64,000 nt of DNA, taken from Sphingomonas panacis (GTDB lineage Bacteria > Pseudomonadota > Alphaproteobacteria > Sphingomonadales > Sphingomonadaceae). The stretch is from assembly GCF_001717955.1 (NCBI RefSeq), contig NZ_CP014168.1, positions 4,247,501 to 4,311,500 of the forward strand, in the 5' to 3' direction. The translations under genes and the position numbers were made by a program. The notes under the pieces are model-generated. The model saw nothing but the letters and a program-made list of their open reading frames with translations. It was not told where the DNA came from and ran no database searches. Positions 1 to 64,000 of the stretch are shown here, one piece after another. The number at the start of each line of letters is the position of its first letter. The stretch's first letter is position 1.

Positions 1-1793
<1,793 letters not shown>

Positions 1794-1884
1794 GACACCC
1801 CTGTCGCGGAGCGGCGATCAACTCCAATCTCGGCTTGCATTGCCTGTCGCGCCGCGACAATCTCGATCCCGTCACGGCCTCAGA

Positions 1885-1926
1885 GTCTCATCCTGATCGC
1901 CGCTAATGTCTCACCCAGATCGCCGC
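1885..1926. repeat. Terminal direct repeats at the right end of the IS21 element
   Basis: Two 19-nt copies of gtctca-nccngatcgccgc lie at 1885-1903 and 1908-1926, differing at 2 positions and separated by 4 nt. IS21-family ends characteristically carry such multiple terminal repeats, bound by IstA. The repeats follow istB and overlap the last codons of the minus-strand RelA/SpoT-like ORF, so they mark the junction between element and host DNA. The exact terminal base and target duplication cannot be set without the left end. Confidence 0.7.
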
Positions 1927-4347
1927 GCGATACCTGGCGTCGCGGACGATACGAGCGCCGAAATAATCGAGGACGAGCGTGGGGAAGCGTCGTGCGACCG
2001 CTGCGAGGACCAAGTCCCCGGAATAGTCGATCTGAGGCACAGGTACGAACAGCTCGAGGAGGATGCGCGACCGCGCTTCATCCAGGCCTTCCACGATCGC
2101 GGCATCGACCACATCCATCAGACGATCGTTCCAGAAGGGATCCTTGGAGGCCCTGAAATATTCAGCGGAAGGAAGGAACACGCGGTCGATCAGCGACCGA
2201 TCTGCCCCGCGTTTGAACAGGTGACCGGCCGCGTTCACCGTCTCGAGCACCGCTTCGGGATCGCCCAGTTCGCGCGCCCGGTCGCCAACCGTGGCAAGCG
2301 ACGCGACGTCGATCTGATCGCGGCGTCCCAACCAGAGCGCGAGGCTGGCCAAGAACCGCCCTTCGCCGATGAAGCGCGCGACGTGCTGAGCGATGACATC
2401 GCCTTCCCCCGCAGCGTCGAGCCCGCGCAGGAGACGCACGAGGACTGGCTGAAGGTCGGGGTCCATCTGATAGAGCAAGTGCACGCCGATACCGGGATGC
2501 GCCTGCACGAGCGTTTCGACGAAATCCGTCAGCGGATAGCGATCGGCGGCATTCGCTGGCATCGTCAGGAAAGCGCGCAGCCGGGCAACCCACTCCGCTG
2601 CCTTTTCCGGGGAAACCTCGGCGGCGATTTCAGGAAACCGCTCCTTGCGCCATGCGGCCACACCGCGGAAGTCCGGCACGGCCTCGTCCCACGCCTTGGG
2701 GGCTACGGAATCGGTGCCAATCAATGTTTTGTAGAGCACGAACTCCGGGTCGGCGTTGAGGGCGTCGCGCAGCGTAAGGAGCGCGGGGACGAGCTTTTCC
2801 TGGGTGGAGACGAGTTCCTTGTTTTCGGCCATGCCGGCGGGGACCGCGCGGAAGTTGCGATGCACGCGAAGCGCCTTGATCTCAGTCTTGCGCCGAAGCT
2901 CCAGACTCCAGCCGGCAACGCGGTCTTGCAGAAACGCAGCAAGGCGGATCGCGTCGGCCATGACCTGGATGCGAAGGCCCTCGCTGGCGCCATTGGGCGG
3001 GGTCGCCGCGATCCACAGCGGTGCAAGAACGTCGCGACGCTCGGCATCGTCGGCCGTCGCGTCGAGCATCTGCTCGAGGATGTCGAAGGCATCCGTGTGG
3101 ATCTTCCGGAGGCCGTCGCTTGCCGGGACCGTCGCGGTGCTGAACAGGACCGTGCGGAAGTCGCCACGCCGAACCCCGCTGATCTCATAGGAAAGCACCT
3201 TGGCGAGCATCGCGAGGATCAGCCCGGCAAGCGCCTTCCGATCATCGGCGCCGAGAGCCCCGATCCGCTCGACGATGAACGCCTGGATGCCCGCCCCGAC
3301 CTTCTCCCATGCATCGACAGTGTAGGAGGCAAATTGGGCGCCGAGATCGGTCCAGATCTTGCGCTCGCCATCGGTCAGGGCACCCCGATAGAGGCGGGTG
3401 ATCGTCTCGAAACTGAGCTTTGGATCGACATAGAGACCACGGCCGATCAGGTCGGCGGCGCGCTTGGCGACGATCTCTCCGGTCTTGCCGGGAAAATTGC
3501 CCATGATCGACTCGACGGGTGCGCTCTGGGTCCCCCGCACGCGCTCAACCGCTTCGGCGATCTGCGGCACGAGTTCGACAAAGACTCCGCTATTATCTGT
3601 GATCATCGGCAGGATCAGCGTGTCGGCTGACTCGAACGCCCCGAGCAGCTCGTCATTGTTCGTGGAGTTCGCGATCGTCGCGAGGGTCTCGTCAGCGGCG
3701 GCGTCGGCCTTGATGATGCGGTTGAAGTCGCTTGCGATCTTGTCGAAGGCGTAGCCGGCTGGCAGCAGATGCTCGCGCATCACCTTCGTCATGCGCGCGT
3801 TGATCGCCTCCAGATGACGCGGATCGACATGCTTGAGGTCCGGCTCCTTGTAGATGGTGTCATGGCCCATCTCGGCCCAGGCATGGTTAAGCAAGGTCTG
3901 CACCTGGATCTCGATCTTCAGCCCGGCGAATTTCGCATATTCGGGCAGAGCGGCACGGTCGGGCTTGAGGGCCACCATATAGTTGGTGCTGTCAAAGAGG
4001 CGGTCCTCGGTTTCCGTCCCCGGCACCGGGTGGTGTTCGTTGACGTTGAGGATATCGAAATTCTCATTGATCGCGCCGGTCGCGCCGAAGGCCGCGACCT
4101 GCGAGTTCGTCAGGAAGACGATGCGGCAGCCGGCCAGATCCTTGAGCGCCTCCTCGATGGCCGCGGCCGGATCGATGCCATTTTTCGCGAGCTTCTTCTT
4201 GAGCGACACCGGATCCTTGGCACGGCCGGTGATCGCGTGTGGTGTGAAGCCATGCCTGTCGACCAGCGAAACCAGGATGGTGCGGACCGCATCCACGAAC
4301 GCCGCATAGGTTGCGCGCCCCGTCAGCTGATACTCGTCGAAGTTCAT
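1903..4347 (-). CDS. Large RelA/SpoT-domain (p)ppGpp-synthetase-like protein, 3' end replaced by IS21
   Basis: This 814-residue protein starts at MNFDEYQ, with a G-rich stretch upstream; an in-frame ATG 63 nt earlier looks less likely. Residues ~10-240 match a RelA/SpoT nucleotide pyrophosphokinase domain: GRAKDPVSLKKK (41-52), DLAGCRIVF (70-78), TNYMVALKP, and EIQVQTLLNHAWAEMGHD (146-163). No HD hydrolase or TGS/ACT domains are seen. The remaining ~570 residues are a helical, unrecognised region. The last residues (AAIWVRH) are encoded by the IS21 terminal repeat, so the natural C-terminus is lost. Long single-synthetase proteins in accessory islands are often toxins or phage-defence proteins (toxSAS, CapRel). 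That role here is inference. Confidence 0.8.
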   Translation of the reverse strand: MNFDEYQLTGRATYAAFVDAVRTILVSLVDRHGFTPHAITGRAKDPVSLKKKLAKNGIDPAAAIEEALKDLAGCRIVFLTNSQVAAFGATGAINENFDILNVNEHHPVPGTETEDRLFDSTNYMVALKPDRAALPEYAKFAGLKIEIQVQTLLNHAWAEMGHDTIYKEPDLKHVDPRHLEAINARMTKVMREHLLPAGYAFDKIASDFNRIIKADAAADETLATIANSTNNDELLGAFESADTLILPMITDNSGVFVELVPQIAEAVERVRGTQSAPVESIMGNFPGKTGEIVAKRAADLIGRGLYVDPKLSFETITRLYRGALTDGERKIWTDLGAQFASYTVDAWEKVGAGIQAFIVERIGALGADDRKALAGLILAMLAKVLSYEISGVRRGDFRTVLFSTATVPASDGLRKIHTDAFDILEQMLDATADDAERRDVLAPLWIAATPPNGASEGLRIQVMADAIRLAAFLQDRVAGWSLELRRKTEIKALRVHRNFRAVPAGMAENKELVSTQEKLVPALLTLRDALNADPEFVLYKTLIGTDSVAPKAWDEAVPDFRGVAAWRKERFPEIAAEVSPEKAAEWVARLRAFLTMPANAADRYPLTDFVETLVQAHPGIGVHLLYQMDPDLQPVLVRLLRGLDAAGEGDVIAQHVARFIGEGRFLASLALWLGRRDQIDVASLATVGDRARELGDPEAVLETVNAAGHLFKRGADRSLIDRVFLPSAEYFRASKDPFWNDRLMDVVDAAIVEGLDEARSRILLELFVPVPQIDYSGDLVLAAVARRFPTLVLDYFGARIVRDARYRAAIWVRH

Positions 4348-4541
4348 GCCCGCCCTTATGCTATCTCGTCTCCCGAAATCGAGAGTGGGCAAGAGCATTC
4401 GATTCGGCAAGCGACGGAACTTGGCCCACCAGGGCCCTGAGAAGCCGTTGCGGCAGCCGATCGAAATTTAACCAGTTTAACCGCGAGGAAGCCCTCGAAC
4501 ATCTTCCCCCCTCGATTTGCATATGCGCGAGTCTGTCAGGC

Positions 4542-4856
4542 TTACGCGTGTGCGGCGAGTTCAGGAAAAGGTCGCGCAATCTTGCTATCCTTGTCGTGTA
4601 GCTTGTGCTCCTCCATTTTGGCGAGCGCTTCGGCTGCCCTGCTGTCGATCAGACTGAAGAACCTCCGTTTGAGAAGGTCCTGGTCGATGCCAAATAGGTT
4701 CGCGATGACGGCGTATAGCGCGATCTCGTAACCGGTATATTCCGGGGCCTGTGGCCGGCAAACCACCTTCCCGCGAACCACCTAGAAGCTCTGGAGCTTG
4801 CTGGTCTCTTTGGAACAGCGCCGCAGCAGGATTTGCGGGACATAAGGGTGCTTCAT
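4542..4856 (-). pseudogene. Decayed DUF4238-family gene fragment (amber codon, truncated)
   Basis: Reading from the ATG at 4856 gives MKHPYVPQILLRRCS, which matches the N-terminal signature of DUF4238 proteins (HHYVPQFYLRRF-like). Codon 25 is TAG, after which the same frame stays open for ~79 more codons to 4542 (EYTGYEIALYAVIANLFGID and onward). An intact DUF4238 protein is roughly 270-320 residues, so the gene carries a nonsense mutation and lacks its C-terminal two thirds. It sits one base after a small gene on the same strand. A second DUF4238 gene at 5199-6103 is also damaged. Confidence 0.55.
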
Positions 4857-5039
4857 CTATTGCGGTCGAACCTTCGCCAGTTCTGCGGCGAGAAGATCCG
4901 CGACGCTTTCGGCGAACCCTTGCGCGAGTAAGGCCTCCTCGCGGGAGAGCCTTATTTCCGGCGCCATGCTTTCATCGAGCAGCGCCTTGAGCCGCCGGGC
5001 CAGCGCCTGAGCTGCATCCCGGATCATCACGTCGTCCAT
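4857..5039 (-). CDS. Small hypothetical protein upstream of the DUF4238 remnant
   Basis: A 60-residue acidic/helical protein (starts MDDVMIRDAAQ) with a good ribosome binding site (GAGGAG, 4 nt spacer). An alternative start lies 12 nt upstream. Its TAG stop is immediately followed by the ATG of the decayed DUF4238 gene, so the two were a two-gene unit. There is no recognised domain; the sequence reads as two amphipathic helices (residues ~8-25 and ~36-57). The size and position would fit an antitoxin-like or accessory partner, but nothing in the sequence proves it. Confidence 0.45.
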   Translation of the reverse strand: MDDVMIRDAAQALARRLKALLDESMAPEIRLSREEALLAQGFAESVADLLAAELAKVRPQ

Positions 5040-5198
5040 GTCGCTCCTCATTGGGTCTGGAAGCTCAACGGCCGCGCGCCCGCCGCCGCCGGTTCATCGG
5101 TCAGGTAGATCATAGCATCAAACGGGATTATCCAGTAGGGCGAACGTCGCATCCGGCTGGCCGGCAAGACATCGGGCGCGCCGGCGCTGGCGGCGCGG

Positions 5199-6103
5199 TT
5201 ATGCCCCGCCGATGCGCTTCCTCCAGCGGGCGCCATGGGTTGTGGACCGCTCGAAGTCATAGCCTGCCCATCGCAAATCCTCGTCGAGATAGGGATCGTC
5301 GGCGAGAAGATAGCGGACGGTCATACTATTGCCGTGCTGGACCAGATATTGCTGGTTGATCATGCGCGCCGCATCTGGCGGCATGGCGGATTGGCTGAAG
5401 CCCGGCGGGCCACCTGCGACGATGAAGGCGCCACACGTGCGGTCGAGCGTGAGCCACCAGGTTCGCAGATCGTTGAAGAAGTCGCCGAAAACGGATCGTC
5501 GACCGGGGACGGAGATCATCATGTCGGGTTCGTCGACGTCCGTAGAGGGATGGGTGAACGGCACACCATCACGTTGATGGCGCCAGCGTCCTCAGGGATC
5601 GCCGTATCCAAAGCGCCTTCGCGAAACAGCGCGTGCGCATTTTCCGCCGATGCGGCGATCCATGCGTGCATTTCATGCTCATCCTCGGTCAGGCCGCCGT
5701 CTAGTTGACCATCTGCGAAGCGGGCGGACTCCGCTTCGATAAAGCGCAGTGTTTCGAGGTTGCGGCGCTGAAGGTGCCGGGCGAAGCCGTAGATCGGTAT
5801 CCTGTCCACCTCGGAGAGCGACGCGAAGGAGCCCTCCGCAATCATCTTCCATGTCGCGCTGTTCGAGAAGGGCGTCTCGATCGCCTGGTTGATCGGGCCC
5901 TCGATCGAGCGGGGCACGCCGTCTTGGACATAGGCGTGAAGGGCGTCCTCATAGCCGATGCGATCGATGGATTTGCGGTCGATGGCGACGATGTCGCCGT
6001 GCCGCTCGACCACGCGGACCTTGTTCGCATCGTCCGCGCACGCGAAGCGGCGGAGGTAGAATTGGGGCACATAATGGTGCCGTTTCGGCCGCCCGGCGGT
6101 CAT
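5199..6103 (-). pseudogene. DUF4238-family protein gene with a frameshift
   Basis: The first frame (6103 to ~5540) begins MTAGRPKRHHYVPQFYLRRFA, with the diagnostic DUF4238 N-terminus. It runs 194 codons to a stop at 5519. The remainder of the family-like sequence continues in another frame from ~5564 to 5199 (VPGRRSVFGDFFNDL, MINQQYLVQHGN, VRYLLADD), the usual order of the DUF4238 C-terminal region. One indel near 5530-5565 would restore a ~300-residue protein. Its start overlaps the upstream HEPN-like gene by 4 nt, so the pair was one transcription unit. Function of the family is unknown; members are common in defence islands. Confidence 0.6.
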
Positions 6104-6657
6104 GCGGGCGTCGCCTCGGCCGGTGCCGCTGTTTTAGTTTGCGACGCCTGAGCGTCGATGTCGAAACCGTCGATCGACAGGCCGACGATCATATTGATGA
6201 ACGCCCTCGCCTCCGCGATCACTGCCTCAGCCTCGTCGTTGCTGCTGAACGATCCCTGATGGACGACGGCATTGCGAACTTTGTTGATCTTGCCCGCCGA
6301 GCGGATGAGGGCTCTGGCTTTCGGGCTCGTCCCGGGGGTGGCGAAGAAGACGGGCACGTAAAGCCGTTCGACCTTCAGAGGGAGACCATTCGCCCAGCGA
6401 AGGAACTGGTCGATGATCGCGGCATCGAACTGGGTCTTCTTGCCCCACTCGGTGCGCACTGCGTAGTTGGCGGCGATTTCCGCTGCGGTGGCGCAGCGAA
6501 CGATTGCGGCAGAGGGCTCGTCGCGACCGTGGAGCCCCGATAATTTGGTCCATTGTGACTGTAGTTTCTCGAGATCGGTGCGCTCGTTGTACGGCTTTTT
6601 CGAAGATTGTCGGTGAGCATCGCCCTTTGATCGCGCCACGCATTCCCCCTGCTCCAT
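6100..6657 (-). CDS. HEPN-like domain protein
   Basis: A 185-residue, mainly helical protein. Residues 128-133 read RNAVVH, an R-x4-H motif in the context KINKVRNAVVHQG. It is followed by a long helix (DEAEAVIAEARAFINMIVGL), the arrangement seen in HEPN-superfamily RNases and nucleotide-binding partners of toxin and defence systems. Translation may start at 6657, or at a GTG at 6636 that has AGGGGGA 4 nt before it. The stop overlaps the DUF4238 gene start (ATGA), so the two were co-expressed. It diverges from the operon starting at 6775 with ~117 nt between. Catalytic activity is inferred from the motif only. Confidence 0.6.
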   Translation of the reverse strand: MEQGECVARSKGDAHRQSSKKPYNERTDLEKLQSQWTKLSGLHGRDEPSAAIVRCATAAEIAANYAVRTEWGKKTQFDAAIIDQFLRWANGLPLKVERLYVPVFFATPGTSPKARALIRSAGKINKVRNAVVHQGSFSSNDEAEAVIAEARAFINMIVGLSIDGFDIDAQASQTKTAAPAEATPA

Positions 6658-6774
6658 TATCTACCAAGGACTGTATCGCATCGTCATTGCGGCGGCGAGG
6701 CAATCGTGACTTGCAACCGTGAGCGTTTGCGTCATCCTTTTCGAAGTTGGCACGGGGCGGCGCCGGGGACTTTG

Positions 6775-7410
6775 ATGACATCGATGGTGGACCAGTTACC
6801 GCGCATCTTTCAGGCCAATCTTTGCCGGTTCTTCGATCGTGTGATCGAGCCGGTCATGGACGGCCTGCCAGCGCATGCGGTGCTGGAGGTCGGGGAAGCG
6901 AACAGCCTTGACCGGTTTCTCGACCGCGCCGCGGCGCAGGTCGACAACTATACCGCGAACGAAGCAGCCAAGGCGTTCACCCTGACCCTTGCGGGTCTGT
7001 TCGAGCGACAGTTGAGCCGGTGGGCGCGTGCGATACAGGACGCCGGCGTTGCCGATATGAGTAAGCTTGGCGGTTTCGAAGCGCTGCTTGGGGGCTGCGC
7101 CGAGCAGGCCCAAATCGATCTCGTGACGGATGGACTCGGGCGGGATCTGACCCAGATGTTCATCGTCGCCAATGTCGTGCGTCATGGAGAGGGGAAAGCG
7201 TGCGAGAAGCTCAACATGCTCGCGCCTGACCTGTGGGACGAGAAGGCGGTCGACTATCATGACCTCCTTCCGGGAGAGGCGATGGCGAGCGAGCATGTGC
7301 GGATCCGAAAGTCTGACCTTCTGCGCTATGTTCGCGCCGCGATGCGCTTTTGGGGCCTTGCCGACCCACTCCCGCTGGCCGTGACCAATCCGCCCTATGG
7401 GAGCGAATGA
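6775..7410 (+). CDS. Helical protein with HEPN-like VVRHGEG motif, first gene of a three-gene operon
   Basis: A 211-residue protein starting MTSMVDQLPRIF; an ATG 9 nt downstream (MVDQ) is the alternative. It is largely alpha-helical, with FERQLSRWARAI (~76-87) and NVVRHGEG at residues 133-140. An RHG(D/E)G signature in this position occurs in HEPN-like helical families, but the canonical R-x4-6-H is not clear, so the assignment is tentative. It ends inside the start of the next gene (14 nt overlap). The operon is flanked on both sides by genes on the opposite strand, so it forms an independent cassette in the accessory island. Confidence 0.6.
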   Translation: MTSMVDQLPRIFQANLCRFFDRVIEPVMDGLPAHAVLEVGEANSLDRFLDRAAAQVDNYTANEAAKAFTLTLAGLFERQLSRWARAIQDAGVADMSKLGGFEALLGGCAEQAQIDLVTDGLGRDLTQMFIVANVVRHGEGKACEKLNMLAPDLWDEKAVDYHDLLPGEAMASEHVRIRKSDLLRYVRAAMRFWGLADPLPLAVTNPPYGSE

Positions 7411-8194
7411 GGCTGTGTCCGAGATGTTCGAAACCGAGGATGATGGCCCCCGCTATCGTAGCGTATCCGAGATCGGCCGCAGTGATCTGTTCGAGGCGCT
7501 GAAGTCGCTGGCCGGCTTTGCGGACAATCCGTTCCTGGTGATGCAGGCGAGCCAGCTATGCCATGTCGACAATATGCTCAACGGCTTGGAGGAGAAGATC
7601 CTACAGCAAATGGTCGAGGACGATCCGCCCCGTTCGACGCTTGCCATGGTTCAGGCGCTTTCACCGATGTGGATCTTTGCGGCCTATGAGTTGCTACGGA
7701 CATGGCGCCAGCGCTGCGAGGAAGTCATCCGATTGGCGGAAAATGGGGGCTTCGGCCAGAAGGCGACCCATCTCGAGCGGGAACTTGGCTATCGTCATTA
7801 TGACCGTGAGCTTCGTGCGCAACAGCTGCGCGATGCGGAGGAGCGGCCCGAGCTGGTGGAGCAGATGCACATCGATCTGCGCCGGACCGAGATGGGCTTC
7901 ACTACGCTCGAGTTCATCCGGGTCGCGCTTGCGAAGCATGAGGTGAGCAAGAAGGGCAACAAGAAGCCGATCGCCTTCGCGCCGGGGCTAGCCCTCCCCA
8001 ATCGCTACACCGGCTCGATGGATTATGAGATGAGTAATGGCGGTGCGATCATTGGCTATGTCTCCCGGCGCGATATTGCGGAGACGATCCGGCATTTTCC
8101 GGAGGCGGAAAATCCGAGCGACGAGGATCTGGCGGGTTTTCGGCAATATATGAGCCCTCCCGATGTGGAGCCTCCGGGCGCAGGGACCCAATGA
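7397..8194 (+). CDS. Hypothetical protein, second gene of the nuclease operon
   Basis: A 265-residue protein of unrecognised family. The ATG at 7397 overlaps the upstream gene by 14 nt and lacks a clear ribosome binding site; in-frame GTG 7415 and ATG 7424 are alternatives. The middle is rich in charged helices (YELLRTWRQRCEEVIRL, RHYDRELRAQQLRDAEER). The C-terminal part has NRYTGSMDYEMSNGGAIIGY, which looks like a beta-hairpin domain. No signal peptide or membrane segment is visible. It is followed with a 4-nt ATGA overlap by the PD-(D/E)XK nuclease gene, suggesting that the three products act together. Confidence 0.65.
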   Translation: MGANEAVSEMFETEDDGPRYRSVSEIGRSDLFEALKSLAGFADNPFLVMQASQLCHVDNMLNGLEEKILQQMVEDDPPRSTLAMVQALSPMWIFAAYELLRTWRQRCEEVIRLAENGGFGQKATHLERELGYRHYDRELRAQQLRDAEERPELVEQMHIDLRRTEMGFTTLEFIRVALAKHEVSKKGNKKPIAFAPGLALPNRYTGSMDYEMSNGGAIIGYVSRRDIAETIRHFPEAENPSDEDLAGFRQYMSPPDVEPPGAGTQ

Positions 8195-9260
8195 GCGAGA
8201 AGCCGTCGGGTAGCCCTGCGCCAAAGGCATTCGATCTCCTGGCGTCGCTCGCTGCCTTCGCGCAGGCCAACCGGATCGCGCTCAACGATCCAACGCTGAT
8301 CGACCGCTTCATGGCCGATGCCAGGCCGAAGCTCGAGACGGCGCTGGCGGACATGTCGCTCGTACATGGCTCGCGTACTGAGCGGCTTTTCGAGGCGACG
8401 GTGCTGACGCTTGGGCGCTTCAAGATGTTCAAGACCGAGGATATCGGCCGCGTGCATGGGGCGATGAAGGCGGGCGCGCCCGACTTCCGGGTGGTTCTCA
8501 ACGATGGCGAGCAATGGCTGATAGAGGTCAAGAATGTCCGCAGCCAGAAGCCGTTAAAGCAGAGCACGACGATGTCGGCCGCCTATCTCAGATCGCTTCA
8601 ATCTATGCGGAAATGGTCGGCACACCGCTCAAGCTCGCAATCTTCTGGTCGCTCTGGAATATCTGGACGATCGTGTCGCCGGAGCGCTTTCGCCGCCCGG
8701 ATGGCGGCCTGCGCCTGACCATGCAGGATGCGGTGATGGCCAACGAGTTCGGGAGACTTGGCGAGACCATCATCATGACCAGAGCCCCCCTCCGGCTCAT
8801 TCTCGATGCGGACCGGAAGATGCCGAGCAAGCTTAGCCCGGAAGGCTTGGCGGAGTTCATTATCGGCGCGGCGCGGATGTATAGCGGCGACACGGAATTG
8901 GCCGATCCGATGGATCGCAGGCTGGCCGAGATCCTTTTCCTGTTCGGAGATTGGCCGGTCGACGATCCAGTCGCGCGGATGGACCGTGGCGAGATCGCAG
9001 GCGTCGAATATGTCGCGCGTCCCGAGGAAGAATCCGATCAGGGCTTTGACGGAATCGGCTGGGCCAGCCGTATCTTCAGCCGCTACTATGCGGCCCAGAC
9101 GGTTGACGGAGACCAGGTGATCCAGTTCAATGGCGAGGCAGCACCCGAATGGTTCGCGCCGCTCGGCGACTGGGACTTCAAGAATAGCAAGCTGCCGCTG
9201 TGGCTGGGGCACATCGCGCCCAACAGTGGAAGCGGCGAGGCCGAGACTGGAACTGATTGA
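8191..9260 (+). pseudogene. PD-(D/E)XK nuclease-like protein gene with a frameshift near 8585
   Basis: The first frame starts at 8191 and encodes a restriction-endonuclease-like core: E68 in RLFEAT, then PDFRVVL (D98) and LIEVKN (E112-V-K114), the D-x(n)-ExK signature. Around 8570-8600 the meaningful sequence moves to another frame, which continues QIASIYAEMVGTPLKLAIFW and runs to the stop at 9260, about 340 codons in all. The first frame otherwise ends at 8718 in low-quality sequence. The change corresponds to a missing base (-1). No classical slippery heptamer is seen there, so mutation or sequencing error is more likely than programmed frameshifting. It is the effector candidate of its operon. 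Confidence 0.65.
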
Positions 9261-9380
9261 TTGATCAAGGTCCGGTTGGACTTCACGCGCGAGCCCGGAG
9301 TCAAACTTGTCCGTCGGCGGGCACTGAATGACGCCGCGCCGGCGCCGCGCAGTTGCGGCCGGGTTCGACCTTGCCTTTGT

Positions 9381-10808
9381 TCAGCGCTGGGGCACCCGCA
9401 TGGCATTCGGGCAGCTGGACAGATGGCCTAGCGAGATCGGCGCGCCGGTCCAGCCTGCAGCACCACCGTCGAGATGCGTGGTGAGATGGGTCGCGGTCGC
9501 CAGAACATCGCCACCGGCCAGCGAATGGCCGCCCGTTGGTGGGCTCCAGGAGCCATGAGCCCAGCTCTGGCTGTGATGTGCGGTCACGGCCGCCGCGACG
9601 GGATGGCGAACAGGCGGCGTCTTGGGGCCATGACCATTGTCCGGGCCGAAGGAATAAAAGAGGCGCGCATAGCTGTTTAGGGATCGGGCGAATGGAATGC
9701 TGCTGACGCCCATATCGGCCCCATGATGGGGGACGATCATGGCTGCGATATCCGACGGCGCGCTCTGCGCGATGAGGTCATAGCCCGCATCGCCGGTCAG
9801 AACCCAGGATCGCCCGCTGGGGCGATCCGTGACGATGAGCACAAGCCCGCTGCCGTTGCGCCCGGTGCCGGTCGCGCGCTGCAGGTCATAGTCCTGACGC
9901 CCGCTGGACCAGGTGAGCGCGGCGGCCCCATGGGCAACGACGAGGATGTTTCCGCCCGCCTTGAGAATGCCGTTGGCGAAGGTCGTGTGCGAGGTCGATA
10001 TCGTCTGACGGGGCACTACCCAGTTCCGCGCCTCAAGGCCGGCATGGCCGGCGGCGGCGGCCCAATGGTCGGTATCCCAGTGCGAGAGGATGACGGTGGG
10101 CGAGGAGCAGGTGCAGAAATCGATCGTCGTCGGCGCGGTCGGCGAGTTGCGCCCCGAACCCCGGCCGGTGTCGAAATAGTAGATTGGCTTGCCACACTGG
10201 CAGACCAGGGCGGAGGCTGAGCCCTGCCCGATGTCAAAGCAGACCAGAGCTTCGAGTTCGCATTGCGGGTGGAGCGCCGAGATCAGGTCGGCCTGGCTCG
10301 CGTCGGGCCAGGTGGTCATGTCGAACAGGGTGGACAGCGGGCCTGATGGCGCACTCGCAGGGGCACTATGCAGATAGGCCCGCGTCGGCGCGCCGAAGAG
10401 CCCTCCATAGACATCGACCGGGGTCTCGCTGACCACATCGGACAGCTCGAGCGAGAGCCAGCTTTCTTCATCGCGCGGCATGAGGCCGAAAAACCGCTGG
10501 CCGGGCGACAGTGAAAGTTCGAGCCGATAGATCGGAACCTCCTCATAGCCATCGGGTCCGTCCCCGTCGCCGCCGTCGCGCCCGAAGCGCCCACGCCAAA
10601 AGCTGGCGATGCGACCCTCAAGGTCGGGATCGGACAGGTTGAACGGTCCGCCTTCACCGAACCCTTTCCAATCCGCATCGACAGCGTCGAGCACGAAGGT
10701 GAGGTCGTCGTCCGGGGCGGGCGCGATCGGTTCGATATCGTCGAGCCTTGCAAACGCCCGGCGCGGAAATCCGCGGCGATATTCATTGCGGTCGAAGAAC
10801 CTGTTCAA
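9381..10808 (-). CDS. ComEC-like metallo-beta-lactamase-fold hydrolase
   Basis: A 475-residue protein starting at TTG (10808), with GAGGAG 6 nt upstream. Residues ~185-400 form a metallo-beta-lactamase fold: FDIGQGSASAL (191-201), the metal motif HWDTDH (243-248), LTGDAGYD and PHHGAD. The HxDxDH form resembles the ComEC/Rec2 beta-lactamase domain rather than classical HxHxDH enzymes. Residues 1-180 are an unrecognised acidic N-terminal domain. No signal peptide is visible. It lies 26 nt behind the patatin gene on the same strand and is the last gene of a three-gene operon. The substrate is unknown; phosphodiester cleavage is a reasonable inference. Confidence 0.75.
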   Translation of the reverse strand: MNRFFDRNEYRRGFPRRAFARLDDIEPIAPAPDDDLTFVLDAVDADWKGFGEGGPFNLSDPDLEGRIASFWRGRFGRDGGDGDGPDGYEEVPIYRLELSLSPGQRFFGLMPRDEESWLSLELSDVVSETPVDVYGGLFGAPTRAYLHSAPASAPSGPLSTLFDMTTWPDASQADLISALHPQCELEALVCFDIGQGSASALVCQCGKPIYYFDTGRGSGRNSPTAPTTIDFCTCSSPTVILSHWDTDHWAAAAGHAGLEARNWVVPRQTISTSHTTFANGILKAGGNILVVAHGAAALTWSSGRQDYDLQRATGTGRNGSGLVLIVTDRPSGRSWVLTGDAGYDLIAQSAPSDIAAMIVPHHGADMGVSSIPFARSLNSYARLFYSFGPDNGHGPKTPPVRHPVAAAVTAHHSQSWAHGSWSPPTGGHSLAGGDVLATATHLTTHLDGGAAGWTGAPISLGHLSSCPNAMRVPQR

Positions 10809-10834
10809 GTCTCACTCCTCGATCGGGCGGTGTG

Positions 10835-12646
10835 TCAGTATTTCGGAGCAACCTTGAGCGCACCGGCTCGCTTGGGAAGTTTCTCATCCAGCTTCGCGAT
10901 TGCCCCGCCGTCTCCATGGTGTCGGGCGGCGAGCAGCTCGCGGATGTCGGCGGCGATCCTGCGGCGGTCAGCAAGGGTCAGCTTCTTGTAGCTCTTCACG
11001 TCGCGCAGATAAGCCTTGTACCAGGTAGCGAACCCGCCGTTCCACACGCGGTCCATAGCTTCCAGATTCTGTTCGAGATGCTTGTAGAGTACGAGCAGCC
11101 GGCGCCATCTGTGCTCGTCAAAATCGAAGGCGCCATCAGTGAACTTGCGGCCGGCCTCATAGCCCCACCGCATAAGCTGGCGAGACACTTCTGGCGGCAT
11201 ATCGAGGTTGAGGCCCCCCTCGCGATCGGTGAGGAAGATGCGGGCGACGCGTTCGCGCTGGCCGGTGATCTCCGACAGGAGCTGGTCCTGCCAGTCCTTG
11301 GCCGAGTTCAGGATTTGCCAGCCGAAGTCGGCGGGGCTTTTCACTTCCTTGACCTGGACGCCCATGCCCTCGCTGGCCGTGGCGGGCAACGCCACCCGGC
11401 TTGTGACTTCGTCGGCCTTGCACAGCAATTCCTCGAGGCTGAACGCGAAGGTGGGACGGGTCGGCAGCGGCGCGTCGAACATATGGATGGGGAAATTGGA
11501 GCTGATCCCGCCATCGGAAAAATGGACGGTCCTGATCTGCGGGGCCTTGCCCGGCTCGCCGCCAAGCGACCTGATGATCGAGGGCAGCTCCTTATCCTCG
11601 ATCCTGAGCGGCACCGCGCTGAACAGCAGCGGGAAACTGAGGCTCATGCGGACCGCGATCACGACCGGGAGCTTGTCCTCAAAGGGAAACAGCCACGCAC
11701 CGGCTTCAAGGTCGGATCTGATCGTCCCGCCCTCATAGAGGTAACGCATCACGCGCTCGGGAAAGAGCCTGTCCCAGTCTGCGGCGCGGAACGCCGCGGG
11801 CACGCCCAGACGCGGCAAGGTGTGCGGGCGCCGCATCGAAAGATTGGTCGTGACAACCTTGAGATCGACCTCCGGCTTGTCGGAATCGGGGCCGCGCAGG
11901 TCGCCAAACGTTAGCGGGACCGGATGGTTGGGATCGCCAAAGGCGATGTGCTGGAGCGCGTTATAGATCCAGTCGGTGAGGCCCGGCGCGTCATTGCCCG
12001 GCTGTGTCAGTCCCGTGCAAACGCCATAATGATGCTCGGGGAGCTGGTTGAACGCATCAAGCAGTGGGTCGGCAAATACACGCCGTCCCCAGCGGTAGAA
12101 GCCGAGGACACCGGCGGCCCCGAACCCCAGCACTGTCGCGAGGCCGGTCGCATAGAGGCTCGACTGAAGAAGGAAGGAGGGCAGTCCGAGCGCAATTCCG
12201 CCGCCAAACGCCGGCAATATGCTCCGCCGCAGCCCCTTCCTGACAATTGGCCCGATCCCCCCGGTGGAGATGGCCGCCTTGATGCTGTCGGCCGCAGGCA
12301 CAAGGTTCGCGCTCGGCTGGAACAGGGACAGCAGGCGATCGGGCAGCCCATCGCAATAGGACTGGAGCGTCAGGAAGGCATCCGGTCGCCCTTGCAGCCG
12401 GCCATATTCGGCAGCGGCCGCGAAGGCGGCGGCGATCGCCCCGGCTGAAGTGCCGCCGAGCGAACGCAGGCGATATTTGGTAGCGATCTGGAGGACGGCG
12501 TAGGGATAGACCACGCCCGAGGTAATGCCCCCCTTCATGATCATGTCGCATTCGGGCGGCGCGCCCAGCGCGAACTGCTCGGCCGTGAAGGTGGGAAGTT
12601 CGATGGCTGGCGCGATGCTGTCGGCCTTGACCGCTGTCTTGGCCAT
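10835..12646 (-). CDS. Patatin-like phospholipase with a membrane-segment insertion
   Basis: A 603-residue protein starting MAKTAVKADS. The nucleophile elbow is GGTSAG (S67), preceded by the oxyanion-type loop MKGGITSGVVYPY (37-49). The second dyad residue is the Asp of FSDGGISSNFP. Together they form the Ser-Asp catalytic dyad of patatin lipases. A long hydrophobic stretch between them (GLPSFLLQSSLYATGLA, then VLGFGAAGVLGFY) could be one or two membrane segments, placing the enzyme at the inner membrane. The start shares one base with the upstream nuclease stop (TGATG). Patatins act as membrane-degrading effectors in some anti-phage systems; no cyclase sensor gene is next to this one. Confidence 0.85.
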   Translation of the reverse strand: MAKTAVKADSIAPAIELPTFTAEQFALGAPPECDMIMKGGITSGVVYPYAVLQIATKYRLRSLGGTSAGAIAAAFAAAAEYGRLQGRPDAFLTLQSYCDGLPDRLLSLFQPSANLVPAADSIKAAISTGGIGPIVRKGLRRSILPAFGGGIALGLPSFLLQSSLYATGLATVLGFGAAGVLGFYRWGRRVFADPLLDAFNQLPEHHYGVCTGLTQPGNDAPGLTDWIYNALQHIAFGDPNHPVPLTFGDLRGPDSDKPEVDLKVVTTNLSMRRPHTLPRLGVPAAFRAADWDRLFPERVMRYLYEGGTIRSDLEAGAWLFPFEDKLPVVIAVRMSLSFPLLFSAVPLRIEDKELPSIIRSLGGEPGKAPQIRTVHFSDGGISSNFPIHMFDAPLPTRPTFAFSLEELLCKADEVTSRVALPATASEGMGVQVKEVKSPADFGWQILNSAKDWQDQLLSEITGQRERVARIFLTDREGGLNLDMPPEVSRQLMRWGYEAGRKFTDGAFDFDEHRWRRLLVLYKHLEQNLEAMDRVWNGGFATWYKAYLRDVKSYKKLTLADRRRIAADIRELLAARHHGDGGAIAKLDEKLPKRAGALKVAPKY

Positions 12647-13662
12647 CAGGGGGCTTGCGTCGAATTCTGGACCGGACCGGTATAGTTGGGATCGAGCGCG
12701 CTGTTGATGAGATGTGCCAACCGGAAACCGGCGAGACGAATGCGCGCCTCGGCAGCAGGCGCGTAGGTTGTGAGATACGCCTGGCTGACTGGCTGGAGCC
12801 GCTTGGGGCCGCTGGAGGTCAGCACATCCTGCGTGTCGGAATAGCGGCAGGCCGAGCCGGTGATGAAGCAATAGGAGACGCCCGGATCGCGGGTGATTGC
12901 GTACGACTCCTGCGCCCATTGCCAGGGCTCGCCGCCGACCATCGCCTGCTCTTGGGTCAGCGTCGTGTTCGCCTGAAGGGTATCGACCGCACGGTAGGTA
13001 ATCGTGTTGGGTCCCCAGCTCTTCTTGAAGTCCGCGCGCTTGCGCACGCGCTCGAACATGCCGGCTTCGAGCAGGCAATTGTCCCAGACCGCATGAAGAT
13101 TGTCGACGCGGTAGGAGGAGGTGCCACATTTGCCGGTGAGCTTCGCATCGATACCGTTGCCGCCGCGATCGTCAGCGTAGGAGATGTGTAGCGGCTGATG
13201 GATGTCGCCCACCCAGTGGCCCAGCGCCATCAGGGCGAAAACCCGGTCCTCACGCGGAAGCGCGCTGTCCTTGAGGATCGCAAGGTCGCGCGCGATGCCT
13301 GCCAGTATGCATTCGCCGCCGGCGGGACACTGCGCCCGCGCGATAGCAGGAACGGTGCGAGCCACGTTGATGAAATGGTCTTCGGCATGACGCCGCGGGA
13401 GGGCGTCTTCTTCGAGACAGCCGAGATTGAAGGCGGTGTAGCGCCGGTCGGCCATACGGCCCCTGCCCTTGACGAGGATGCCGCCGGAGCGAGACTGAAG
13501 CAAGGTGTTGACCGCCTGCCGTGTCGCGGGCGTGAAATTGCGATAGGCGAGATCGCAGACGGTCAGATGCCCATAGCGTCCCCAGGCCTTTGCGGGTTCG
13601 CTTGACGAAAGGCCGATCCCTGCCAGTCCAACGATGACGAGAAGCCAGAGCCAATGTCGCAT
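12646..13662 (-). CDS. Secreted S1/P1-type zinc-dependent nuclease
   Basis: A 338-residue protein with a Sec signal peptide (about residues 1-26, ending PAKA) that leaves tryptophan as the first mature residue in WGRYGH. That is what the S1/P1 family needs, because the mature N-terminus is a zinc ligand. Other ligand motifs are EDHFINVA, GHWVGDIHQPLH followed by DDRGGN, and DNLHAVWD, which cover the trinuclear zinc site. The enzyme degrades single-stranded DNA/RNA outside the cytoplasm. The ribosome binding site is GGGGGA. It is the first gene of an operon with patatin and metallo-beta-lactamase-fold genes, an unusual partnership for this family. Confidence 0.9.
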   Translation of the reverse strand: MRHWLWLLVIVGLAGIGLSSSEPAKAWGRYGHLTVCDLAYRNFTPATRQAVNTLLQSRSGGILVKGRGRMADRRYTAFNLGCLEEDALPRRHAEDHFINVARTVPAIARAQCPAGGECILAGIARDLAILKDSALPREDRVFALMALGHWVGDIHQPLHISYADDRGGNGIDAKLTGKCGTSSYRVDNLHAVWDNCLLEAGMFERVRKRADFKKSWGPNTITYRAVDTLQANTTLTQEQAMVGGEPWQWAQESYAITRDPGVSYCFITGSACRYSDTQDVLTSSGPKRLQPVSQAYLTTYAPAAEARIRLAGFRLAHLINSALDPNYTGPVQNSTQAP

Positions 13663-14016
13663 GATGTGTCCCCCACTACAGCGCGACTCATCATATAATG
13701 ATTATCCGAACGAGCATATCGCGTCCGACCACCTTGGAACAAGTTTTGGAGCGCAGTTTACTTGACCCGTCCGGGAGGGACATGACGCGGATATAGTATC
13801 GAAACGAACATGGCCCCGCTGTCGAAGATCGGGCATGTCGCGCATTCTTCGCCATGGCCTCCACAGGCTGGGCCAGGCCCTTCGCACGGAATGCGTGATG
13901 GACGTCGCACCGCCGCAAGATCGTGCGCGAGAACGCCTTCGCCAGGGACCAACGCGGACCTTCGCCGGCTTGACTTGTTGTTCTTGTTATGTACCAGATA
14001 AGCCTTGGAGGCAGCC
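13663..14016. other. Intergenic region, divergent promoters presumed
   Basis: About 350 bases between the minus-strand S1/P1 nuclease operon and the plus-strand gene at 14017. Short open frames exist on both strands but none has a ribosome binding site plus recognisable protein. An AT-rich stretch near 13690-13705 (tcatataatgattatcc) could contain the minus-strand promoter. No convincing -35/-10 pair was found for the plus-strand gene. Confidence 0.4.
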
Positions 14017-14406
14017 ATGATCCGCGACTTTCTCGCCACTTATGATTTCAACCTTCCGCTCGACGATGCGGCGGTCGATCCCGACTTGCCGCTGGTGCGA
14101 CGCCGGCTGGCCAGTCTGGCCGCGGCCGAAGGTTTGAACGGTGGATATTATGAGGCTCAGGAACTCGCCGAGGCGTTGCTCGATGCGGCTCGGGAGGCCA
14201 ATGCCGAGATCGTGAATGACGACAGTCCTGCCCGTGCTCGACTCAGGGACATTCTCGAACGAGACCTGGACTATCAGCGCGAGCTTTTCGAGGAGGTGTG
14301 CGAGTTGCCGCTTGGTGATGCGGTCGCGCATCTGTGCTGGCTCACGGAGCTGATGAAGCAGCGGGTCGATATGGCGCGGCCGGTGGCGGCAATCCTTGGA
14401 CGGTAA
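14017..14406 (+). CDS. Hypothetical protein, acidic and helical
   Basis: A 129-residue protein starting MIRDFLATYDF. The ATG at 14017 is preceded by TTGGAGG at the right distance, so the in-frame TTG at 14005 (part of that site) is rejected as start. The sequence is acidic and helical (REANAEIVNDDSPARARLRD). There is no signal peptide and no recognised motif. It lies 99 nt upstream of the UPF0149/SEC-C gene on the same strand and may be co-transcribed with it. No function is proposed. Confidence 0.6.
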   Translation: MIRDFLATYDFNLPLDDAAVDPDLPLVRRRLASLAAAEGLNGGYYEAQELAEALLDAAREANAEIVNDDSPARARLRDILERDLDYQRELFEEVCELPLGDAVAHLCWLTELMKQRVDMARPVAAILGR

Positions 14407-14505
14407 GGTCAGGGCAATCTATTGCCGCAGGCCCCGATAGTCTCGAAGGGCTTGCTCCACCGCGATCCGCGGTGACGCCGCCTTGCACGGACGCTAGTCT
14501 GAGCC

Positions 14506-15168
14506 ATGGATTCCGAACCAGCCTATCTCGACACACTCGACCGCCTGCTGCTCGATCAGCCCGATGCCATGCTGATATCGCAACTGGACGGGTTTTTGAC
14601 CGGCATCGTCGTCAGCCCGGACCTCATCACGCCTGGCCAGTGGATACCCCTGATCTGGGCGGGGGATGAGGGCGATGGTGAGCCCGAGTTCGAAACCGCC
14701 GCGGAATTTCAAGCCGCGCTCGATCTCATCATGACGCACTATCATGCGATCCTCCAGTTGCTGAAATATCCGGGCGACTATGTGCCCTTGCTGGAGGTCG
14801 ATACCCGCAGCAACGAGACGATGTGGGAGATGTGGATCGACGGCTTTGCCCAGGCCATGGCACTCGCGCCCAGCGGTTGGGCGAAGATACGGGCTGACGA
14901 TGATGCCGGCTGCCATGCGGCCCTTGATGGCATCCGTACCCTCAAGGATTTCGCTGCCGGCGATCTCACACTATCCGAAGCGGAGGAAGATCGCTGGGAC
15001 CGGGAGGCACCCGATCTGATCCCGATCTGGGTCGAGATGCTACACCAATGGCGGTTGGAGAACGACCCTCATCGCTCTGCGACCGCAAAGCGTATGAAAG
15101 TGGGCCGTAATGCCCCCTGCCCTTGCGGATCTGGTAAAAAGTACAAGAAATGCTGCGGTACGCACTGA
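14506..15168 (+). CDS. UPF0149 (YecA-like) family protein with C-terminal SEC-C zinc motif
   Basis: A 220-residue protein. Residues ~5-180 match the UPF0149/YgfB-YecA helical fold: [50 protein letters not shown]. The C-terminus [17 protein letters not shown] (~201-217) is a complete SEC-C motif (CxC...CC zinc site), the same module that ends SecA and binds zinc and often SecB or ribosomes. It is a soluble cytoplasmic protein of unknown precise role. The ATG at 14506 gives the full N-terminal helix. Confidence 0.85.
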
Positions 15169-15467
15169 GTGCGCGGCGAGCGTGTTCGAAAAGCCTTCGG
15201 CAAAGGCGACGTCGTGGTCTAATGCCTACCTGTAGCGGCTCGCAATCAGAGATGCCTGTTCACATTATTCGTACCGGCTGGGTTCTGTAGAATGGGGATC
15301 ATTTTCCATAAGCGCTAACTTAATGTGTTCACCGCTGGCGATGCGGGCGGCCGACGCAACTGCCAGCCAACAATCGCTCCAGACATTTTCTCAATCGATT
15401 GCGCCAGCTCCATAGCCCTGAGCGTATCGATGCGGGTTTGGGCGGCGCTGGCGCCGCCCGATTCATA
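15169..15467. other. Intergenic region with a GC-rich hairpin
   Basis: About 300 bases between the convergent SEC-C gene and the NmrA gene. No convincing gene is seen. A perfect inverted repeat gggcggcg-ctgg-cgccgccc at 15440-15459 lies 8 bases past the NmrA stop (minus strand). It would form a very stable hairpin but is not followed by a T run on either strand. Confidence 0.5.
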
Positions 15468-16424
15468 TCACTTGTCCTGCTGCGCCGCCGGCAGATCGGA
15501 AGCGATCAGGGCTGCAACGTCGGTGACGAGAATACCCTGCCGATCGTTGAACGTGCCTTCCTTCGGCCACGACACACCGCGCCCGATCGCGAAAGCGGCG
15601 CGGTACTTGCGCATCATGTTCTTCGGATCGTTTGCCAGCTCGGCCATCAGGAAAGGCACGGTCCAGACCGACCGCTTGAAAGGGCGACCGAGTGCTGCTT
15701 CCAGCTTGTCCGCGACCTCGCCGTAGGTGACGGTGTCGCCGGCGACGAAGACGATCTCGTTGCGTATCGTCGGCTCGAAGAACACGATCTCAGCGGTCAG
15801 CACACCAATGTCGTCCGGCGTAGTCAGCGTCACGGCGGTGTCGAGGCTGCCGAGCGCATGAACCTCGCCATGCTCCAGATCGACGACGCCGAAGCCAGGC
15901 TCGAACAGATAGCTCATGAACATGCCGGTGGAGATGATGACCCACTCGGTCTTGTTCTGCGAACGCAGCAGCTCGCGCACGTCGAGCTGCGCATCGAAGA
16001 TGTCCTGTGGCCCACCGCGGCCGATCGCCTCGAAATCGACGCCGAACTGCCACGGGAAGTAGCGCGGAATGCCCGATTGCAGCGCAGCCTTGGCGAGCTT
16101 CATCGGGGTGTTGATGCCGGCCGCATAGCCAGCGCAGCCGATCACGGTGTCGTACCGCGCGAACAGCTCGGCCAGCTCGTCAATCGTATCGTTCACCAGA
16201 TCGCCGAGGACAATTTCAATGCCCGCCGCGCGGATCTCCGCAATGTCTCGCTGCTTGGCCGGGTCGCCTGATTCGATGGCGCTCTCGCGCAGCAGGACGC
16301 TGACCTTGGCGCCTTCGATGTTCTTCGCGCGCCGCACCAGGTTGCGCAGCACTGGCATGCCGAGCTCGCCGGCACCCAGGACGAGGATGTTCCGTGACTT
16401 CACGGTGGAGGCTGTATCGTTCAT
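15468..16424 (-). CDS. NmrA-family NAD(P)-binding protein (atypical SDR)
   Basis: A 318-residue protein. The N-terminal Rossmann motif is ILVLGAGELGMPVLRNLV (residues ~13-30), followed by an SDR-like core (DTVIGCAGYAAG, YFPWQFGVDFEAIGRG). This is the isoflavone-reductase/NmrA type that binds NAD(P)(H) and acts either as a reductase or as a redox-sensing regulator. It is divergent from an HxlR regulator with a 70-nt gap. HxlR/NmrA pairs are a frequent arrangement in which HxlR controls the oxidoreductase. The substrate cannot be read from the sequence. Confidence 0.85.
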   Translation of the reverse strand: MNDTASTVKSRNILVLGAGELGMPVLRNLVRRAKNIEGAKVSVLLRESAIESGDPAKQRDIAEIRAAGIEIVLGDLVNDTIDELAELFARYDTVIGCAGYAAGINTPMKLAKAALQSGIPRYFPWQFGVDFEAIGRGGPQDIFDAQLDVRELLRSQNKTEWVIISTGMFMSYLFEPGFGVVDLEHGEVHALGSLDTAVTLTTPDDIGVLTAEIVFFEPTIRNEIVFVAGDTVTYGEVADKLEAALGRPFKRSVWTVPFLMAELANDPKNMMRKYRAAFAIGRGVSWPKEGTFNDRQGILVTDVAALIASDLPAAQQDK

Positions 16425-16494
16425 CGTTCTCGCTCGTTTTCATTTTGGCTTCCGGTGATCTGGCAAGCCGCGGGCAAGCACGAAAGATAGGTAC

Positions 16495-16935
16495 ATGCGT
16501 GATACTGCTATTAATTCCTTGAGCCAGGAGGACATCCTCCGATACTCGCAGACGGTCTGTGATGGCCTCCGCGACGATGACGATGGGCTGCGGCGTGAGG
16601 TGCTCGCCCATGCGGGCAACCGCTGGTCACTCGGAGTTATTCACACGCTTGGCGTCTATGGCCAGCTTCGCCATGCGGAGATCGGCCGCCGCATGCACGG
16701 GATCACGCAACGCATGCTGACGCGCACCCTGCGTCACCTGGAGCGCGACGGTCTGGTGGTACGTCACGACTTCGATGAGATCGTGCCGCATGTCGAATAT
16801 TCGCTGTCGGACACCGGCCTTGAACTCTTGGTCAGACTCGTTCCGCTTTGGACGTGGATCGTTGGGAACGTCGATAGCTTCCGCGCCTCACGGGCGGCGT
16901 TCGACCGCAACAATCCTGAAGAAGAGCCTAATTGA
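16495..16935 (+). CDS. HxlR-family winged-helix transcriptional regulator
   Basis: A 146-residue protein. The HxlR winged helix spans ~residues 38-125: NRWSLGVIHTLGVYGQLRHAEIGRRM, GITQRMLTRTLRHLERDGLV, and the wing VPHVEYSLSDTGLEL. It has no upstream Cys in the usual DUF24 position (AHAGNRW), so thiol-based sensing is not indicated. It is transcribed divergently from the NmrA gene and probably represses it. It is followed by a hairpin with a short T run. Confidence 0.88.
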   Translation: MRDTAINSLSQEDILRYSQTVCDGLRDDDDGLRREVLAHAGNRWSLGVIHTLGVYGQLRHAEIGRRMHGITQRMLTRTLRHLERDGLVVRHDFDEIVPHVEYSLSDTGLELLVRLVPLWTWIVGNVDSFRASRAAFDRNNPEEEPN

Positions 16936-16994
16936 GGCTCCGCGTCATGCTCTATCCCGAAATACCATCCCTACGAGACAGATCAAAATCAAAG

Positions 16995-17025
16995 CGAACG
17001 GCCTTTTGAAGAGCGCCGTTCGTTT
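16995..17025 (+). terminator. Likely Rho-independent terminator after the HxlR gene
   Basis: Inverted repeat cgaacggc / gccgttcg (8 bp, 12-nt loop) followed by ttt, 60 nt past the HxlR stop. The T run is short, so efficiency is uncertain. Confidence 0.5.
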
Positions 17026-17045
17026 GCTGGAGACACGTCTCCCGC

Positions 17046-17073
17046 TTGACGCAGTCGGTATGCCGTCTAAATT
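17046..17073 (+). promoter_or_regulatory. Candidate sigma-70 promoter upstream of the VOC genes
   Basis: TTGACG (17046-17051), a 16-nt spacer and TAAATT (17068-17073). It lies directly after the HxlR terminator and ~190 nt before the first VOC gene. Nothing else is visible in the 330-nt gap 16936-17266. Confidence 0.3.
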
Positions 17074-17266
17074 GCAAACTGCCTAAAAAGACAGCGATGC
17101 AGGTATGGTGACAACCTGCGGTCTCCTCGGAGACAGTCACGCTTGAGCGGGTAACGCCGCTCTTGGCCATGGCCGGACACAGCGAGGGTTCGCCTCGTGC
17201 GTGGCCGGTCGTCGTTGTCTGACCGCGATCGGCTCGTGTTCGTCTCACCAACGGAAAGGCACGACC

Positions 17267-17674
17267 ATGAAGCTGAACCACATCAACCTCTACAGCCACG
17301 ACACTGAAGCTGATCGGGCGATGTTCGAGCATTATTTCGGCCTGCGCACGCTCGTCGTACGGGGCAAGAAGATGGCAATCATGCAAGATGACGACGGGCT
17401 GGTGCTGATCGTCAACCACTTCGACAGCAAGCTCGACGGTTTCGACTACCCCAAGCAGCTCGACATCCTGCATATCGGTTTCATCCAGGCCACCCGTGAT
17501 GCCGTCGATGCCGTGCATGCGCGCCTGAGCGAGGATGGCTGGGAGATGCAGGAACCGCACGAGGCGCACGGTGGATGGTCCTTCTATTTTCGGGCGAAGG
17601 GCGGCTACTTCGTTGAAGTGACGACGCTGACGCCGATCCGCCCCGAAGAAGCCTATCACGGCGAGCGGCAGTAG
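17267..17674 (+). CDS. VOC-superfamily (glyoxalase/dioxygenase-fold) protein
   Basis: A 135-residue single-domain protein starting MKLNHINLYSHD. The VOC signature is the N-terminal beta strand with His (NHINLYS), then FGLRTLV, GFDYPKQLDILHIGF and GYFVEVTTLTPI, with His and Glu positions expected for metal binding. Longer readings upstream lack a start signal. The reaction is unknown; proteins of this size act as glyoxalases, dioxygenases or drug-binding resistance proteins. It is followed 126 nt later by a second VOC gene. Confidence 0.8.
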   Translation: MKLNHINLYSHDTEADRAMFEHYFGLRTLVVRGKKMAIMQDDDGLVLIVNHFDSKLDGFDYPKQLDILHIGFIQATRDAVDAVHARLSEDGWEMQEPHEAHGGWSFYFRAKGGYFVEVTTLTPIRPEEAYHGERQ

Positions 17675-17800
17675 CATCCGTCTCGGGTCGGCGGAGGCAT
17701 CCGCCGACCATTCGCAACCTCAAAGCTGTTCGGATGGAACAGCGAACGACACGACCCGCAACGCGCTGCTGCCGGGGCTCCATTTTCCGAAGGACGACCT

Positions 17801-18175
17801 ATGTTCACGCACGTCATGATCGGCAGCAACGACCTGGAGCGATCAAGAGCTTTCTACGACGCGACATTCACGGCGCTGGGCGGTAAGCTGGGTAAGAGCG
17901 ACGAGAGAGGCCGGCTGATCTATGACCACGAGGGCTGCCGGCTGATGATCACCCGGCCGATCGACGGCAATCCCGCGACCGCAGCCAATGGCGGAACCAT
18001 CGGCATCGCCGCGACCAGCCCCGACCATGTCCGCGCATGGTACGAGGCTGGGACCGCGCATGGCGGCACCGCGATCGAAAACCCACCCTGCGAGCGCCCG
18101 AACGGTGTTTTCGTCGCCTACCTGCGCGATCCGGACGGCAACAAGCTCACCGCGCGAACGAAGACGACGCGATAG
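17801..18175 (+). CDS. VOC-superfamily protein (glyoxalase-like)
   Basis: A 124-residue protein. It starts MFTHVMIGSNDLERSRAFYDATF, the classic VOC opening with the metal His at position 4, and ends with PNGVFVAYLRDPDGNKL, the matching second half. It contains one VOC module and would dimerise to form the active site. It belongs to a run of small same-strand genes (VOC, VOC, EamA), perhaps one transcript. No specific substrate can be read. Confidence 0.85.
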   Translation: MFTHVMIGSNDLERSRAFYDATFTALGGKLGKSDERGRLIYDHEGCRLMITRPIDGNPATAANGGTIGIAATSPDHVRAWYEAGTAHGGTAIENPPCERPNGVFVAYLRDPDGNKLTARTKTTR

Positions 18176-18214
18176 CGGCGTGGCGATCGGCTTCGCGGCG
18201 GGGCAGTGAAGCCT

Positions 18215-19051
18215 ATGTCCATTGGCATCAGCCTCATCGTACTGCTCGCGGCGGTCCTTCATGCGAGCTGGAACGCCCTCCTGAGGGGAGGCAGCGATCG
18301 GCTCTGGTCGATGACGGTCATGTGCATCGCCATCGCGCTCGCATGCGCGCTGATGGTGCCCTTCGTGCCAGTTCCTGCAGACGCGAGCTGGGGCTGCATC
18401 GCCTTTTCGGCGCTGCTTCATACCGGATACAATCTCTTTCTCGTCCGCACGTACCGGCAAGGCGATCTCGGACAGACCTACTCGATCGCGCGCGGCGTCT
18501 CGCCGCTTCTGGTTTCGCTCGGTGGCGCGATCTTCGCGCGAGAGCTGCCCGACGCGTTCAGCTTGGCCGGTGTGCTGCTGGTATCGGGCGGTATCGTTTC
18601 GTTGGCCTTTCAAGGGCGGACCATTGGGCGGCGGACCTTGCTCTTCGCGCTCGGCACCGGCTGCTTTATCGGCGCCTACAGCGTAACCGACGGCGTCGGC
18701 GTCCGGCTGTCGGGCTCAGCGCTCGGCTACACGGTCTGGATGTGCCTGTCGTGGGGTCTGCTCGCGCCAGCAACCTACATCATGTTACGCGATGCCCGCT
18801 CATTGGTCCGGGGGCGAAGGGAGGTGCTCGTAGCGGCCGGTGGTGGGCTCGCCTCGCTTCTGGCCTATGGCATCGTCATCTGGGCCATGGCGCGTGGCGC
18901 GATGGGACCGGTTTCCGCGCTGCGCGAGACAAGCGTCGTCTTCGCAGCCCTGATCGGACGCGTCTGCCTTCGCGAACACCTGAGCCGTTATCGGATCGCC
19001 GCCTGCCTCGTGGTGGCGGCAGGGGCGCTTCTGATCGGCCATGCGGGCTGA
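18215..19051 (+). CDS. EamA/DMT-superfamily permease
   Basis: A 278-residue integral membrane protein with ~10 hydrophobic segments in two EamA repeats: ISLIVLLAAVLHASWNALLRGG at the start and YGIVIWAMARGAMGPVSALRETSVVFAALIG near the end, each close to the repeat signature. It probably exports small metabolites across the inner membrane. The ATG at 18215 is chosen; a GTG at 18206 is the alternative. It lies 39 nt after the second VOC gene, suggesting co-transcription. Confidence 0.85.
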   Translation: MSIGISLIVLLAAVLHASWNALLRGGSDRLWSMTVMCIAIALACALMVPFVPVPADASWGCIAFSALLHTGYNLFLVRTYRQGDLGQTYSIARGVSPLLVSLGGAIFARELPDAFSLAGVLLVSGGIVSLAFQGRTIGRRTLLFALGTGCFIGAYSVTDGVGVRLSGSALGYTVWMCLSWGLLAPATYIMLRDARSLVRGRREVLVAAGGGLASLLAYGIVIWAMARGAMGPVSALRETSVVFAALIGRVCLREHLSRYRIAACLVVAAGALLIGHAG

Positions 19052-19138
19052 CGACGCAAGAGGGTGGACTGGATCGATCGTGCAGCAATCAGGCTACCGC
19101 GCCATCCTCAGAATTCGTGCTTTTTGGGAGAGCCGCCT

Positions 19139-19834
19139 TCAGTCAGCCAAAGCCGTTTCGATCGCTGCTGCCGCATGGAGGGCGGTCGTGTCGAAGATGG
19201 GAACCTGACTGTCTTCCGACCGAACCAGCAGCATGATTTCGGTGCATCCCAGGATCACCGCCTCCGCGCCGCTCTCAACCAGGCGGGCGATGATCGCGCG
19301 GCAAGCATCCCGCGATTCCGGCAGAACCTTGCCAGCAACCAGCTCCTCATAGATGATGCGGTGGACGGTAGCGCGGTCCTCGTCGTCTGGAACGATGACA
19401 TTGAGGCCATGATGATCGGCGAGCCGGCCTTTGTAAAAGGCATGTTCCATTGTGAACGCGGTGCCGAGTAGTCCCACCGTCTTGAAGCCGGCCGCCTTGA
19501 TGCGTTCGGCCGTGGGATCGGCGATGTGAAGAAGCGGCACGCCTACCGCCGCCTGAACGTCGGCCGCCATTCTGTGCATGGTGTTGGTGCAGATCAGCAG
19601 CACGTCCGCACCCCCCGCTTCGAGGCGTCTTGCCGCATCGATCATGCGCGTCGTCAGGCCCGGCCAATCGCCCCTGTGCTGCAAATCCTCGATTTCGGCG
19701 AAGTTGAACGACCACAGGAGGCACCGGGCCGATGCGGTCGGGCCGAGCCGGTCCCTCACCCCCTCGTTGAGGATGCGATAATACTCTGCGGAACTCTCCC
19801 AGCTCATGCCGCCGATCAGGCCGATCATCTTCAT
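19139..19834 (-). CDS. Aspartate/glutamate racemase family protein
   Basis: A 231-residue cofactor-independent racemase. It starts MKMIGLIGGMSWESSAEYY, a typical aspartate racemase N-terminus. The two catalytic cysteines are in LLICTNTMH and ILGCTEIML, as expected for the two-base mechanism. The start has AAGGGG upstream. It overlaps the stop of a possible small ORF by 4 nt. It catalyses L/D interconversion of an acidic amino acid; the exact substrate is not readable. Confidence 0.9.
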   Translation of the reverse strand: MKMIGLIGGMSWESSAEYYRILNEGVRDRLGPTASARCLLWSFNFAEIEDLQHRGDWPGLTTRMIDAARRLEAGGADVLLICTNTMHRMAADVQAAVGVPLLHIADPTAERIKAAGFKTVGLLGTAFTMEHAFYKGRLADHHGLNVIVPDDEDRATVHRIIYEELVAGKVLPESRDACRAIIARLVESGAEAVILGCTEIMLLVRSEDSQVPIFDTTALHAAAAIETALAD

Positions 19835-20019
19835 GCGCCTGCACCCCTTCCGGTTTCGACATAGCGCACGGCTACATCGCACCTTGCGTAGCGCGTGCCG
19901 TAATCGGCCATGATGACGGCGTCCAAGAGGAACTCGCCTGGCTTGAGTCCTCGTGCGGCCTTTCGGACCCCATCTTGGTTAGCTCGAAGCCGGTCGTGCC
20001 GGTCTTCTGTAGCGCGCAC
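19831..20019 (-). CDS. Possible small ORF coupled to the racemase
   Basis: A 62-codon frame from a GTG at 20019 whose TGA stop overlaps the racemase ATG by 4 nt. The product (KPGEFLLDAVIMADYGTRYARCD in part) is not recognised and may be a gene remnant. The overlap is the only positive evidence. Confidence 0.25.
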   Translation of the reverse strand: MRATEDRHDRLRANQDGVRKAARGLKPGEFLLDAVIMADYGTRYARCDVAVRYVETGRGAGA

Positions 20020-20045
20020 GTGCCGATTATCCCCATCCCTGCACC

Positions 20046-20498
20046 CTAGCGCATCAGATCGTCTGCGAAACGCCGGAGAAGCTGCCGCAACTGATCAAGG
20101 TCTGCATCCGTCCAGTCAACCAGGATGCGATTTGCCAACCGCTCGCGTGCCGCGTTGAGCGCGGCGACCATTTCGCGGCCCTTTGCGCTGACCGTGGCCT
20201 CCCGGACGCGCTTGTCCCGGACCGAGGCCTGACGCTTGATGAGGCCCAGTTCCTCCAACTTGGTCATCTGCCGGCTGATCGTTGTGTGATCGCGCCCTGT
20301 GCGATCGGCCAGTTCGACGACACCGATCGGGCCATATCGCGATACGCGCGCAAGCAACGGAAACAGCGCGCGATCCAGGGGAATCCCGGCTTCCTCGATC
20401 AGCCTGTCGTCGCGGCGAGGGCGATTTATCTCGTCGACGAGATCGATGATCGCTGCATGCAGCCCGCGCAGGACGTCAGAGTTATGTGCATTATTCAC
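20046..20498 (-). CDS. MarR-family transcriptional regulator
   Basis: A 150-residue protein from GTG 20498 (reads MNNAHNSDVLRG). The winged helix is clear: YGPIGVVELADRTGRDHTTISRQMTKLEELGLIKRQ, then DKRVREATVSAKGREMV, with flanking dimerisation helices. Longer in-frame readings run through the divergent gene and are rejected. The 67-nt gap to the divergent FAD monooxygenase contains AT-rich, nearly palindromic sequence (atatacgtgcatat, 20528-20541) that could be its operator. It probably represses the monooxygenase and itself, responding to a phenolic ligand (inference from the family). Confidence 0.82.
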   Translation of the reverse strand: MNNAHNSDVLRGLHAAIIDLVDEINRPRRDDRLIEEAGIPLDRALFPLLARVSRYGPIGVVELADRTGRDHTTISRQMTKLEELGLIKRQASVRDKRVREATVSAKGREMVAALNAARERLANRILVDWTDADLDQLRQLLRRFADDLMR

Positions 20499-20565
20499 GC
20501 TTTTTGTTGCCTCGAGGGTCGAAGGGATATACGTGCATATTACACATTGATTCGGAGATTTGCCA

Positions 20566-22080
20566 ATGTCCTTCGACACGGATGTCCTGATTGTCGGCGC
20601 TGGCGCCGCTGGGCTCACGCTCGCCATCGATCTCGCTCGCCGCGGCATCGACTTCCTGCTGATTGAACAGAATGCACAGCCGTTTGGCGGTTCGCGCGGC
20701 AAAGGTATCCAGCCCCGAACGATGGAGGTGTTCGAGGATCTGGGCTTCGTCGATCGGATGGCGGCAGCCGGTGGGCCATATCCGCCCATACGACACTATC
20801 GCGCGGACGGCACGACCGAGGAATCGCTGCTTACCGAAGCGGATGTCGCCTCGAGCCCGGCGGAACCTTATGCCGCGCCGCTGATGTTACCCCAGTTCAG
20901 TACAGAGGCTGTGATGCGGGAGCGACTTGCCGAGCTGGGCCATCGCCCCCGGTTCGGCCAACGGCTGAGCGGATTCGAACAGGACCGCGACGGCGTATCG
21001 GCCCGGATCGAAGATGCTTCCGGCGAACGGAACCTGCGTGCCCGTTTCCTGATCGGAACCGATGGCGGCCGCAGTTTCGTTCGACATGCCCTTGATATCG
21101 GTTTCCCGGGTGAGACTTTGGGGATTCGCGCTCTTGTCGCCGATGTGCAACTGGACGGCCTCGATCGCGATGCCTGGCATCGCTTCCAGCTCGGCTCTCC
21201 GGCAACCCAGCTGATGATCTGCCCGCTGGCTGGAACAGACCTGTTCCAGGTTCAGGCGCCGGTGGCTCTAGAAGGCGAGGTCGACCTCTCGCCTGCCGGG
21301 CTGACCGCGCTCATTACCGAACGCTCAGGCCGGTCGGACATCGCCGTGCATTCGGTCTCCTGGTCCTCGGCCTATTCGATGAATGCGCGCCTGGCAGATC
21401 ACTATCGGCGCGGACGGATCTTCCTCGCGGGCGATGCTGCGCACACGCATCCGCCGACCGGTGGACAGGGTCTCAATACCAGCGTTCAGGATGCGTATAA
21501 TCTCGGCTGGAAGCTGGCGGCTGTATTGGGCGGCGCGCCGGACGCGCTGCTCGACACCTATGAAGAGGAGCGCAGGCCGATCGCGGCCGGCATGCTTGGT
21601 TTGGCAACGCGTCTGCTTGGCGAAGCGAAGCAAGGCACGATGCGGCGCGATCGCGAAGCCCGCCAGCTCGATCTCGGCTATCGCACCTCGTCGCTGTCGT
21701 TGGCCAACTCGGCCAGAGCGCGGATCCAGCCGGGCGATCGCGCACCCGACGCTCCGTGTCGAGGACAGGCAGGACAGCCGACGCGGCTCTTTACGGTCTT
21801 TCAGGGCCCGCAATGGACGCTGCTTGGCTATGCCGCAGCCGATCGACCCGCTCCGCGTGCCGGCATCCGCATCGTCATGATCGGCGAGCGGAACGACATC
21901 ATCGACGATGGTGGGTATATAGGCGGCGCCTATGGCCTCCAAGCAGGCCAGTGGGCGCTCCTCCGCCCGGACGGCTATATTGCCGCGTTTCTCACCACCG
22001 AAGAGCTGGACGTGAAGCTCCCGAGCTATCTTGGGCACGTTTTTCCAGTCGATCCCGCCAGTACCTGCCTGGCAGGCTGA
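20566..22080 (+). CDS. Class A FAD-dependent aromatic monooxygenase
   Basis: A 504-residue flavoprotein hydroxylase. FAD motifs are VGAGAAGLTLAIDLARRG (residues ~9-26), the DG motif GTDGGRSFVRH, and the GD motif GRIFLAGDAAHTHPPTGGQG followed by NTSVQDAYNLGWKLA. The C-terminal thioredoxin-like domain (~390-504) is of the PheA/TfdB or anthracycline-hydroxylase type. It uses NAD(P)H and O2 to hydroxylate an aromatic substrate, cytoplasmically. An in-frame TTG 6 nt upstream is less likely as start. It is divergent from a MarR regulator, consistent with inducible aromatic degradation or detoxification. Confidence 0.9.
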   Translation: MSFDTDVLIVGAGAAGLTLAIDLARRGIDFLLIEQNAQPFGGSRGKGIQPRTMEVFEDLGFVDRMAAAGGPYPPIRHYRADGTTEESLLTEADVASSPAEPYAAPLMLPQFSTEAVMRERLAELGHRPRFGQRLSGFEQDRDGVSARIEDASGERNLRARFLIGTDGGRSFVRHALDIGFPGETLGIRALVADVQLDGLDRDAWHRFQLGSPATQLMICPLAGTDLFQVQAPVALEGEVDLSPAGLTALITERSGRSDIAVHSVSWSSAYSMNARLADHYRRGRIFLAGDAAHTHPPTGGQGLNTSVQDAYNLGWKLAAVLGGAPDALLDTYEEERRPIAAGMLGLATRLLGEAKQGTMRRDREARQLDLGYRTSSLSLANSARARIQPGDRAPDAPCRGQAGQPTRLFTVFQGPQWTLLGYAAADRPAPRAGIRIVMIGERNDIIDDGGYIGGAYGLQAGQWALLRPDGYIAAFLTTEELDVKLPSYLGHVFPVDPASTCLAG

Positions 22081-22271
22081 TCAGCGACGCATGACAGGGC
22101 AGCGCAACAAGGTTCATGGGTGCGGTGCGGCACCCTGAAGGTTAGGCAGGAGCCGTTATGGAACAAAAAAAGCGTTCTATGGTAATGAAGGGCCAACACC
22201 AGACCGCTTATGGCACGGAACGGGACAATCGACGCGCGAGGCATTGGGCCCAATCGCCAGGCTTGCAAAGC

Positions 22272-22772
22272 TCAGGCGCGACCGAGGGGAGCGGGAATCG
22301 GTTGAACAAGGCGGGGCTCGGTCGAACCAAGGGTCGCCAACAGTCTCGCTTCAGCGGCTCCAATGCTTTCAGCGTCGTCGAAGGCGTCGATCGTGAAGGC
22401 GCCGCGAGCGAACCCCTCTTCTGGATCCAGTGCAAGTGCCACATAATGGCGTGGCCAGCAGCATAGTTGGAGCCAGGGCCAGTTTGGTGCTGGCGGGCTA
22501 TAGCGCGCGAAGATGATGTCTTCTGTCAGTAGCGCCGAAGGGCGACGATCAAGCAATGCTGGCGCGATCAGCCGTTTGCGTCGTTCGCATAGAAATGCCT
22601 CGAATTCGTGCGCTTCCGCAACGGTTTCGACGATCACCGGATAGTAACGGTCAAGCGCAAGCCCCTGCCCTGAAAATTGGGATGGGACATCGATCAGGAG
22701 AATATCTGGCAAAGTCGGCAACGGCCGTTGGTAGTAGATGCGCCTTGCGGCCAGATGATCGATCAAACGCAT
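22272..22772 (-). CDS. Conserved-looking hypothetical protein of the maintenance module
   Basis: A 166-residue protein, the last gene of a minus-strand series. It starts MRLIDHLAARRIYYQRPLPTLPD, 33 nt after the PP-loop protein gene. It has no signal peptide or recognised domain. The middle contains a Trp-rich segment (PNWPWLQLCCWP). The 22081-22271 gap between it and the FAD monooxygenase holds nothing convincing. Strand, spacing and composition match its neighbours, supporting a real gene, but no function is assigned. Confidence 0.6.
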   Translation of the reverse strand: MRLIDHLAARRIYYQRPLPTLPDILLIDVPSQFSGQGLALDRYYPVIVETVAEAHEFEAFLCERRKRLIAPALLDRRPSALLTEDIIFARYSPPAPNWPWLQLCCWPRHYVALALDPEEGFARGAFTIDAFDDAESIGAAEARLLATLGSTEPRLVQPIPAPLGRA

Positions 22773-22805
22773 GGGCTCAAAACAGACGGCGCGCGCAAGC
22801 GACAG

Positions 22806-23807
22806 TCAAGCGGAGACGCGGACAGGTTGACGCGATCGCGCTCGGGCCGGCTGTGGCCGCGCGCCATCGTTGAAGCGGTCGAGCCAGGATTGCATGGATG
22901 GTCGGCGCTCGACGGGGATCCCGGCCGCGCTCTCCTGGAAGCGTATGAGATCGGTGGGCGCGGATGCAATGATCGCGTCGATGTCGGAAGCATCGAGCAG
23001 GTGCTCCGCGCGGATGAACGCCGTCATCGATCCTGGCCGCGTCCGCGTGGAACGGCGCCAAAGCCCTTCGACGCTTTTGAGGCGTGGCGCCGCGCGCGCC
23101 TCGAGAAGGACGATAAGGCGAAGCTGCTCGGGCGGGAGCGCACGAACCTCATCTGGTTGCATGCCGGAGCAGAAGAAGCAGCTGCTCTTGCCGAATGGCG
23201 GGAGGCCAGCGTCGGCGATGCAGCGCTCGCAATCCTCCCGAGTCCATCCCCATTCACGAAGCGGGTAGCGATAGTCGTAGAGGTCAGAGACATGGCCATC
23301 GCGATGGGCGTAGCGCTGATTGTCGCGGGCCGAGCAATCGTAGCCGATGAGCCGCGTGACCTTTTGTCCGGCGTCCCAGGCCCGGCATGCGGGTGGCCAA
23401 TGCTTGACCCATTTGTCCTGTGGGGAAATCTTGTGACGCGCCGAGCAGGAGTGGAGGCCAAAGGCGATCGACGGCAATGTGCCGTTGGTCAGGCAGGCTT
23501 CGAGCAGGTCGTTATAGGGCGGCCAGTGCTTGACGCGTGTCACCTGATATTCGACGATTTCGTTGGCGACGCCGTGCGCATCCATCCAGGCGCGAAAGAC
23601 GGGGATGAGCGCCGTCGTGTGAGGTTGCTCGGGCATTGCCGCCAGCAGGACCATGTCGGGCGCCTCGCCGCGTCGGACGAGCTCGATAATCATCGCGGTC
23701 GAGTTCACGCCCGCGCCCCATGCTGCAACCACGGGAGCTTCGAACGACACGTTTGGGCGCGAGGCAGTGATCGCCGCCGCGAGCGGCGGTCGTTCGGCAA
23801 TGAACAT
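22806..23807 (-). CDS. PP-loop ATPase, phosphoadenosine-phosphosulfate-reductase-like
   Basis: A 333-residue protein. The modified PP-loop AAWGAGVNSTAMII (residues ~28-41) replaces the SGGKDS-type motif. Cysteine clusters LHSCSARHK, DCERCIAD and SSCFFCSG follow. The CxxC pair points to a metal or Fe-S site. This is the PAPS-reductase/DndC-type architecture found in plasmid and integrative element backbones, where the enzyme probably adenylates a substrate. Sulfate assimilation is unlikely because no other cys genes are near. DNA or tRNA modification is a possibility only. Confidence 0.7.
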   Translation of the reverse strand: MFIAERPPLAAAITASRPNVSFEAPVVAAWGAGVNSTAMIIELVRRGEAPDMVLLAAMPEQPHTTALIPVFRAWMDAHGVANEIVEYQVTRVKHWPPYNDLLEACLTNGTLPSIAFGLHSCSARHKISPQDKWVKHWPPACRAWDAGQKVTRLIGYDCSARDNQRYAHRDGHVSDLYDYRYPLREWGWTREDCERCIADAGLPPFGKSSCFFCSGMQPDEVRALPPEQLRLIVLLEARAAPRLKSVEGLWRRSTRTRPGSMTAFIRAEHLLDASDIDAIIASAPTDLIRFQESAAGIPVERRPSMQSWLDRFNDGARPQPARARSRQPVRVSA

Positions 23808-23866
23808 GACGATTCTCCAGGCGATGGCAGGATGCGTATGGCCGCCTCAGCGCGGCGATCAGCCGA

Positions 23867-24094
23867 TCAGGCGATCAAGGTCAGCAAGGTCTGGCAGCGG
23901 GCGGGGCCGATGCTGGTGACACGGAAGGGCTGCAGTGGATCGTTCGTCCGAAGGACGAAGTGGGGCCGGCCGGTCGAGCGGCGCATCTGGACGGCGACCG
24001 CATAGGCGTTCTCATAGGAGGCGAGTGCCGCGCGCTTCGGCGAGGCCGCATCGATGGGCGAGACGGGCGTCACGACTGGTGCTCCATGGGACAA
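23867..24094 (-). CDS. Small hypothetical protein of the maintenance module
   Basis: A 75-residue protein. It starts MSHGAPVVTPVSPIDAASPKRAAL and contains RPHFVLRTNDPLQPFRV, a well-formed beta segment. It overlaps the end of the upstream gene by 25 nt. No known motif. Position inside the same-strand series supports it as real. Confidence 0.55.
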   Translation of the reverse strand: MSHGAPVVTPVSPIDAASPKRAALASYENAYAVAVQMRRSTGRPHFVLRTNDPLQPFRVTSIGPARCQTLLTLIA

Positions 24095-24417
24095 TCAGGA
24101 TCGGGAAAAACGGGCAGGTGCGACGCGGCCGGCTCGTCGCGATCGAACAGAACCCAGGACACGTCGCTCTCGAAGGCCTGGACCAGGATCGCCCAGAATT
24201 CTGCACTGATGTCGTCCGGGCGCTCTGAACCGCTGCCGACGACGCACGTGTGGGCGAAGAAGCCATAGGCATAGGGCTCGATCACGAGATCGGGATGAAC
24301 AGCCTCGACACGGCCATTGGCGGCTCGGGGGGCGGTGGCGATCAGCCGGTCGATGTGATGTCGTTCGGACACGGGCAGGTGGACGGTCGAACAGACGAGA
24401 AGCGCAGAATGGCGCAT
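24070..24417 (-). CDS. Hypothetical protein of the maintenance module
   Basis: A 115-residue protein starting MRHSALLVCSTVHLPVSERHHID. The N-terminal STVHLP-type strand and the C-terminal SWVLFDRDEPAASHLPVF look like a compact alpha/beta fold. The family is not identified with confidence; it resembles DUF5983-type small element proteins. No membrane or signal segment. It lies 49 nt downstream of the next gene in the series. Confidence 0.55.
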   Translation of the reverse strand: MRHSALLVCSTVHLPVSERHHIDRLIATAPRAANGRVEAVHPDLVIEPYAYGFFAHTCVVGSGSERPDDISAEFWAILVQAFESDVSWVLFDRDEPAASHLPVFPDPDCPMEHQS

Positions 24418-24466
24418 CGAAATTCTCCCTTGAAGGTGTGCGAACAGGCGTTGGGAAGCAGTCGCC

Positions 24467-24826
24467 CTAGGCGGCCTGCGCCAGAGCGAGCGAAAGCGTG
24501 TTGCGGTCAGCGCTGATGGTCAGGCTGCGCCCTGCCGGAATGAGCCACTGGGCATGCTCGAAGACCGCGGCGCGCAATTGGGCGTGGAGCGCTTCGTCCT
24601 CGCCGAGCAATAGTTCATTGGCGAGATTGAGGGCCTGCCGCTCGGACGCAAGCGACTGCGTTTCCCAGCTGTCGCTCTCATGATTGTCGGCATACCTGAA
24701 CAGGCTCGCATAGATCAGGTCGGCAAGCGCGCCCGGCTGCACGTCCGCCTCGCTATCGAAGAGGATGGTCGCCTCGTCGACCGGCGCCAGGATGGCGGAC
24801 AGTTGCTGATGCGAGAGGTTGGTCAT
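24467..24826 (-). CDS. Hypothetical protein of the maintenance module
   Basis: A 119-residue protein starting MTNLSHQQLSAIL. The ATG at 24826 has GGGAG about 7 nt upstream, which decides against the ATG 6 nt before it. The product is mostly helical and acidic, with a C-terminal beta segment (GRSLTISADRNTLSLAL). No recognised motif. It is transcribed with the sigma region-4-like gene 73 nt upstream. Confidence 0.6.
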   Translation of the reverse strand: MTNLSHQQLSAILAPVDEATILFDSEADVQPGALADLIYASLFRYADNHESDSWETQSLASERQALNLANELLLGEDEALHAQLRAAVFEHAQWLIPAGRSLTISADRNTLSLALAQAA

Positions 24827-24899
24827 GATCATCTCCCAAAAAGCGGAAGGGCGCGCGGGCGGGGGCGACCGTTGCGCGCTGGAGTGGGGAACGAGGCTC

Positions 24900-25397
24900 T
24901 CAGCCCTGGCCGATCGCGCGCCCGATCCTCGTGAGGGCGTCGGCGATATGCCGCTCGACCTCTTGCGTGGTGAGGCCGAGGCGTTCGGCAACCTGGGCAA
25001 TGCTTTGCTCGTCCTGCTGGTGCGCGAGCAGAATGGATCGTGTGATATCCGGCAGTGCCGCGAGCGCGCGGGCGTAGCGTTCGGCCGTAACCGCATCGAT
25101 CTCGCCGATGCTGGCGGGGTCGATCCGGACCCAGGCGCGCACCCAATAGCCTTGCGCATCCCGCGTAACGACGTGCTCGTCGGCGTCGATGCGCAGGAAG
25201 CCGCTCGACGCCCAGCGATCGCGCGCTTCGGCGATTACGGGATCAGCCGGCCCCGGGACGGCAGACAGGCATGCCTCGATCCGCGAAGCCAGATCATAGC
25301 TGTTGCGCCGCCGGTCGCGCCGCAGGCTAAAGCGCGGATGATCGTTGAAGAAGTCGAGCGCTTCGGTGAGCAGCGCGCGGGCATCATGGTTGGGCAT
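24900..25397 (-). CDS. Sigma-70 region-4-like helix-turn-helix protein lacking region 2
   Basis: A 165-residue protein starting MPNHDARALLTEAL, with AGGAGA 6 nt upstream. The C-terminal ~50 residues (DITRSILLAHQQDEQSIAQVAERLGLTTQEVERHIADALTRI in substance) form a sigma region 4 helix-turn-helix. The N-terminal ~110 residues do not contain the region 2 core-binding helices. It is therefore a DNA-binding or sigma-mimic regulator rather than a full ECF factor. A G-rich element lies 46 nt upstream. It may regulate the maintenance or transfer genes (inference). Confidence 0.7.
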   Translation of the reverse strand: MPNHDARALLTEALDFFNDHPRFSLRRDRRRNSYDLASRIEACLSAVPGPADPVIAEARDRWASSGFLRIDADEHVVTRDAQGYWVRAWVRIDPASIGEIDAVTAERYARALAALPDITRSILLAHQQDEQSIAQVAERLGLTTQEVERHIADALTRIGRAIGQG

Positions 25398-25443
25398 GGG
25401 ACATCTCCTGTGCGCCGATCCCATCGACAGGCAGCACGCCCTC

Positions 25444-25458
25444 ACCCCCTTCCCTCCC
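25444..25458 (-). promoter_or_regulatory. G-rich leader element, copy 1
   Basis: On the minus strand the sequence reads gggagggaagggggtgaggg, containing four G runs of three or more. It is compatible with a G-quadruplex. It ends ~46 nt before the start of the sigma-like gene. The same element precedes several other genes of this module. Confidence 0.55.
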
Positions 25459-25633
25459 GGGTCGCCCGGAACCTGTCGTAAGCGTCACGCCGCCATGCGC
25501 AGCAGCAGGAGCGCCGTGACGTCGCCGGCCCGTGCCAAGCGATCGAGCGTCGCATAAGGCAGGTCCGCACTTCTTGAGGATGCCCGCGCCGGCCCGTCGC
25601 CATCGAGACGATCAGGCAGGCGCGGAGCCGTGG

Positions 25634-25840
25634 CTATCGCGCGATCGCGCGGCGCGTGAGGTCCGGAATGCGGCTGTTGTCGTAGGGACTGCAGACCGAC
25701 ATCTCGATCGCGTCGCGCTGGGCACGGTACCAGTCGGTGGCGTCGACCGTATAGCGTTCGGTTGCAAAGGGCTCACCGCCGCTCGAGAATTCGACATCGA
25801 CGGTGAAGGTCTGAAGAGCGACTTGGGACGAAGGGTTCAT
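25634..25840 (-). CDS. Small hypothetical protein
   Basis: A 68-residue protein starting MNPSSQVALQTFTVDVEFSS. AAGGATC precedes the ATG; the longer in-frame reading crosses the upstream terminator and is rejected. The product is a beta-rich N-terminal half followed by TDWYRAQRDAIEMSVC. It resembles small proteins of mobile-element backbones that carry a conserved DWYRAQRDA-like helix, but the family is not identified. Between it and 25398 (~235 nt) only the G-rich element is seen. Confidence 0.55.
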   Translation of the reverse strand: MNPSSQVALQTFTVDVEFSSGGEPFATERYTVDATDWYRAQRDAIEMSVCSPYDNSRIPDLTRRAIAR

Positions 25841-25860
25841 GATGAGATCCTTTCGATATG

Positions 25861-25893
25861 AAAAGGGCGGCTCCGACCGAAGTCGAAGCCGCC
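25861..25893 (-). terminator. Rho-independent terminator after the 207-residue hypothetical gene
   Basis: Stem ggcggct-c-cga / tcg-a-agccgcc (25866-25893) with a 6-nt loop. On the minus strand it is followed by c and tttt. It lies 40 nt past the stop at 25933, separating it from the gene at 25634-25840. Confidence 0.7.
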
Positions 25894-25932
25894 ACGAAGG
25901 GGTTGGTCGGGTTGAAGTCAGCGCGGCGGTCG

Positions 25933-26556
25933 TCAGCCGGGCGCGCGGTTGCGCCATGTGGCGGCGGCCTGCTCAGCGGTGAGGTCATTCTGATGCTCGC
26001 GGCAAAAGGCCTTGAACGCCGCATCGCCGATCAGCTTTGGGGCCTCCAGCGCCTCGATCACGTCCCATAAGAAGGCATAGATCGAGCCCGGCCCGGCAAG
26101 CGGGACCCAATCGACCAGATGATTGCTGTCCGCGCCGCAACGCTCGCAGGTCTGGCTGTCATAGGTTGCGAGCAGCACCCAGGCCTGGGTTTCCTCGTCC
26201 CAGCAAGCATTGGCGTCGCAGCTGATCTGCCCGCTGCCGCAATGCCGACACCGCGGCATCACGGGTTCCATCTTCGGCACAGTGGCCGGGAGATCGCCGG
26301 CGCCGGTATCCCGCAGTCTCTCGCCTTCTGCGAAACGCGGCGGCACCGGGAGCGCTGCCACCTCATAGGCGGTGTCGATCCCAGGCCAGATGCCGGTCAG
26401 ATAGGTCGGGCCGGCGCTTTCATGGTCCTGCTTCTGACTTTGCCAGTCGTCATCGCCGATTGCGAGCTGGCAAGCATTCTCCGCTGTCGGCGCTTCGTAG
26501 ATTCGATGCCGAAAAACCGGAAGACGATATGTGCTTTCGATGGTGAAGGTCGGCAT
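25933..26556 (-). CDS. Hypothetical protein with zinc-ribbon-like cysteine pairs
   Basis: A 207-residue protein starting MPTFTIESTYRLPVFRH, with GAGGAGG upstream. Residues ~100-150 carry two CxxC pairs, PRCRHCGSG and QTCERCGAD, separated by ~40 residues, as in a zinc ribbon. The N-terminal domain (~1-70) looks like a small alpha/beta plasmid-type module. It is 10 nt behind the DUF932 gene and followed by a strong terminator, so the two form one unit. The role is unknown; nucleic-acid binding is plausible from the ribbon. Confidence 0.65.
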   Translation of the reverse strand: MPTFTIESTYRLPVFRHRIYEAPTAENACQLAIGDDDWQSQKQDHESAGPTYLTGIWPGIDTAYEVAALPVPPRFAEGERLRDTGAGDLPATVPKMEPVMPRCRHCGSGQISCDANACWDEETQAWVLLATYDSQTCERCGADSNHLVDWVPLAGPGSIYAFLWDVIEALEAPKLIGDAAFKAFCREHQNDLTAEQAAATWRNRAPG

Positions 26557-26566
26557 GGCGTCCTCC

Positions 26567-27763
26567 TCAATTTGCCCTGGCAAGGAGCTTGCGCGCCTTG
26601 CCCTCGATTTCGAGACGGGTGTCCTGGTTGGACTTCGCCCGAGCGTGGGCCGTGATCCCCTGCACGAAGTCGAACAGGCTGGCGGGCGGGTGGCCTTCCT
26701 CGGACGTCACCGACTGGATGATCTTCGCGGTGTCGGTCTTGGAGAAGCCGTTCTTGCGCAGGAAGGACTCGCGGTCCTCGCCGGTTCGTGCGACGATCCG
26801 GCTTCGCGCCGTCTTGATGCCTTCGATGAAGCTCATCGCCGAGGAGTCGGCAAAAGTCTCGAGCGCCGGAGCGGCCTCGTAAGCGAACCGATTGGCGGCG
26901 AATTTGGAATGTCGGATCGAGATTTCCTCGAAATTTTCGACGCCCCATAGATTGCGATTCATACACACCGCGCGAAGATAAAAAGTAGCTATTCCCAATG
27001 TTTTGGAACCCACTTCTGAGTTCCAGCAGTAGAAGCCGCGAAAGAAGAGATCGGGCTCGCCATTGGGAAGTTTGCCGGCTTCGATCGGGTGCGTGTCGTC
27101 CACCAGGAAGAGGAAAACATCGCGATCGGAGGCATAGAGCGTCGTCGTCTCGCGCGTGACATCGACATAGGGGTTATAGCGCATCGAACCCCAGTCGAGA
27201 ACGCCCGGCACTTTCCAGCGCGTGTCCGACACGCCGTTGCCCGCGATCTTCATGACGGCGGCGACCAGTTCGTGATCCCAGATGCGGCCGTAATCGGGGC
27301 CGGTGACGGCGCGAAGTTCGGCGCGGCCCTCATGGGTCTTGAGGAGCTTTACCTGTTCGCCGCGATGGCTGAGCAGGCCGTGCTGGAGATTGATGCCGGC
27401 GAGCGCGGCAGGCAGGTTGCGCAGATAGGACGCCGGGGCGCCGACCAGGCTCGACAACTGGCCGAAGGACCAATTGGTCGGCGCGATCGGCTCGGCCTCG
27501 CCGGGAACGATCAGGTTGAGGCGTTCGGCATTGTCCATGCTCGCCTCGACGCGCACGTCCCGGCTTTCGACGACGCGGGTCCGGGAGCGGTCGGCGCGGC
27601 GGCGGACGCTGTCGTAGAGCTCATCGAGCGACAAGAACTTCTCGTCATCGGGACGCGAAAACCATTCGGACGAAACCCGCCCAATGTTGCGACCGCGGGA
27701 GATATCGACCTTGTACGCGCCGGAAACTCGAGGCGCGTCAATCTGCTGGGCAAGCGTTGCCAT
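26567..27763 (-). CDS. DUF932 family (plasmid/phage backbone) protein
   Basis: A 398-residue protein of usual DUF932 length. Family features include the long beta-rich core with RAVTGPDYGRIWDHELVAAV, LFFRGFYCWNSEVGSKTLGI and VCMNRNLWG, followed by a helical C-terminus. DUF932 proteins are common on plasmids and integrative elements and some phages, and their function is not established. The start has GGAGATC upstream. A G-rich element lies 58 nt upstream. It is co-directional with the zinc-ribbon gene. Confidence 0.85.
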   Translation of the reverse strand: MATLAQQIDAPRVSGAYKVDISRGRNIGRVSSEWFSRPDDEKFLSLDELYDSVRRRADRSRTRVVESRDVRVEASMDNAERLNLIVPGEAEPIAPTNWSFGQLSSLVGAPASYLRNLPAALAGINLQHGLLSHRGEQVKLLKTHEGRAELRAVTGPDYGRIWDHELVAAVMKIAGNGVSDTRWKVPGVLDWGSMRYNPYVDVTRETTTLYASDRDVFLFLVDDTHPIEAGKLPNGEPDLFFRGFYCWNSEVGSKTLGIATFYLRAVCMNRNLWGVENFEEISIRHSKFAANRFAYEAAPALETFADSSAMSFIEGIKTARSRIVARTGEDRESFLRKNGFSKTDTAKIIQSVTSEEGHPPASLFDFVQGITAHARAKSNQDTRLEIEGKARKLLARAN

Positions 27764-27821
27764 GGGAGGATCTCCTTAAGGGAAAGGACCGATCCGCTTC
27801 GAACCGGCCAATCCATCCCCA

Positions 27822-27834
27822 CCCCCTTCCCTCC
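27822..27834 (-). promoter_or_regulatory. G-rich leader element, copy 2 (upstream of DUF932)
   Basis: The minus strand reads ggagggaagggggtgggg, ending ~58 nt before the DUF932 start. The core ggagggaaggggg is identical to copies 1 and 4. Confidence 0.6.
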
Positions 27835-27864
27835 ACATGGCTCGTTGGCACAGAGAATGGGGCG

Positions 27865-28569
27865 TCAGGCGGCGTCCTGGCGGAGCCATTCGTAGAGCAG
27901 GTGAGCGTCGGGATCATATTCCGAGCCGATGGATATCCACACGAGCTTGCCATCACAGGCAAACGCGGATGCGCGCGGAAAAGATAGGTGGGAGCGCCCG
28001 TCAAGGATCACGTCGCCAGAACGAACCTTGATAATCGCCCTGGCTGTCCCGAGCGCACGATGTCCTGCGGGCGCGCCGATCAATTTCAAACTGTCACCAG
28101 CCCGGATCTGCTTCTTGAAGGCCGCGAGCGTCACCTTCGCCTGGACCGGGTTCTTCGCGCCACGGCGGGCGGCCAGCGCCGCCCAATAGGCCTGGCCGAT
28201 GCGTGCTTCGCAGTAGAACGAACAGGAGTGAAAGTCCTGCAGCAGGTTGGACCGGGTGAAGCCGAAGCGCTCCATCTGATCGCGCACCTCGACGAAGAAG
28301 CTATTTTGCGTATCGCGCGGGGTGAGATCGGTTGGGGCATCGAGGATCTCGGCGATGATCTTACGGCCACCGGCAAATTTTTCGGTCCTGAGCGCAAAGC
28401 GCGTGTCAGGGAACTTGGACTTCAGATGACCTTCGATGCGGGCCGCCAGCGTCGCGAGGTTATCGCCGGCGCGGTAGAGATCACCTTGATAGTGGAAGTT
28501 ACCGCGTTCGTCATGATGGGTCTGGCTGTACAGGCGTGCCGGCGTGCCCGGCGTAGGGATGTCGGTCAT
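27865..28569 (-). CDS. Conserved hypothetical protein of the maintenance module
   Basis: A 234-residue protein starting MTDIPTPGTPARLYSQTHHDE. The long N-terminal extension in the same frame is antisense to the MucR gene and is rejected. It has a mixed alpha/beta composition, with the Cys-containing FHSCSFYCEARIGQAYWAAL in the middle and a C-terminal EYDPDAHLLYEWLR. It is basic in the middle and has no signal peptide. It is divergent from the MucR-like gene with a 165-nt gap and is preceded by a G-rich element. No function is assigned. Confidence 0.65.
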   Translation of the reverse strand: MTDIPTPGTPARLYSQTHHDERGNFHYQGDLYRAGDNLATLAARIEGHLKSKFPDTRFALRTEKFAGGRKIIAEILDAPTDLTPRDTQNSFFVEVRDQMERFGFTRSNLLQDFHSCSFYCEARIGQAYWAALAARRGAKNPVQAKVTLAAFKKQIRAGDSLKLIGAPAGHRALGTARAIIKVRSGDVILDGRSHLSFPRASAFACDGKLVWISIGSEYDPDAHLLYEWLRQDAA

Positions 28570-28623
28570 GGTTTCCTCCAGGGACGGGTGCGCAGCTTGA
28601 TCGCCGCGACATCCATGGAAGCC

Positions 28624-28636
28624 CTCCTCCCCTCCA
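28624..28636 (-). promoter_or_regulatory. G-rich leader element, copy 3 (variant)
   Basis: The minus strand reads ggaggggaggaggg, ending ~54 nt before the start at 28569. It is a divergent copy of the ggagggaaggggg element, located in the gap shared with the MucR-like gene. Confidence 0.4.
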
Positions 28637-28734
28637 TTTTGACTCGCGCCTGAAATGAAGGCACGAGTTCGTTTACGCTTACGCAAGTGAGCCTGCTTCA
28701 AGACCGGTAGTTCCAGCCAGAAGAAGGATACCGC

Positions 28735-29592
28735 ATGGCCGAGGCCGACAATTCGGGCGTCATGTCTTTGACCGTGACGTTGCTCAGCGCTTATTTCGCC
28801 AACAATACCGTGCCGAGCAGCGAGTTGCCGGCGCTTGTCGAGGGAACACGACGGGCTCTGCTCGGCGATGCACCAGAGGCGCCAGGAAAGTCTGCCGACG
28901 ATACTGGCGGGGCAGCTTCTTTCACCGCGCCGGCGCTGGAGGTCGAGCCTGAGGCTCCTGAAGCGAAACCGAACGCGCCGGAATATAAGCCGGCGGTATC
29001 CATTGAGGAAAGTCTTGCTTCGCCAGACCAGATACTGAGCCTGATCGACGGCAAGCCTTACAAAGCACTCAAGCGGCATCTTTCGACTCATGGCCTGACT
29101 CCCGCTGATTATCGCGCCCGATATGGTCTCCCGGCCGATTATCCTCTGGTGGCGCCGAGCTACTCGGCGGCGCGGCGCGAGGTCGCGCAGAAGTTTGGTC
29201 TTGGCGGCAAGCGTAAGAGCGCTCCGGCGCCGGCGGCCGAGGAAGCGCCCGCAGAACCAATTACCGAAGCGGTCGAGCCGCCCGCTGCGGAAGCAACTCC
29301 AGCGAAACCTGCGGCGGCGCGGCGCGCTCGAACCAAGGCCGTCACCACCGGGCCCAAGCCGGTGGCCAACGCGCCGAAGAGCACGACCTCGAAGAGCGCT
29401 AAACCGATCAAGGACGGCAAGAAGACCAAGGCCACCAAGACTTCGAAGGCGCCCAAGGCCGCTGTCGCCACGACGCCTGCGGCAAGTGCTGATGCCACCC
29501 CGAAGCCGAAGAGAAGCAGGGCGCCGAAAGCGTCCGCCGGAACGCCGGCTTCGGCTGAGCTTGCGCCAGACGCGGCAGCGCCCGCGGAATGA
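28735..29592 (+). CDS. MucR/Ros-family regulator with a long histone-H1-like tail
   Basis: A 285-residue protein; normal MucR proteins are ~140-190 residues. Residues ~90-160 carry the MucR core: SPDQILSLIDGKPYKALKRHL, STHGLTPADYRARYGLPADY, YPLVAPSYSAARREVAQKFGLG. The expected zinc-ligand Cys before the DGK segment is Ser (ILSLIDGK). Residues ~165-285 are an unstructured Ala/Lys/Pro-rich tail with repeated KTKA, KAPKA and PKPKRS units, like histone H1 or bacterial H1-like proteins. MucR proteins act as H-NS-like silencers in alphaproteobacteria, so this may be an element-encoded nucleoid silencer (inference). Confidence 0.85.
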   Translation: MAEADNSGVMSLTVTLLSAYFANNTVPSSELPALVEGTRRALLGDAPEAPGKSADDTGGAASFTAPALEVEPEAPEAKPNAPEYKPAVSIEESLASPDQILSLIDGKPYKALKRHLSTHGLTPADYRARYGLPADYPLVAPSYSAARREVAQKFGLGGKRKSAPAPAAEEAPAEPITEAVEPPAAEATPAKPAAARRARTKAVTTGPKPVANAPKSTTSKSAKPIKDGKKTKATKTSKAPKAAVATTPAASADATPKPKRSRAPKASAGTPASAELAPDAAAPAE

Positions 29593-29602
29593 TCGAGACG
29601 GT

Positions 29603-29623
29603 CCGGGGCTTCGAGAGCCCCGG
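29603..29623. terminator. Hairpin between convergent MucR-like and helicase genes
   Basis: Perfect stem ccggggct-tcgag-agccccgg, 10 nt after the MucR-like stop and 40 nt before the convergent gene end. There is no T run on either strand, so it may act as a bidirectional structural or Rho-assisted terminator. Confidence 0.5.
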
Positions 29624-29662
29624 GCCGATCCACACGACTGACGAGCCGGCGGCCCGCGTGGA

Positions 29663-32600
29663 TCAAATCCGCACCATATCGAGGATTGCTTCGATGACCT
29701 CGGTCGACCGGTCCAGGGGCACGAACAACCGGGTCTTGTACTGAATGACCTCGCTGAACACGCCGCGCGCTTTGAGCCGCTCGCGATCGTCGGGACGGTA
29801 ATTCCGGATTTCGAGCCGGCGCGTACCATTGACCAGAGCCGTCGCCAGGGTCGCACCGCTCAGGCCAGGGATCGCGATGCCCGTTTCTTTCTGCGCGGCC
29901 GCGCTGAGTTCAGCGGCAGTCAGTTCGACCGTGCCGTCGAGACCGAACGCGGACTGCAGGTCCGCCATCGCTTCCCGTGGGATCAGCCGGCCAAGGATCG
30001 AGGTGCCCTCGCGGTCATCGATCCGCCAGACACGGACGTCGTCCTGTGGAAGCCGGTGCCAGACTGGCAGGAGCAGCCCGGTTGCCACATTGACGGTCTC
30101 GATCTCGACCTTCGCCTCGGCCTCGTTTGCCTCTGCCTCCCAGAGCCTCTGGAATTCGTCGCGGTCGATGTCCTTCCAGAGGCTTGCCCACATCGCGATC
30201 TCCTGCGTGCGGGTCGCGCCGGTCGGACGCACGAGCTGGCACATAGAAATGATCCGGCCTTCTTCGTCGGTGATCGACCAGGACGGCACCTTGAGCGCCA
30301 CGCGCTTCGATCGGCGGTTGTAGAGATAGGCGATCTCGCTCGTGCCCTCCCAGATCTGCATCAGCCGCTTCCAGTGCATCACGCGAGGACGCAGATGCAG
30401 TTCGAGCCGCAACAATTTCGTCTCGGCGCCGGTCACCGGATCGGTGCGGAGTGTTTGTTCGGATCGCACGATCACCTGTTCGGCGCGGATCGTCTCCACG
30501 CCCACGTCGAGCGTTCCGGCTTCGCGCGCGGCATCGACACGTGCCTGGATAAGACCCATATATTCGTCGAAGATCGCGTTCTGCGTGGCGATCCGCAGCG
30601 CCAGGATCCGATTGAGCCATCGCTGGATCGGCGGCAGCTTGTCGAGCAGCGTACCGTCGTCCTCGATGAGCTTGAGCCCGGTCATTGCCTGGAACTCGGC
30701 CAGCGTAACGCTTGCGAGCTTCTTGCCGTGCAGCAGATGGTACCACTGGGTGAGCGCTTCGCGCGCGTAGTCACCTTCCAGATTGTCCGCCGGATCGAAC
30801 ATATTCTGGCCGCCGGTCTGGCGCTGGCCGCGGGTCAAGGCGCCGAGGCTGTCGAGCCGGCGTGCGATCGTCGAGATAAAGCGCCGCTCCCCCTTGCAGT
30901 CGGTGGTCACGGGACGGAACACTGGCGGCACGCTCTGGTTGGTGCGATGCGTGCGCCCCAGCCCCTGGATTGCGACATCGGCACGCCAGCCCGGCTCCAG
31001 CAGGAAGTGGATGCGCCGCTTGTCAGCCGTCCGGCACCCGACGTCGGCGTGGTAGGATCGGCCGGTGCCGCCCGCGTCCGAGAAGACCAGGATCGGCTTC
31101 TGTCCATCCATGAAGGCCTGTGTCTCGGCGAGGTTGGCGCGTGCACCACGGCGTTCGAGTTTCTGGCAACCATCATTGCCAATGACGATACGGCGTGAAC
31201 GCCCGGTCACTTCGGCGACCCTCGCGGTGCCGAAACGAGCGATAAGCGCGTCAAGGGCGGCAGGGACCGGCGGCATCGCGCAGAGTTCTTCGATCAGAGC
31301 GTCGCGCCTAGCGATGGCTTCGACGCATTGGACCATGTTGCCGGCCTCGTCCCGCATCGGCTCCGATCGCAGGGATCCGTCGCTGGTTGCGAACACGCGC
31401 ATCTGCTGCGTCGGAAAGGCGCTCTTCAGGTAGTCTATCATCGTGGCGCGGGGAGAAAGCTCCAAATCCAAATGCGCGCGCTCCTCAGGCGAGAGCTCGG
31501 CGAGGCGACGATCGAGGATCGCCTCGGAGGTGCTGACCAGTTGCACCACCGCGACATTGCCGGTGGCGATCTCCGTCTGGATGGCCTGGAAAACGGTCGG
31601 CATCTTCATCGAGATCAGGAGGGCAGACCAGAAGCGCTGCTTCGAGCTTTCGAACCGGCTGAGCGCCGATCCCTTGGCCATGGCATTGAGGGTGCGGCCA
31701 GATGCGCGATCGACGATATTGGCGGCCTCGAGCGCTGCGGCGACACCCGCATGGATCACCGCCCACGCGTCCGCATAGGCATCGTAGATCGCGATCTGGT
31801 CCGGGGTGAGCTTATGCTCGAGCGGGTCATATTCGACGCCGGCGAAGCTTAGGGCGCGAGCGGTATAGAGGCCCATCGCCTTGGTATCGCGCGCCACGAT
31901 CTCCATCGCCGCGATGCCGCCTTCCTCCATCGCTGCGAGGAATGCGTCGCGGTCCTGAAAAGCGGTGCCCGGCCCCCAGAGGCCTAGCCCCGCCGTATAA
32001 CTGAGGTTTTCAGGCTTGGTGGCACCGGTTGCCGAGATGTAGATGATCCGGGCTCGCGGCAATGCATTTTGCAGGCGAACTCCGGCCAAGCCCTGCTCGG
32101 AACCTTTCGCCACGCCGAATTCGGTCTCGGTACCCGCAGCGTTGCCGAGCGCATGGGATTCATCGAGCAGGATCACCCCTTCGAAATCCGCACCCGCCCA
32201 GTCGAGCAGCTGCTGGAGGCGCGACGCCCGGTCATGGCGTTGCGAACGCAGGGTCGCATAGGTGAGAAAAAGAATGCCGCTGTCCATGCCGACGGCCTCG
32301 CCCAGCGGGAAGGCGTCGAGCGGCTGGATATCGATGGGCAGACCGCCGAGCGCGCTCCAGTCGCGCCGTGCATCCTCGATGAGAGCCGAGCTGCGCGAGA
32401 TCCAGATGGCGCGGCGCCGTCCACGGTTCCATTGGTCGAGGATGACGCCCGCGCCTTCACGGCCCTTGCCCACGCCTGTGCCGTCGGCGATGAAGAAGCC
32501 GGTACGATAGACAGCGCCTTCAGGATCCTCGCGCAATTGGTCGCCGGCCTGATTTGGCGCGAAGCTGCCTTTGAGATCCCGTTCGCATGCTTCGCCGGCA

Positions 32601-33952
32601 TGGATGATGGTTTCGAGCTGCGCCTCGGACAATGCGGCCAGTGCCTGGGGCTGCAGCATCGGACGATAGGACGGTGCGGGAGGCAAGACCGAAGCCATGG
32701 CAACCGACTCCACCAGCTGATCAGGATGCGCCTTCGCGCCTTCGATCGCGATCCGTGCCGGACGCCATGGGGCATAGTGACCGACCGGATCGCCCGCTGG
32801 GAGCGGCGTCTCCCGCAGCGCGTAGATTAGCGGCCTTGGACTGGTATCCGCAGCGATCCGATCCGGAGTTGTCAGAACCCGCTTGCTGATCCCGCCGAAG
32901 ATCGTGGTGGCGGCCGGAGCCGGCTTGCGTGGTCGCAGAGGAACGGTCGCAGGCGCGGGAGGCTGAGGGTCGGGCGCAGCAACGCGTGCCGGGAATGCGC
33001 GGACGATAGCCTCGGCCGCTTCGATGGTCTGGGCGGTATGGCGCTCGGTCATGCCCGTCCAGCCCCTGTCGAAGACTAGCAGGCGAACCGCGATGCTGGT
33101 GCCGTGCTTGGCATAAGGGTGCCCGAGGATAGTGATCTCGGCGCGCGGCTGGACCGTCTCGCACACCATCGCGTAGCCGGACGCGCCGGTGCCGTCGGCG
33201 GCGAAACTCGGCGGCATGATCGCAACACAGCGCCCGCCGGGAGCAAGGCGCAGAAGAGCCGAGCGCAGGTGGCGCGCACCGGCGAAGCGATCCTTGCCCC
33301 GCCCTTCGCTCCGGCTGAAGGGCGGATTGATCAAGACGACGGTCGGAGCGATACCAAAGGGCAGGAGATCATGAATGAACTCGGCATCGTGCAAGGTGAC
33401 AGGCTGGCCCAGCAGCTTGCCGAGGAGCGCAGCCCGGTCCGGATCGCGCTCATTAAGGGTTTTAGCCGCGTCGGCGCGCAGGGCGTGAGCCGCGAGCATG
33501 CCGGTCCCGGCGGAGGGTTCGAGAACATGGTCGTGCCCTGTGATCCGCGCTGCCCGCGCCGCGAGCCAGGCCAGGGAGATCGGCGTGCTGAACTGCTGCA
33601 TTTCGATCTGATGCTCGGAACGATAGGTCTGGGTAGGCAGCGCACGCTCGAAGCGGACGAGCGAAGCGAACGCATCGTCATCGGAGAGGGCAAAGGCCGA
33701 AGGGCTTGTGGTCGATCTGAGCAGGAGGACTTGCGCGGCTTCAAGCGCGTCATAGGCATCGCGCATCGACCAGGCGCCGCTCGCATCGGATGCGCTAAAG
33801 GCGGCATCCATAAGACGGGTGAGGTCCTGGCGGCGGACCGATTGGCCCCGGCCGAGCAACTCGGCGAGGCGGGTGGCCACAGCGTACAAGTGAGCAGCCT
33901 TGGTGTTTTCGGGCTCGTGGGGCGGCACGAGCGCAAGCAGAGGGTGGGACAT
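29663..33952 (-). CDS. N6-methyltransferase / strawberry-notch-like helicase fusion protein
   Basis: A 1429-residue protein. Residues ~110-330 form a class I N6-adenine methyltransferase module: HVLEPSAGTGMLAAHAL (SAM site) and VVLINPPFSRSEGRG (NPPF catalytic motif). Residues ~450-900 are a strawberry-notch AAA/helicase: DGTGVGKGREGAGVILDQW (Walker A-like) and GVILLDESHALGN (DESH box). Then comes a helicase C-terminal part with PILVFSDAGGTGRSYHAD and QGLGRTHRTNQS. Such proteins are hallmarks of large plasmids and integrative elements and are proposed to methylate and remodel element DNA during transfer or against restriction. A G-rich element lies 51 nt upstream of the start. Confidence 0.9.
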   Translation of the reverse strand: MSHPLLALVPPHEPENTKAAHLYAVATRLAELLGRGQSVRRQDLTRLMDAAFSASDASGAWSMRDAYDALEAAQVLLLRSTTSPSAFALSDDDAFASLVRFERALPTQTYRSEHQIEMQQFSTPISLAWLAARAARITGHDHVLEPSAGTGMLAAHALRADAAKTLNERDPDRAALLGKLLGQPVTLHDAEFIHDLLPFGIAPTVVLINPPFSRSEGRGKDRFAGARHLRSALLRLAPGGRCVAIMPPSFAADGTGASGYAMVCETVQPRAEITILGHPYAKHGTSIAVRLLVFDRGWTGMTERHTAQTIEAAEAIVRAFPARVAAPDPQPPAPATVPLRPRKPAPAATTIFGGISKRVLTTPDRIAADTSPRPLIYALRETPLPAGDPVGHYAPWRPARIAIEGAKAHPDQLVESVAMASVLPPAPSYRPMLQPQALAALSEAQLETIIHAGEACERDLKGSFAPNQAGDQLREDPEGAVYRTGFFIADGTGVGKGREGAGVILDQWNRGRRRAIWISRSSALIEDARRDWSALGGLPIDIQPLDAFPLGEAVGMDSGILFLTYATLRSQRHDRASRLQQLLDWAGADFEGVILLDESHALGNAAGTETEFGVAKGSEQGLAGVRLQNALPRARIIYISATGATKPENLSYTAGLGLWGPGTAFQDRDAFLAAMEEGGIAAMEIVARDTKAMGLYTARALSFAGVEYDPLEHKLTPDQIAIYDAYADAWAVIHAGVAAALEAANIVDRASGRTLNAMAKGSALSRFESSKQRFWSALLISMKMPTVFQAIQTEIATGNVAVVQLVSTSEAILDRRLAELSPEERAHLDLELSPRATMIDYLKSAFPTQQMRVFATSDGSLRSEPMRDEAGNMVQCVEAIARRDALIEELCAMPPVPAALDALIARFGTARVAEVTGRSRRIVIGNDGCQKLERRGARANLAETQAFMDGQKPILVFSDAGGTGRSYHADVGCRTADKRRIHFLLEPGWRADVAIQGLGRTHRTNQSVPPVFRPVTTDCKGERRFISTIARRLDSLGALTRGQRQTGGQNMFDPADNLEGDYAREALTQWYHLLHGKKLASVTLAEFQAMTGLKLIEDDGTLLDKLPPIQRWLNRILALRIATQNAIFDEYMGLIQARVDAAREAGTLDVGVETIRAEQVIVRSEQTLRTDPVTGAETKLLRLELHLRPRVMHWKRLMQIWEGTSEIAYLYNRRSKRVALKVPSWSITDEEGRIISMCQLVRPTGATRTQEIAMWASLWKDIDRDEFQRLWEAEANEAEAKVEIETVNVATGLLLPVWHRLPQDDVRVWRIDDREGTSILGRLIPREAMADLQSAFGLDGTVELTAAELSAAAQKETGIAIPGLSGATLATALVNGTRRLEIRNYRPDDRERLKARGVFSEVIQYKTRLFVPLDRSTEVIEAILDMVRI

Positions 33953-34003
33953 GGGGTCAAACTCCGGGTTGGATCTGGACCATCTCGGCCCGTCAGACCC
34001 GCT

Positions 34004-34017
34004 CCCCCTTCCCTCCC
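34004..34017 (-). promoter_or_regulatory. G-rich leader element, copy 4 (upstream of the helicase gene)
   Basis: The minus strand reads gggagggaagggggagcggg, four G runs, ending ~51 nt before the start at 33952. Its core is identical to copies 1 and 2. Confidence 0.6.
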
Positions 34018-34036
34018 GCCAGAGCTGCGGCGGAAT

Positions 34037-34064
34037 AAAAGGGCCATGCCGCGAGGCCAGGCCC
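34037..34064 (-). terminator. Rho-independent terminator after the 122-residue gene
   Basis: On the minus strand gggcc...ggccc closes a short GC-rich hairpin (34041-34064) followed by ttttattcc. It lies 45 nt past the stop at 34110. Confidence 0.6.
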
Positions 34065-34109
34065 TGAGACAGTGGGGTGGGAGAATGGGAGGATCAGGCG
34101 GGTTGCCAA

Positions 34110-34478
34110 CTATGACGGCGCGAGAAGGATCACCGCGATCGAGGGCTTATCACTGGCCGGATGGCGACGGCTGTCATAGGCATGGCTTCCACCACGCCCG
34201 ATGGTCAGCATGTCGAAGCTCGGCGACGTTCCCCCATTTGCGTCGGGAATGGCCGAGCCACTGTCATGGTACTGGATATCGACAAAGCTCGGCGGCGCGC
34301 CACGCTGGTACTCGCCGAAGAAGAAGGTGATCCGCCGCCCGTCACTGGTGCGCGCGCTGACCGTGAAATTGCCGTCCGGGATGTCGATCGGCAAAGTGGG
34401 TACGTCGTTGAAGCGGGCAAAACCGATGACCTCGGCATCGCTCGCCGTCATGACGGGAAGCTGGGTGATATCGGCCAC
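34110..34478 (-). CDS. Hypothetical protein of the maintenance module
   Basis: A 122-residue protein starting MADITQLPVMTASDAEVIGFARF. It is beta-rich, with DGRRITFFFGEYQRGAPPSFVDIQYHDSG in the middle. There is no signal peptide or recognised motif. It is flanked on both sides by strong minus-strand terminators (34037-34064 and 34516-34555), so it is a monocistronic gene; a short leader ~35 nt long separates it from the upstream terminator. Confidence 0.6.
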   Translation of the reverse strand: MADITQLPVMTASDAEVIGFARFNDVPTLPIDIPDGNFTVSARTSDGRRITFFFGEYQRGAPPSFVDIQYHDSGSAIPDANGGTSPSFDMLTIGRGGSHAYDSRRHPASDKPSIAVILLAPS

Positions 34479-34515
34479 GAGATGTCTCCCTGAGTCATAG
34501 CTGATGGAACATGGG

Positions 34516-34555
34516 AAAAGGCCCGGGACCGCGGCGCATCGCCACGGCCCCGGGG
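34516..34555 (-). terminator. Strong Rho-independent terminator after the ParB-like gene
   Basis: A 15-bp stem (34522-34536 with 34540-34554, two G-U pairs in the minus-strand RNA) and 3-nt loop, followed by cc and tttt on the minus strand. It is 14 nt past the parB stop. Confidence 0.8.
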
Positions 34556-34568
34556 ACGCTGTCGCCGA

Positions 34569-36572
34569 TCAGGCGGCCTGCGGCAGCTCGTCGGCGGTCG
34601 GACCGTGGTCCTCGTCGTTCACAGCCACCGGTTCGACTTCGACAACGTCAGGCGCTGCTTCGGCATAACGCATGACGTCCGGCACCCAAGCGAGCGCCGC
34701 ATCCCGGAGTTCCGCTTCGATCGGAACGGTTCCCGCGAAGATCTTCTCTGCCGAGGTCGCGAGATCATGCTTCTTCGACGCCCCGTAACGGCTCGACAGC
34801 TCCTTCCCGCCAATCTCGTCGAGATGGGCAAGGATCGCGGCCTTGCTGCTCAGGCGATCGAAATAGTTGTTCGCGGTCGGGCGCCACCAGGCCGCAACGT
34901 CGATGTCGAGCTTGGTGCCGAGATGGTTGATCAACGCGACCGCCTTGCTGTCGGCGGTGACCGCGTGCAGCGTTCGGGCGACCGCCCAGGCAAGCCAGGC
35001 AGCACGGGCCTCGTCGGGAAGCGCGCAGAAGGCATCGTACCGTTGGCAGGTGTCGCCCGCCTCGGTCCAGCTGCGGTCGAGCGCTTCGTCGATCTTGCCC
35101 CATTCCTCGGCGGCAAGCGTACCGCTCTGGAAGCCGGAGAGGGACGACCAGGGCTTGTCTGCCTTGAGCTCGGTCGCGAGGTCATAGGCGCCCGAATGCC
35201 GGGTCGCCTTGTCGACCATCCAGAACGTGCCCAGGTCGAGCGCGAAGCGCGGATCGCTGGCGATATGGACGCGCAGCAACTCGCTCTTCATCTCGGCCAG
35301 TTCCTGGGAGAGGCGCTGGCTGTAGGCGGGCTTGCCAGGAGCCGTGCCGGCCCCGGTCCCGACCGTCTCGTCATCCCCGGTTTCCTGGACGCTGTCTTCG
35401 TCGGTCTCGTCCTCGACCGGCGCGACGTAGAGCTGCTCGTGGAGGCGGGGCTCTCCGTCATGACCGATCACGACATAGGCAAGCGCCCCGGCTTTCTGCT
35501 CTTCGGTCAGGATCGGCGACTGGTTCTCGATCGCGCGATATTCCGCCTCGAGCATGTCAACCCGGTTGGCCAGATCAGCCTGAGCCTCTTCGTCCGCCTC
35601 CTCCCAGGCCTCGTTGGCCGCCTCGATCTCACTTTCGAGTTCGTCGAGGCGAGCCTGCTGCTCGGCCGTGAGTTCGGGCGTGTCGCCCTTGAGCGGGCGC
35701 AGATCCCACGTGTCATTGTAGGTGACATGCGTCGCGGGAATGACCCGGACTTCCGCCAGCCCCTCGCGTTCGCGCAGCGCTTCCGCCGCGGCGGCGAGCT
35801 TGTCGGCAACCAGACGGTTGAGGAGGTCGCCGTCGATCCAGCGTTCGGTGGTCGAGTCGGAGAAAAGGTCGAGATCGACGCGGCCGCCCGCTTCGATATA
35901 GGCGTCCCGTCCGACGAGCAGCGCCTTGGGATCGCTGCCGACATAGGTGTCCTCGGCGAGCTGGCGTTTGATCTCGTTGACGTTGCTCCGGTAGTAGCCA
36001 TCCTTGAGCAGTTCGAAGACTTCTGCCTGGCGGCTCCGGTCGCTGTTGCTCGCGTAGGCCACGGCCACATTCAGCGTGATCTCGGCGTTGCGCAGCGCCT
36101 CGAAGATGGGGTCGGCGAGGTCAGCGAGGCGAAGCCGACTGCGAACGAAGCGCTCGGTAAGGCCAAAGCGCTTCGCGACGTCCTCGGGCGTCTTTCCTTC
36201 GCTCTCGATGATGTCCTGGAAGGCCCGGCAGGTGTCGGCCGGGTTCATCGTGAGGTTGAAGAAATTCTCCTCGAGACTGGTTTCGATCGCGTCCTTGGCG
36301 TTGCCCAAAACCAGCACCGCGAGTTGATAGTCGGCATCGAACACGCCCTTCTCGATCAGGCGATGGACGGCATCGAGGCGCCGACCGCCGGCAATGATGC
36401 GGTAGTGCCCCTTCTTGCGCGAGACGGGCACGCCGATGAGGTTCTGGCGCACACCTTTCGCGGCGATGTTCGCCTCGAGCTGGGCGTCGGCGATCGCATC
36501 GCTGACAGTGCGCACGTTGCTCGGCGACTTGGCGAGGTTCGCCGCCGGAACGAGGATAGGAAGTTGGGTCAT
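34569..36572 (-). CDS. ParB-like partition/nuclease protein
   Basis: A 667-residue protein from ATG 36572, which has AGGAG 8 nt upstream. Residues ~1-100 form a ParB/Srx N-terminal domain (PILVPAANLAKSPSNVR, then HYRIIAGGRRLDAVHRLIEKG). A KorB/ParB helix-turn-helix region follows (TPEDVAKRFGLTERFVRSRLRLADL). The rest is a long acidic coiled region (ELESEIEAANEAWEEADEEAQ) and a C-terminal domain common to ParB-like proteins of alphaproteobacterial elements. It binds DNA and may act in partition or transfer regulation. The upstream primase frame enters this gene without a stop. Confidence 0.85.
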   Translation of the reverse strand: MTQLPILVPAANLAKSPSNVRTVSDAIADAQLEANIAAKGVRQNLIGVPVSRKKGHYRIIAGGRRLDAVHRLIEKGVFDADYQLAVLVLGNAKDAIETSLEENFFNLTMNPADTCRAFQDIIESEGKTPEDVAKRFGLTERFVRSRLRLADLADPIFEALRNAEITLNVAVAYASNSDRSRQAEVFELLKDGYYRSNVNEIKRQLAEDTYVGSDPKALLVGRDAYIEAGGRVDLDLFSDSTTERWIDGDLLNRLVADKLAAAAEALREREGLAEVRVIPATHVTYNDTWDLRPLKGDTPELTAEQQARLDELESEIEAANEAWEEADEEAQADLANRVDMLEAEYRAIENQSPILTEEQKAGALAYVVIGHDGEPRLHEQLYVAPVEDETDEDSVQETGDDETVGTGAGTAPGKPAYSQRLSQELAEMKSELLRVHIASDPRFALDLGTFWMVDKATRHSGAYDLATELKADKPWSSLSGFQSGTLAAEEWGKIDEALDRSWTEAGDTCQRYDAFCALPDEARAAWLAWAVARTLHAVTADSKAVALINHLGTKLDIDVAAWWRPTANNYFDRLSSKAAILAHLDEIGGKELSSRYGASKKHDLATSAEKIFAGTVPIEAELRDAALAWVPDVMRYAEAAPDVVEVEPVAVNDEDHGPTADELPQAA

Positions 36573-37541
36573 GGGATAGTCTCCTGGCGGGGACAGCCTG
36601 ACCATCAGGCCACTTGCCGCCACCACTCCCCCACTCCCTCCCCCCGCTCGAAGCACGTCGTTCCAGTCCTTGAAGCCCGAGGGCGGGAATTCGACCGCGA
36701 TATCGCGACCCGGCATGGCGTAGGTTTCAAGGGCGTTGGCCACACCGATCTCGCCGGCAATGTCGTTGTCGGGAAAGAGAATGAGCCGCGTCACGCGGTC
36801 CGGCAGCGCGATTTGGTGCAGCCGTTCGCTGCCCAGCGTCGCCCAGACGGGAACGCCGAAGAGTATCATCGCCGAGAGCGCGGTCTCGATGCCCTCGGCA
36901 AGGCCCAGGACGGAGGTTGCCGTGCCGAGCATGACGGCAGCGCGGTCGGGTCGGCCAAGTGTCATGCGTGGATCGACCAAGTCGCGGGCCCTCCGCGCAT
37001 CGTCCCGATCGAAGAAGGTGCGCTGGATCGCTATGAAACGGCCTTCATCATGCAGGCCCCCATCGTGAAGCGCCGCGATCATCGCCGGTCTGAAATCGAC
37101 GGTGCCGCCGCCGCCGAGCGGTGTCTTCGGATGAAAGCGCAGGACGCGTGGAAGCACAGCGATACGTCGACGCCGCAGATAGATCTCGGCGGGCGTGCCG
37201 GTGATCGGCCGCGCCTCATCCCAGATGCGGAGGGCCTGCTGCCGTCGCCAGAGATCCGTAGGCATGCCTGGAGATGATACGCATGCCTGCTCGACGTGCT
37301 GGAGCGCATTCTCATCGAGACGAAGGATCTCGTGGATGACATCGCGGTTGTCGCAGCCGGCAAAGCATTTGAAGACGAGCGCATGATCGCCGACGCGAAC
37401 CGAAAGGCTGGGACTGCGATCCGGATGGGCCGGGCAGAGGCACATGGCGCCTCCCGGCTTCCAGACGCCTCCCAGGCGTTTGACGATTCCGGAGCCGATA
37501 GCCTCAAGTTCCGGATTATATTTGCTGGTGAGCTTGGCCAT
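34569..37541 (-). CDS. Toprim/zinc-finger primase-like protein, reading in frame into the ParB-like gene
   Basis: The frame from ATG 37541 (MAKLTSKYNPEL) encodes a primase-like region of ~323 residues. It has a CHC2-like zinc site (CLCPAHPDRSPSLSV, VFKCFAGC), then a Toprim core (VLGLAEGIETALSAM, RLILFPDNDIAGEIG) and the end motif FKDWNDVL. After this the frame stays open through a Gly/Val-rich linker and joins the ParB-like protein at 36572, giving a predicted 990-residue fusion. The linker is encoded by the G-rich leader element of parB, so stop-codon loss of an originally separate primase is likely. The 36573-37541 part is the primase. Confidence 0.65.
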   Translation of the reverse strand: MAKLTSKYNPELEAIGSGIVKRLGGVWKPGGAMCLCPAHPDRSPSLSVRVGDHALVFKCFAGCDNRDVIHEILRLDENALQHVEQACVSSPGMPTDLWRRQQALRIWDEARPITGTPAEIYLRRRRIAVLPRVLRFHPKTPLGGGGTVDFRPAMIAALHDGGLHDEGRFIAIQRTFFDRDDARRARDLVDPRMTLGRPDRAAVMLGTATSVLGLAEGIETALSAMILFGVPVWATLGSERLHQIALPDRVTRLILFPDNDIAGEIGVANALETYAMPGRDIAVEFPPSGFKDWNDVLRAGGGSGGVVAASGLMVRLSPPGDYPMTQLPILVPAANLAKSPSNVRTVSDAIADAQLEANIAAKGVRQNLIGVPVSRKKGHYRIIAGGRRLDAVHRLIEKGVFDADYQLAVLVLGNAKDAIETSLEENFFNLTMNPADTCRAFQDIIESEGKTPEDVAKRFGLTERFVRSRLRLADLADPIFEALRNAEITLNVAVAYASNSDRSRQAEVFELLKDGYYRSNVNEIKRQLAEDTYVGSDPKALLVGRDAYIEAGGRVDLDLFSDSTTERWIDGDLLNRLVADKLAAAAEALREREGLAEVRVIPATHVTYNDTWDLRPLKGDTPELTAEQQARLDELESEIEAANEAWEEADEEAQADLANRVDMLEAEYRAIENQSPILTEEQKAGALAYVVIGHDGEPRLHEQLYVAPVEDETDEDSVQETGDDETVGTGAGTAPGKPAYSQRLSQELAEMKSELLRVHIASDPRFALDLGTFWMVDKATRHSGAYDLATELKADKPWSSLSGFQSGTLAAEEWGKIDEALDRSWTEAGDTCQRYDAFCALPDEARAAWLAWAVARTLHAVTADSKAVALINHLGTKLDIDVAAWWRPTANNYFDRLSSKAAILAHLDEIGGKELSSRYGASKKHDLATSAEKIFAGTVPIEAELRDAALAWVPDVMRYAEAAPDVVEVEPVAVNDEDHGPTADELPQAA
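36626..36645 (-). promoter_or_regulatory. G-rich leader element, copy 5 (upstream of parB, inside the primase frame)
   Basis: The minus strand reads ggggggagggagtgggggag, ending ~53 nt before the ParB-like start. Its spacing matches copies 1-4, supporting an independent parB start. Confidence 0.5.
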
Positions 37542-37655
37542 GGGAATGCCCCAGAATAGGTTGCCCATGAAGACACATCGACGCGAGGAGCGCCCAAGAG
37601 CGGAGACGGGCAAGCATTGGATGGGCGACCCGCTGATCGCCACACCAAACTCGGC

Positions 37656-37668
37656 CCACTCCCCTCCT
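37656..37668 (-). promoter_or_regulatory. G-rich element, copy 6 (upstream of the primase-like gene)
   Basis: The minus strand reads ggaggggagtggg. It lies ~115 nt before the primase start, further than the other copies, and is the weakest match. Confidence 0.35.
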
Positions 37669-37999
37669 CAATCGCGGTCTGGTCGCCCCTTCCAGACGTA
37701 GACAGTCGAGACACGACAAGGCGTTGAAGGCACAATATAAGGCACGCCAGCTGGACCTGTAGAGGCTCCAGGATTTATAGAACTGGGCAAGTCGGCGGCA
37801 CACAAGACTGGAAATGCAATCCAAGGTTCTGCCGATACGGCCAAGCCCCTGCAAAGCTGGGGTGTCGCCGCCCCTTCTACTGCTCTCATCTGTTACCATC
37901 CAAAATGGATGTAAGTTCAATTTGGCTAATTTACGCGCAAGAACTTACAATATGAGCGGCGCCAGATGGGTTTCCCTCCTTCATGGAAAGGAGCCCTTC
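37669..37999. other. Intergenic region between maintenance module and lasso locus
   Basis: About 330 bases of noticeably lower GC than the flanking genes, between the minus-strand primase gene and the plus-strand lasso regulators. No gene with a ribosome binding site is seen before 38000. The segment 37895-37965 is AT-rich (for example aatttggctaatttacg) and probably holds the promoter for the leader ORF and MarR-like gene. Confidence 0.4.
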
Positions 38000-38077
38000 A
38001 TGCCCCCTCGCACGAGATTGAAAGCCCGTCCGCCGCGAACAGCATGGCTATCGGCAGAAGTGAGCGCGCACCGATGA
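38000..38077 (+). CDS. Short leader ORF (25 codons) coupled to the MarR-like gene
   Basis: ATG 38000 is preceded by AAGGAG with a 6-nt spacer, one of the best ribosome binding sites in this region. The product is a 25-residue, very basic peptide (starts MPPRTRLKARPP). Its TGA overlaps the ATG of the MarR-like gene at 38074 (ATGA), which itself has no good ribosome binding site. It may serve as a translational-coupling leader. It could also be chance. Confidence 0.35.
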   Translation: MPPRTRLKARPPRTAWLSAEVSAHR

Positions 38078-38469
38078 TCGAGGGACGCCAGATTGCGACA
38101 ACGATCACTCGCTGCAGCATGATTGAGCTGACCGAACAGCTTCAGCGCCTGCGGGCCGACGAGTTCGGAAAAGAGCTCTTCACGATCCCTGCGTTCGAGA
38201 TGCTGCTCGATCTCTATACTCACAGGAGCATCCATCCGCGGTCTTTGACGTCGCTCACGGGCACTTCAAGTGCGTCGGAGCGGAATTCCCAACGGATTGT
38301 CCATCGACTGGCGGAACGTGGGTTTGTGGACCTCCACCGCGATCCGTCCGACGGACGGCGGATCATCGTCCAGCTTAGAGAGGAGACGCGCGCCATGCTT
38401 GATCGCTTCTTTGATCGGATGGTGGAAATGGCTGCTGGTTCGTCAGCCCGCCAATGCGATTCCAAATGA
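38074..38469 (+). CDS. MarR-like winged-helix regulator of the lasso locus
   Basis: A 131-residue protein from ATG 38074; an in-frame ATG at 38044 is the alternative. The winged helix is RSLTSLTGTSSASERNSQRIVHRLAERGFVDLHRDPSDGRRIIVQL (~55-100), with MarR-type dimerisation helices around it. No sensor residues are recognisable. It lies upstream of the sigma/FecR/TonB-receptor genes on the same strand with a 274-nt gap that contains a hairpin, and probably controls the locus (inference from position). Confidence 0.7.
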   Translation: MIEGRQIATTITRCSMIELTEQLQRLRADEFGKELFTIPAFEMLLDLYTHRSIHPRSLTSLTGTSSASERNSQRIVHRLAERGFVDLHRDPSDGRRIIVQLREETRAMLDRFFDRMVEMAAGSSARQCDSK

Positions 38470-38501
38470 AGATTTCCATGCTGCATTTAAGCGTGCAGCC
38501 A

Positions 38502-38528
38502 CCCTCGTATGACCTCTTGTCACGAGGG
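38502..38528 (+). terminator. Hairpin after the MarR-like gene
   Basis: Stem ccctcgt / acgaggg with an inner gac/gtc pair and 5-nt loop, 33 nt past the MarR-like stop. It is followed by agaattc and not by a T run, so termination is uncertain. The remaining gap to 38743 shows no further gene. Confidence 0.4.
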
Positions 38529-38743
38529 AGAATTCAAGGCAGATTTCGGGTGCAGCTCGGGAAAAGGCTGGGGCCCGGCTGTAGGTTAATCCTTCCAGGC
38601 ATGATGACGGGCTCATCCACGGCGGTTGAGCGCAGGTATTGGACAATGCCCGCCACCCTTGGGTGGTACGATCATGCTGTCTCTCGCTCAAAGCTGCGGT
38701 TTCACGTTAGCGCCGTTCGATCCCATCATGTGCGCCTGAACCC

Positions 38744-39292
38744 ATGTTTCAGGCGCAGCAATGCGAAGACGCCGGCGCGCCAGCCGCCGCGATCTATGAG
38801 GAACAGCAGTTCGTCGCCTTGTATCGAGAGGAGGCGCCCAAACTGCGCTCCTTCCTCCGAAGGCGTATTTGGCTCGAAGACGACCGCGATGACATGGTGC
38901 AGGAGGCCTTCACCAGGCTGGCAGCTTCACAATCGGCAAGCGCCTGGAGCAATCCCGGCGCCTATCTGCACGGAATCGTTCGGCACCTTCTCGCGGATCG
39001 TGTGCGAGCCTGGGCGAAAAGCCAATCTCTCGACCCGGTTTCCTGCCCGGTCCCTCAGGAGGTTGCCGGGCCAGACGAAGCTGCGGAGCTGAACCAGATG
39101 CGGGAGCGCTATCGTGTCGCAATCGATGGTCTCCCGCCGCGGACAAAAGAGGTGTATTTGCTACATAGGGTGGAAGAACTCGGCTATAGGCAGATAGCGG
39201 AGCAGCTGAGCATCAGTATTAGAACTGTGGAGTGGCATGTGGCGGAGGCCATTGTGCGGATCGGCAAGACCATCGGAAACCCCAATGGCTGA
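38744..39292 (+). CDS. ECF (FecI-type) RNA polymerase sigma factor
   Basis: A 182-residue sigma factor. Region 2 is FVALYREEAPKLRSFLRRRIWLEDDRDDMVQEAFTRL (~22-60) and region 4 is LPPRTKEVYLLHRVEELGYRQIAEQLSISIRTVEWHVAEAI (~133-173), the FecI group signature. The anti-sigma FecR gene overlaps its end by 8 nt. Together with the downstream TonB receptor this is a cell-surface signalling system, in which import of a ligand (here probably the lasso peptide) frees sigma to transcribe the receptor genes. No own promoter is clear upstream. Confidence 0.9.
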   Translation: MFQAQQCEDAGAPAAAIYEEQQFVALYREEAPKLRSFLRRRIWLEDDRDDMVQEAFTRLAASQSASAWSNPGAYLHGIVRHLLADRVRAWAKSQSLDPVSCPVPQEVAGPDEAAELNQMRERYRVAIDGLPPRTKEVYLLHRVEELGYRQIAEQLSISIRTVEWHVAEAIVRIGKTIGNPNG

Positions 39293-40349
39293 CAACAAAC
39301 AGCCGGAAGGTATGCCTCGCATGGATCAGCTGACGCGCGAAGGGGCGCTATGGTTCGCCCGAATGCGCGGCCCTGATGCCGAGAGCTATCGCCCCGAGTT
39401 CGAACGCTGGCTCACGCTCGGCGCTTCACACCGCGATGCGTACGACCGGGCGGGCGAAATCTTTGCGCTTGGGCGGTTTCTGGCCGCACAGGGAAATGAG
39501 GGCGCGAGCGAGGCCAACGACAATGAGCCCGTCCGACCAAAATGGAGATGGACCGGATTAGCGGCGAGCATTCTCATTGCCGTCGGTGTTGGAAGTTGGT
39601 TCCTCGGCGGCGAGATGCGGAGCCCCGCATATCGGCCCGTCCAGGTGGCTCAATCGGAAGGCGCCGCCACCTCGGAGCGGCAAATCTACGACACGGTGGT
39701 CGGTGGTCGGCGCAACATTCGCCTAGCTGACGGATCGGTTGTCGATCTCGACGAAGGGAGTGAGCTGGCGACGGACTTCACGAACGCCAGACGCGAGCTG
39801 AACCTCAAGCGAGGTCGCGCGCGATTCGAGGTCGCGCATGAAGGACGTCCGTTCGTGGTGTTTGCCGGAGGGGGAAGCGTCACCGCACGCGGTACGGTCT
39901 TCGATGTCATTCTTGGCGGCAACAAGCGCGTCACCGTAAGATTGCTGCGAGGGGTGGTTGACGTCGAGAGGCCGCAAGGCCCGAAAGACGGTCGAGACAA
40001 TGCCGCAGTCGCGCGATTGGAACCCGGCGAAGTCCTGAGTTTCGCAGCGGTAGCGCCAACGATCCTTCCAGTCAGCTTGGGAAAACCCGGGATCGAGCCA
40101 GCGGCGCTCAACCCCGGACAACCGGTCATCCGGGAGTATGAGCGAACCCCATTGTCCGCTGTCGTTGCCGAGGCCAACAGGGATTCCGCGACTTCTATTC
40201 GGCTCGCAGATCCCAGCATCGGCACGATGAGGGTCAGCGGACGGTTCCGCGTCGACAATGCCGATCAGGTTGCCGATCGCTTGGCGGTGCTGTTCGACCT
40301 CGATGTCGAACGGACCAAATCGGATGAAATCACCCTCCACAAAAAATAG
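39285..40349 (+). CDS. FecR-type transmembrane anti-sigma factor/sensor
   Basis: A 354-residue protein starting MADNKQPEGM. The N-terminal cytoplasmic DUF4880 domain (LTREGALWFARMRGPD, WLTLGASHRDAYDRA) binds sigma. One membrane segment follows (~90-107, GLAASILIAVGVGSWFLGG), then a periplasmic FecR domain (TVVGGRRNIRLADGSVVDLDEGSEL). The C-terminal STN-like domain contacts the receptor's signalling domain. The start lies 8 nt inside the sigma gene. It couples the TonB receptor at 40448 to the sigma factor. Confidence 0.9.
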   Translation: MADNKQPEGMPRMDQLTREGALWFARMRGPDAESYRPEFERWLTLGASHRDAYDRAGEIFALGRFLAAQGNEGASEANDNEPVRPKWRWTGLAASILIAVGVGSWFLGGEMRSPAYRPVQVAQSEGAATSERQIYDTVVGGRRNIRLADGSVVDLDEGSELATDFTNARRELNLKRGRARFEVAHEGRPFVVFAGGGSVTARGTVFDVILGGNKRVTVRLLRGVVDVERPQGPKDGRDNAAVARLEPGEVLSFAAVAPTILPVSLGKPGIEPAALNPGQPVIREYERTPLSAVVAEANRDSATSIRLADPSIGTMRVSGRFRVDNADQVADRLAVLFDLDVERTKSDEITLHKK

Positions 40350-40447
40350 CCGGAGATTCTTCTACTCCCTACCCCGTAGATTGCTGTTTTGTTGCGATGC
40401 CCCCTGAAAGTCCCGCCAGATTGTCGGGAATTTCCAAGGGGGCGAGA

Positions 40448-43045
40448 ATGGTTCGGATGGGGTCTCGGTTTCGTAGTGTGCTCCTGACTGCTGTGGCGAT
40501 CGGAACCTTGGCACCGACCGCCACAGCATTTGCGCAAGCGCAGCGCCGCGTCGAATACCAGATTGATGCCGGGGACTTGGGTGACGCCCTCAAGGCCGTG
40601 AGCCGCCAATCCGGCAAGGAAATCATTTTCACCTCCGAGGCAATACTGGGACGGACGGCGCCCGCGCTTCACGGAGCCTATAATGCAGATGAGGCCGTCC
40701 GGGCGTTGCTGCGCGGCTCCAATCTCGTCGCGCAGTTCCGCAAGGATGTCATAATCATTCGGGGGCGATCCGAGCCGTCGGGGGATCTAGCCGATCGCTC
40801 GGCGGTACCGACTGATATCGTGGTGACGGGATCACGCATCCGCGGGGGCGAGCCGGTTTCGCCGGTCGTGGTCGCCACGCGGAGCCAGATCGAAAAGCAG
40901 GGCATGAGCGATCTGGGTACATTCGCACGCAGCTTGGTTCAAAACTATTCAGGCGGTCAAAATCCAAGCATCCCAGGCGGCGGACAGGGGACTTCCGAAA
41001 ACGTCAGCTCATCCTCGACTTTGAATTTCCGAGGGATAGGACCTGATGCAACGCTCACCCTCTTCAATGGCCATCGCGTGGCTTATGATGCGATGAGTCA
41101 AGGCGTAGACATTTCCGCGATCCCTCTCGCGGCCTTGGATCGCGTGGAAATCGTCACGGACGGCTCGTCTGCTCTCTATGGTTCAGACGCAGTAGGCGGG
41201 GTGGCCAATGTCATATTCCGCAAAGATTATGATGGCGCAACCGTATCCGCACGGCTCGGCGGCTCGACAGATGGCGGCGACATTGAGCAACAATATAACA
41301 TCGTGACCGGTAAGCGATGGTCCGGCGGCGGCCTCATGGTCGCTTACGATTTCCGACACGTAACCCCCATTACGGCCAGACAACGCTCGTACACGCAAAG
41401 CAACGATCCGTCAGAAACGCTACAAAGCGGTGAACGGCAGCACAGCCTGGTCGGCGTCGGGCATCAAAGGATTACGGAGCAACTATCATTCGAGTTCGAC
41501 GGACAGTTCAACGACCGATCCAGCCGGCTCTGCGTCAATTACACCGAGACCGACGGCTGCCATGGAACAGGCGCCGACATACACATCCATACGCGTTCCT
41601 GGACAGCTTCGCCGAGCTTGAAGCTTGCCCTCCCGAACAAATGGGATGTCAGGCTTGGCTCCGTCGTTGGCGAGAGCCGAGCTGAGCAACTCGCGGACGT
41701 CGCGCTGGGGGGATCGCCGTATCTGGCGCAAAGGGGCATCTACACCAATCGCGTGCAATCCATAGAGGCAAGCGCGGAGGGCCCGCTCTTCAGCTTGCCC
41801 GGAGGCAGCGCCCGTCTTGCTTTGGGAGGCGGCGTCCGAAAATCAAAGTTCATCCTCTATATTGCGTCGCTGGAGAACGGAAACGCTGTCCCCGTGCAGC
41901 ATTTGGTGAACGACAGAACCACCGGCTACGGTTACGGCGAGATATCTCTTCCGGTCATATCGCAGAGGAACAATGTACCTTTTGTAAGTCGTTTGAGTTT
42001 CACGGCGGCGCTACGCTATGAGAACGTAGGACATGTCGGTGAGGTTGCTACACCCAAATTCGGCGTGATCTATGCTCCAATCCGCGACATCGCATTTAAG
42101 TTTAGTTGGGGTAAGTCTTTCAAAGCGCCTACGCAATATCAGTCCAGCCGCCCCAGGAGCGGCTATTCTCAGATCGGCGAGACAGCCTATTTTCCTCCCA
42201 GCCCCGCGCCGGGCACCGTGCTCTACGTGTCCGGAGGCAATCCCGATCTGAAGCCCGAGCGCGCAACAAGCTGGACGGCCACGGTATCTCTGACCCCTTC
42301 AATCGCCGACAAACTGCGAATTGATGCAAGCTATTTCCGAATTGACTATCGGTCGCGCGCCGTGTCACCGATCCCACAAAACTCGCTGGCATTCGATCCG
42401 ATCTACAGCGCCTATGTAACGCAGAATCCCAGCAGAGAGCAGGTCATATCTGCGCTTGCCGGAATAACCACACTCTTCGATCAAGGCGGTGGTGATCCGA
42501 GGACCGCGAACGTCGTCGCGATCGTCACCAATTATTTGCAAAATGCAGCTATTCAAAAGATCGATGGCGTCGATCTCACGATGGATTATAGCTTGCCGGC
42601 CGGGCCGCGGGACCGCGTCAATTTGCACGCTTCAGCGAGCTATCTCGAGAGCGAGCAGCAGCTAAGCGCCACTCAACCGATCGTACAACTCGCGGGAATC
42701 TTGTATCGGCCCCCTCACTGGCGGGGGTCCACCTCGATCGAGTGGCAGCACTCCAGTCTGTCAGTGACCGGGGTCCTGTCCTACATTGGCGGCTCGCTCG
42801 ACAATCGAGTGCCCCCTCATGTGCGGGTCGGCTCCTATAAATCGCTTGATCTGATCGCTCAATATGAGACTGGCGCCACTTTAGGGCCGTTCTCGAATAT
42901 AAGCATCTCAGTTTCGGCGTTGAACATATTTAATGAAAAGCCGGCGTTCATCCGCACCACGAGCGAGGGTGGGTACCATTACGATGCTAGCAACTATCCG
43001 ATTACAGGCAGATTCCTTAGCCTCACGATTGCCAAGAGCTTCTAA
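40448..43045 (+). CDS. FecA-type TonB-dependent receptor with STN signalling domain (lasso peptide uptake)
   Basis: An 865-residue outer-membrane receptor. ATG 40448 has AAGGGGG upstream; the longer reading from 40397 is rejected. It has a signal peptide ~1-29 (ends TATAFA), an STN domain ~38-107 (YQIDAGDLGDALKAVSRQSG), a plug ~115-235 (DIVVTGSRIRGGEPV, GSSALYGSDAVGGVANVIF) and a 22-strand barrel ending with YDASNYPITGRFLSLTIAKSF, which has the C-terminal Phe. The STN domain signals to FecR. The location between FecR and the lasso isopeptidase makes re-uptake of the lasso peptide the likely role; iron-siderophore uptake is the alternative. Confidence 0.92.
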   Translation: MVRMGSRFRSVLLTAVAIGTLAPTATAFAQAQRRVEYQIDAGDLGDALKAVSRQSGKEIIFTSEAILGRTAPALHGAYNADEAVRALLRGSNLVAQFRKDVIIIRGRSEPSGDLADRSAVPTDIVVTGSRIRGGEPVSPVVVATRSQIEKQGMSDLGTFARSLVQNYSGGQNPSIPGGGQGTSENVSSSSTLNFRGIGPDATLTLFNGHRVAYDAMSQGVDISAIPLAALDRVEIVTDGSSALYGSDAVGGVANVIFRKDYDGATVSARLGGSTDGGDIEQQYNIVTGKRWSGGGLMVAYDFRHVTPITARQRSYTQSNDPSETLQSGERQHSLVGVGHQRITEQLSFEFDGQFNDRSSRLCVNYTETDGCHGTGADIHIHTRSWTASPSLKLALPNKWDVRLGSVVGESRAEQLADVALGGSPYLAQRGIYTNRVQSIEASAEGPLFSLPGGSARLALGGGVRKSKFILYIASLENGNAVPVQHLVNDRTTGYGYGEISLPVISQRNNVPFVSRLSFTAALRYENVGHVGEVATPKFGVIYAPIRDIAFKFSWGKSFKAPTQYQSSRPRSGYSQIGETAYFPPSPAPGTVLYVSGGNPDLKPERATSWTATVSLTPSIADKLRIDASYFRIDYRSRAVSPIPQNSLAFDPIYSAYVTQNPSREQVISALAGITTLFDQGGGDPRTANVVAIVTNYLQNAAIQKIDGVDLTMDYSLPAGPRDRVNLHASASYLESEQQLSATQPIVQLAGILYRPPHWRGSTSIEWQHSSLSVTGVLSYIGGSLDNRVPPHVRVGSYKSLDLIAQYETGATLGPFSNISISVSALNIFNEKPAFIRTTSEGGYHYDASNYPITGRFLSLTIAKSF

Positions 43046-45081
43046 TGCGACTTTTCCGTGTGTTGGACGCCGCGTCGCTAGGCGGCTTGCGCCTCGCGAT
43101 CTACAGCGGCTTATTCTGGAGCAACGTCGCGCCGAGCTCAACGATTGTGCCGACCCAGTCGAAAGTTGGCGTAACTGCTGACGATCTCGTCCGCCTATCG
43201 GATCTTGGCCCCTCCTCTCCCGCTCCGGGCGAGCATGTTATAGGCCTGTCCCCCGATAAGCGATTTGCAGCGGTACAGGTGAGGACAGCAGATCCTTCAA
43301 TCAACCGATACCGAATTCGTATCGACGTTATAGACCTCAGCTCTCGCGATGCCCCGAGGACAATAGACGAAGGCGGTGATGTGGCGCTGCAATATGTTAG
43401 TGGGATTGGGGGAAGAACAGTAAGCACGGGGTACGCGGCCGCAACCCCACTCATCTGGTCGCCGGATGGATCTTGGGTCTATTTCCTCAAAAGGTTCGGA
43501 ACGACCGCACAGGTATGGCGCGCCGCGTTAGGCGGCGGTCGTAGTGTGGCCGTCACTCACGACGCAGAGGGGGTGGACGATTTTATCATTTCCAAATATG
43601 GCGACCAGCTGACCTACACATCACGCCGATTGGACGCCGATCTCCAAGCCAGTCTTCGAGCGGAGTATTTGAGGGGGTTCAAATACGACACACGCTTTGT
43701 CCCGCTCTTCGATGACAGGCCGCAGCAGTCAGTCACGAAGCCGACCACGAGAGTGATTGACCTCCGAACCGATCTCGCTCGGGACGCAACAATAATTGAA
43801 GCTGCGTCTTTCGACAGGCAAGTCCAGATCGTCCGCAAGGGGTTCGCAGTTACATCCCGAACGGGTGAGACCGCCCTTATATCTGAATCCGATCACGGCA
43901 CTAGAAGGGTTGCTGTCAGGCTGGCGAACGGCCTGGAGCAAATTTGCAGCTCATTGGAATGCTCGGGTCCAACGGCCGTCTGGTGGACCAAGGACGGAAA
44001 TCGCGTGCGGTTCATTCGGCGGGAGGGTTGGGGCAACGACGAGACAGCCATTTATGAGTGGCAACCGGGCGCCGCACATCCAAAGCGCCTATATGTTACA
44101 CAAGATTTGCTTATCGACTGTCAGCCGGTGGACGATCGGCTGGTTTGCGCCCGTGAGCGATCGGCGGACCCACGGCATATCATTGTTCTGGATCCCAGGA
44201 GCGGCAAAGCCAGGACTATCTATGATCCAAATGAGGAATTTCGCCGGCGATCCCTGGGCAAAATCGAGCGTCTGCACTGGCGCAACGAATTTGGAACCGA
44301 AACTTTCGGCGATCTCGTATATCCCGTTGGATATGTGCGCGGGCATGCCTATCCATTAGTGGTTGTCCAGTACATCTCGCGTGGCTTTCTCCGAGGAGGC
44401 GTTGGCGATGAGTTTCCCATTCAGGCTTTCGCGAACAGAGGCTACGCGGTCCTAAGTGTTCAACGCCCAGATAGAAACCTTCTCCCAAGCGCGTCCATCA
44501 CGGAAAAGGCACAGGACGATCGATCAAAAGCGAAGCTTGCCGACCGAAGAGACGTACTGTCATCGATTGAAACTGGCGTTCAGAGCCTTATCGACCGAGG
44601 CATCGCGGATCCTCGTCAGATCGGCATCACCGGTCTGAGCGATGGATCGTCCACAGTCCAATTCGCACTCGTTAACAGCTCGATGTTTAAGGCCGCCTCA
44701 GTCAGTGGGTGCTGCTGGGACCCGTATCAGGATGCGATCGTCGGACCGGGGGCTGCCGAGGCATACCACCAGAGCGGTTGGCCAGAACTGATCAACTACA
44801 ACTCCGTCTTCTGGTCGCACATATCCCTTGTAGAAAATGCGCGCAGAATTGCGGCTCCTATATTGATACAGCAATCCGACGATGAGTTCAGGGGCGCAAT
44901 TGCTAGCTATACGGCTCTCAAACAGGCCAAGCGCGCGGTCGCGCTCTTCGTTTTTCCGAACGAACATCACGTAAAATGGCAACCGGCTCACAAGCTGGCA
45001 GCCTACGAACGAAATCTTCGTTGGTTCGACTTTTGGCTGAGAGGAATTGGCGACGGACGCGAGTGGCAGTCAGACAATTAG
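43045..45081 (+). CDS. Lasso peptide isopeptidase (AtxE-type, prolyl-oligopeptidase family)
   Basis: A 678-residue serine hydrolase; its ATG shares one base with the receptor stop. The N-terminal ~400 residues form a beta-propeller-like domain (IWSPDGSWVYFLK). The C-terminal alpha/beta hydrolase has the nucleophile in GLSDGSS (Ser532), the acid near DDEFRG (Asp612/613), and the His in NEHH (641/642). Enzymes of this type, known from astexin clusters, cut the Gly1-Asp isopeptide bond and linearise imported lasso peptides. The size, S9-family motifs and place directly after the TonB receptor all match. It is convergent with the cyclase gene, 25 nt apart. Confidence 0.88.
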   Translation: MRLFRVLDAASLGGLRLAIYSGLFWSNVAPSSTIVPTQSKVGVTADDLVRLSDLGPSSPAPGEHVIGLSPDKRFAAVQVRTADPSINRYRIRIDVIDLSSRDAPRTIDEGGDVALQYVSGIGGRTVSTGYAAATPLIWSPDGSWVYFLKRFGTTAQVWRAALGGGRSVAVTHDAEGVDDFIISKYGDQLTYTSRRLDADLQASLRAEYLRGFKYDTRFVPLFDDRPQQSVTKPTTRVIDLRTDLARDATIIEAASFDRQVQIVRKGFAVTSRTGETALISESDHGTRRVAVRLANGLEQICSSLECSGPTAVWWTKDGNRVRFIRREGWGNDETAIYEWQPGAAHPKRLYVTQDLLIDCQPVDDRLVCARERSADPRHIIVLDPRSGKARTIYDPNEEFRRRSLGKIERLHWRNEFGTETFGDLVYPVGYVRGHAYPLVVVQYISRGFLRGGVGDEFPIQAFANRGYAVLSVQRPDRNLLPSASITEKAQDDRSKAKLADRRDVLSSIETGVQSLIDRGIADPRQIGITGLSDGSSTVQFALVNSSMFKAASVSGCCWDPYQDAIVGPGAAEAYHQSGWPELINYNSVFWSHISLVENARRIAAPILIQQSDDEFRGAIASYTALKQAKRAVALFVFPNEHHVKWQPAHKLAAYERNLRWFDFWLRGIGDGREWQSDN

Positions 45082-45106
45082 CTACTGCTGGCTTTCGCTA
45101 GGCGGC

Positions 45107-46927
45107 TCAGGGGAGCGTTTCACGAATTCCATCGTTTCCGATGCCAGGTATGTCACGTGACATTGAGCCTGGACCTTGGCGCATTCCGCGCCAATGACGT
45201 ATCCACGCCTCCGCGTCGACCAACATCAACAACCGTGCAATATCACCCGCTCTTGACTTGACGCTCGGACCAAAGGCCGCTTCGATTGCACGTCTGTCAA
45301 CAATCCTCTCTTCTGCGAGAAAGCCATTCATCAGTCTATCTTTCATCTCTTCTCGAAAGTTAGAAAAGATTTGGAAGCTGAATCCTTGCGGACCACCTTT
45401 GGTCCTCCGATTTACTACAACGTCAGGGAGAGCCGAGCGGAAGGCCTTCCGGGCCACGGATCGGTCAAAGCCTTGCTCGCATTGCAACCAAGCGGGGATC
45501 TGAAGGCAAGTCTCCAACAAAGGCTGAGAGGTCAGAGGATGAAATATCGGGATACCATCACGTTCGCGATAGGCATCTAGCGAGTGATACATGCGGATGA
45601 GCATCGCGATGTGGGCGGACTTTGCAGGCAGCTTGTATCTTCCTGCTTGTTCAAGCCAGGGATGGGAAATCGGATTTGAAGCCAATGCCTCTATGACTGG
45701 ATCAGTTAAAAACTCGAGCTCGGGCTTCCAAACGTATCCGTTGGGGTATCCATGACAAGCCCGGACACCGTGGAAGATGACGTTGGCGCCGTTCGCGCCC
45801 GTCATTAACGATATATCGCTAATGGTCTTCAGCAGCCCGAGCGACCATCCTTTCGATAGGAAACGATCGGCCAACGGGCGCGCCGAATGGCTCATATAGA
45901 AAACGTTGTCCCCGCCGTTTCCCGTGAAGATTGCTTGGGCATCGATCTGCTTCGCGGCGCGTAGGATCGCCCTGTCATATGCTCGAAGGTCCGGGCGTCC
46001 GAATGGCTTCGCGAGATGGCGGACTGACGAAGAGTCTAGATCAACGTCTTCGAGGGCATAACTCTCTTCGAAAAGGGTGCAGCCCAGATGTGACGTGAGG
46101 GCGCGCGAATGCGAACGCTCATCCCCAAGCGGATCATCGGTAGCCAGCGTCACGCAGGCGTAGTCATTACCACATGATCGAAGACAGGCGGCTACGATCG
46201 AAGAGTCCAGACCCCCGGAAACGCCTAGGAGGGCCCGCCCCGCGACTTTGGACCATCCGCTTACGCAGAGCTGCGTCGATCGGCGGAGCTTCTCAGCATG
46301 CTCTTCCGCGGAGCTATCCAACTGCTCGACGACGAACTCCCAGGGATTCCAACGTGTGTCCGTCGAAATCTCGGTCTCAAGAACCCGCAAAGCGGTTCCC
46401 GGGAGAATCTGCCCTACTCCTTCGAGTGCCGTCCGCTCCTCAGGAAAGCCGCCAAGTGCGAGCGCTCTGGCCAATTGCGCGCGGTCGAGTTCAGGTTCCC
46501 TACCGGTTGGCGCGAAAAGCATGGAAGGGTCGGTGGCTAGTACGAGGTCGTCACGTGATACGGAGTAATAGCAGGGTAGCGCACCGGACGGATCCCGGAG
46601 CACCAGCAATTGCCGGCGCGTTCGAATGACGGCAACGTAGCGCCCCCAGAAGCGATCAACTAAATGTTGACCCTGCGTCCTCTCGATCGCCTCGGCGTCA
46701 TTAGCCTCGAGTCGAAAAACGGGCTCAGATGGCCCATAACGGTGAAAAAGTGTCCCAACGATGAATCCCGCACCGCCTGGAAGAACGATAACAGCCGTCG
46801 GGTCATTTACCGCCAACAATGAATGCTCCGCGATGCGGTACCATCGTAGCGGCGAAGGAGGTCCCCCGCCGAAGGATCGAGCAGGTTGCGCATCACGGCT
46901 CAATCTCGCCAAAAAAGCTATGGTCAC
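45107..46927 (-). CDS. Lasso cyclase (asparagine-synthetase-like, C protein)
   Basis: A 606-residue asparagine synthetase B homologue. The N-terminal half is glutaminase-like but lacks the catalytic Cys2 (starts MTIAFLARL), as usual for lasso cyclases. The ATP-pyrophosphatase loop is LLGVSGGLDSSIVAACL. Motifs downstream are KPFGRPDLRAYDRAIL, TGNGGDNVFY and RRTKGGPQGFSF. It adenylates the Asp side chain of the core and joins it to the free N-terminus. It overlaps the protease gene stop by 4 nt. The gene order A-B-C differs from the A-C-B order common in other isopeptidase-containing clusters. Confidence 0.92.
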   Translation of the reverse strand: MTIAFLARLSRDAQPARSFGGGPPSPLRWYRIAEHSLLAVNDPTAVIVLPGGAGFIVGTLFHRYGPSEPVFRLEANDAEAIERTQGQHLVDRFWGRYVAVIRTRRQLLVLRDPSGALPCYYSVSRDDLVLATDPSMLFAPTGREPELDRAQLARALALGGFPEERTALEGVGQILPGTALRVLETEISTDTRWNPWEFVVEQLDSSAEEHAEKLRRSTQLCVSGWSKVAGRALLGVSGGLDSSIVAACLRSCGNDYACVTLATDDPLGDERSHSRALTSHLGCTLFEESYALEDVDLDSSSVRHLAKPFGRPDLRAYDRAILRAAKQIDAQAIFTGNGGDNVFYMSHSARPLADRFLSKGWSLGLLKTISDISLMTGANGANVIFHGVRACHGYPNGYVWKPELEFLTDPVIEALASNPISHPWLEQAGRYKLPAKSAHIAMLIRMYHSLDAYRERDGIPIFHPLTSQPLLETCLQIPAWLQCEQGFDRSVARKAFRSALPDVVVNRRTKGGPQGFSFQIFSNFREEMKDRLMNGFLAEERIVDRRAIEAAFGPSVKSRAGDIARLLMLVDAEAWIRHWRGMRQGPGSMSRDIPGIGNDGIRETLP

Positions 46928-47598
46928 CGCAGCACCAGAATTGGTGAGTAGTTATTGATTTGCCCGAACGTGTCGTTCAAAACGGTGCCTTCATATTGCA
47001 CCCAGGCATGCGCGGAGAACGGTTCTGACCTTACCCCGATAACTAGATTTGCAGTCACGCCGCGCGCACGAAGAACCGAAAACATTGCTAGAGACCGCGT
47101 CAAACAGCGATTTGACCGGCCAAGGATCAGAGCTGCCCTTTCGAATGCGGACACCCACAGGTCGACCTCGGTTTTCCTCTCATGCTCATCGCGACCTATG
47201 ACCCGTCTGGAAATTGCGGAGCGTGCAAACACCGAATGCAACGGGAACAGCCGTATCCTCAGTGAAGTACGCAACTCAGAATATACGGCGACCAGAAGTG
47301 GCCACAACCTGTGGGGAACCTCATTGCGGCTATAGGCATCGCCAGCTGGAGCCTCAATTTCCAAAACCTTGAAGCTCAGGTCGGAATCCGCCGCCTCCAA
47401 CAGATACCCTGCGTCGATCAGTGATGACAATGCCGCCTCAGCCCCGGCGACTGTCTCACCATTCCGGGCCACAAGTTGCCGGAACGTCACAGTACTGGTC
47501 GAGGGCAAGGCAAAATACCGGTTTCTGGACAGGTCAAGAAAGATAACGTTCCGGCCTGCGATGCAGTGGTAGAGTCCCTCTTTTAATCGATAGCGCAT
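46924..47598 (-). CDS. Lasso leader protease with fused RRE (B protein)
   Basis: A 224-residue protein. Residues 1-75 form a PqqD-like RiPP recognition element (YRLKEGLYHCIAGRNVIFLDLSRNRYFAL) that binds the precursor leader. Residues ~95-224 are a transglutaminase-like cysteine protease with Cys165 (NRCLTRSLA), His197 (SAHAWVQ) and Asp209 (VLNDTFG) as the catalytic triad. The proteobacterial B1-B2 fusion is the normal form. It cleaves after the leader's -1 residue, freeing Gly1 for cyclisation. It lies 51 nt behind the precursor and overlaps the cyclase start by 4 nt. Confidence 0.92.
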   Translation of the reverse strand: MRYRLKEGLYHCIAGRNVIFLDLSRNRYFALPSTSTVTFRQLVARNGETVAGAEAALSSLIDAGYLLEAADSDLSFKVLEIEAPAGDAYSRNEVPHRLWPLLVAVYSELRTSLRIRLFPLHSVFARSAISRRVIGRDEHERKTEVDLWVSAFERAALILGRSNRCLTRSLAMFSVLRARGVTANLVIGVRSEPFSAHAWVQYEGTVLNDTFGQINNYSPILVLR

Positions 47599-47649
47599 TG
47601 GCAGCCCCTCTGTGGATGACGCGCGCCAGTGACGGCGCGCGCCACCGAC

Positions 47650-47790
47650 TCAGTCGTCTTCCAGGCCGATCCCATTGGGCTGCCGCTGGAGGAAGCTGTC
47701 GTCGCCACTGTTCGCGCCGCCCTTCGTCTCGGCGACCACCGAGCCAAGGTCGATCAGCTTGTCGACGTTGCGATCCTCATTACGTTCCAT
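47650..47790 (-). CDS. Lasso peptide precursor (A protein)
   Basis: A 46-residue precursor. ATG 47790 has GAGGAG upstream; the longer in-frame reading is rejected. The leader (residues 1-23) ends KLIDLGSVVAETK, with the LxDLG RRE-binding motif and the conserved Thr at -2. The core (residues 24-46, 23 aa) starts GGANSGDDSFLQ and ends GIGLEDD. Gly1 plus Asp7 or Asp8 would give a 7- or 8-residue macrolactam ring. The layout GG-x4-(acid)2 is similar to xanthomonins (7-residue ring), as recalled from the literature. Bulky plug candidates are F10, L11, Q12, R13 and Q14. I do not recognise this core as a described peptide. Confidence 0.9.
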   Translation of the reverse strand: MERNEDRNVDKLIDLGSVVAETKGGANSGDDSFLQRQPNGIGLEDD

Positions 47791-47811
47791 GACAATTCTC
47801 CTCTTCAACAA

Positions 47812-47875
47812 CCGCGAAAATCGCGGCGGGTCAAAGGTAGCTCGGGTGGACCAGCGCATGGGGCGAATATATCGC
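47812..47875. promoter_or_regulatory. Inverted repeats upstream of the lasso precursor
   Basis: Two inverted repeats lie between the precursor and the GntR gene. The first is ccgcga-aaa-tcgcgg at 47812-47826, ~20 nt before the start codon and adjacent to the ribosome binding site. The second is gcga-atata-tcgc at 47863-47875, which on the minus strand contains a tatatt -10-like hexamer. They are candidates for operator/leader control by the neighbouring GntR or XRE regulators. Confidence 0.4.
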
Positions 47876-47974
47876 GACAGATTGACCCGATATTCCCCCA
47901 TGGACGCTGTTGCTGTCGGACTGCCGTTTTCTCCCGATAACTTCTGGCCACAAGTGGCTGAAATACCGAAGGTT

Positions 47975-48607
47975 CTAGATTTGCCGTTCACTGCGGATAA
48001 CCTGGAGCTGACGATCGATTTTCCTCACGTGGTAGGCTTCGACCCGCCGTCGCGTTGCTTTACGGAAACTCTCGACTTCCATGCTGGTGAATATTGCCAG
48101 CTCCTTCGCCGAGTAGATCGGCGCCGTCGCCTCTGCGATCCGGCTGTAGTGAAGACGATCATTAAGCCTTCGGACGTCCAAAGTTGCTTCGCGGTTTCCC
48201 GTCGCCTCGGCCATTGCTAAAAAGATCTCATTCGTCCGGATTGCGATGCCAACTGCTGATGTTTCCTGATCAAAGACCGCGTAGGGCTGCAGGGCCTGAC
48301 GAAGCGTAGATTCCTTGACCGTCGCTAGGACTGTAATCAACAACTGCATGTGCCAATAAAGAAGCTCGACGAGTTCTTTGGGAGCGAGAATTGGAACGAG
48401 AAATCCGCCATCCGCGTGATGGGTAAGAAGCCCCTCGCCCACCATAGTAAACGCAGCCTCTCGCACCGGTGTCTTGCTCGACCGATGCCGGGTCGCGAGT
48501 TCCTGAATATCAATCTTCTTCCCCGGCACGAAAAGACCGGCGAGGTAATCGGCCTTCAGCCCCCCGTAGACACGCTCATGAAGAGGAGGATCCATCGCCG
48601 ACATCAT
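47975..48607 (-). CDS. GntR-family (FadR/FCD-type) transcriptional regulator
   Basis: A 210-residue protein starting at 48607 with a 4-nt ATGA overlap with the XRE gene; longer readings are antisense extensions. The N-terminal winged helix is LHERVYGGLKADYLAGLFVPGKKIDIQELATRHRSSKTPVREAAFTMVGEGLL (~7-60). The C-terminal helical FCD ligand domain (~75-200) follows. It is transcribed in the same direction as the lasso biosynthesis genes, 184 nt upstream of the precursor, and is therefore a likely regulator of it. The ligand is unknown. Confidence 0.85.
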   Translation of the reverse strand: MMSAMDPPLHERVYGGLKADYLAGLFVPGKKIDIQELATRHRSSKTPVREAAFTMVGEGLLTHHADGGFLVPILAPKELVELLYWHMQLLITVLATVKESTLRQALQPYAVFDQETSAVGIAIRTNEIFLAMAEATGNREATLDVRRLNDRLHYSRIAEATAPIYSAKELAIFTSMEVESFRKATRRRVEAYHVRKIDRQLQVIRSERQI

Positions 48608-49023
48608 AGATTGGTGGCTTCTGAAACATTCGCAGTCGGCCACGCCGGCGTCAGGGCTTGCGTTAGATGATCGAGATTGCGTCGAGCAATCAGCTCGATA
48701 CACATCCGCTCGAGGTCGCTGAGATCGCCCATCGCCAGTTGGCGGGGAAAGCACATCTTCTGGCCAGCGAAGAGCAGAGGGATGAGGATATGACCCGTAG
48801 AGAGGCCCAGGCGGTAGGCGCAGGCGAGATGATCGTCCAACCGTGAACGAGGATTGCCGCCTTCGATCTCGCGAAGCCAGCGAACACCCATACCAAGCTC
48901 ACGCGCCAGATCGCGTTGCGTCAGGCGCCTCTTCTTCCGTGCCTCTTCAATTTGTCGCCCCGACTGCACTTTGACGTACAGAATTGGACTTTCGGCAACG
49001 GAAGTCGCTAAACAGTGCGACAT
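48604..49023 (-). CDS. XRE-type helix-turn-helix regulator
   Basis: A 139-residue protein starting MSHCLATSVAES, with AAGGAG 8 nt upstream. The XRE helix-turn-helix is at ~22-60: SGRQIEEARKKRRLTQRDLARELGMGVRWLREIEGGNP. The C-terminal ~60 residues (LFAGQKMCFPRQLAMGDLSDLERMCIELIARR) are unassigned. Its stop overlaps the GntR start by 4 nt, so the two regulators are made together ahead of the lasso operon. It is probably part of the production switch (inference). Confidence 0.8.
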   Translation of the reverse strand: MSHCLATSVAESPILYVKVQSGRQIEEARKKRRLTQRDLARELGMGVRWLREIEGGNPRSRLDDHLACAYRLGLSTGHILIPLLFAGQKMCFPRQLAMGDLSDLERMCIELIARRNLDHLTQALTPAWPTANVSEATNL

Positions 49024-49133
49024 GTCCGCGTCTCCTTACGGGAGATACCGCCCGCCAAGGCAATTCCGTAAGTCGAGTGCTAAGGTGTACTTACCACCAG
49101 ATCAAGATACAACCTCGGCCAACTTGTCGTAAG

Positions 49134-49583
49134 TTACCCAGCAAAATCATTAACCTCACCGGCGGCCGGTGTTCGCGCTCCAGACTGCAAAGCGCGATCA
49201 AAGGCGCTCATCAAGTCTGATCTGCCTGCTTTGGGAATCTGGATCAGCGCCAGCAGATAAATGTTACCGAGATTGGGTTGGCGTCCGCCAGGCCATGTCT
49301 CCTGAACCCTTTCGGTGATACTGGTGGCGATATCCCATAGCCGAATTGACGCTCCGACGTGGTGTTCTTCAGCGCCTCCGAGACATTCAGGTTCGTGCAC
49401 CTTCAACTGCTCTATGATCTCGCTGGTCGGCAGTGTGCTGAGATGCTCGATCCCAACGTGAAGGGTGGTGCCCCAGGCGATCAGCGAACGCGTCACGCGA
49501 ATTAGATGGCAATGTGAGTCGATGAGAACGTCGAGGCCCGCCGGCGAAAGCCGGAGCTTGAAGCTGCGTCTAGCTCGGCCCAT
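49134..49583 (-). CDS. Hypothetical protein at the edge of the lasso locus
   Basis: A 149-residue protein starting MGRARRSFKLRLSPAG, with AAGGAG just upstream of the ATG at 49583 (a GTG 3 nt before is possible). The family is not recognised. It is a beta/alpha mixture with conserved-looking His residues (DSHCHLIRVTRS, EEHHVGASIRLWD). It is 110 nt upstream of the XRE gene on the same strand. It could be part of the lasso regulatory operon or unrelated. No function is assigned. Confidence 0.5.
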   Translation of the reverse strand: MGRARRSFKLRLSPAGLDVLIDSHCHLIRVTRSLIAWGTTLHVGIEHLSTLPTSEIIEQLKVHEPECLGGAEEHHVGASIRLWDIATSITERVQETWPGGRQPNLGNIYLLALIQIPKAGRSDLMSAFDRALQSGARTPAAGEVNDFAG

Positions 49584-49927
49584 CACTCCTTCTCCTGCCT
49601 GAACTACTGATTGCTAGACCCGTCCGCGAATTCGAACGGGCGCATTCCCACGACCAATGGAGGCAAAAGCGGCATTATAGTGCCGCTTCTGCCTATACCT
49701 GCTCTTTTCAACGCTTGCCGGGATCATCTGGCTACCTTCGCTCAAAAGATGCTTTGTTTCGCCGCTTCGGCACTTCAGTGCCCTCCCTATTGCGGTCAAC
49801 ATTCGTGATCGTCATGCATTGGGACACACCGGATCAACGGCCACCACGGACTTAGTCCAGGCCTTCTGTCCGGCCCATTCAAACCCCAAGCCTGAGCGCC
49901 ACGCGGCGCCACGAGGAGATGTGTGCC
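49584..49927. other. Intergenic region before the conjugation operon
   Basis: About 340 bases with a perfect inverted repeat aagcggca-ttatag-tgccgctt at 49667-49688. On the minus strand this is followed by tttt (an intrinsic terminator against readthrough from the right). There is also a small hairpin ggcac-ttca-gtgcc downstream near 49770. The tra operon promoter is expected here, but no convincing -35/-10 pair was found. Confidence 0.5.
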
Positions 49928-50227
49928 ATGGACTTTCCATGCTCGTTGCCCACGCTTGCCGGAGCGCTCCTGCTCTGCGCGGGCGCCGTGCCGGCCAACG
50001 CTCAGAGCTATGATCCAGACGCTGAGGCTTACCCCTGCGCTCGCCACGCCCAGCTCGCGATCGTGCAGAACGATCTCGGCTTTTCAATCCGCGAGAAGGC
50101 GTCCTCGCCCACGGCTCCAGCCGCCGCGACCGCAATCAAGATCGGCAACTCGCTCACCCTCGACCGCCGACTTTTCGCACCCACCTCCCTCGTTCGCCCG
50201 GAGCCCGCCCATGTCACGCAACGCTAA
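49928..50227 (+). CDS. Small exported protein at the head of the tra operon
   Basis: A 99-residue protein starting MDFPCSLPTLAGALLLCAG, with GAGGAG 9 nt upstream; an ATG at 49919 sits too close to that site. It has a clear Sec signal peptide (~1-25, ending PANA), then a ~75-residue mature part of unknown family (SYDPDAEAYPCARHAQLAIVQ). Its end overlaps the DsbC-like gene by 17 nt. Periplasmic location and operon position suggest an accessory role in pilus or mating-pair assembly. Confidence 0.55.
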   Translation: MDFPCSLPTLAGALLLCAGAVPANAQSYDPDAEAYPCARHAQLAIVQNDLGFSIREKASSPTAPAAATAIKIGNSLTLDRRLFAPTSLVRPEPAHVTQR

Positions 50228-50975
50228 GCTGGTCGCGGCAGCGCTCCTCTTCGCAACGGCGCCGGCCTACGCCCAGGACAACAGCGGCGAGCCGCTCACG
50301 ATCGCAGCGGAGGAGGCTCAGCGCCAGTTACACCAGACCTTCACGAACTTGACGTTCGAGGACTTCGGTCCGGCGCCTGTCAAAGGCCCAATATATCAGG
50401 CAATCGCGGGCGGACGAGTCATCTATTACGCCCCCGAAAGCCAGCATCTCCTCTTTGCCGCGGTCTACGACAAGAACGGCGTCAATCTGACGGCGCTTGC
50501 CCAGGACGCGAGCGCGAGGAAACGCCTGGGCGCCGTCAATCCTGCCGAGGCGCTGGTGATTGGCCCTCCGGGCGCCCCAAAGGTAATCGAGTTCACCGAT
50601 CCCGATTGCCCTTATTGCCAGGCGCTCGAACGGTTCTGGCTGGCGAAGGAGGCAGAGGGCAAGCCGGTCCAGCGCCTCGTATATTTCGTGAGCGGCATTC
50701 ATCCGCAGGCAGCCGCCAAGGCTGAGCACATTCTCTGCTCTCCTGATCCGCAGGCGACGTTCAAGGCGATCTATGCCGGCGCACAGCCCGCATCGCTGCG
50801 CACATGTCGGGCGGGCGCCGAGAAGGTGGCGCGCGACGCGGAGACGGTCCGCAAGATGGGCGTGTCGGGCACGCCGACGCTCTTTGTGGATGGGAAGCTC
50901 GTGTCGGGCTTCCAGCAGGCCGAGCTCGAAGCCTTTATCGACGCGCAGAGCCGTAAGGCCAAGCCCAGCCCTTAA
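50211..50975 (+). CDS. DsbC-type thiol:disulfide interchange protein of the F-type T4SS
   Basis: A 254-residue periplasmic protein starting MSRNAKLVAAALLFATAPAYA (signal peptide, cut near residue 21). The dimerisation domain is followed by a thioredoxin fold with active site DPDCPYCQAL (CPYC) and the cis-Pro loop VSGTPTLFVDG. It isomerises or forms disulfides in the many-cysteine TraU and TraN proteins encoded downstream. Only the last part of a longer open frame is used; the ATG at 50211 starts the signal peptide. Confidence 0.88.
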   Translation: MSRNAKLVAAALLFATAPAYAQDNSGEPLTIAAEEAQRQLHQTFTNLTFEDFGPAPVKGPIYQAIAGGRVIYYAPESQHLLFAAVYDKNGVNLTALAQDASARKRLGAVNPAEALVIGPPGAPKVIEFTDPDCPYCQALERFWLAKEAEGKPVQRLVYFVSGIHPQAAAKAEHILCSPDPQATFKAIYAGAQPASLRTCRAGAEKVARDAETVRKMGVSGTPTLFVDGKLVSGFQQAELEAFIDAQSRKAKPSP

Positions 50976-51152
50976 GAGGCGTCCGAGACGATTTTTGGCG
51001 GACCGCGTGAGCGCTCTAACGCGCCGCCGGGACCGGAATGCCGGCGGGAGCGCGCCTCCAGGGGCCGTCCAGCGCGATCGCCGGCCGGACTCGACCACCG
51101 ATCGGTACCGGCAAGCATGATCCGGACGGCTCCGACGACAAGGAGACTGATT

Positions 51153-51470
51153 ATGTTGACTTCGCTTCGGGGAAGGACGTTCCGCACGATCGACGCGGCA
51201 GTCCTTTTCCTCCTGGCCGCGATCGCTGGCACGAGCGTCGCCTACGCCTTCCAGGCGCCGGCCGCTGGCGACCTTGGTTACGACATCTACGACATCGTCG
51301 TGAACCAGGGCGTCAAGGGACCGCTCGGCTTCGTGGGCGGCGTCGCCGCCTTCCTGTTCGGCGTTTCGCGGCTCTTCTCGAACATCATGATCGGCATCCC
51401 GACGATCGTGGCGGCGGTCTGCCTCATCAAGGCGGATTCGATTCTCCGGACCTTCGGCATGGTGATCTGA
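51153..51470 (+). CDS. traA: TraA-like F-type pilin
   Basis: A 105-residue prepilin. ATG 51153 has AAGGAG upstream, which rejects the ATG at 51117. A long signal sequence (~1-32, ending SVAYAFQA) is followed by a short mature protein with two hydrophobic helices (VKGPLGFVGGVAAFLFGVSRLF and MIGIPTIVAAVCLI), the F-pilin layout. The position before traL fits. It would be processed and assembled into the conjugative pilus. Two hairpins follow in the gap to traL. Confidence 0.8.
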   Translation: MLTSLRGRTFRTIDAAVLFLLAAIAGTSVAYAFQAPAAGDLGYDIYDIVVNQGVKGPLGFVGGVAAFLFGVSRLFSNIMIGIPTIVAAVCLIKADSILRTFGMVI

Positions 51471-51514
51471 GACCGGGACCGGGCGCGCCGGCTGGGTCGG
51501 CCGCCCTCACGAGA

Positions 51515-51559
51515 CGGAAGGCGATGGGCGCCTTCCGGACCCCACGTTCAACAACGTGG
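51515..51559 (+). repeat. Two tandem stem-loops between pilin gene and traL
   Basis: Stem 1 is cggaaggcg-atggg-cgccttccg (51515-51537, 9 bp). Stem 2 is ccacgtt-caac-aacgtgg (51542-51559, 7 bp). Neither is followed by a T run. They could protect the pilin mRNA from 3' decay and lower downstream expression. Confidence 0.6.
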
Positions 51560-51578
51560 TGAAGCAAGGGAGAAGGGC

Positions 51579-51845
51579 GTGGACGAACGTCTGCCGCAGT
51601 TCCTGCATAAGCCGACCCAGATCCTCTGGTTCGACAGCCAGGAGTTCATCGTCGTGATGTCCACGATCTTCGTCGCGGTCATCGTCGGCGGGATCATCGG
51701 CTGGCTGCTCATCGGCGCCCTTCTTCTCTTCATTCCCTGGAAGCGGACCAAGCCGCGTGGGTTCATCCCGCATCTGGCCTGGCGCTGGGGCCTCGCCCGC
51801 TTCCGCCACTATCCGGGTCCGACCCAGACCCGCTTCTTCGAGTAG
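51579..51845 (+). CDS. traL: TraL, F-type T4SS inner-membrane protein
   Basis: An 88-residue protein starting at GTG 51579, with AAGGGAGAAGGG upstream. The sequence LPQFLHKPTQILWFDSQEFIV is typical for the TraL N-terminus. Two membrane segments follow (~30-56: VMSTIFVAVIVGGIIGW, LLIGALLLFIPW) and a basic C-terminus. It is needed for pilus assembly and works with TraE at the inner membrane. It lies 5 nt before traE. Confidence 0.88.
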   Translation: MDERLPQFLHKPTQILWFDSQEFIVVMSTIFVAVIVGGIIGWLLIGALLLFIPWKRTKPRGFIPHLAWRWGLARFRHYPGPTQTRFFE

Positions 51846-51850
51846 GCGCG

Positions 51851-52486
51851 ATGGCAAACCCCTTCAGGCGCAAGCCCCAGGCCGACATGATCGGCGATAT
51901 GCGGCCGAGCTGGCACCTGCACCGCTACCTGCAGGGATCGGCCAATCTCTTCGAGGAGAATCGGCTGCTCAAGGTGGCGATCGCGGGCCTCTTCGGCATC
52001 ACCGCGGTACTCGGAACGGTCATCTACACCTCGCACCAGAATACGCGCACCGTGATCGTGCCGTTCGGCGCGGACGGCGACCTCTATGTGACGGGCAACA
52101 AGCCGTCTGAGACCTATCTGCGCGCGATCACCTTCAACATCGTCGGCCTTGCGGGCACCTATTCCGCCTACTCAGCCGATCGGCAGTTCCAGGAACTGCT
52201 GCGCATCGCGCACCCCAGCGCCTATAACGGGCTGCGCGACAGCCTGAACCGCCTGCTCGATGAGCTCGGCAACAATCCGACGCTCTCGATCGCGACTTAC
52301 ATCCGCGGAGATCAGCCCGTCACCTGGACGGGGAGCGAGATACTCGTTCCCGTCGAGAAGGTGCGCGTGATCGGCGGCGTCATCCGCAAATTCCGTGGCA
52401 ATCTGCGCATTCGCTACGCGCTCGAGAACGGCCGCTTCTGGCTGACCGCCCTCCAGGAGGAGAATTTCAGTGCCGATGTCCGGTAA
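51851..52486 (+). CDS. traE: TraE, F-type T4SS (VirB8-like) protein
   Basis: A 211-residue protein. The cytoplasmic N-terminus (RPSWHLHRYLQGSANLFEENRLLK) is followed by one membrane helix (VAIAGLFGITAVLGTVIYTS, ~38-57) and a periplasmic VirB8-like domain with AITFNIVGLAGTYSAYSADRQF. It scaffolds the T4SS at the inner membrane and helps pilus extension. It overlaps traK by 17 nt. Confidence 0.9.
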   Translation: MANPFRRKPQADMIGDMRPSWHLHRYLQGSANLFEENRLLKVAIAGLFGITAVLGTVIYTSHQNTRTVIVPFGADGDLYVTGNKPSETYLRAITFNIVGLAGTYSAYSADRQFQELLRIAHPSAYNGLRDSLNRLLDELGNNPTLSIATYIRGDQPVTWTGSEILVPVEKVRVIGGVIRKFRGNLRIRYALENGRFWLTALQEENFSADVR

Positions 52487-53264
52487 TCGGGCGAGGCTTG
52501 CCTGCCTCGCCGGGGCGCTCATCGCGTCCGTTCCCGCCGCTCCGCCCTCCTTGGCTCAGGCCATCACGGCGTTGCCCGACCAGACGAGCCGCATCCGGCT
52601 CTCCAACCGCGACGTCAATCACGTCGTCTGCGTCGGCGGTGACATCGAGGACGTCAAATTCTCGGCCGAGAAGGGCCTCGCGGTCGAACGCGGTGGCGCC
52701 GACGCCTGGATCAAGTTCCTCGTGCTCGAAACCGAGGATCCCAACGTTGCGGGCGGAGCCGGCAAGACGCGCACCTATGTGACGACGCCTTCGGAATTCT
52801 TCGTGTCGTGCAATGGCGCGATCTACCCGCTCTACGCCGAGCCCGCCGACATTCCGGCGCAGACCGTGACGCTGGCGCCCGGTGGCGCACAGCGCGCCCA
52901 CGCCAATGACGCTTTGCTCGGGCCGCTGGTCGAGGAAGAGCGGGCTGTCGGGATCGCGCTCGCGATCCTGCAGGATCGGGTACCCGCGTCCTTCTCCGAA
53001 GTGGCGCCCTCGCGCGATCGGCTTGTGCTTGCCGACCTCCCTACCGCGTCGCTGTCGGAACGGCGGCGTCTCGAAGTCGAGGGTGCCGGCCTCTCTGTCA
53101 GCGAATATCTCGTCCGGGCGAGCGTTGCCATCACGCTCGATGAGCGCGACTTCCTCGATAGCGCGCTCGGCGCCGACATCTTTGCCATCACGATCGATCG
53201 CCTCACACTGGGTCCGAACGAGACCGCCCGGCTGATCGTCGTCCGCCGGAGCGTGCAGTCATGA
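52470..53264 (+). CDS. traK: TraK, F-type T4SS secretin-like (VirB9-like) protein
   Basis: A 264-residue protein with signal peptide ~1-29 (ends PSLAQA). A second ATG 6 nt downstream is possible. The N-terminal periplasmic domain (ALPDQTSRIRLSNRDVNHVVC) and C-terminal secretin-like domain match TraK, which forms the outer-membrane core ring with TraV and TraB. It overlaps traB by 4 nt. Confidence 0.9.
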   Translation: MPMSGNRARLACLAGALIASVPAAPPSLAQAITALPDQTSRIRLSNRDVNHVVCVGGDIEDVKFSAEKGLAVERGGADAWIKFLVLETEDPNVAGGAGKTRTYVTTPSEFFVSCNGAIYPLYAEPADIPAQTVTLAPGGAQRAHANDALLGPLVEEERAVGIALAILQDRVPASFSEVAPSRDRLVLADLPTASLSERRRLEVEGAGLSVSEYLVRASVAITLDERDFLDSALGADIFAITIDRLTLGPNETARLIVVRRSVQS

Positions 53265-54565
53265 CGACACCAGAAGACAGCCCGCAAGTCTCTCCGACCG
53301 CAGCGCCGGGAGTCGGCGCGGACGATGCCACGATCGACACAACGGCCCGGCCCGCTTTGCTCGATATGCGCGCGCAATGGTCGAAGCTGACCTCGGATCA
53401 GAAGCTGCGCGCCAAGCAGCTGGGCGTGGTCTCCACGATCGCGCTGCTCGGCCTCGGCCTCTACACCGCCAGCTCGAGCGGAAAGAAGGAGGCGCCCAAG
53501 GCGCCCCAAGCCAGCAATCTCGACATGGGCGCGGGGCTTCGCGGTGACAGCCTCGAGGTGAAGCTGCGCGGGGATCTCCAGAAGATCCTCGACGGGCAGA
53601 CCCTGCTGGGGGACCGCGTCACCGCGATCGAGGAAGGCAAGGTCGTTCCCGGCGGCGGCGCTGGCTCCCACACGCCCGCCGCGGGCGACGGGGGTGATCT
53701 CCCGCCCGCGATCCCGGGCGAGGCGCCCGCCTATCCGCCGGCTCCGCGCGAGGCGAAGGGCGCGGCGGACGAAATTCCAGCGCCGCCGACCCCGCCTTCC
53801 GCGCCCCCGGCACCGCCTGCTCCGCCCACGGAGCGCCAGATCGGCGCGATCGGTGCCGCGACCGCAGCCCAGGTTGCGGAGGGAGGCGCGAGCAGCGGGG
53901 CTGCATCAAAAAAAGGGAAGCGGACGATCTATTTGCCGCCTGGTTTCATGAAGGCGCGGCTGCTGACCGGCATCGACGCGCTGGCGAGCCGGGACGCGAC
54001 CAGTAATCCCGAACCGATCATCGCCAGGGTCCAGGCACCCGCCGTGCTTCCCAACGAGGTCAAGGCCAATCTCGCCGGCTGCTTCGTCATCGGCAATGCG
54101 ACCGGAAGCCTCGCCAAGGAGCGGGTCGAGATCCAGCTGGTGTCGATTTCCTGCGTGGATTTCGAGAGCCATGCCGTGGTCGACCAGGCGATCAAGGGCT
54201 TCTTCGTCGATGCTGACGGCAAGAAGGGGCTTTCCGGCAAGGTCGTGACCCGGGCCGGGGCGACGCTTGCCCGCTCGTTCATCGCGGGCACGATCGCCGG
54301 CATCTCGCAGAGCGTGGAAGGATCGTTCGGGAGCCTTTCAACCTCGGCGCTCGGCAGCGTGCGCAGCCTCGATGCCGGCGACGCGGTCAAGACCGGCATT
54401 GCCGGCGGCCTCTCCAAATCGTCGGACAAGCTCACCGATTTCTACCTCGATCTCGCCCGCCAGGCCGGACCGGTCGTCGAAGTCGGCGCCGCCAAGGATG
54501 TCGTGGTCGTCATCCAGGAGGGCCTCGCCCTCGAGATCAAGCCGTCGGTCGGGAGCAAATTCTGA
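53261..54565 (+). CDS. traB: TraB, F-type T4SS (VirB10-like) protein
   Basis: A 434-residue protein. It has a cytoplasmic N-terminus, one membrane helix (~63-80, GVVSTIALLGLGLYTAS), a Pro/Ala-rich periplasmic spacer (~165-200, many PPAPP repeats) and a C-terminal VirB10-like barrel domain (IYLPPGFMKARLLTGIDA, CFVIGNATGSLAKERVEIQ). It spans both membranes and opens the outer-membrane channel. The stop shares a base with an ATG at 54565, but the traV start is further down. Confidence 0.92.
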   Translation: MTTPEDSPQVSPTAAPGVGADDATIDTTARPALLDMRAQWSKLTSDQKLRAKQLGVVSTIALLGLGLYTASSSGKKEAPKAPQASNLDMGAGLRGDSLEVKLRGDLQKILDGQTLLGDRVTAIEEGKVVPGGGAGSHTPAAGDGGDLPPAIPGEAPAYPPAPREAKGAADEIPAPPTPPSAPPAPPAPPTERQIGAIGAATAAQVAEGGASSGAASKKGKRTIYLPPGFMKARLLTGIDALASRDATSNPEPIIARVQAPAVLPNEVKANLAGCFVIGNATGSLAKERVEIQLVSISCVDFESHAVVDQAIKGFFVDADGKKGLSGKVVTRAGATLARSFIAGTIAGISQSVEGSFGSLSTSALGSVRSLDAGDAVKTGIAGGLSKSSDKLTDFYLDLARQAGPVVEVGAAKDVVVVIQEGLALEIKPSVGSKF

Positions 54566-54600
54566 TGCGCCCGACGCCCCGCCCCAAAGGAGGTCCCGCC

Positions 54601-55254
54601 ATGCAGCCGGTGTCCCGTCCGTCTCTCCACCGCTCGCTACTCTCGCTGGGCCTGCTTGCAGCACTCAGCGGCTGCGCGGCCGTAGGTTCGATGATGTCGC
54701 CCTATTCCGAAAAGTTCGACTGTAAGAATAGCGACCACGGCCAGTGCATTCATCCCGACCGGGCCTATGAGGACGCGGTTGCCGGCGTTGCGTCGAAGTC
54801 GGACCCCAGGGTCACCAATGATCGCGCCATGCTTCGTGACCAAGCCCCCGACAAGGAGAAGGCCAAGGGCAGATCCGGCAACAATGCCGCGAGCACCGCT
54901 TATGGCAGCTACCGCGACAGTGTCTATCAGGAGCTCAAGGGCCTAATTGAGGCGCCGGTGACGCCGATGCTGAAGCCGGCGCGCACGGTACGCACGCTGA
55001 TCCTGCCCTATGCCGATCGGCAGCGGCCCGATCGCCTCTACATGCCGCGCTACGTCTATTCGGTGATCGACAAGCCCGTCTGGGTGGTCGGCGGCGCGTT
55101 CGTCGCCGCGCCCGATCGCGCCTCGCAGGCCCCGATCCTCGGCCAAGTCCGTGACTCCACGGCACCCGACGGCGAGCCCCCGTCGGCGCCGGAGAGCGTA
55201 ACGGTTCCTGCTCCCCCGGCAATCATCCCGCCTGCCCCGGAGCAGAAGCCATGA
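54601..55254 (+). CDS. traV: TraV, outer-membrane lipoprotein of the F-type T4SS
   Basis: A 217-residue lipoprotein. ATG 54601 has the very strong site AAAGGAGG 6 nt upstream, preferred over the ATG at 54565. The signal sequence ends in lipobox LSGC. The mature part has CKNSDHGQC, the paired cysteines of TraV, and a Pro-rich C-terminus. It anchors the TraK/TraB ring to the outer membrane. The stop overlaps traC by 4 nt. Confidence 0.9.
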   Translation: MQPVSRPSLHRSLLSLGLLAALSGCAAVGSMMSPYSEKFDCKNSDHGQCIHPDRAYEDAVAGVASKSDPRVTNDRAMLRDQAPDKEKAKGRSGNNAASTAYGSYRDSVYQELKGLIEAPVTPMLKPARTVRTLILPYADRQRPDRLYMPRYVYSVIDKPVWVVGGAFVAAPDRASQAPILGQVRDSTAPDGEPPSAPESVTVPAPPAIIPPAPEQKP

Positions 55255-57749
55255 GCGGGCTCAGCTACGCGCGGCTGCGCAGCGCGGTCCGGCGAGACAG
55301 CTTCTCGGATCACTTGCCGCTCGTCGCCTGGGACGGGGAGACGGAGGCGTTCCTGTGCATCGACGACACCTGGGGTCACGCCTGGGAGTTGGTGCCGTCC
55401 GCCTATATGTTCGCGCATGTTCAGGGCGCGCTGCAGGGCCTGCTCAACGTCCATTTCCCTGATGGGACGGTCCTGCAGCTTCACACCTTTGCCGACCCGC
55501 TGATCGATGACGCGCTCGACGCTTTCCTCGATCTCAAGACCCGCGACGATCCGCTGATTCAGGCTTCGGCGCGCCATACCCACGCTTATCTGAGCGAAGG
55601 CCGTCATGGCCTGAAGGCCCTGCACGGCATTCCGGTCCGCAACTTTCGGACGCTGCTGTCGATCAAGACGAGACGTCCGCTGGGCGAGGATCTGCGCCGG
55701 CAGGTCGAGGAGCAATTGTCCAAGCTCGGCATCCGCCGGCTTCCGCCAGAAGAGATGGTCGCCTTCTATCGCCGCATCTTCAACGGTGTGGCAAACCCGG
55801 CGCCCGGCGTGTTTGCCGACGGCACCACCGTCGGCGCGCCTCCAATCGCGAAACAGATCATCGATGCGGGGCCCGATCTCGTGTTCGAGGGCGCGGAGGT
55901 GTTTCTCGGCAACCAGGTCGCGCGCTGCCTGACGCCCAAGGCGCCGGCGCGGCGGATTACAGCCGAGCGGGCCAATCGCTTCATGGGCGGCATGCGCGGC
56001 GCGTCCGAGGACAGCGACCAGATCGGCGGGCCGTTTCTCTACACGCTCAACATCCTGTTCGATCATTCGCAGTTCGAGATCCACAAGCGCGCACAGATAC
56101 TGTCGGCGCAAAAAGCCGCGGGCAGTTTCGCGGTCGAGGTCGGCAAACAGATCGAAGAGATCGGCTGGATCCTCGACGAAGCGGGCAACAGCAAGTTCGT
56201 TCGTGTCATCCCGACGATCTGGGTGTTCGGACGCGACCGTGCGCATGCCCGCGACCTGGCCGCACGGGCCAAGCGGCTATGGGAGGGCGAGCCCCTGCCC
56301 TTCTCGATGCAGGAGGAGAGCTATCTCAATCCCACCCTGCTGGTGATGAGCCTGCCCTTCGGGCTCTACCCCGACCGCACGACATTACGCCTGCTCGAGC
56401 GCGACTTCCGTATGCCGGTCAAGGCCGCGGTGCTGATGGCGCCAATCCAGACGGATTTCCGCGGCGGTGGACGCCCGGCGCTGCTTTATGCCGGACGCAA
56501 GGGCCAGCTCGTCACGCTCGACGTATTCGATCCCCGCATCAACAATTACAATTTCATCGTCTCGGCCGAGAGTGGTGCTGGCAAGAGCTTCCTGCTTAAT
56601 AACCTCTGCCAGCAATATTATGCCCAAGGCTCGCTGATCCGGATCATCGACATCGGCGGCAGCTACAGGAAGCTCTGCACGCTCTGCTCGGGCCGCTATA
56701 TCGACATCGGCGAAGAGCATCTCGTCCTCAATCCGTTCGACATGGGCCTGGCGCTCGATGGCGACGACAAGCAGTCGGCGATCACTATGGCGGTGGCGAT
56801 CGTCGCCGAGATGGCGAATGCGTCCACCCGCAAGGGCGTCACCACCTCGGAATGGAATCTGCTGAAGTCCGCGGTCCAGTGGACGATCGACACCGGCCGT
56901 GCCGACCATGGCATCGATGCCGTGCGCGAATGGCTCGGCACCTATCCGTCGCAGGTGGAGACCGCGCTCGACAGCGTGGACCATCTCGTACCCGTATCGC
57001 GCGAGCTCGCCTTCAACCTGCGCGACTTCGGGTCGGGAGGCGCCTACGGCCATTACTTCAACGGCCCCTCGACGCTCGACATCCGCCACGACGAGTTCGT
57101 CGTGCTCGAACTCGAGCGCCTGAAGGCAATGCCCGACCTGTTCAACGTCATCGTCATGGTGGTGGTGAACGCGGTCACGCAGGAACTTTATCTCTCGGCG
57201 CGCGACAAGCCCCGCTTCGTGCTCTGCGACGAAGCCGCGCAGTTCATGACGAGGACCGACGGACAGGACCTCTCGCGTCTCGCCGAGGCCTTCGGCCAGG
57301 GCTACCGGCGCGCCCGCAAATATCGCGGCTCGTTCGGCATCGTGCTGCAGTCGATGAACGACCTCACGCTGTTCGGCGGCACAGGCCAGGTCATCCTCGA
57401 AAATGCCGCGACCCGCTTCCTGCTGCAGGGCTCGACCTACGACCGCGCCGTCGACAACAAGATCCTCGATTATTCGGGCTTCGTTCTCGATCTGTTGAAG
57501 TCGGTCCGCAATTCCAAGCCCAACTATAGTGAGGTCTTCATCGACTCGCCGCTGGGCCTCGGTATTGCCCGGCTGGTCGTCGATCCCTTTTCCTACTGGA
57601 TCAACACCTCGGCACCCGATGAGGTGGCGGCCTTCGAAGCGCTCATGCGCCAGGGTCTCTCGCCGCTCGAAGCGATCTGCCGGCTCGCTGGCGTCGACCC
57701 GTCCGAGATCCTGGGCGCACCGGCTGCGCCCGGTCTGGTGGGAGCGTGA
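55251..57749 (+). CDS. traC: TraC, F-type T4SS ATPase (VirB4-like)
   Basis: An 832-residue cytoplasmic ATPase. Walker A is SAESGAGKSFLLNN (~440-453) and Walker B is RFVLCDEAAQFM. The N-terminal CagE/TraC domain includes IHKRAQILSAQKAAGSF, and FRGGGRPALLYAGRKGQL lies just before the P-loop. It powers pilus assembly. The stop overlaps a GTG that is not the likely start of the next gene. Confidence 0.95.
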   Translation: MSGLSYARLRSAVRRDSFSDHLPLVAWDGETEAFLCIDDTWGHAWELVPSAYMFAHVQGALQGLLNVHFPDGTVLQLHTFADPLIDDALDAFLDLKTRDDPLIQASARHTHAYLSEGRHGLKALHGIPVRNFRTLLSIKTRRPLGEDLRRQVEEQLSKLGIRRLPPEEMVAFYRRIFNGVANPAPGVFADGTTVGAPPIAKQIIDAGPDLVFEGAEVFLGNQVARCLTPKAPARRITAERANRFMGGMRGASEDSDQIGGPFLYTLNILFDHSQFEIHKRAQILSAQKAAGSFAVEVGKQIEEIGWILDEAGNSKFVRVIPTIWVFGRDRAHARDLAARAKRLWEGEPLPFSMQEESYLNPTLLVMSLPFGLYPDRTTLRLLERDFRMPVKAAVLMAPIQTDFRGGGRPALLYAGRKGQLVTLDVFDPRINNYNFIVSAESGAGKSFLLNNLCQQYYAQGSLIRIIDIGGSYRKLCTLCSGRYIDIGEEHLVLNPFDMGLALDGDDKQSAITMAVAIVAEMANASTRKGVTTSEWNLLKSAVQWTIDTGRADHGIDAVREWLGTYPSQVETALDSVDHLVPVSRELAFNLRDFGSGGAYGHYFNGPSTLDIRHDEFVVLELERLKAMPDLFNVIVMVVVNAVTQELYLSARDKPRFVLCDEAAQFMTRTDGQDLSRLAEAFGQGYRRARKYRGSFGIVLQSMNDLTLFGGTGQVILENAATRFLLQGSTYDRAVDNKILDYSGFVLDLLKSVRNSKPNYSEVFIDSPLGLGIARLVVDPFSYWINTSAPDEVAAFEALMRQGLSPLEAICRLAGVDPSEILGAPAAPGLVGA

Positions 57750-57754
57750 TCGCC

Positions 57755-58081
57755 ATGGCGCGCTTCACCCCGCACCCCGATCAGTTGCCGCTCAACTGGT
57801 CCGACAACGAAGCCATCGACGTGATTGTAGAGCAACGGCTCGCCGAGCGCTTCGAGGCGGAATCCTTCCAGTGGCGCTTCCGGCTGGTGATGATTGAGAC
57901 CGTGATGATGGGCACGCTGGTGCTCGTGGCGGGGCTCCTGCTCAAGCAGCCGATGATGATGGTGCTGCGCGCCTCTCTGCTGGTCGCCGGCTCCTGCCTT
58001 GCGACCGGTCTGCTGCTGCTCAGCCTTTCGGCCGGCACCGCGAAGCTGATGAGCCGCCTGCGGCGGTGGAGGCGGCGATGA
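57755..58081 (+). CDS. Small membrane protein between traC and traW
   Basis: A 108-residue protein from ATG 57755 (GGGAG upstream); GTG 57746 overlapping the traC stop is the alternative. It has a soluble N-terminus (~45 residues, with DNEAIDVIVEQRLAERFEAESF) and two membrane helices (VMIETVMMGTLVLVAGLLL, VLRASLLVAGSCLATGLLLL). The position corresponds to the trbI region of F, but similarity to TrbI is not clear. The stop overlaps the next gene by 4 nt. Confidence 0.65.
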   Translation: MARFTPHPDQLPLNWSDNEAIDVIVEQRLAERFEAESFQWRFRLVMIETVMMGTLVLVAGLLLKQPMMMVLRASLLVAGSCLATGLLLLSLSAGTAKLMSRLRRWRRR

Positions 58082-58311
58082 ACGGACTCACCTCGTCGAC
58101 CCCGTCGGCCTCAGCGATCCGGCTCACGGTGAGCGGCTTCCTGCTGCTGCTCGTCCAGAGCGGGCTCCTGCTGATGTCGTCCTCGCTTAGCTCCGAGAAT
58201 GGCCTGCTGATCTGGATCCTCACGCCCCTGGCTGCCGCGGCCTTCCTCGCCGCCCTGATCGGCATTCCCGAGCCGCCTGAAGCGCATTGGAGGCAGCTTC
58301 ATGGGCGATAG
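58078..58311 (+). CDS. Small membrane protein upstream of traW
   Basis: A 77-residue protein starting MNGLTSSTPSAS, with GGAGG 5 nt upstream. Two hydrophobic segments (LTVSGFLLLLVQSGLLLMSSS and LIWILTPLAAAAFLAALIG). No family recognised. It is coupled to the preceding gene (ATGA) and overlaps traW by 11 nt, so it belongs to the transfer operon. It may be an inner-membrane T4SS accessory protein. Confidence 0.6.
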   Translation: MNGLTSSTPSASAIRLTVSGFLLLLVQSGLLLMSSSLSSENGLLIWILTPLAAAAFLAALIGIPEPPEAHWRQLHGR

Positions 58312-58999
58312 TCTTGTCGGCGGGATTCGCCGCGGCCCCATCGTCGAGATCCTCGCCATTCTGGCCACTGGCAGTGCCTTGGCAGTTGCCGGCACGATGG
58401 CGCTCGCCGCTCCCACCGGCTCGATCGCCTCTCGCAGCACGATCGGCCGGACCTGGCCGATCGCAGAGCCGGACGCGCTGGCGGAGATCGAAGCCAAGGT
58501 CTCGACGCTGCCGAGCGACATGAGCAAGGCGTTTGGCCCGCGCGAGAAATGGACCGCGCTCAAGGCCGCGCCGCTTGGGGTCGCCAGCGCCGACCGCGTT
58601 CGCAGCGTCGTGCCCTTTTACACGCTCGATTTCGATATCACGCTGCCGGACGGCAAGACGCTCTATCCCAAGGGCTTCACCTTCAACCCGCTGACCTATG
58701 TGAAGCTGCCGCAGCGCCTCGTGGTCGTGCATCCCCGCGACCTCGGCTGGGCACTGCACAACGCTCGGGCCAGCGATTTCATCCTGCTCTCGGCGCTGGG
58801 CAGTCAGAATGGCGATGCGATCGACCTGTCCGAAAAGACCGGGCGGCCGATCTTCATCCTCGAGGAGCGGGTCAAGCAGCGGCTCGGGCTGACGGTGGCA
58901 CCGGTCATCGTCGAGCAGTCGGGCACGCGCCTCGTGCTGACCGAATATGGGCCGAAGAGCCGGGCGATCACGACCGCAGCGAAAGGGGCCACCCGATGA
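58301..58999 (+). CDS. traW: TraW, F-type T4SS periplasmic protein
   Basis: A 232-residue protein. A hydrophobic export signal lies at ~14-38 (VEILAILATGSALAVAGTMALA). The mature protein has IGRTWPIAEPDALAEIEAK, typical of the TraW N-terminus, then FDITLPDGKTLYPKGFTFNPL and FILEERVKQRLGL. It is required for pilus assembly together with TrbC. GGAGG precedes the ATG. The stop overlaps traU by 4 nt. Confidence 0.9.
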   Translation: MGDSLVGGIRRGPIVEILAILATGSALAVAGTMALAAPTGSIASRSTIGRTWPIAEPDALAEIEAKVSTLPSDMSKAFGPREKWTALKAAPLGVASADRVRSVVPFYTLDFDITLPDGKTLYPKGFTFNPLTYVKLPQRLVVVHPRDLGWALHNARASDFILLSALGSQNGDAIDLSEKTGRPIFILEERVKQRLGLTVAPVIVEQSGTRLVLTEYGPKSRAITTAAKGATR

Positions 59000-60012
59000 T
59001 CGGTCGCCTCCCCGTCTTCGTCGTCGGACTGCTGATCGGTCTCGTGATGACGCTTGCTTGGCCGAGCCAGGCACACGCCTCCAAGTGCGAGGCAGGCACC
59101 GTCTTCAACCCCATCACCAAGGTGCGCTGGACCTGCATCTTCCCGATCACGATCGGCGGCATTCGGGTGGGGAGCTTCGACAGACTCGACAAGGCGCTCG
59201 ACGCGCAATCCGCGTCCAAGCCGCTCTGTGCCTGCCGCAAGGGCGTCCAGTTCTGGTTCGGGGTCAAGGTCTCCTACTGGTCGCCCAACCGGATGGTCGA
59301 TGTCGTGACCGAGCCTGGCTGCATGATGGCGCTCGGCGCCGATCTCATGCCGACCGGCGGCAAGCTGCAAGGCAGCCAGTCCTCAATCGCGGACGGCACC
59401 AACACGCGCAAGATGTTCGCGCAGATGCACTATTACATCTCGCCGGTCTGGGCGATGCTCGACATGTTCACCGACCTGCCATGCCTCGAAAATGACGGCT
59501 TCGATGTCGCCCTGATGACCGAGGTGCTGCCGACCTGGCAGTCGGGCACGTTGGGCGCGATCATCCAGCCCGAAGGCATCTTGTTCGGCAATCCTGCCGC
59601 TGGTCTTGCCTGCATGGGTGACAGCGCGGCCGCGTCGGCCGGCAAGGTCATCGACCCGCTCTTCTGGTGCATGGGGAGTTGGGGCGCGACCTATCCGATC
59701 GCTGGCGACATCCATTTCGACGACAGCGTCGAGGCCTGGGCTGGGCTTGCCGCGCGCGGCGCGTTCATGATGGGACGCCTGGGGGCGCTCACCATCAGCT
59801 CGGCCGACGGCTGCTCGTTCGTCCCCCAGCCCGTCTGGACCAAGTCGCGCTACAAGCTCCAGATCATGGAGCCCGTGAAGGGCGGCAAGTGCGTCAATAT
59901 CGGCCGACCCGGCTCGCTGTGGTCCTCGGCCAAGCATGCGCCCGGCAAGGACAATGCCCAGTTCATGCTCTTCGAAAAGGTGATCTGCTGCGCCGGGATA
60001 CCCGTGCCATGA
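58996..60012 (+). CDS. traU: TraU, F-type T4SS periplasmic protein
   Basis: A 338-residue Cys-rich protein. A signal peptide (~1-28, ends AHAS) is followed by the TraU signature FNPITKVRWTCIFPITIGGI, CACRKGVQFWFGVKVSYWSP and CLENDGFDVALMTE. At least ten cysteines need disulfide help from the DsbC-like protein. It acts in DNA transfer and mating-pair stabilisation. The longer frame upstream is antisense-free noise inside traW and is rejected because of the ATGA overlap at 58996. Confidence 0.93.
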   Translation: MIGRLPVFVVGLLIGLVMTLAWPSQAHASKCEAGTVFNPITKVRWTCIFPITIGGIRVGSFDRLDKALDAQSASKPLCACRKGVQFWFGVKVSYWSPNRMVDVVTEPGCMMALGADLMPTGGKLQGSQSSIADGTNTRKMFAQMHYYISPVWAMLDMFTDLPCLENDGFDVALMTEVLPTWQSGTLGAIIQPEGILFGNPAAGLACMGDSAAASAGKVIDPLFWCMGSWGATYPIAGDIHFDDSVEAWAGLAARGAFMMGRLGALTISSADGCSFVPQPVWTKSRYKLQIMEPVKGGKCVNIGRPGSLWSSAKHAPGKDNAQFMLFEKVICCAGIPVP

Positions 60013-62120
60013 GCCGATCACCCTCCCCCGTTCCCGCGCACGACAACCCATCCATCCGGAGGTCTGTCCGCCAAGGCCCCTACGGTCGAGGGCTGCTGCG
60101 CGGGACAGGAGCGGCGCTGCCGAGCCACCCTGGCGGCGTCGCTCCACCCCCGGCCAGCGCGGCCGCAATGCCCCCTCGATGGGACTGGCGTATCCTCTCC
60201 GCCTGTTCCATCGTCGCGGTCGCGCTGGCTCTTCCTTTCGCATCGTCGGCCTCGGCTCAGACGATGGAGGAGCGTGCGCGGGCTGCGGCAGACGCATCTC
60301 GCGTCAAGACCAGCGACAGTGATGCGCTTCAGAAGAATTATGTGACGCCAGGACTTGCCGGCCAGTCGATCTCCACCGTCGACAACAGCCGGACCTTTGC
60401 GCCCAATATCGCGTGCCAGAAGACGGCGACGATGCTCGAGGTACTGGTCCAGCCGTCCGGCACCGGCGATCTCGGCACGGTCACGATCGCCCGCGACACC
60501 GATCTCGATGGGACCGTCGACAGCACGTACAAGCTGCCGGTTCCGGTATCGGGGATCTGCGCCAATGGTGTGGTGTCCTGCCAGCCCGGTAGCTGGAATG
60601 GCTGCAGCTTCTACCGCTGGGATGTCGATGCCGCGAAGGCCCTGAAGCTGACGGCGGTGGACATGCCCAAGCTCGCCGGCTGCTACTGCATCAACAATAG
60701 CTGCGGCGCCAATCTCGCCTGGGGCAATATGCCCTCGGTGTTGCGCGATCTGGGCGGCGGCATGATTGGCGCGCTGACGACCGCCGATCCGCGTTACGGC
60801 GTGGCCGAGGCGGTGATCGATGGTCCGGCCATCCGCTATGTCGGCGCGCAATCGACCGCTTGCTCCTCCGACCCCAATCTGCCCCAGACCGCCTATCGGT
60901 CCAATCCCGCGACCATCGCCTCCGACGCATATGCCGCCTCGACCGGCAGCGCCGTGTTCCAGGCGCTGAAGGGATCTTCGGTTGGGACAGGGACATCGCT
61001 GCAATATCGGCATTGCACGATCGAGCGGCGGGTGACGGTGCTCAAGCCTGCCGCCGAAGACATCATCAGTCGGACCTCTGGCGGCTATTCGACGATCCAG
61101 AATGGATCCTCGTTCGATTTTCTGATGGGCTCGCCCGCGGACAACAGTCTGGCCGGTGGGAGTTGCACGCTCATCGATTTCCGGATGACGTTGCACGTCA
61201 CCGACCCCGACCGGATCGTTGCAGCACACCTTACCGAATTCTTCGCCGATGATTGGGGACAGGTACGCATCGACGGGCAACTCGTTGGATCGGGCCCCTC
61301 GCCCTGGACGTCGATGGGTCTGCCGCCTTCGAAATGCGAGCTCAAAAGGACCTTCTACGCCTTTCCCAACCTCGACCTGAAGCCCTGGCTTACCGCGGGC
61401 GATCACGAGATCTGGCTTCGGGTAGCGGTCGCGGAAGGCGGCGAGGGCTTTGCGCAGATCCATGTCGATGTCGACAACAGCTGCAGGACTCTGGAGCAGT
61501 TGGTCGACGGATGCGGTTCGATCGCGTCCGATCCGCAATGCAAGCTCGACAGCGAATTGGTCGATGGGGTGCAGACCTGGATCAATGGCGTCGCCACCGG
61601 CCTCAAGCCCCTGCCGCAGACCCGCATCCTCGGCGGCCCGGCCTGCCCAACCGACCTAACCCGCGGCTTCTTCCTGAAGGATCGCACCTATCGCTGTTCG
61701 GTCGATGATGTCGCCAAGCCCGACACCAGCCGCGGCACCTATATCATCGACCATTCGACCGAAACGATGCTGGCGGATCGGTCGCGGCAGAGCGACGGCA
61801 GCTTCGCGAGCTCGACACGCCCATTCAGCCTGCCGGATCGCGGCTCGGTGCCGGTATGCGAGCCGGTGTGCAAGACGCGCGCGCCCAAAGCGAACAACGA
61901 GGCTGCGCCAGATGGCGTGGTCGGCGCGAAGCAGAATGTGCCGACCGGCTACGACACCTTCTTCCACGCCTGCACCGCCAACAATCAGTGCCCGGCGGGC
62001 CCCGGCGAGGAAGTGGTGTCCGCCTGCGGCTGCCTCGATGATTTTCCTGAAGCCGTCGTGATGATGCAGACGGTCCGGCTCGCCGGCGCCGACATGGTCT
62101 GCACGGGGAGCGTGCAATGA
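60009..62120 (+). CDS. traN: TraN-like mating-pair stabilisation protein, first of two (N-terminal type)
   Basis: A 703-residue exported Cys-rich protein; ATGA overlap with traU sets the start. A long, basic N-terminal region precedes the hydrophobic signal (~58-85, SACSIVAVALALPFASSASA), longer than normal signal peptides, so a start at an internal ATG near residue 54 (MPPRWDW) is possible. The mature part carries TraN-type segments (NIACQKTATMLEVLVQPSG, CYCINNSCG, GGSCTLIDFRMTLHV). It lacks the conserved TraN C-terminal Cys domain, which lies in the next gene. Confidence 0.75.
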   Translation: MSRSPSPVPAHDNPSIRRSVRQGPYGRGLLRGTGAALPSHPGGVAPPPASAAAMPPRWDWRILSACSIVAVALALPFASSASAQTMEERARAAADASRVKTSDSDALQKNYVTPGLAGQSISTVDNSRTFAPNIACQKTATMLEVLVQPSGTGDLGTVTIARDTDLDGTVDSTYKLPVPVSGICANGVVSCQPGSWNGCSFYRWDVDAAKALKLTAVDMPKLAGCYCINNSCGANLAWGNMPSVLRDLGGGMIGALTTADPRYGVAEAVIDGPAIRYVGAQSTACSSDPNLPQTAYRSNPATIASDAYAASTGSAVFQALKGSSVGTGTSLQYRHCTIERRVTVLKPAAEDIISRTSGGYSTIQNGSSFDFLMGSPADNSLAGGSCTLIDFRMTLHVTDPDRIVAAHLTEFFADDWGQVRIDGQLVGSGPSPWTSMGLPPSKCELKRTFYAFPNLDLKPWLTAGDHEIWLRVAVAEGGEGFAQIHVDVDNSCRTLEQLVDGCGSIASDPQCKLDSELVDGVQTWINGVATGLKPLPQTRILGGPACPTDLTRGFFLKDRTYRCSVDDVAKPDTSRGTYIIDHSTETMLADRSRQSDGSFASSTRPFSLPDRGSVPVCEPVCKTRAPKANNEAAPDGVVGAKQNVPTGYDTFFHACTANNQCPAGPGEEVVSACGCLDDFPEAVVMMQTVRLAGADMVCTGSVQ

Positions 62121-63241
62121 TCCGCCCGGCCACAACAAGGCACCGGCGCCTGGATCTTCGCGGCGCGGCGCTTGGACTGGTGCTCGGCATGGGGCTTTCC
62201 CTCGCCTGCCCCAGTATCGCCAGCGCACAGCAAATCTGCGCAGCCGATCTCAACAACAATGGCGATGCCGCCGATGAAGGCGAGCAGGCAAGCTGCCTCG
62301 CCACGACCAGCGGCGCCTGGCTCTGCCCGATCCAGCAGGTCGACTGCGTAGCGGATGCTGCCGGGCAATATAGCTGCCCGGTGGGCGCCCAATATGCCTG
62401 CGTGGTCAAGAGCACCGGCGGTCCGCCGGCCTGCTCACCCAATCAGTGCGCGGATCTCGCGACCAACCCCATCGTCGAAGAGCCGCCGATCGACGATCCG
62501 GGCAGCGAGCCCAACGGCGGTATCGACGCCGACGGCAATTGCCTCGGGCAGATCGAAATCTTCTCAGGCCGCGGCGTCCGTTGCCGGCCGCCTGGGCTTT
62601 CGACCACCTTCTCCAATTGCTGCAAGGATAAGGGGAAGATCGTCAAGGACGGCATGGGCTCGTCGATCGGTTCGATCGGCACCAAGATCGCTGTCGCCAA
62701 GGGTGTGTTCACCGGCATGAAGGCCGCCTATGTCGCCTTCAAGGCCGGCGCGACAGCAAGCCAGGCAGCGAGCGCTGGCGCCCATGCGCTGATCGTCGGG
62801 CTCGATCCGACCTCGATCGCGGTCAGCCTCGCCATCAATTTCATGATGGAATTCCTGTTCGCCGGCTGCGACCAACAGGACATGGAAATCGCCATGCTCC
62901 GTTCGTCGGGCATGTGCCATGAGATCGGCAGCTACTGCACCTCGAGCTTCCTCGGAATCTGCCTGCAAAAGGCTCGCGGCCATTGTTGCTTCAACACCAA
63001 GCTGGGTCGGATCATCCAGGAGCAGGGTCGTCCTCAGCTCAAGGCCTTCAACGGTAATCTGTGGGGAACGGCCAAGCATCCGATGTGCCGCGGGTTCACG
63101 CCGGAGGAGTTCCAGGCGCTCGATTTCAGCAAGATCGACCTTTCTGAATATTATGCGGACATCGAAGCCCGCGCCCAATCCGATATCCAGATAGACATGG
63201 GGGAGCGCGTCAATGCGTATCTCAAAGCCGTCAATCCGTAA
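62117..63241 (+). CDS. TraN-like protein, second of two (carries the conserved C-terminal TraN domain)
   Basis: A 374-residue exported Cys-rich protein with signal peptide ~1-38 (ends PSIASA). The C-terminal half carries the hallmark TraN region: CLQKARGHCCFNTKLGRIIQEQGRPQL in substance, LWGTAKHPMCRGFTPEEFQALDF and SKIDLSEYYADIEAR. In F this belongs to a single ~600-residue TraN. Here it has its own signal peptide and is coupled to the preceding gene by a 4-nt overlap. It binds recipient surface receptors in mating-pair stabilisation (family knowledge). Confidence 0.8.
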   Translation: MIRPATTRHRRLDLRGAALGLVLGMGLSLACPSIASAQQICAADLNNNGDAADEGEQASCLATTSGAWLCPIQQVDCVADAAGQYSCPVGAQYACVVKSTGGPPACSPNQCADLATNPIVEEPPIDDPGSEPNGGIDADGNCLGQIEIFSGRGVRCRPPGLSTTFSNCCKDKGKIVKDGMGSSIGSIGTKIAVAKGVFTGMKAAYVAFKAGATASQAASAGAHALIVGLDPTSIAVSLAINFMMEFLFAGCDQQDMEIAMLRSSGMCHEIGSYCTSSFLGICLQKARGHCCFNTKLGRIIQEQGRPQLKAFNGNLWGTAKHPMCRGFTPEEFQALDFSKIDLSEYYADIEARAQSDIQIDMGERVNAYLKAVNP

Positions 63242-64000
63242 CGCCGCGCTTCTCGCGCTCATGGGTGCGGCAACCGCCGCGTTGGCGCAGGATGCCGCGC
63301 CTGATGCCCGGTCCGGCAGCGGGAGGCAATCCACCGCCGATCAAGGGCAGATATCCATGGACCGGCTCAAGAATGCGGTTGCGCGCGCCAAGGACACCGG
63401 TGGGCGGATGCCCGATCCACAATTGCCCCGCACCGACAATCCGGCCGATCGCCGGCGTGCGTTCGAAGGCCTGCGCGAGCGCGTGCCTATGCCGGAGATG
63501 GAAGCGCGGGCCCGTGCCGCACAGGCGAAGGGCGAAGCCAACCTTGCCGCGGAGAGGGAGCGACAGGCCAAGGCGCTTCGGCAGGCACTCGGACTCGAGC
63601 CCGCCGAGGAACAGGCCCTCGCCAAGTCAGCGCCGGCGGTCGCCGCCAAGGGCTGGGTACCAGTGCTGTTCGTGTCTTCGTCCATGCCGATCCCAACGCT
63701 GCGCAGCTATGCGGCACAACTGGAGCGTGCGCACGGAGTGATGGCGTTTCGCGGCGTTCCGGGCGGCCTCAAGAGGATGGGGCCGATGGCAAAGCTCACC
63801 GCGCAGATCCTTCGGCTCGATCCGGGGTGCGAGGGCCCGAACTGCGTGATGCGCGACGTCCAACTGATCGTCGATCCCATCGTGTTCCGGCAGCACGGCA
63901 TCACGCAGGTTCCAGCGCTTGCGATGCTCCCGGGTGATCCGACCCAAGCCTATTGCGAGCGCGACGACGATAGTCCCCGCGCCGCCCATGTCGTTTTCGG
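63213..64000 (+). CDS. trbC: TrbC-type pilus assembly protein (cut by window edge)
   Basis: 262 codons are visible, open to the right edge. ATG 63213 overlaps the TraN-like gene by 29 nt. The signal peptide is ~1-25 (NAALLALMGAATAALAQ). A helical region rich in Arg/Ala/Glu follows (~70-130), and then the TrbC domain: WVPVLFVSSSMPIPTLRSYAAQLE, GVMAFRGVPGGLKRMGP, DVQLIVDPIVFRQHGITQVPALAML. This is the type-F TrbC/TraW partner fold, with a thioredoxin-like arrangement. It acts in periplasmic pilus assembly. Confidence 0.88.
   Translation, partial: MRISKPSIRNAALLALMGAATAALAQDAAPDARSGSGRQSTADQGQISMDRLKNAVARAKDTGGRMPDPQLPRTDNPADRRRAFEGLRERVPMPEMEARARAAQAKGEANLAAERERQAKALRQALGLEPAEEQALAKSAPAVAAKGWVPVLFVSSSMPIPTLRSYAAQLERAHGVMAFRGVPGGLKRMGPMAKLTAQILRLDPGCEGPNCVMRDVQLIVDPIVFRQHGITQVPALAMLPGDPTQAYCERDDDSPRAAHVVF

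Follow-up and report, generated by a model that had tools for sequence, protein, structure and literature searches.

Xanthomonins start with Gly-Gly and carry acids near positions 7 and 8, and xanthomonins I to III close a seven-residue ring on residue 7. Plasmid pCHQ1 of Sphingobium indicum UT26S encodes the core GMGSGSTDQNGQPKNLIGGISDD, which we take to be sphingonodin II. To our knowledge, the physiological role of sphingomonad lasso peptides whose genes lie with isopeptidase and TonB genes is unsettled. Sphingonodin II appears among the lasso peptides listed in a passage of PMC7549694, and benenodin-1 has a ring of eight residues according to a passage of PMC13352647. Sphingocin, from Sphingomonas BPH, is presented in passages of PMC11006600 with Asn7-Asp8, a core ending SDD, and an adjacent divergent isopeptidase and TonB receptor.

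The locus studied here lies in 64,000 nucleotides of the Sphingomonas panacis chromosome (NZ_CP014168.1, positions 4,247,501 to 4,311,500), a stretch referred to below as the window and numbered from its first letter. Very probably it holds a complete lasso system of the benenodin/sphingonodin type, one that an ICE-like conjugative element carries as a module on a sphingomonad chromosome. The sequence itself shows which genes are present, that the precursor belongs to the family, that Asp8 is conserved and that the module lies beside the tra operon. The module and its regulators comprise the following.

38744..39292 (+), fecI-like ECF sigma factor (PF08281, PF04542)
39237..40349 (+), fecR-like anti-sigma factor (PF04773, 62.6 bits)
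40397..43045 (+), TonB-dependent receptor with an STN domain (PF00593, PF07715, PF07660)
43045..45081 (+), lasE, lasso isopeptidase of the AtxE2 type, 678 aa (NF033523, 730 bits, cut-off 400)
45107..46927 (-), lasC, asparagine-synthetase-like macrolactam cyclase, 606 aa (PF00733, 83.3 bits; SGGLDSS loop)
46924..47598 (-), lasB, B2 leader peptidase, transglutaminase-like, 224 aa (NF033537, 78.2 bits, cut-off 33; PF13471)
47650..47790 (-), lasA, precursor of the lasso peptide, 46 aa and a stop codon (leader at 47722-47790 and core at 47653-47721)
47975..48601 (-), GntR regulator adjoining lasA (PF00392, 35.2 bits; first in-frame ATG near 48595)
48604..49023 (-), XRE-type regulator that separates the lasso module from the tra operon (PF13560)

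The lasA frame runs on the minus strand from an ATG at 47790, immediately preceded by GAGGAG, to a stop at 47650, and a 113-aa open reading frame at this place is the same frame prolonged upstream. Its translation gives a 23-residue leader, MERNEDRNVDKLIDLGSVVAETK, terminating in VVAETK, and a 23-residue core, GGANSGDDSFLQRQPNGIGLEDD, with Gly1, Asp7 and Asp8 in the core and Thr at leader position -2, just as the first-pass annotation had described. The precursor scores 42.7 bits against the NCBIfam benenodin family (NF033522, cut-off 33, E 3.7e-11) and 44.1 bits against the Pfam family Subterisin (PF24178, cut-off 27), and its leader/core junction, AETK/GG, has the T-x leader end and Gly at core position 1 found in the benenodin family. 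By these family models, 47650-47790 (-) is confirmed as a genuine precursor of the benenodin family, beyond chance. Searching the whole precursor against solved structures returned zero matches at E values up to 10. Cyclised, the core has a predicted monoisotopic mass of 2343.036 (linear core minus water).

With benenodin-1 and its family the locus shares the precursor family and the presence nearby of B, C, isopeptidase and TonB receptor genes; it differs in core sequence, in lying next to tra genes and in having Asp at both 7 and 8. The pCHQ1 locus has the same core length of 23 residues, Asp8, a DD end and the same slot, in which lasA, GntR and HTH genes are followed by dsbC, traL and traE, whereas its core is mostly unlike that of the window, its lasB match is 28% identical and it sits on a plasmid rather than a chromosomal element. 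Sphingocin likewise combines a benenodin-family precursor with Asp8, a DD end and no D gene, but its core is unlike that of the window, the peptide is a prediction, and conjugation genes go unmentioned in the available passages (PMC11006600). Sphingopyxin I (5jqf) belongs to the same precursor family, the core of one further locus (L064) being identical over residues 1-21 to chain 5jqf_A; it differs in having an acid at 9 and none at 8, so a nine-residue ring is expected there.

Directly downstream of lasA, and all on the minus strand, follow lasB and then lasC, the adjacent pairing of B2 peptidase (NF033537) and asparagine-synthetase-like C protein (PF00733) that characterizes the benenodin family. 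In lasB, the Cys and His columns do not vary among the 75 proteins aligned, and 66 of the 75 retain the Asp. Against two NCBIfam macrolactam-cyclase models lasC reaches 84 bits where the cut-off is 300 and 62 bits where it is 525, so its assignment rests on the Pfam match and on its neighbours. On the other strand, fecI, fecR, the TonB receptor and lasE converge on lasA-lasB-lasC. The isopeptidase aligns with AtxE2 (5txc) across residues 39-669 at E 3.9e-120, placing Ser532, Glu614 and His642 opposite Ser527, Glu610 and His638 of AtxE2, presumably the catalytic residues, although its substrate specificity may differ. As in AtxE2-type systems, the gene adjoins one for a TonB receptor. The window GntR has a match in 51 of 89 lasso loci; the XRE regulator has one in 23 of 27 tra-region loci, whether lasso genes are present or absent. 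Among the annotated genes at 37966-49023 no exporter was seen. Family models and Pfam thus uphold the complete A-B-C cluster named in the first-pass annotation, which does not mention the isopeptidase, the receptor, the FecI/FecR pair or the neighbouring conjugation operon.

What is generally known of AtxE2 and FecAIR systems lets us infer how the ring closes and the peptide is shaped, and how it is exported, taken up, sensed and linearised. With the help of Thr(-2), the B protein would cleave behind Lys(-1) and so remove the leader, and C would activate the Asp8 side chain and couple it to the Gly1 amine, giving an eight-residue ring with a 15-residue tail. The lasso would then be secreted, re-imported through the TonB receptor and sensed through FecR and FecI, and the isopeptidase would open the returned lasso.

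That the cluster might instead be decayed or silent, with no product, is improbable. Another element (G057) at the same slot (L115, 10467-12534) has lasA, lasB and lasC matched over 66%, about two-thirds of lasC being kept, with no match to the isopeptidase, receptor, fecR or fecI in the stretch covered; perhaps a decaying module, its incompleteness indicates that lasso clusters at the tra slot can decay. In the window, however, the reading frames are open, the Cys and His of lasB are present, residues 39-669 of the 678 in the isopeptidase are covered by the AtxE2 alignment, and lasA shows dN/dS of 0.06-0.19 inside an inner clade (L041, L039, L114).

A complete system of this kind could close its ring on either of two adjacent residues.

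47698..47700 (-), codon for Asp8, the predicted ring-closing residue
47701..47703 (-), codon for Asp7, predicted not to close the ring

The first-pass annotation held that the choice could not be read from the DNA and decided the topology. Relatives answer differently. Precursors from 89 loci, from the window and from ten proteins yielded 80 distinct cores, a tally that leaves aside 11 of the 89 loci, in which the leader pattern gave no precursor, and includes the protein P0009. An acid occupies position 8 in 68 of the 80 (58 Asp, 10 Glu); among the other 12, 11 have an acid at 9, and P0009 has none at 7 to 9. Position 8 or 9 is thus acidic in 79 of 80 cores, the window core among them by virtue of Asp8. 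An acid at 7 occurs in 16 cores, always alongside one at 8 or 9, and never alone (0/80). Because the family model that recovered many loci spans part of the core, this sample may favour typical ring positions; even so, an acid at 9 but not 8 was seen 11 times and position 7 alone never.

Closer relatives agree. In an alignment of the window with ten proteins from the protein search (11 rows), position 7 is Asp in eight rows, Gln in P0006, Asn in P0008 and absent in P0009. Each of the ten full-length rows has Asp at position 8; the Asp that P0009 aligns at column 8 is actually residue 3 of its short core. P0009 itself, an 18-residue core missing five ring-region residues, comes from a 664-base contig and may be an assembly artefact. 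Three sister clusters (L015, L018, L027) pair Gly7 with Asp8. Among 12 distinct plasmid cores, counted by eye and including one that also belongs to the 80-core tally, an acid stands at 8 in nine, at 9 without 8 in three and at 7 only in none; in the pCHQ1 core, Asp8 is the sole acid ahead of residue 22. Since full-length close relatives keep Asp8 while position 7 changes among Asp, Gln, Asn and Gly, the window lasso very likely has a Gly1-Asp8 ring and a 15-residue tail. As far as sequence can, the comparison thus addresses a ring question thought to need mutants, and it predicts an exact mass for the product.

The GG-x4-acid-acid layout of the core resembles that of xanthomonins, and the first-pass annotation had left room for a ring of their kind. 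Closure on Asp7, giving a seven-residue ring and a 16-residue tail, is chemically possible for this peptide in that Asp7 is present and 16 of the 80 cores bear an acid there, and a passage of PMC4675943 on Stenotrophomonas predicts a seven-residue ring "as in xanthomonins". The window precursor belongs to the benenodin family, however, and the xanthomonins come from a different host group. An acid conserved at 7 would mark the xanthomonin type, whereas close relatives with Gln7, Asn7 or Gly7 retain Asp8 and no tallied core depends on position 7; with no core relying on an acid at 7 alone, a xanthomonin-like ring is very unlikely, and we rejected it on this comparison. Less probable still is a mixed product in which C closes on Asp7 or Asp8 to give two ring sizes, for although the two residues are neighbours and Asp7 occurs in eight of 11 rows of the close alignment, position 7 varies among further close relatives and we know of no natural lasso peptide that mixes ring sizes.

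The predicted Gly1-Asp8 lasso of the window adds a new but ordinary peptide to an established family; what is new is this peptide and its linkage to tra genes, the class being known. The first-pass annotation called the peptide apparently undescribed, which stands insofar as a full-text search of the open-access papers available gave none containing any of six core strings. The claim needs qualifying in that the core recurs identically in Sphingobium estronivorans (L040) and that several close relatives among the ten from the protein search are already annotated as benenodin family lasso peptides. One-residue core variants occur in Sphingobium arseniciresistens (L039) and Novosphingobium SG919 (L041). 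L040 and L020 (G331) have identical precursor DNA, are probably one genome and were counted once.

Against this nearest independent genome (G331/L040), the core shows four synonymous and no replacement codon changes; the corresponding figures are six and one against L039 and nine and two against L042. Seven precursor pairs have the same B and are uninformative on divergence; we compared cores with their B proteins in pairs at B identity of about 50-75%. Seven pairs within the window clade have cores 91-100% identical, and the other 24 pairs have cores 30-86% identical; near 47% B identity, window-clade cores also drop to 52%. As the pairs are mutually related, these figures describe a pattern and do not amount to a test. 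For lasA, the synonymous distance to L041, L039 and L114 is 0.32-0.48, close to tra-gene values, against 0.94-4.1 for lasB. Core identity may therefore partly reflect recent exchange of the lasA stretch and not selection, two causes that 46 codons are too few to separate. Synonymous distances of lasE, lasC and lasB are saturated in several comparisons, so the age of the module and its rate are inseparable.

Seven loci (L036, L038, L052, L054, L060, L069, L085) have two different precursors beside a single B gene. The lasso-like L096 core of G052, GPNGQYYDNPCEVSLGRSTIRYVCP, has two tail cysteines and is perhaps a disulfide-bearing variant, its lasB and lasC matches being weak (23-25%). The S. 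panacis genome itself has two further benenodin-family clusters, L043 (C1 4098151-4098285, -) with core GMGAPFSDTGDGRQLQPGLTDD and L044 (C2 298461-298592, +) with core GNDGNDIDMAHQRLQGGLSDD; L043 adjoins a related ParB/Toprim gene and lies 42 kb from a second traC.

On both sides, the lasso module of the window is flanked by genes of a mobile element.

29663..37643 (-), mobile-element backbone: strawberry-notch-like helicase and Toprim/ParB protein (PF13872, PF13871, PF13362, PF17762)
50205..57749 (+), head of an F-type conjugation operon: dsbC, traL-like, traE, traK-like, traB, traV-like, traC (PF10411, PF05309, PF03743, PF11130)

The names traL, traK and traV follow the gene order annotated in pCHQ1. 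The lasso cluster has an unusual location at the head of this operon, of which dsbC, traE, traB, traC and traN are in the window and traF, traH and traG follow past its right edge (L118). Beyond the left edge (L117) are a TrwC relaxase, a TrwB-type coupling protein and a serine recombinase (L117:372-1937). A relaxase, a coupling protein and a type IV secretion system thus fall within one region and make it ICE-like; by gene content, the lasso cluster lies in an ICE-like element. Tyrosine integrases gave 25 rows genome-wide, none inside the window, the nearest being at C1 4187328 and 4402107, and a search for tRNA genes as possible attachment sites gave none in the window. GC at third codon positions is 0.58-0.68 across the genes at 37966-49586. 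Most tra genes on the right have values of 0.75-0.88, and most genes on the left, from about 24 to 37.6 kb, have 0.73-0.79, with two at 0.64 and 0.68.

Searching 397 genomes of the family with the window TraC gave 25 rows in 21 genomes, or 24 elements once the pieces of G296 were joined. Eight of the 24 have lasso genes directly upstream of traC, within about 10 kb: B and C matches occur in the window, G057, G164, G287, G331, G144 and G171, and G011 has a precursor alone, at a contig edge. The lasso contig of G331 terminates inside lasC, and its contig C35 terminates before the slot. Fifteen other elements show no lasso genes by tblastn with the window genes in the upstream stretch covered, which is short in some; among them G294 has a traC fragment only and G224 a broken tra region. 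In traC-positive genomes, eight of 23 lasso hits fall within 12 kb of traC against 0.14 expected by random placement, and even four would have a P of about 1e-5, though the hits are non-independent by shared descent. All four named loci recovered with the precursor alignment (L039-L042) have the lasA-tra junction, L040 and L042 ending at or inside the lasso genes. In the short stretches covered, the majority of lasso clusters in the genomes lack tra genes: dsbC matches occur in seven of the 89 lasso loci, most of which reach only 1.5-4 kb from the precursor.

The G294 region (L138, 12646-19096) is apparently what a deletion has left of an element of this family: its traC fragment lies directly against a ParB/Toprim gene, of which half is matched, and no lasso match was seen. 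In G324, G293, G224 and G200, lasso hits share a contig with traC and lie 20-55 kb beyond it, perhaps at a second position on related elements.

The physical linkage of lasso and tra genes extends to plasmids. Searches of plasmids with the cluster DNA and with the precursor (tblastn) gave no match, and the plasmids were reached instead by TraC and isopeptidase queries. TraC 80-90% identical to that of the window is found on nine plasmid records, of which eight were examined. On seven of the eight, including pCHQ1, matches to lasB, lasC and the isopeptidase occupy the tra slot; pDC02 of Rhizorhabdus wittichii has no lasso genes there. In CP117882 and CP117418 no more than 56% of the query is covered by the isopeptidase match, and the leader pattern recovered precursors from four of these plasmids (pCHQ1, pSA2, pHR1a, pBSY17_1). 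The seven lasso-bearing plasmids are non-independent, pSA2 and pHR1a coming from one species and CP117882 and CP117418 having similar lasB. Other results run against the linkage: isopeptidase-bearing plasmids number 18 in all, and of the 11 besides these seven, ten were examined, none of them with dsbC, traE or traC of this kind within about 14 kb on either side.

A single origin of the tra-linked modules was judged unlikely: the lasB tree needs seven label changes, and its well-supported branches force at least two. In one lasB tree, the tra-linked window, L015, L018, L020, L027, L039 and L041 form one group (SH-aLRT 96); in a larger tree the supported sets containing the window have three rows (99) and four rows (95), and the seven-row set is not among them. 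Both trees are weakly supported in large part and some rows are long. Because the tra-linked L068, L082, L140, L141 and L144 have, by path length, non-linked lasso clusters as their closest neighbours, the slot was probably filled more than once, by repeated capture.

Among the open-access matches listed, no title or abstract opening ties lasso clusters to sphingomonad transfer operons. Nearest in topic among them are papers on natural-product clusters on cyanobacterial conjugative plasmids (PMC8600333) and on lanthipeptides near genetic-exchange systems (PMC12715929); the genome paper on Sphingopyxis granuli TFA proposes ICEs, and its available passages do not mention lasso peptides (PMC4741004).

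By default we favour the reading in which the slot is a stable point of insertion and the lasso module is carried there as useful cargo. A bolder proposal, which we consider doubtful, is that benenodin-family modules are a recurrent accessory of sphingomonad transfer regions and that the lasso is an element-encoded signal. The peptide would be secreted, sensed via TonB, FecR and FecI, cleared by the isopeptidase and coupled to tra through the GntR and XRE regulators; if true, conjugation pheromones or donor-recognition cues would have an equivalent in lasso form. Repeated occurrence of the module at one F-type tra slot, on ICE-like elements and megaplasmids, makes a role in conjugation or element fitness testable, and the better conservation of the window-clade core relative to its B protein adds to that direction.

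A lasso module also adjoins a transfer region of another type: on plasmid Lpl of Novosphingobium PP1Y (L145), it has a luxR-luxI region on one side and a trb (MPF_T) operon on the other. Neighbouring luxR-luxI genes recur on ES2-1 p2 and in Sphingomonas paeninsulae, and the modules of L145, L147 and L148 adjoin luxR-luxI, phytanoyl-CoA dioxygenase and GntR genes.
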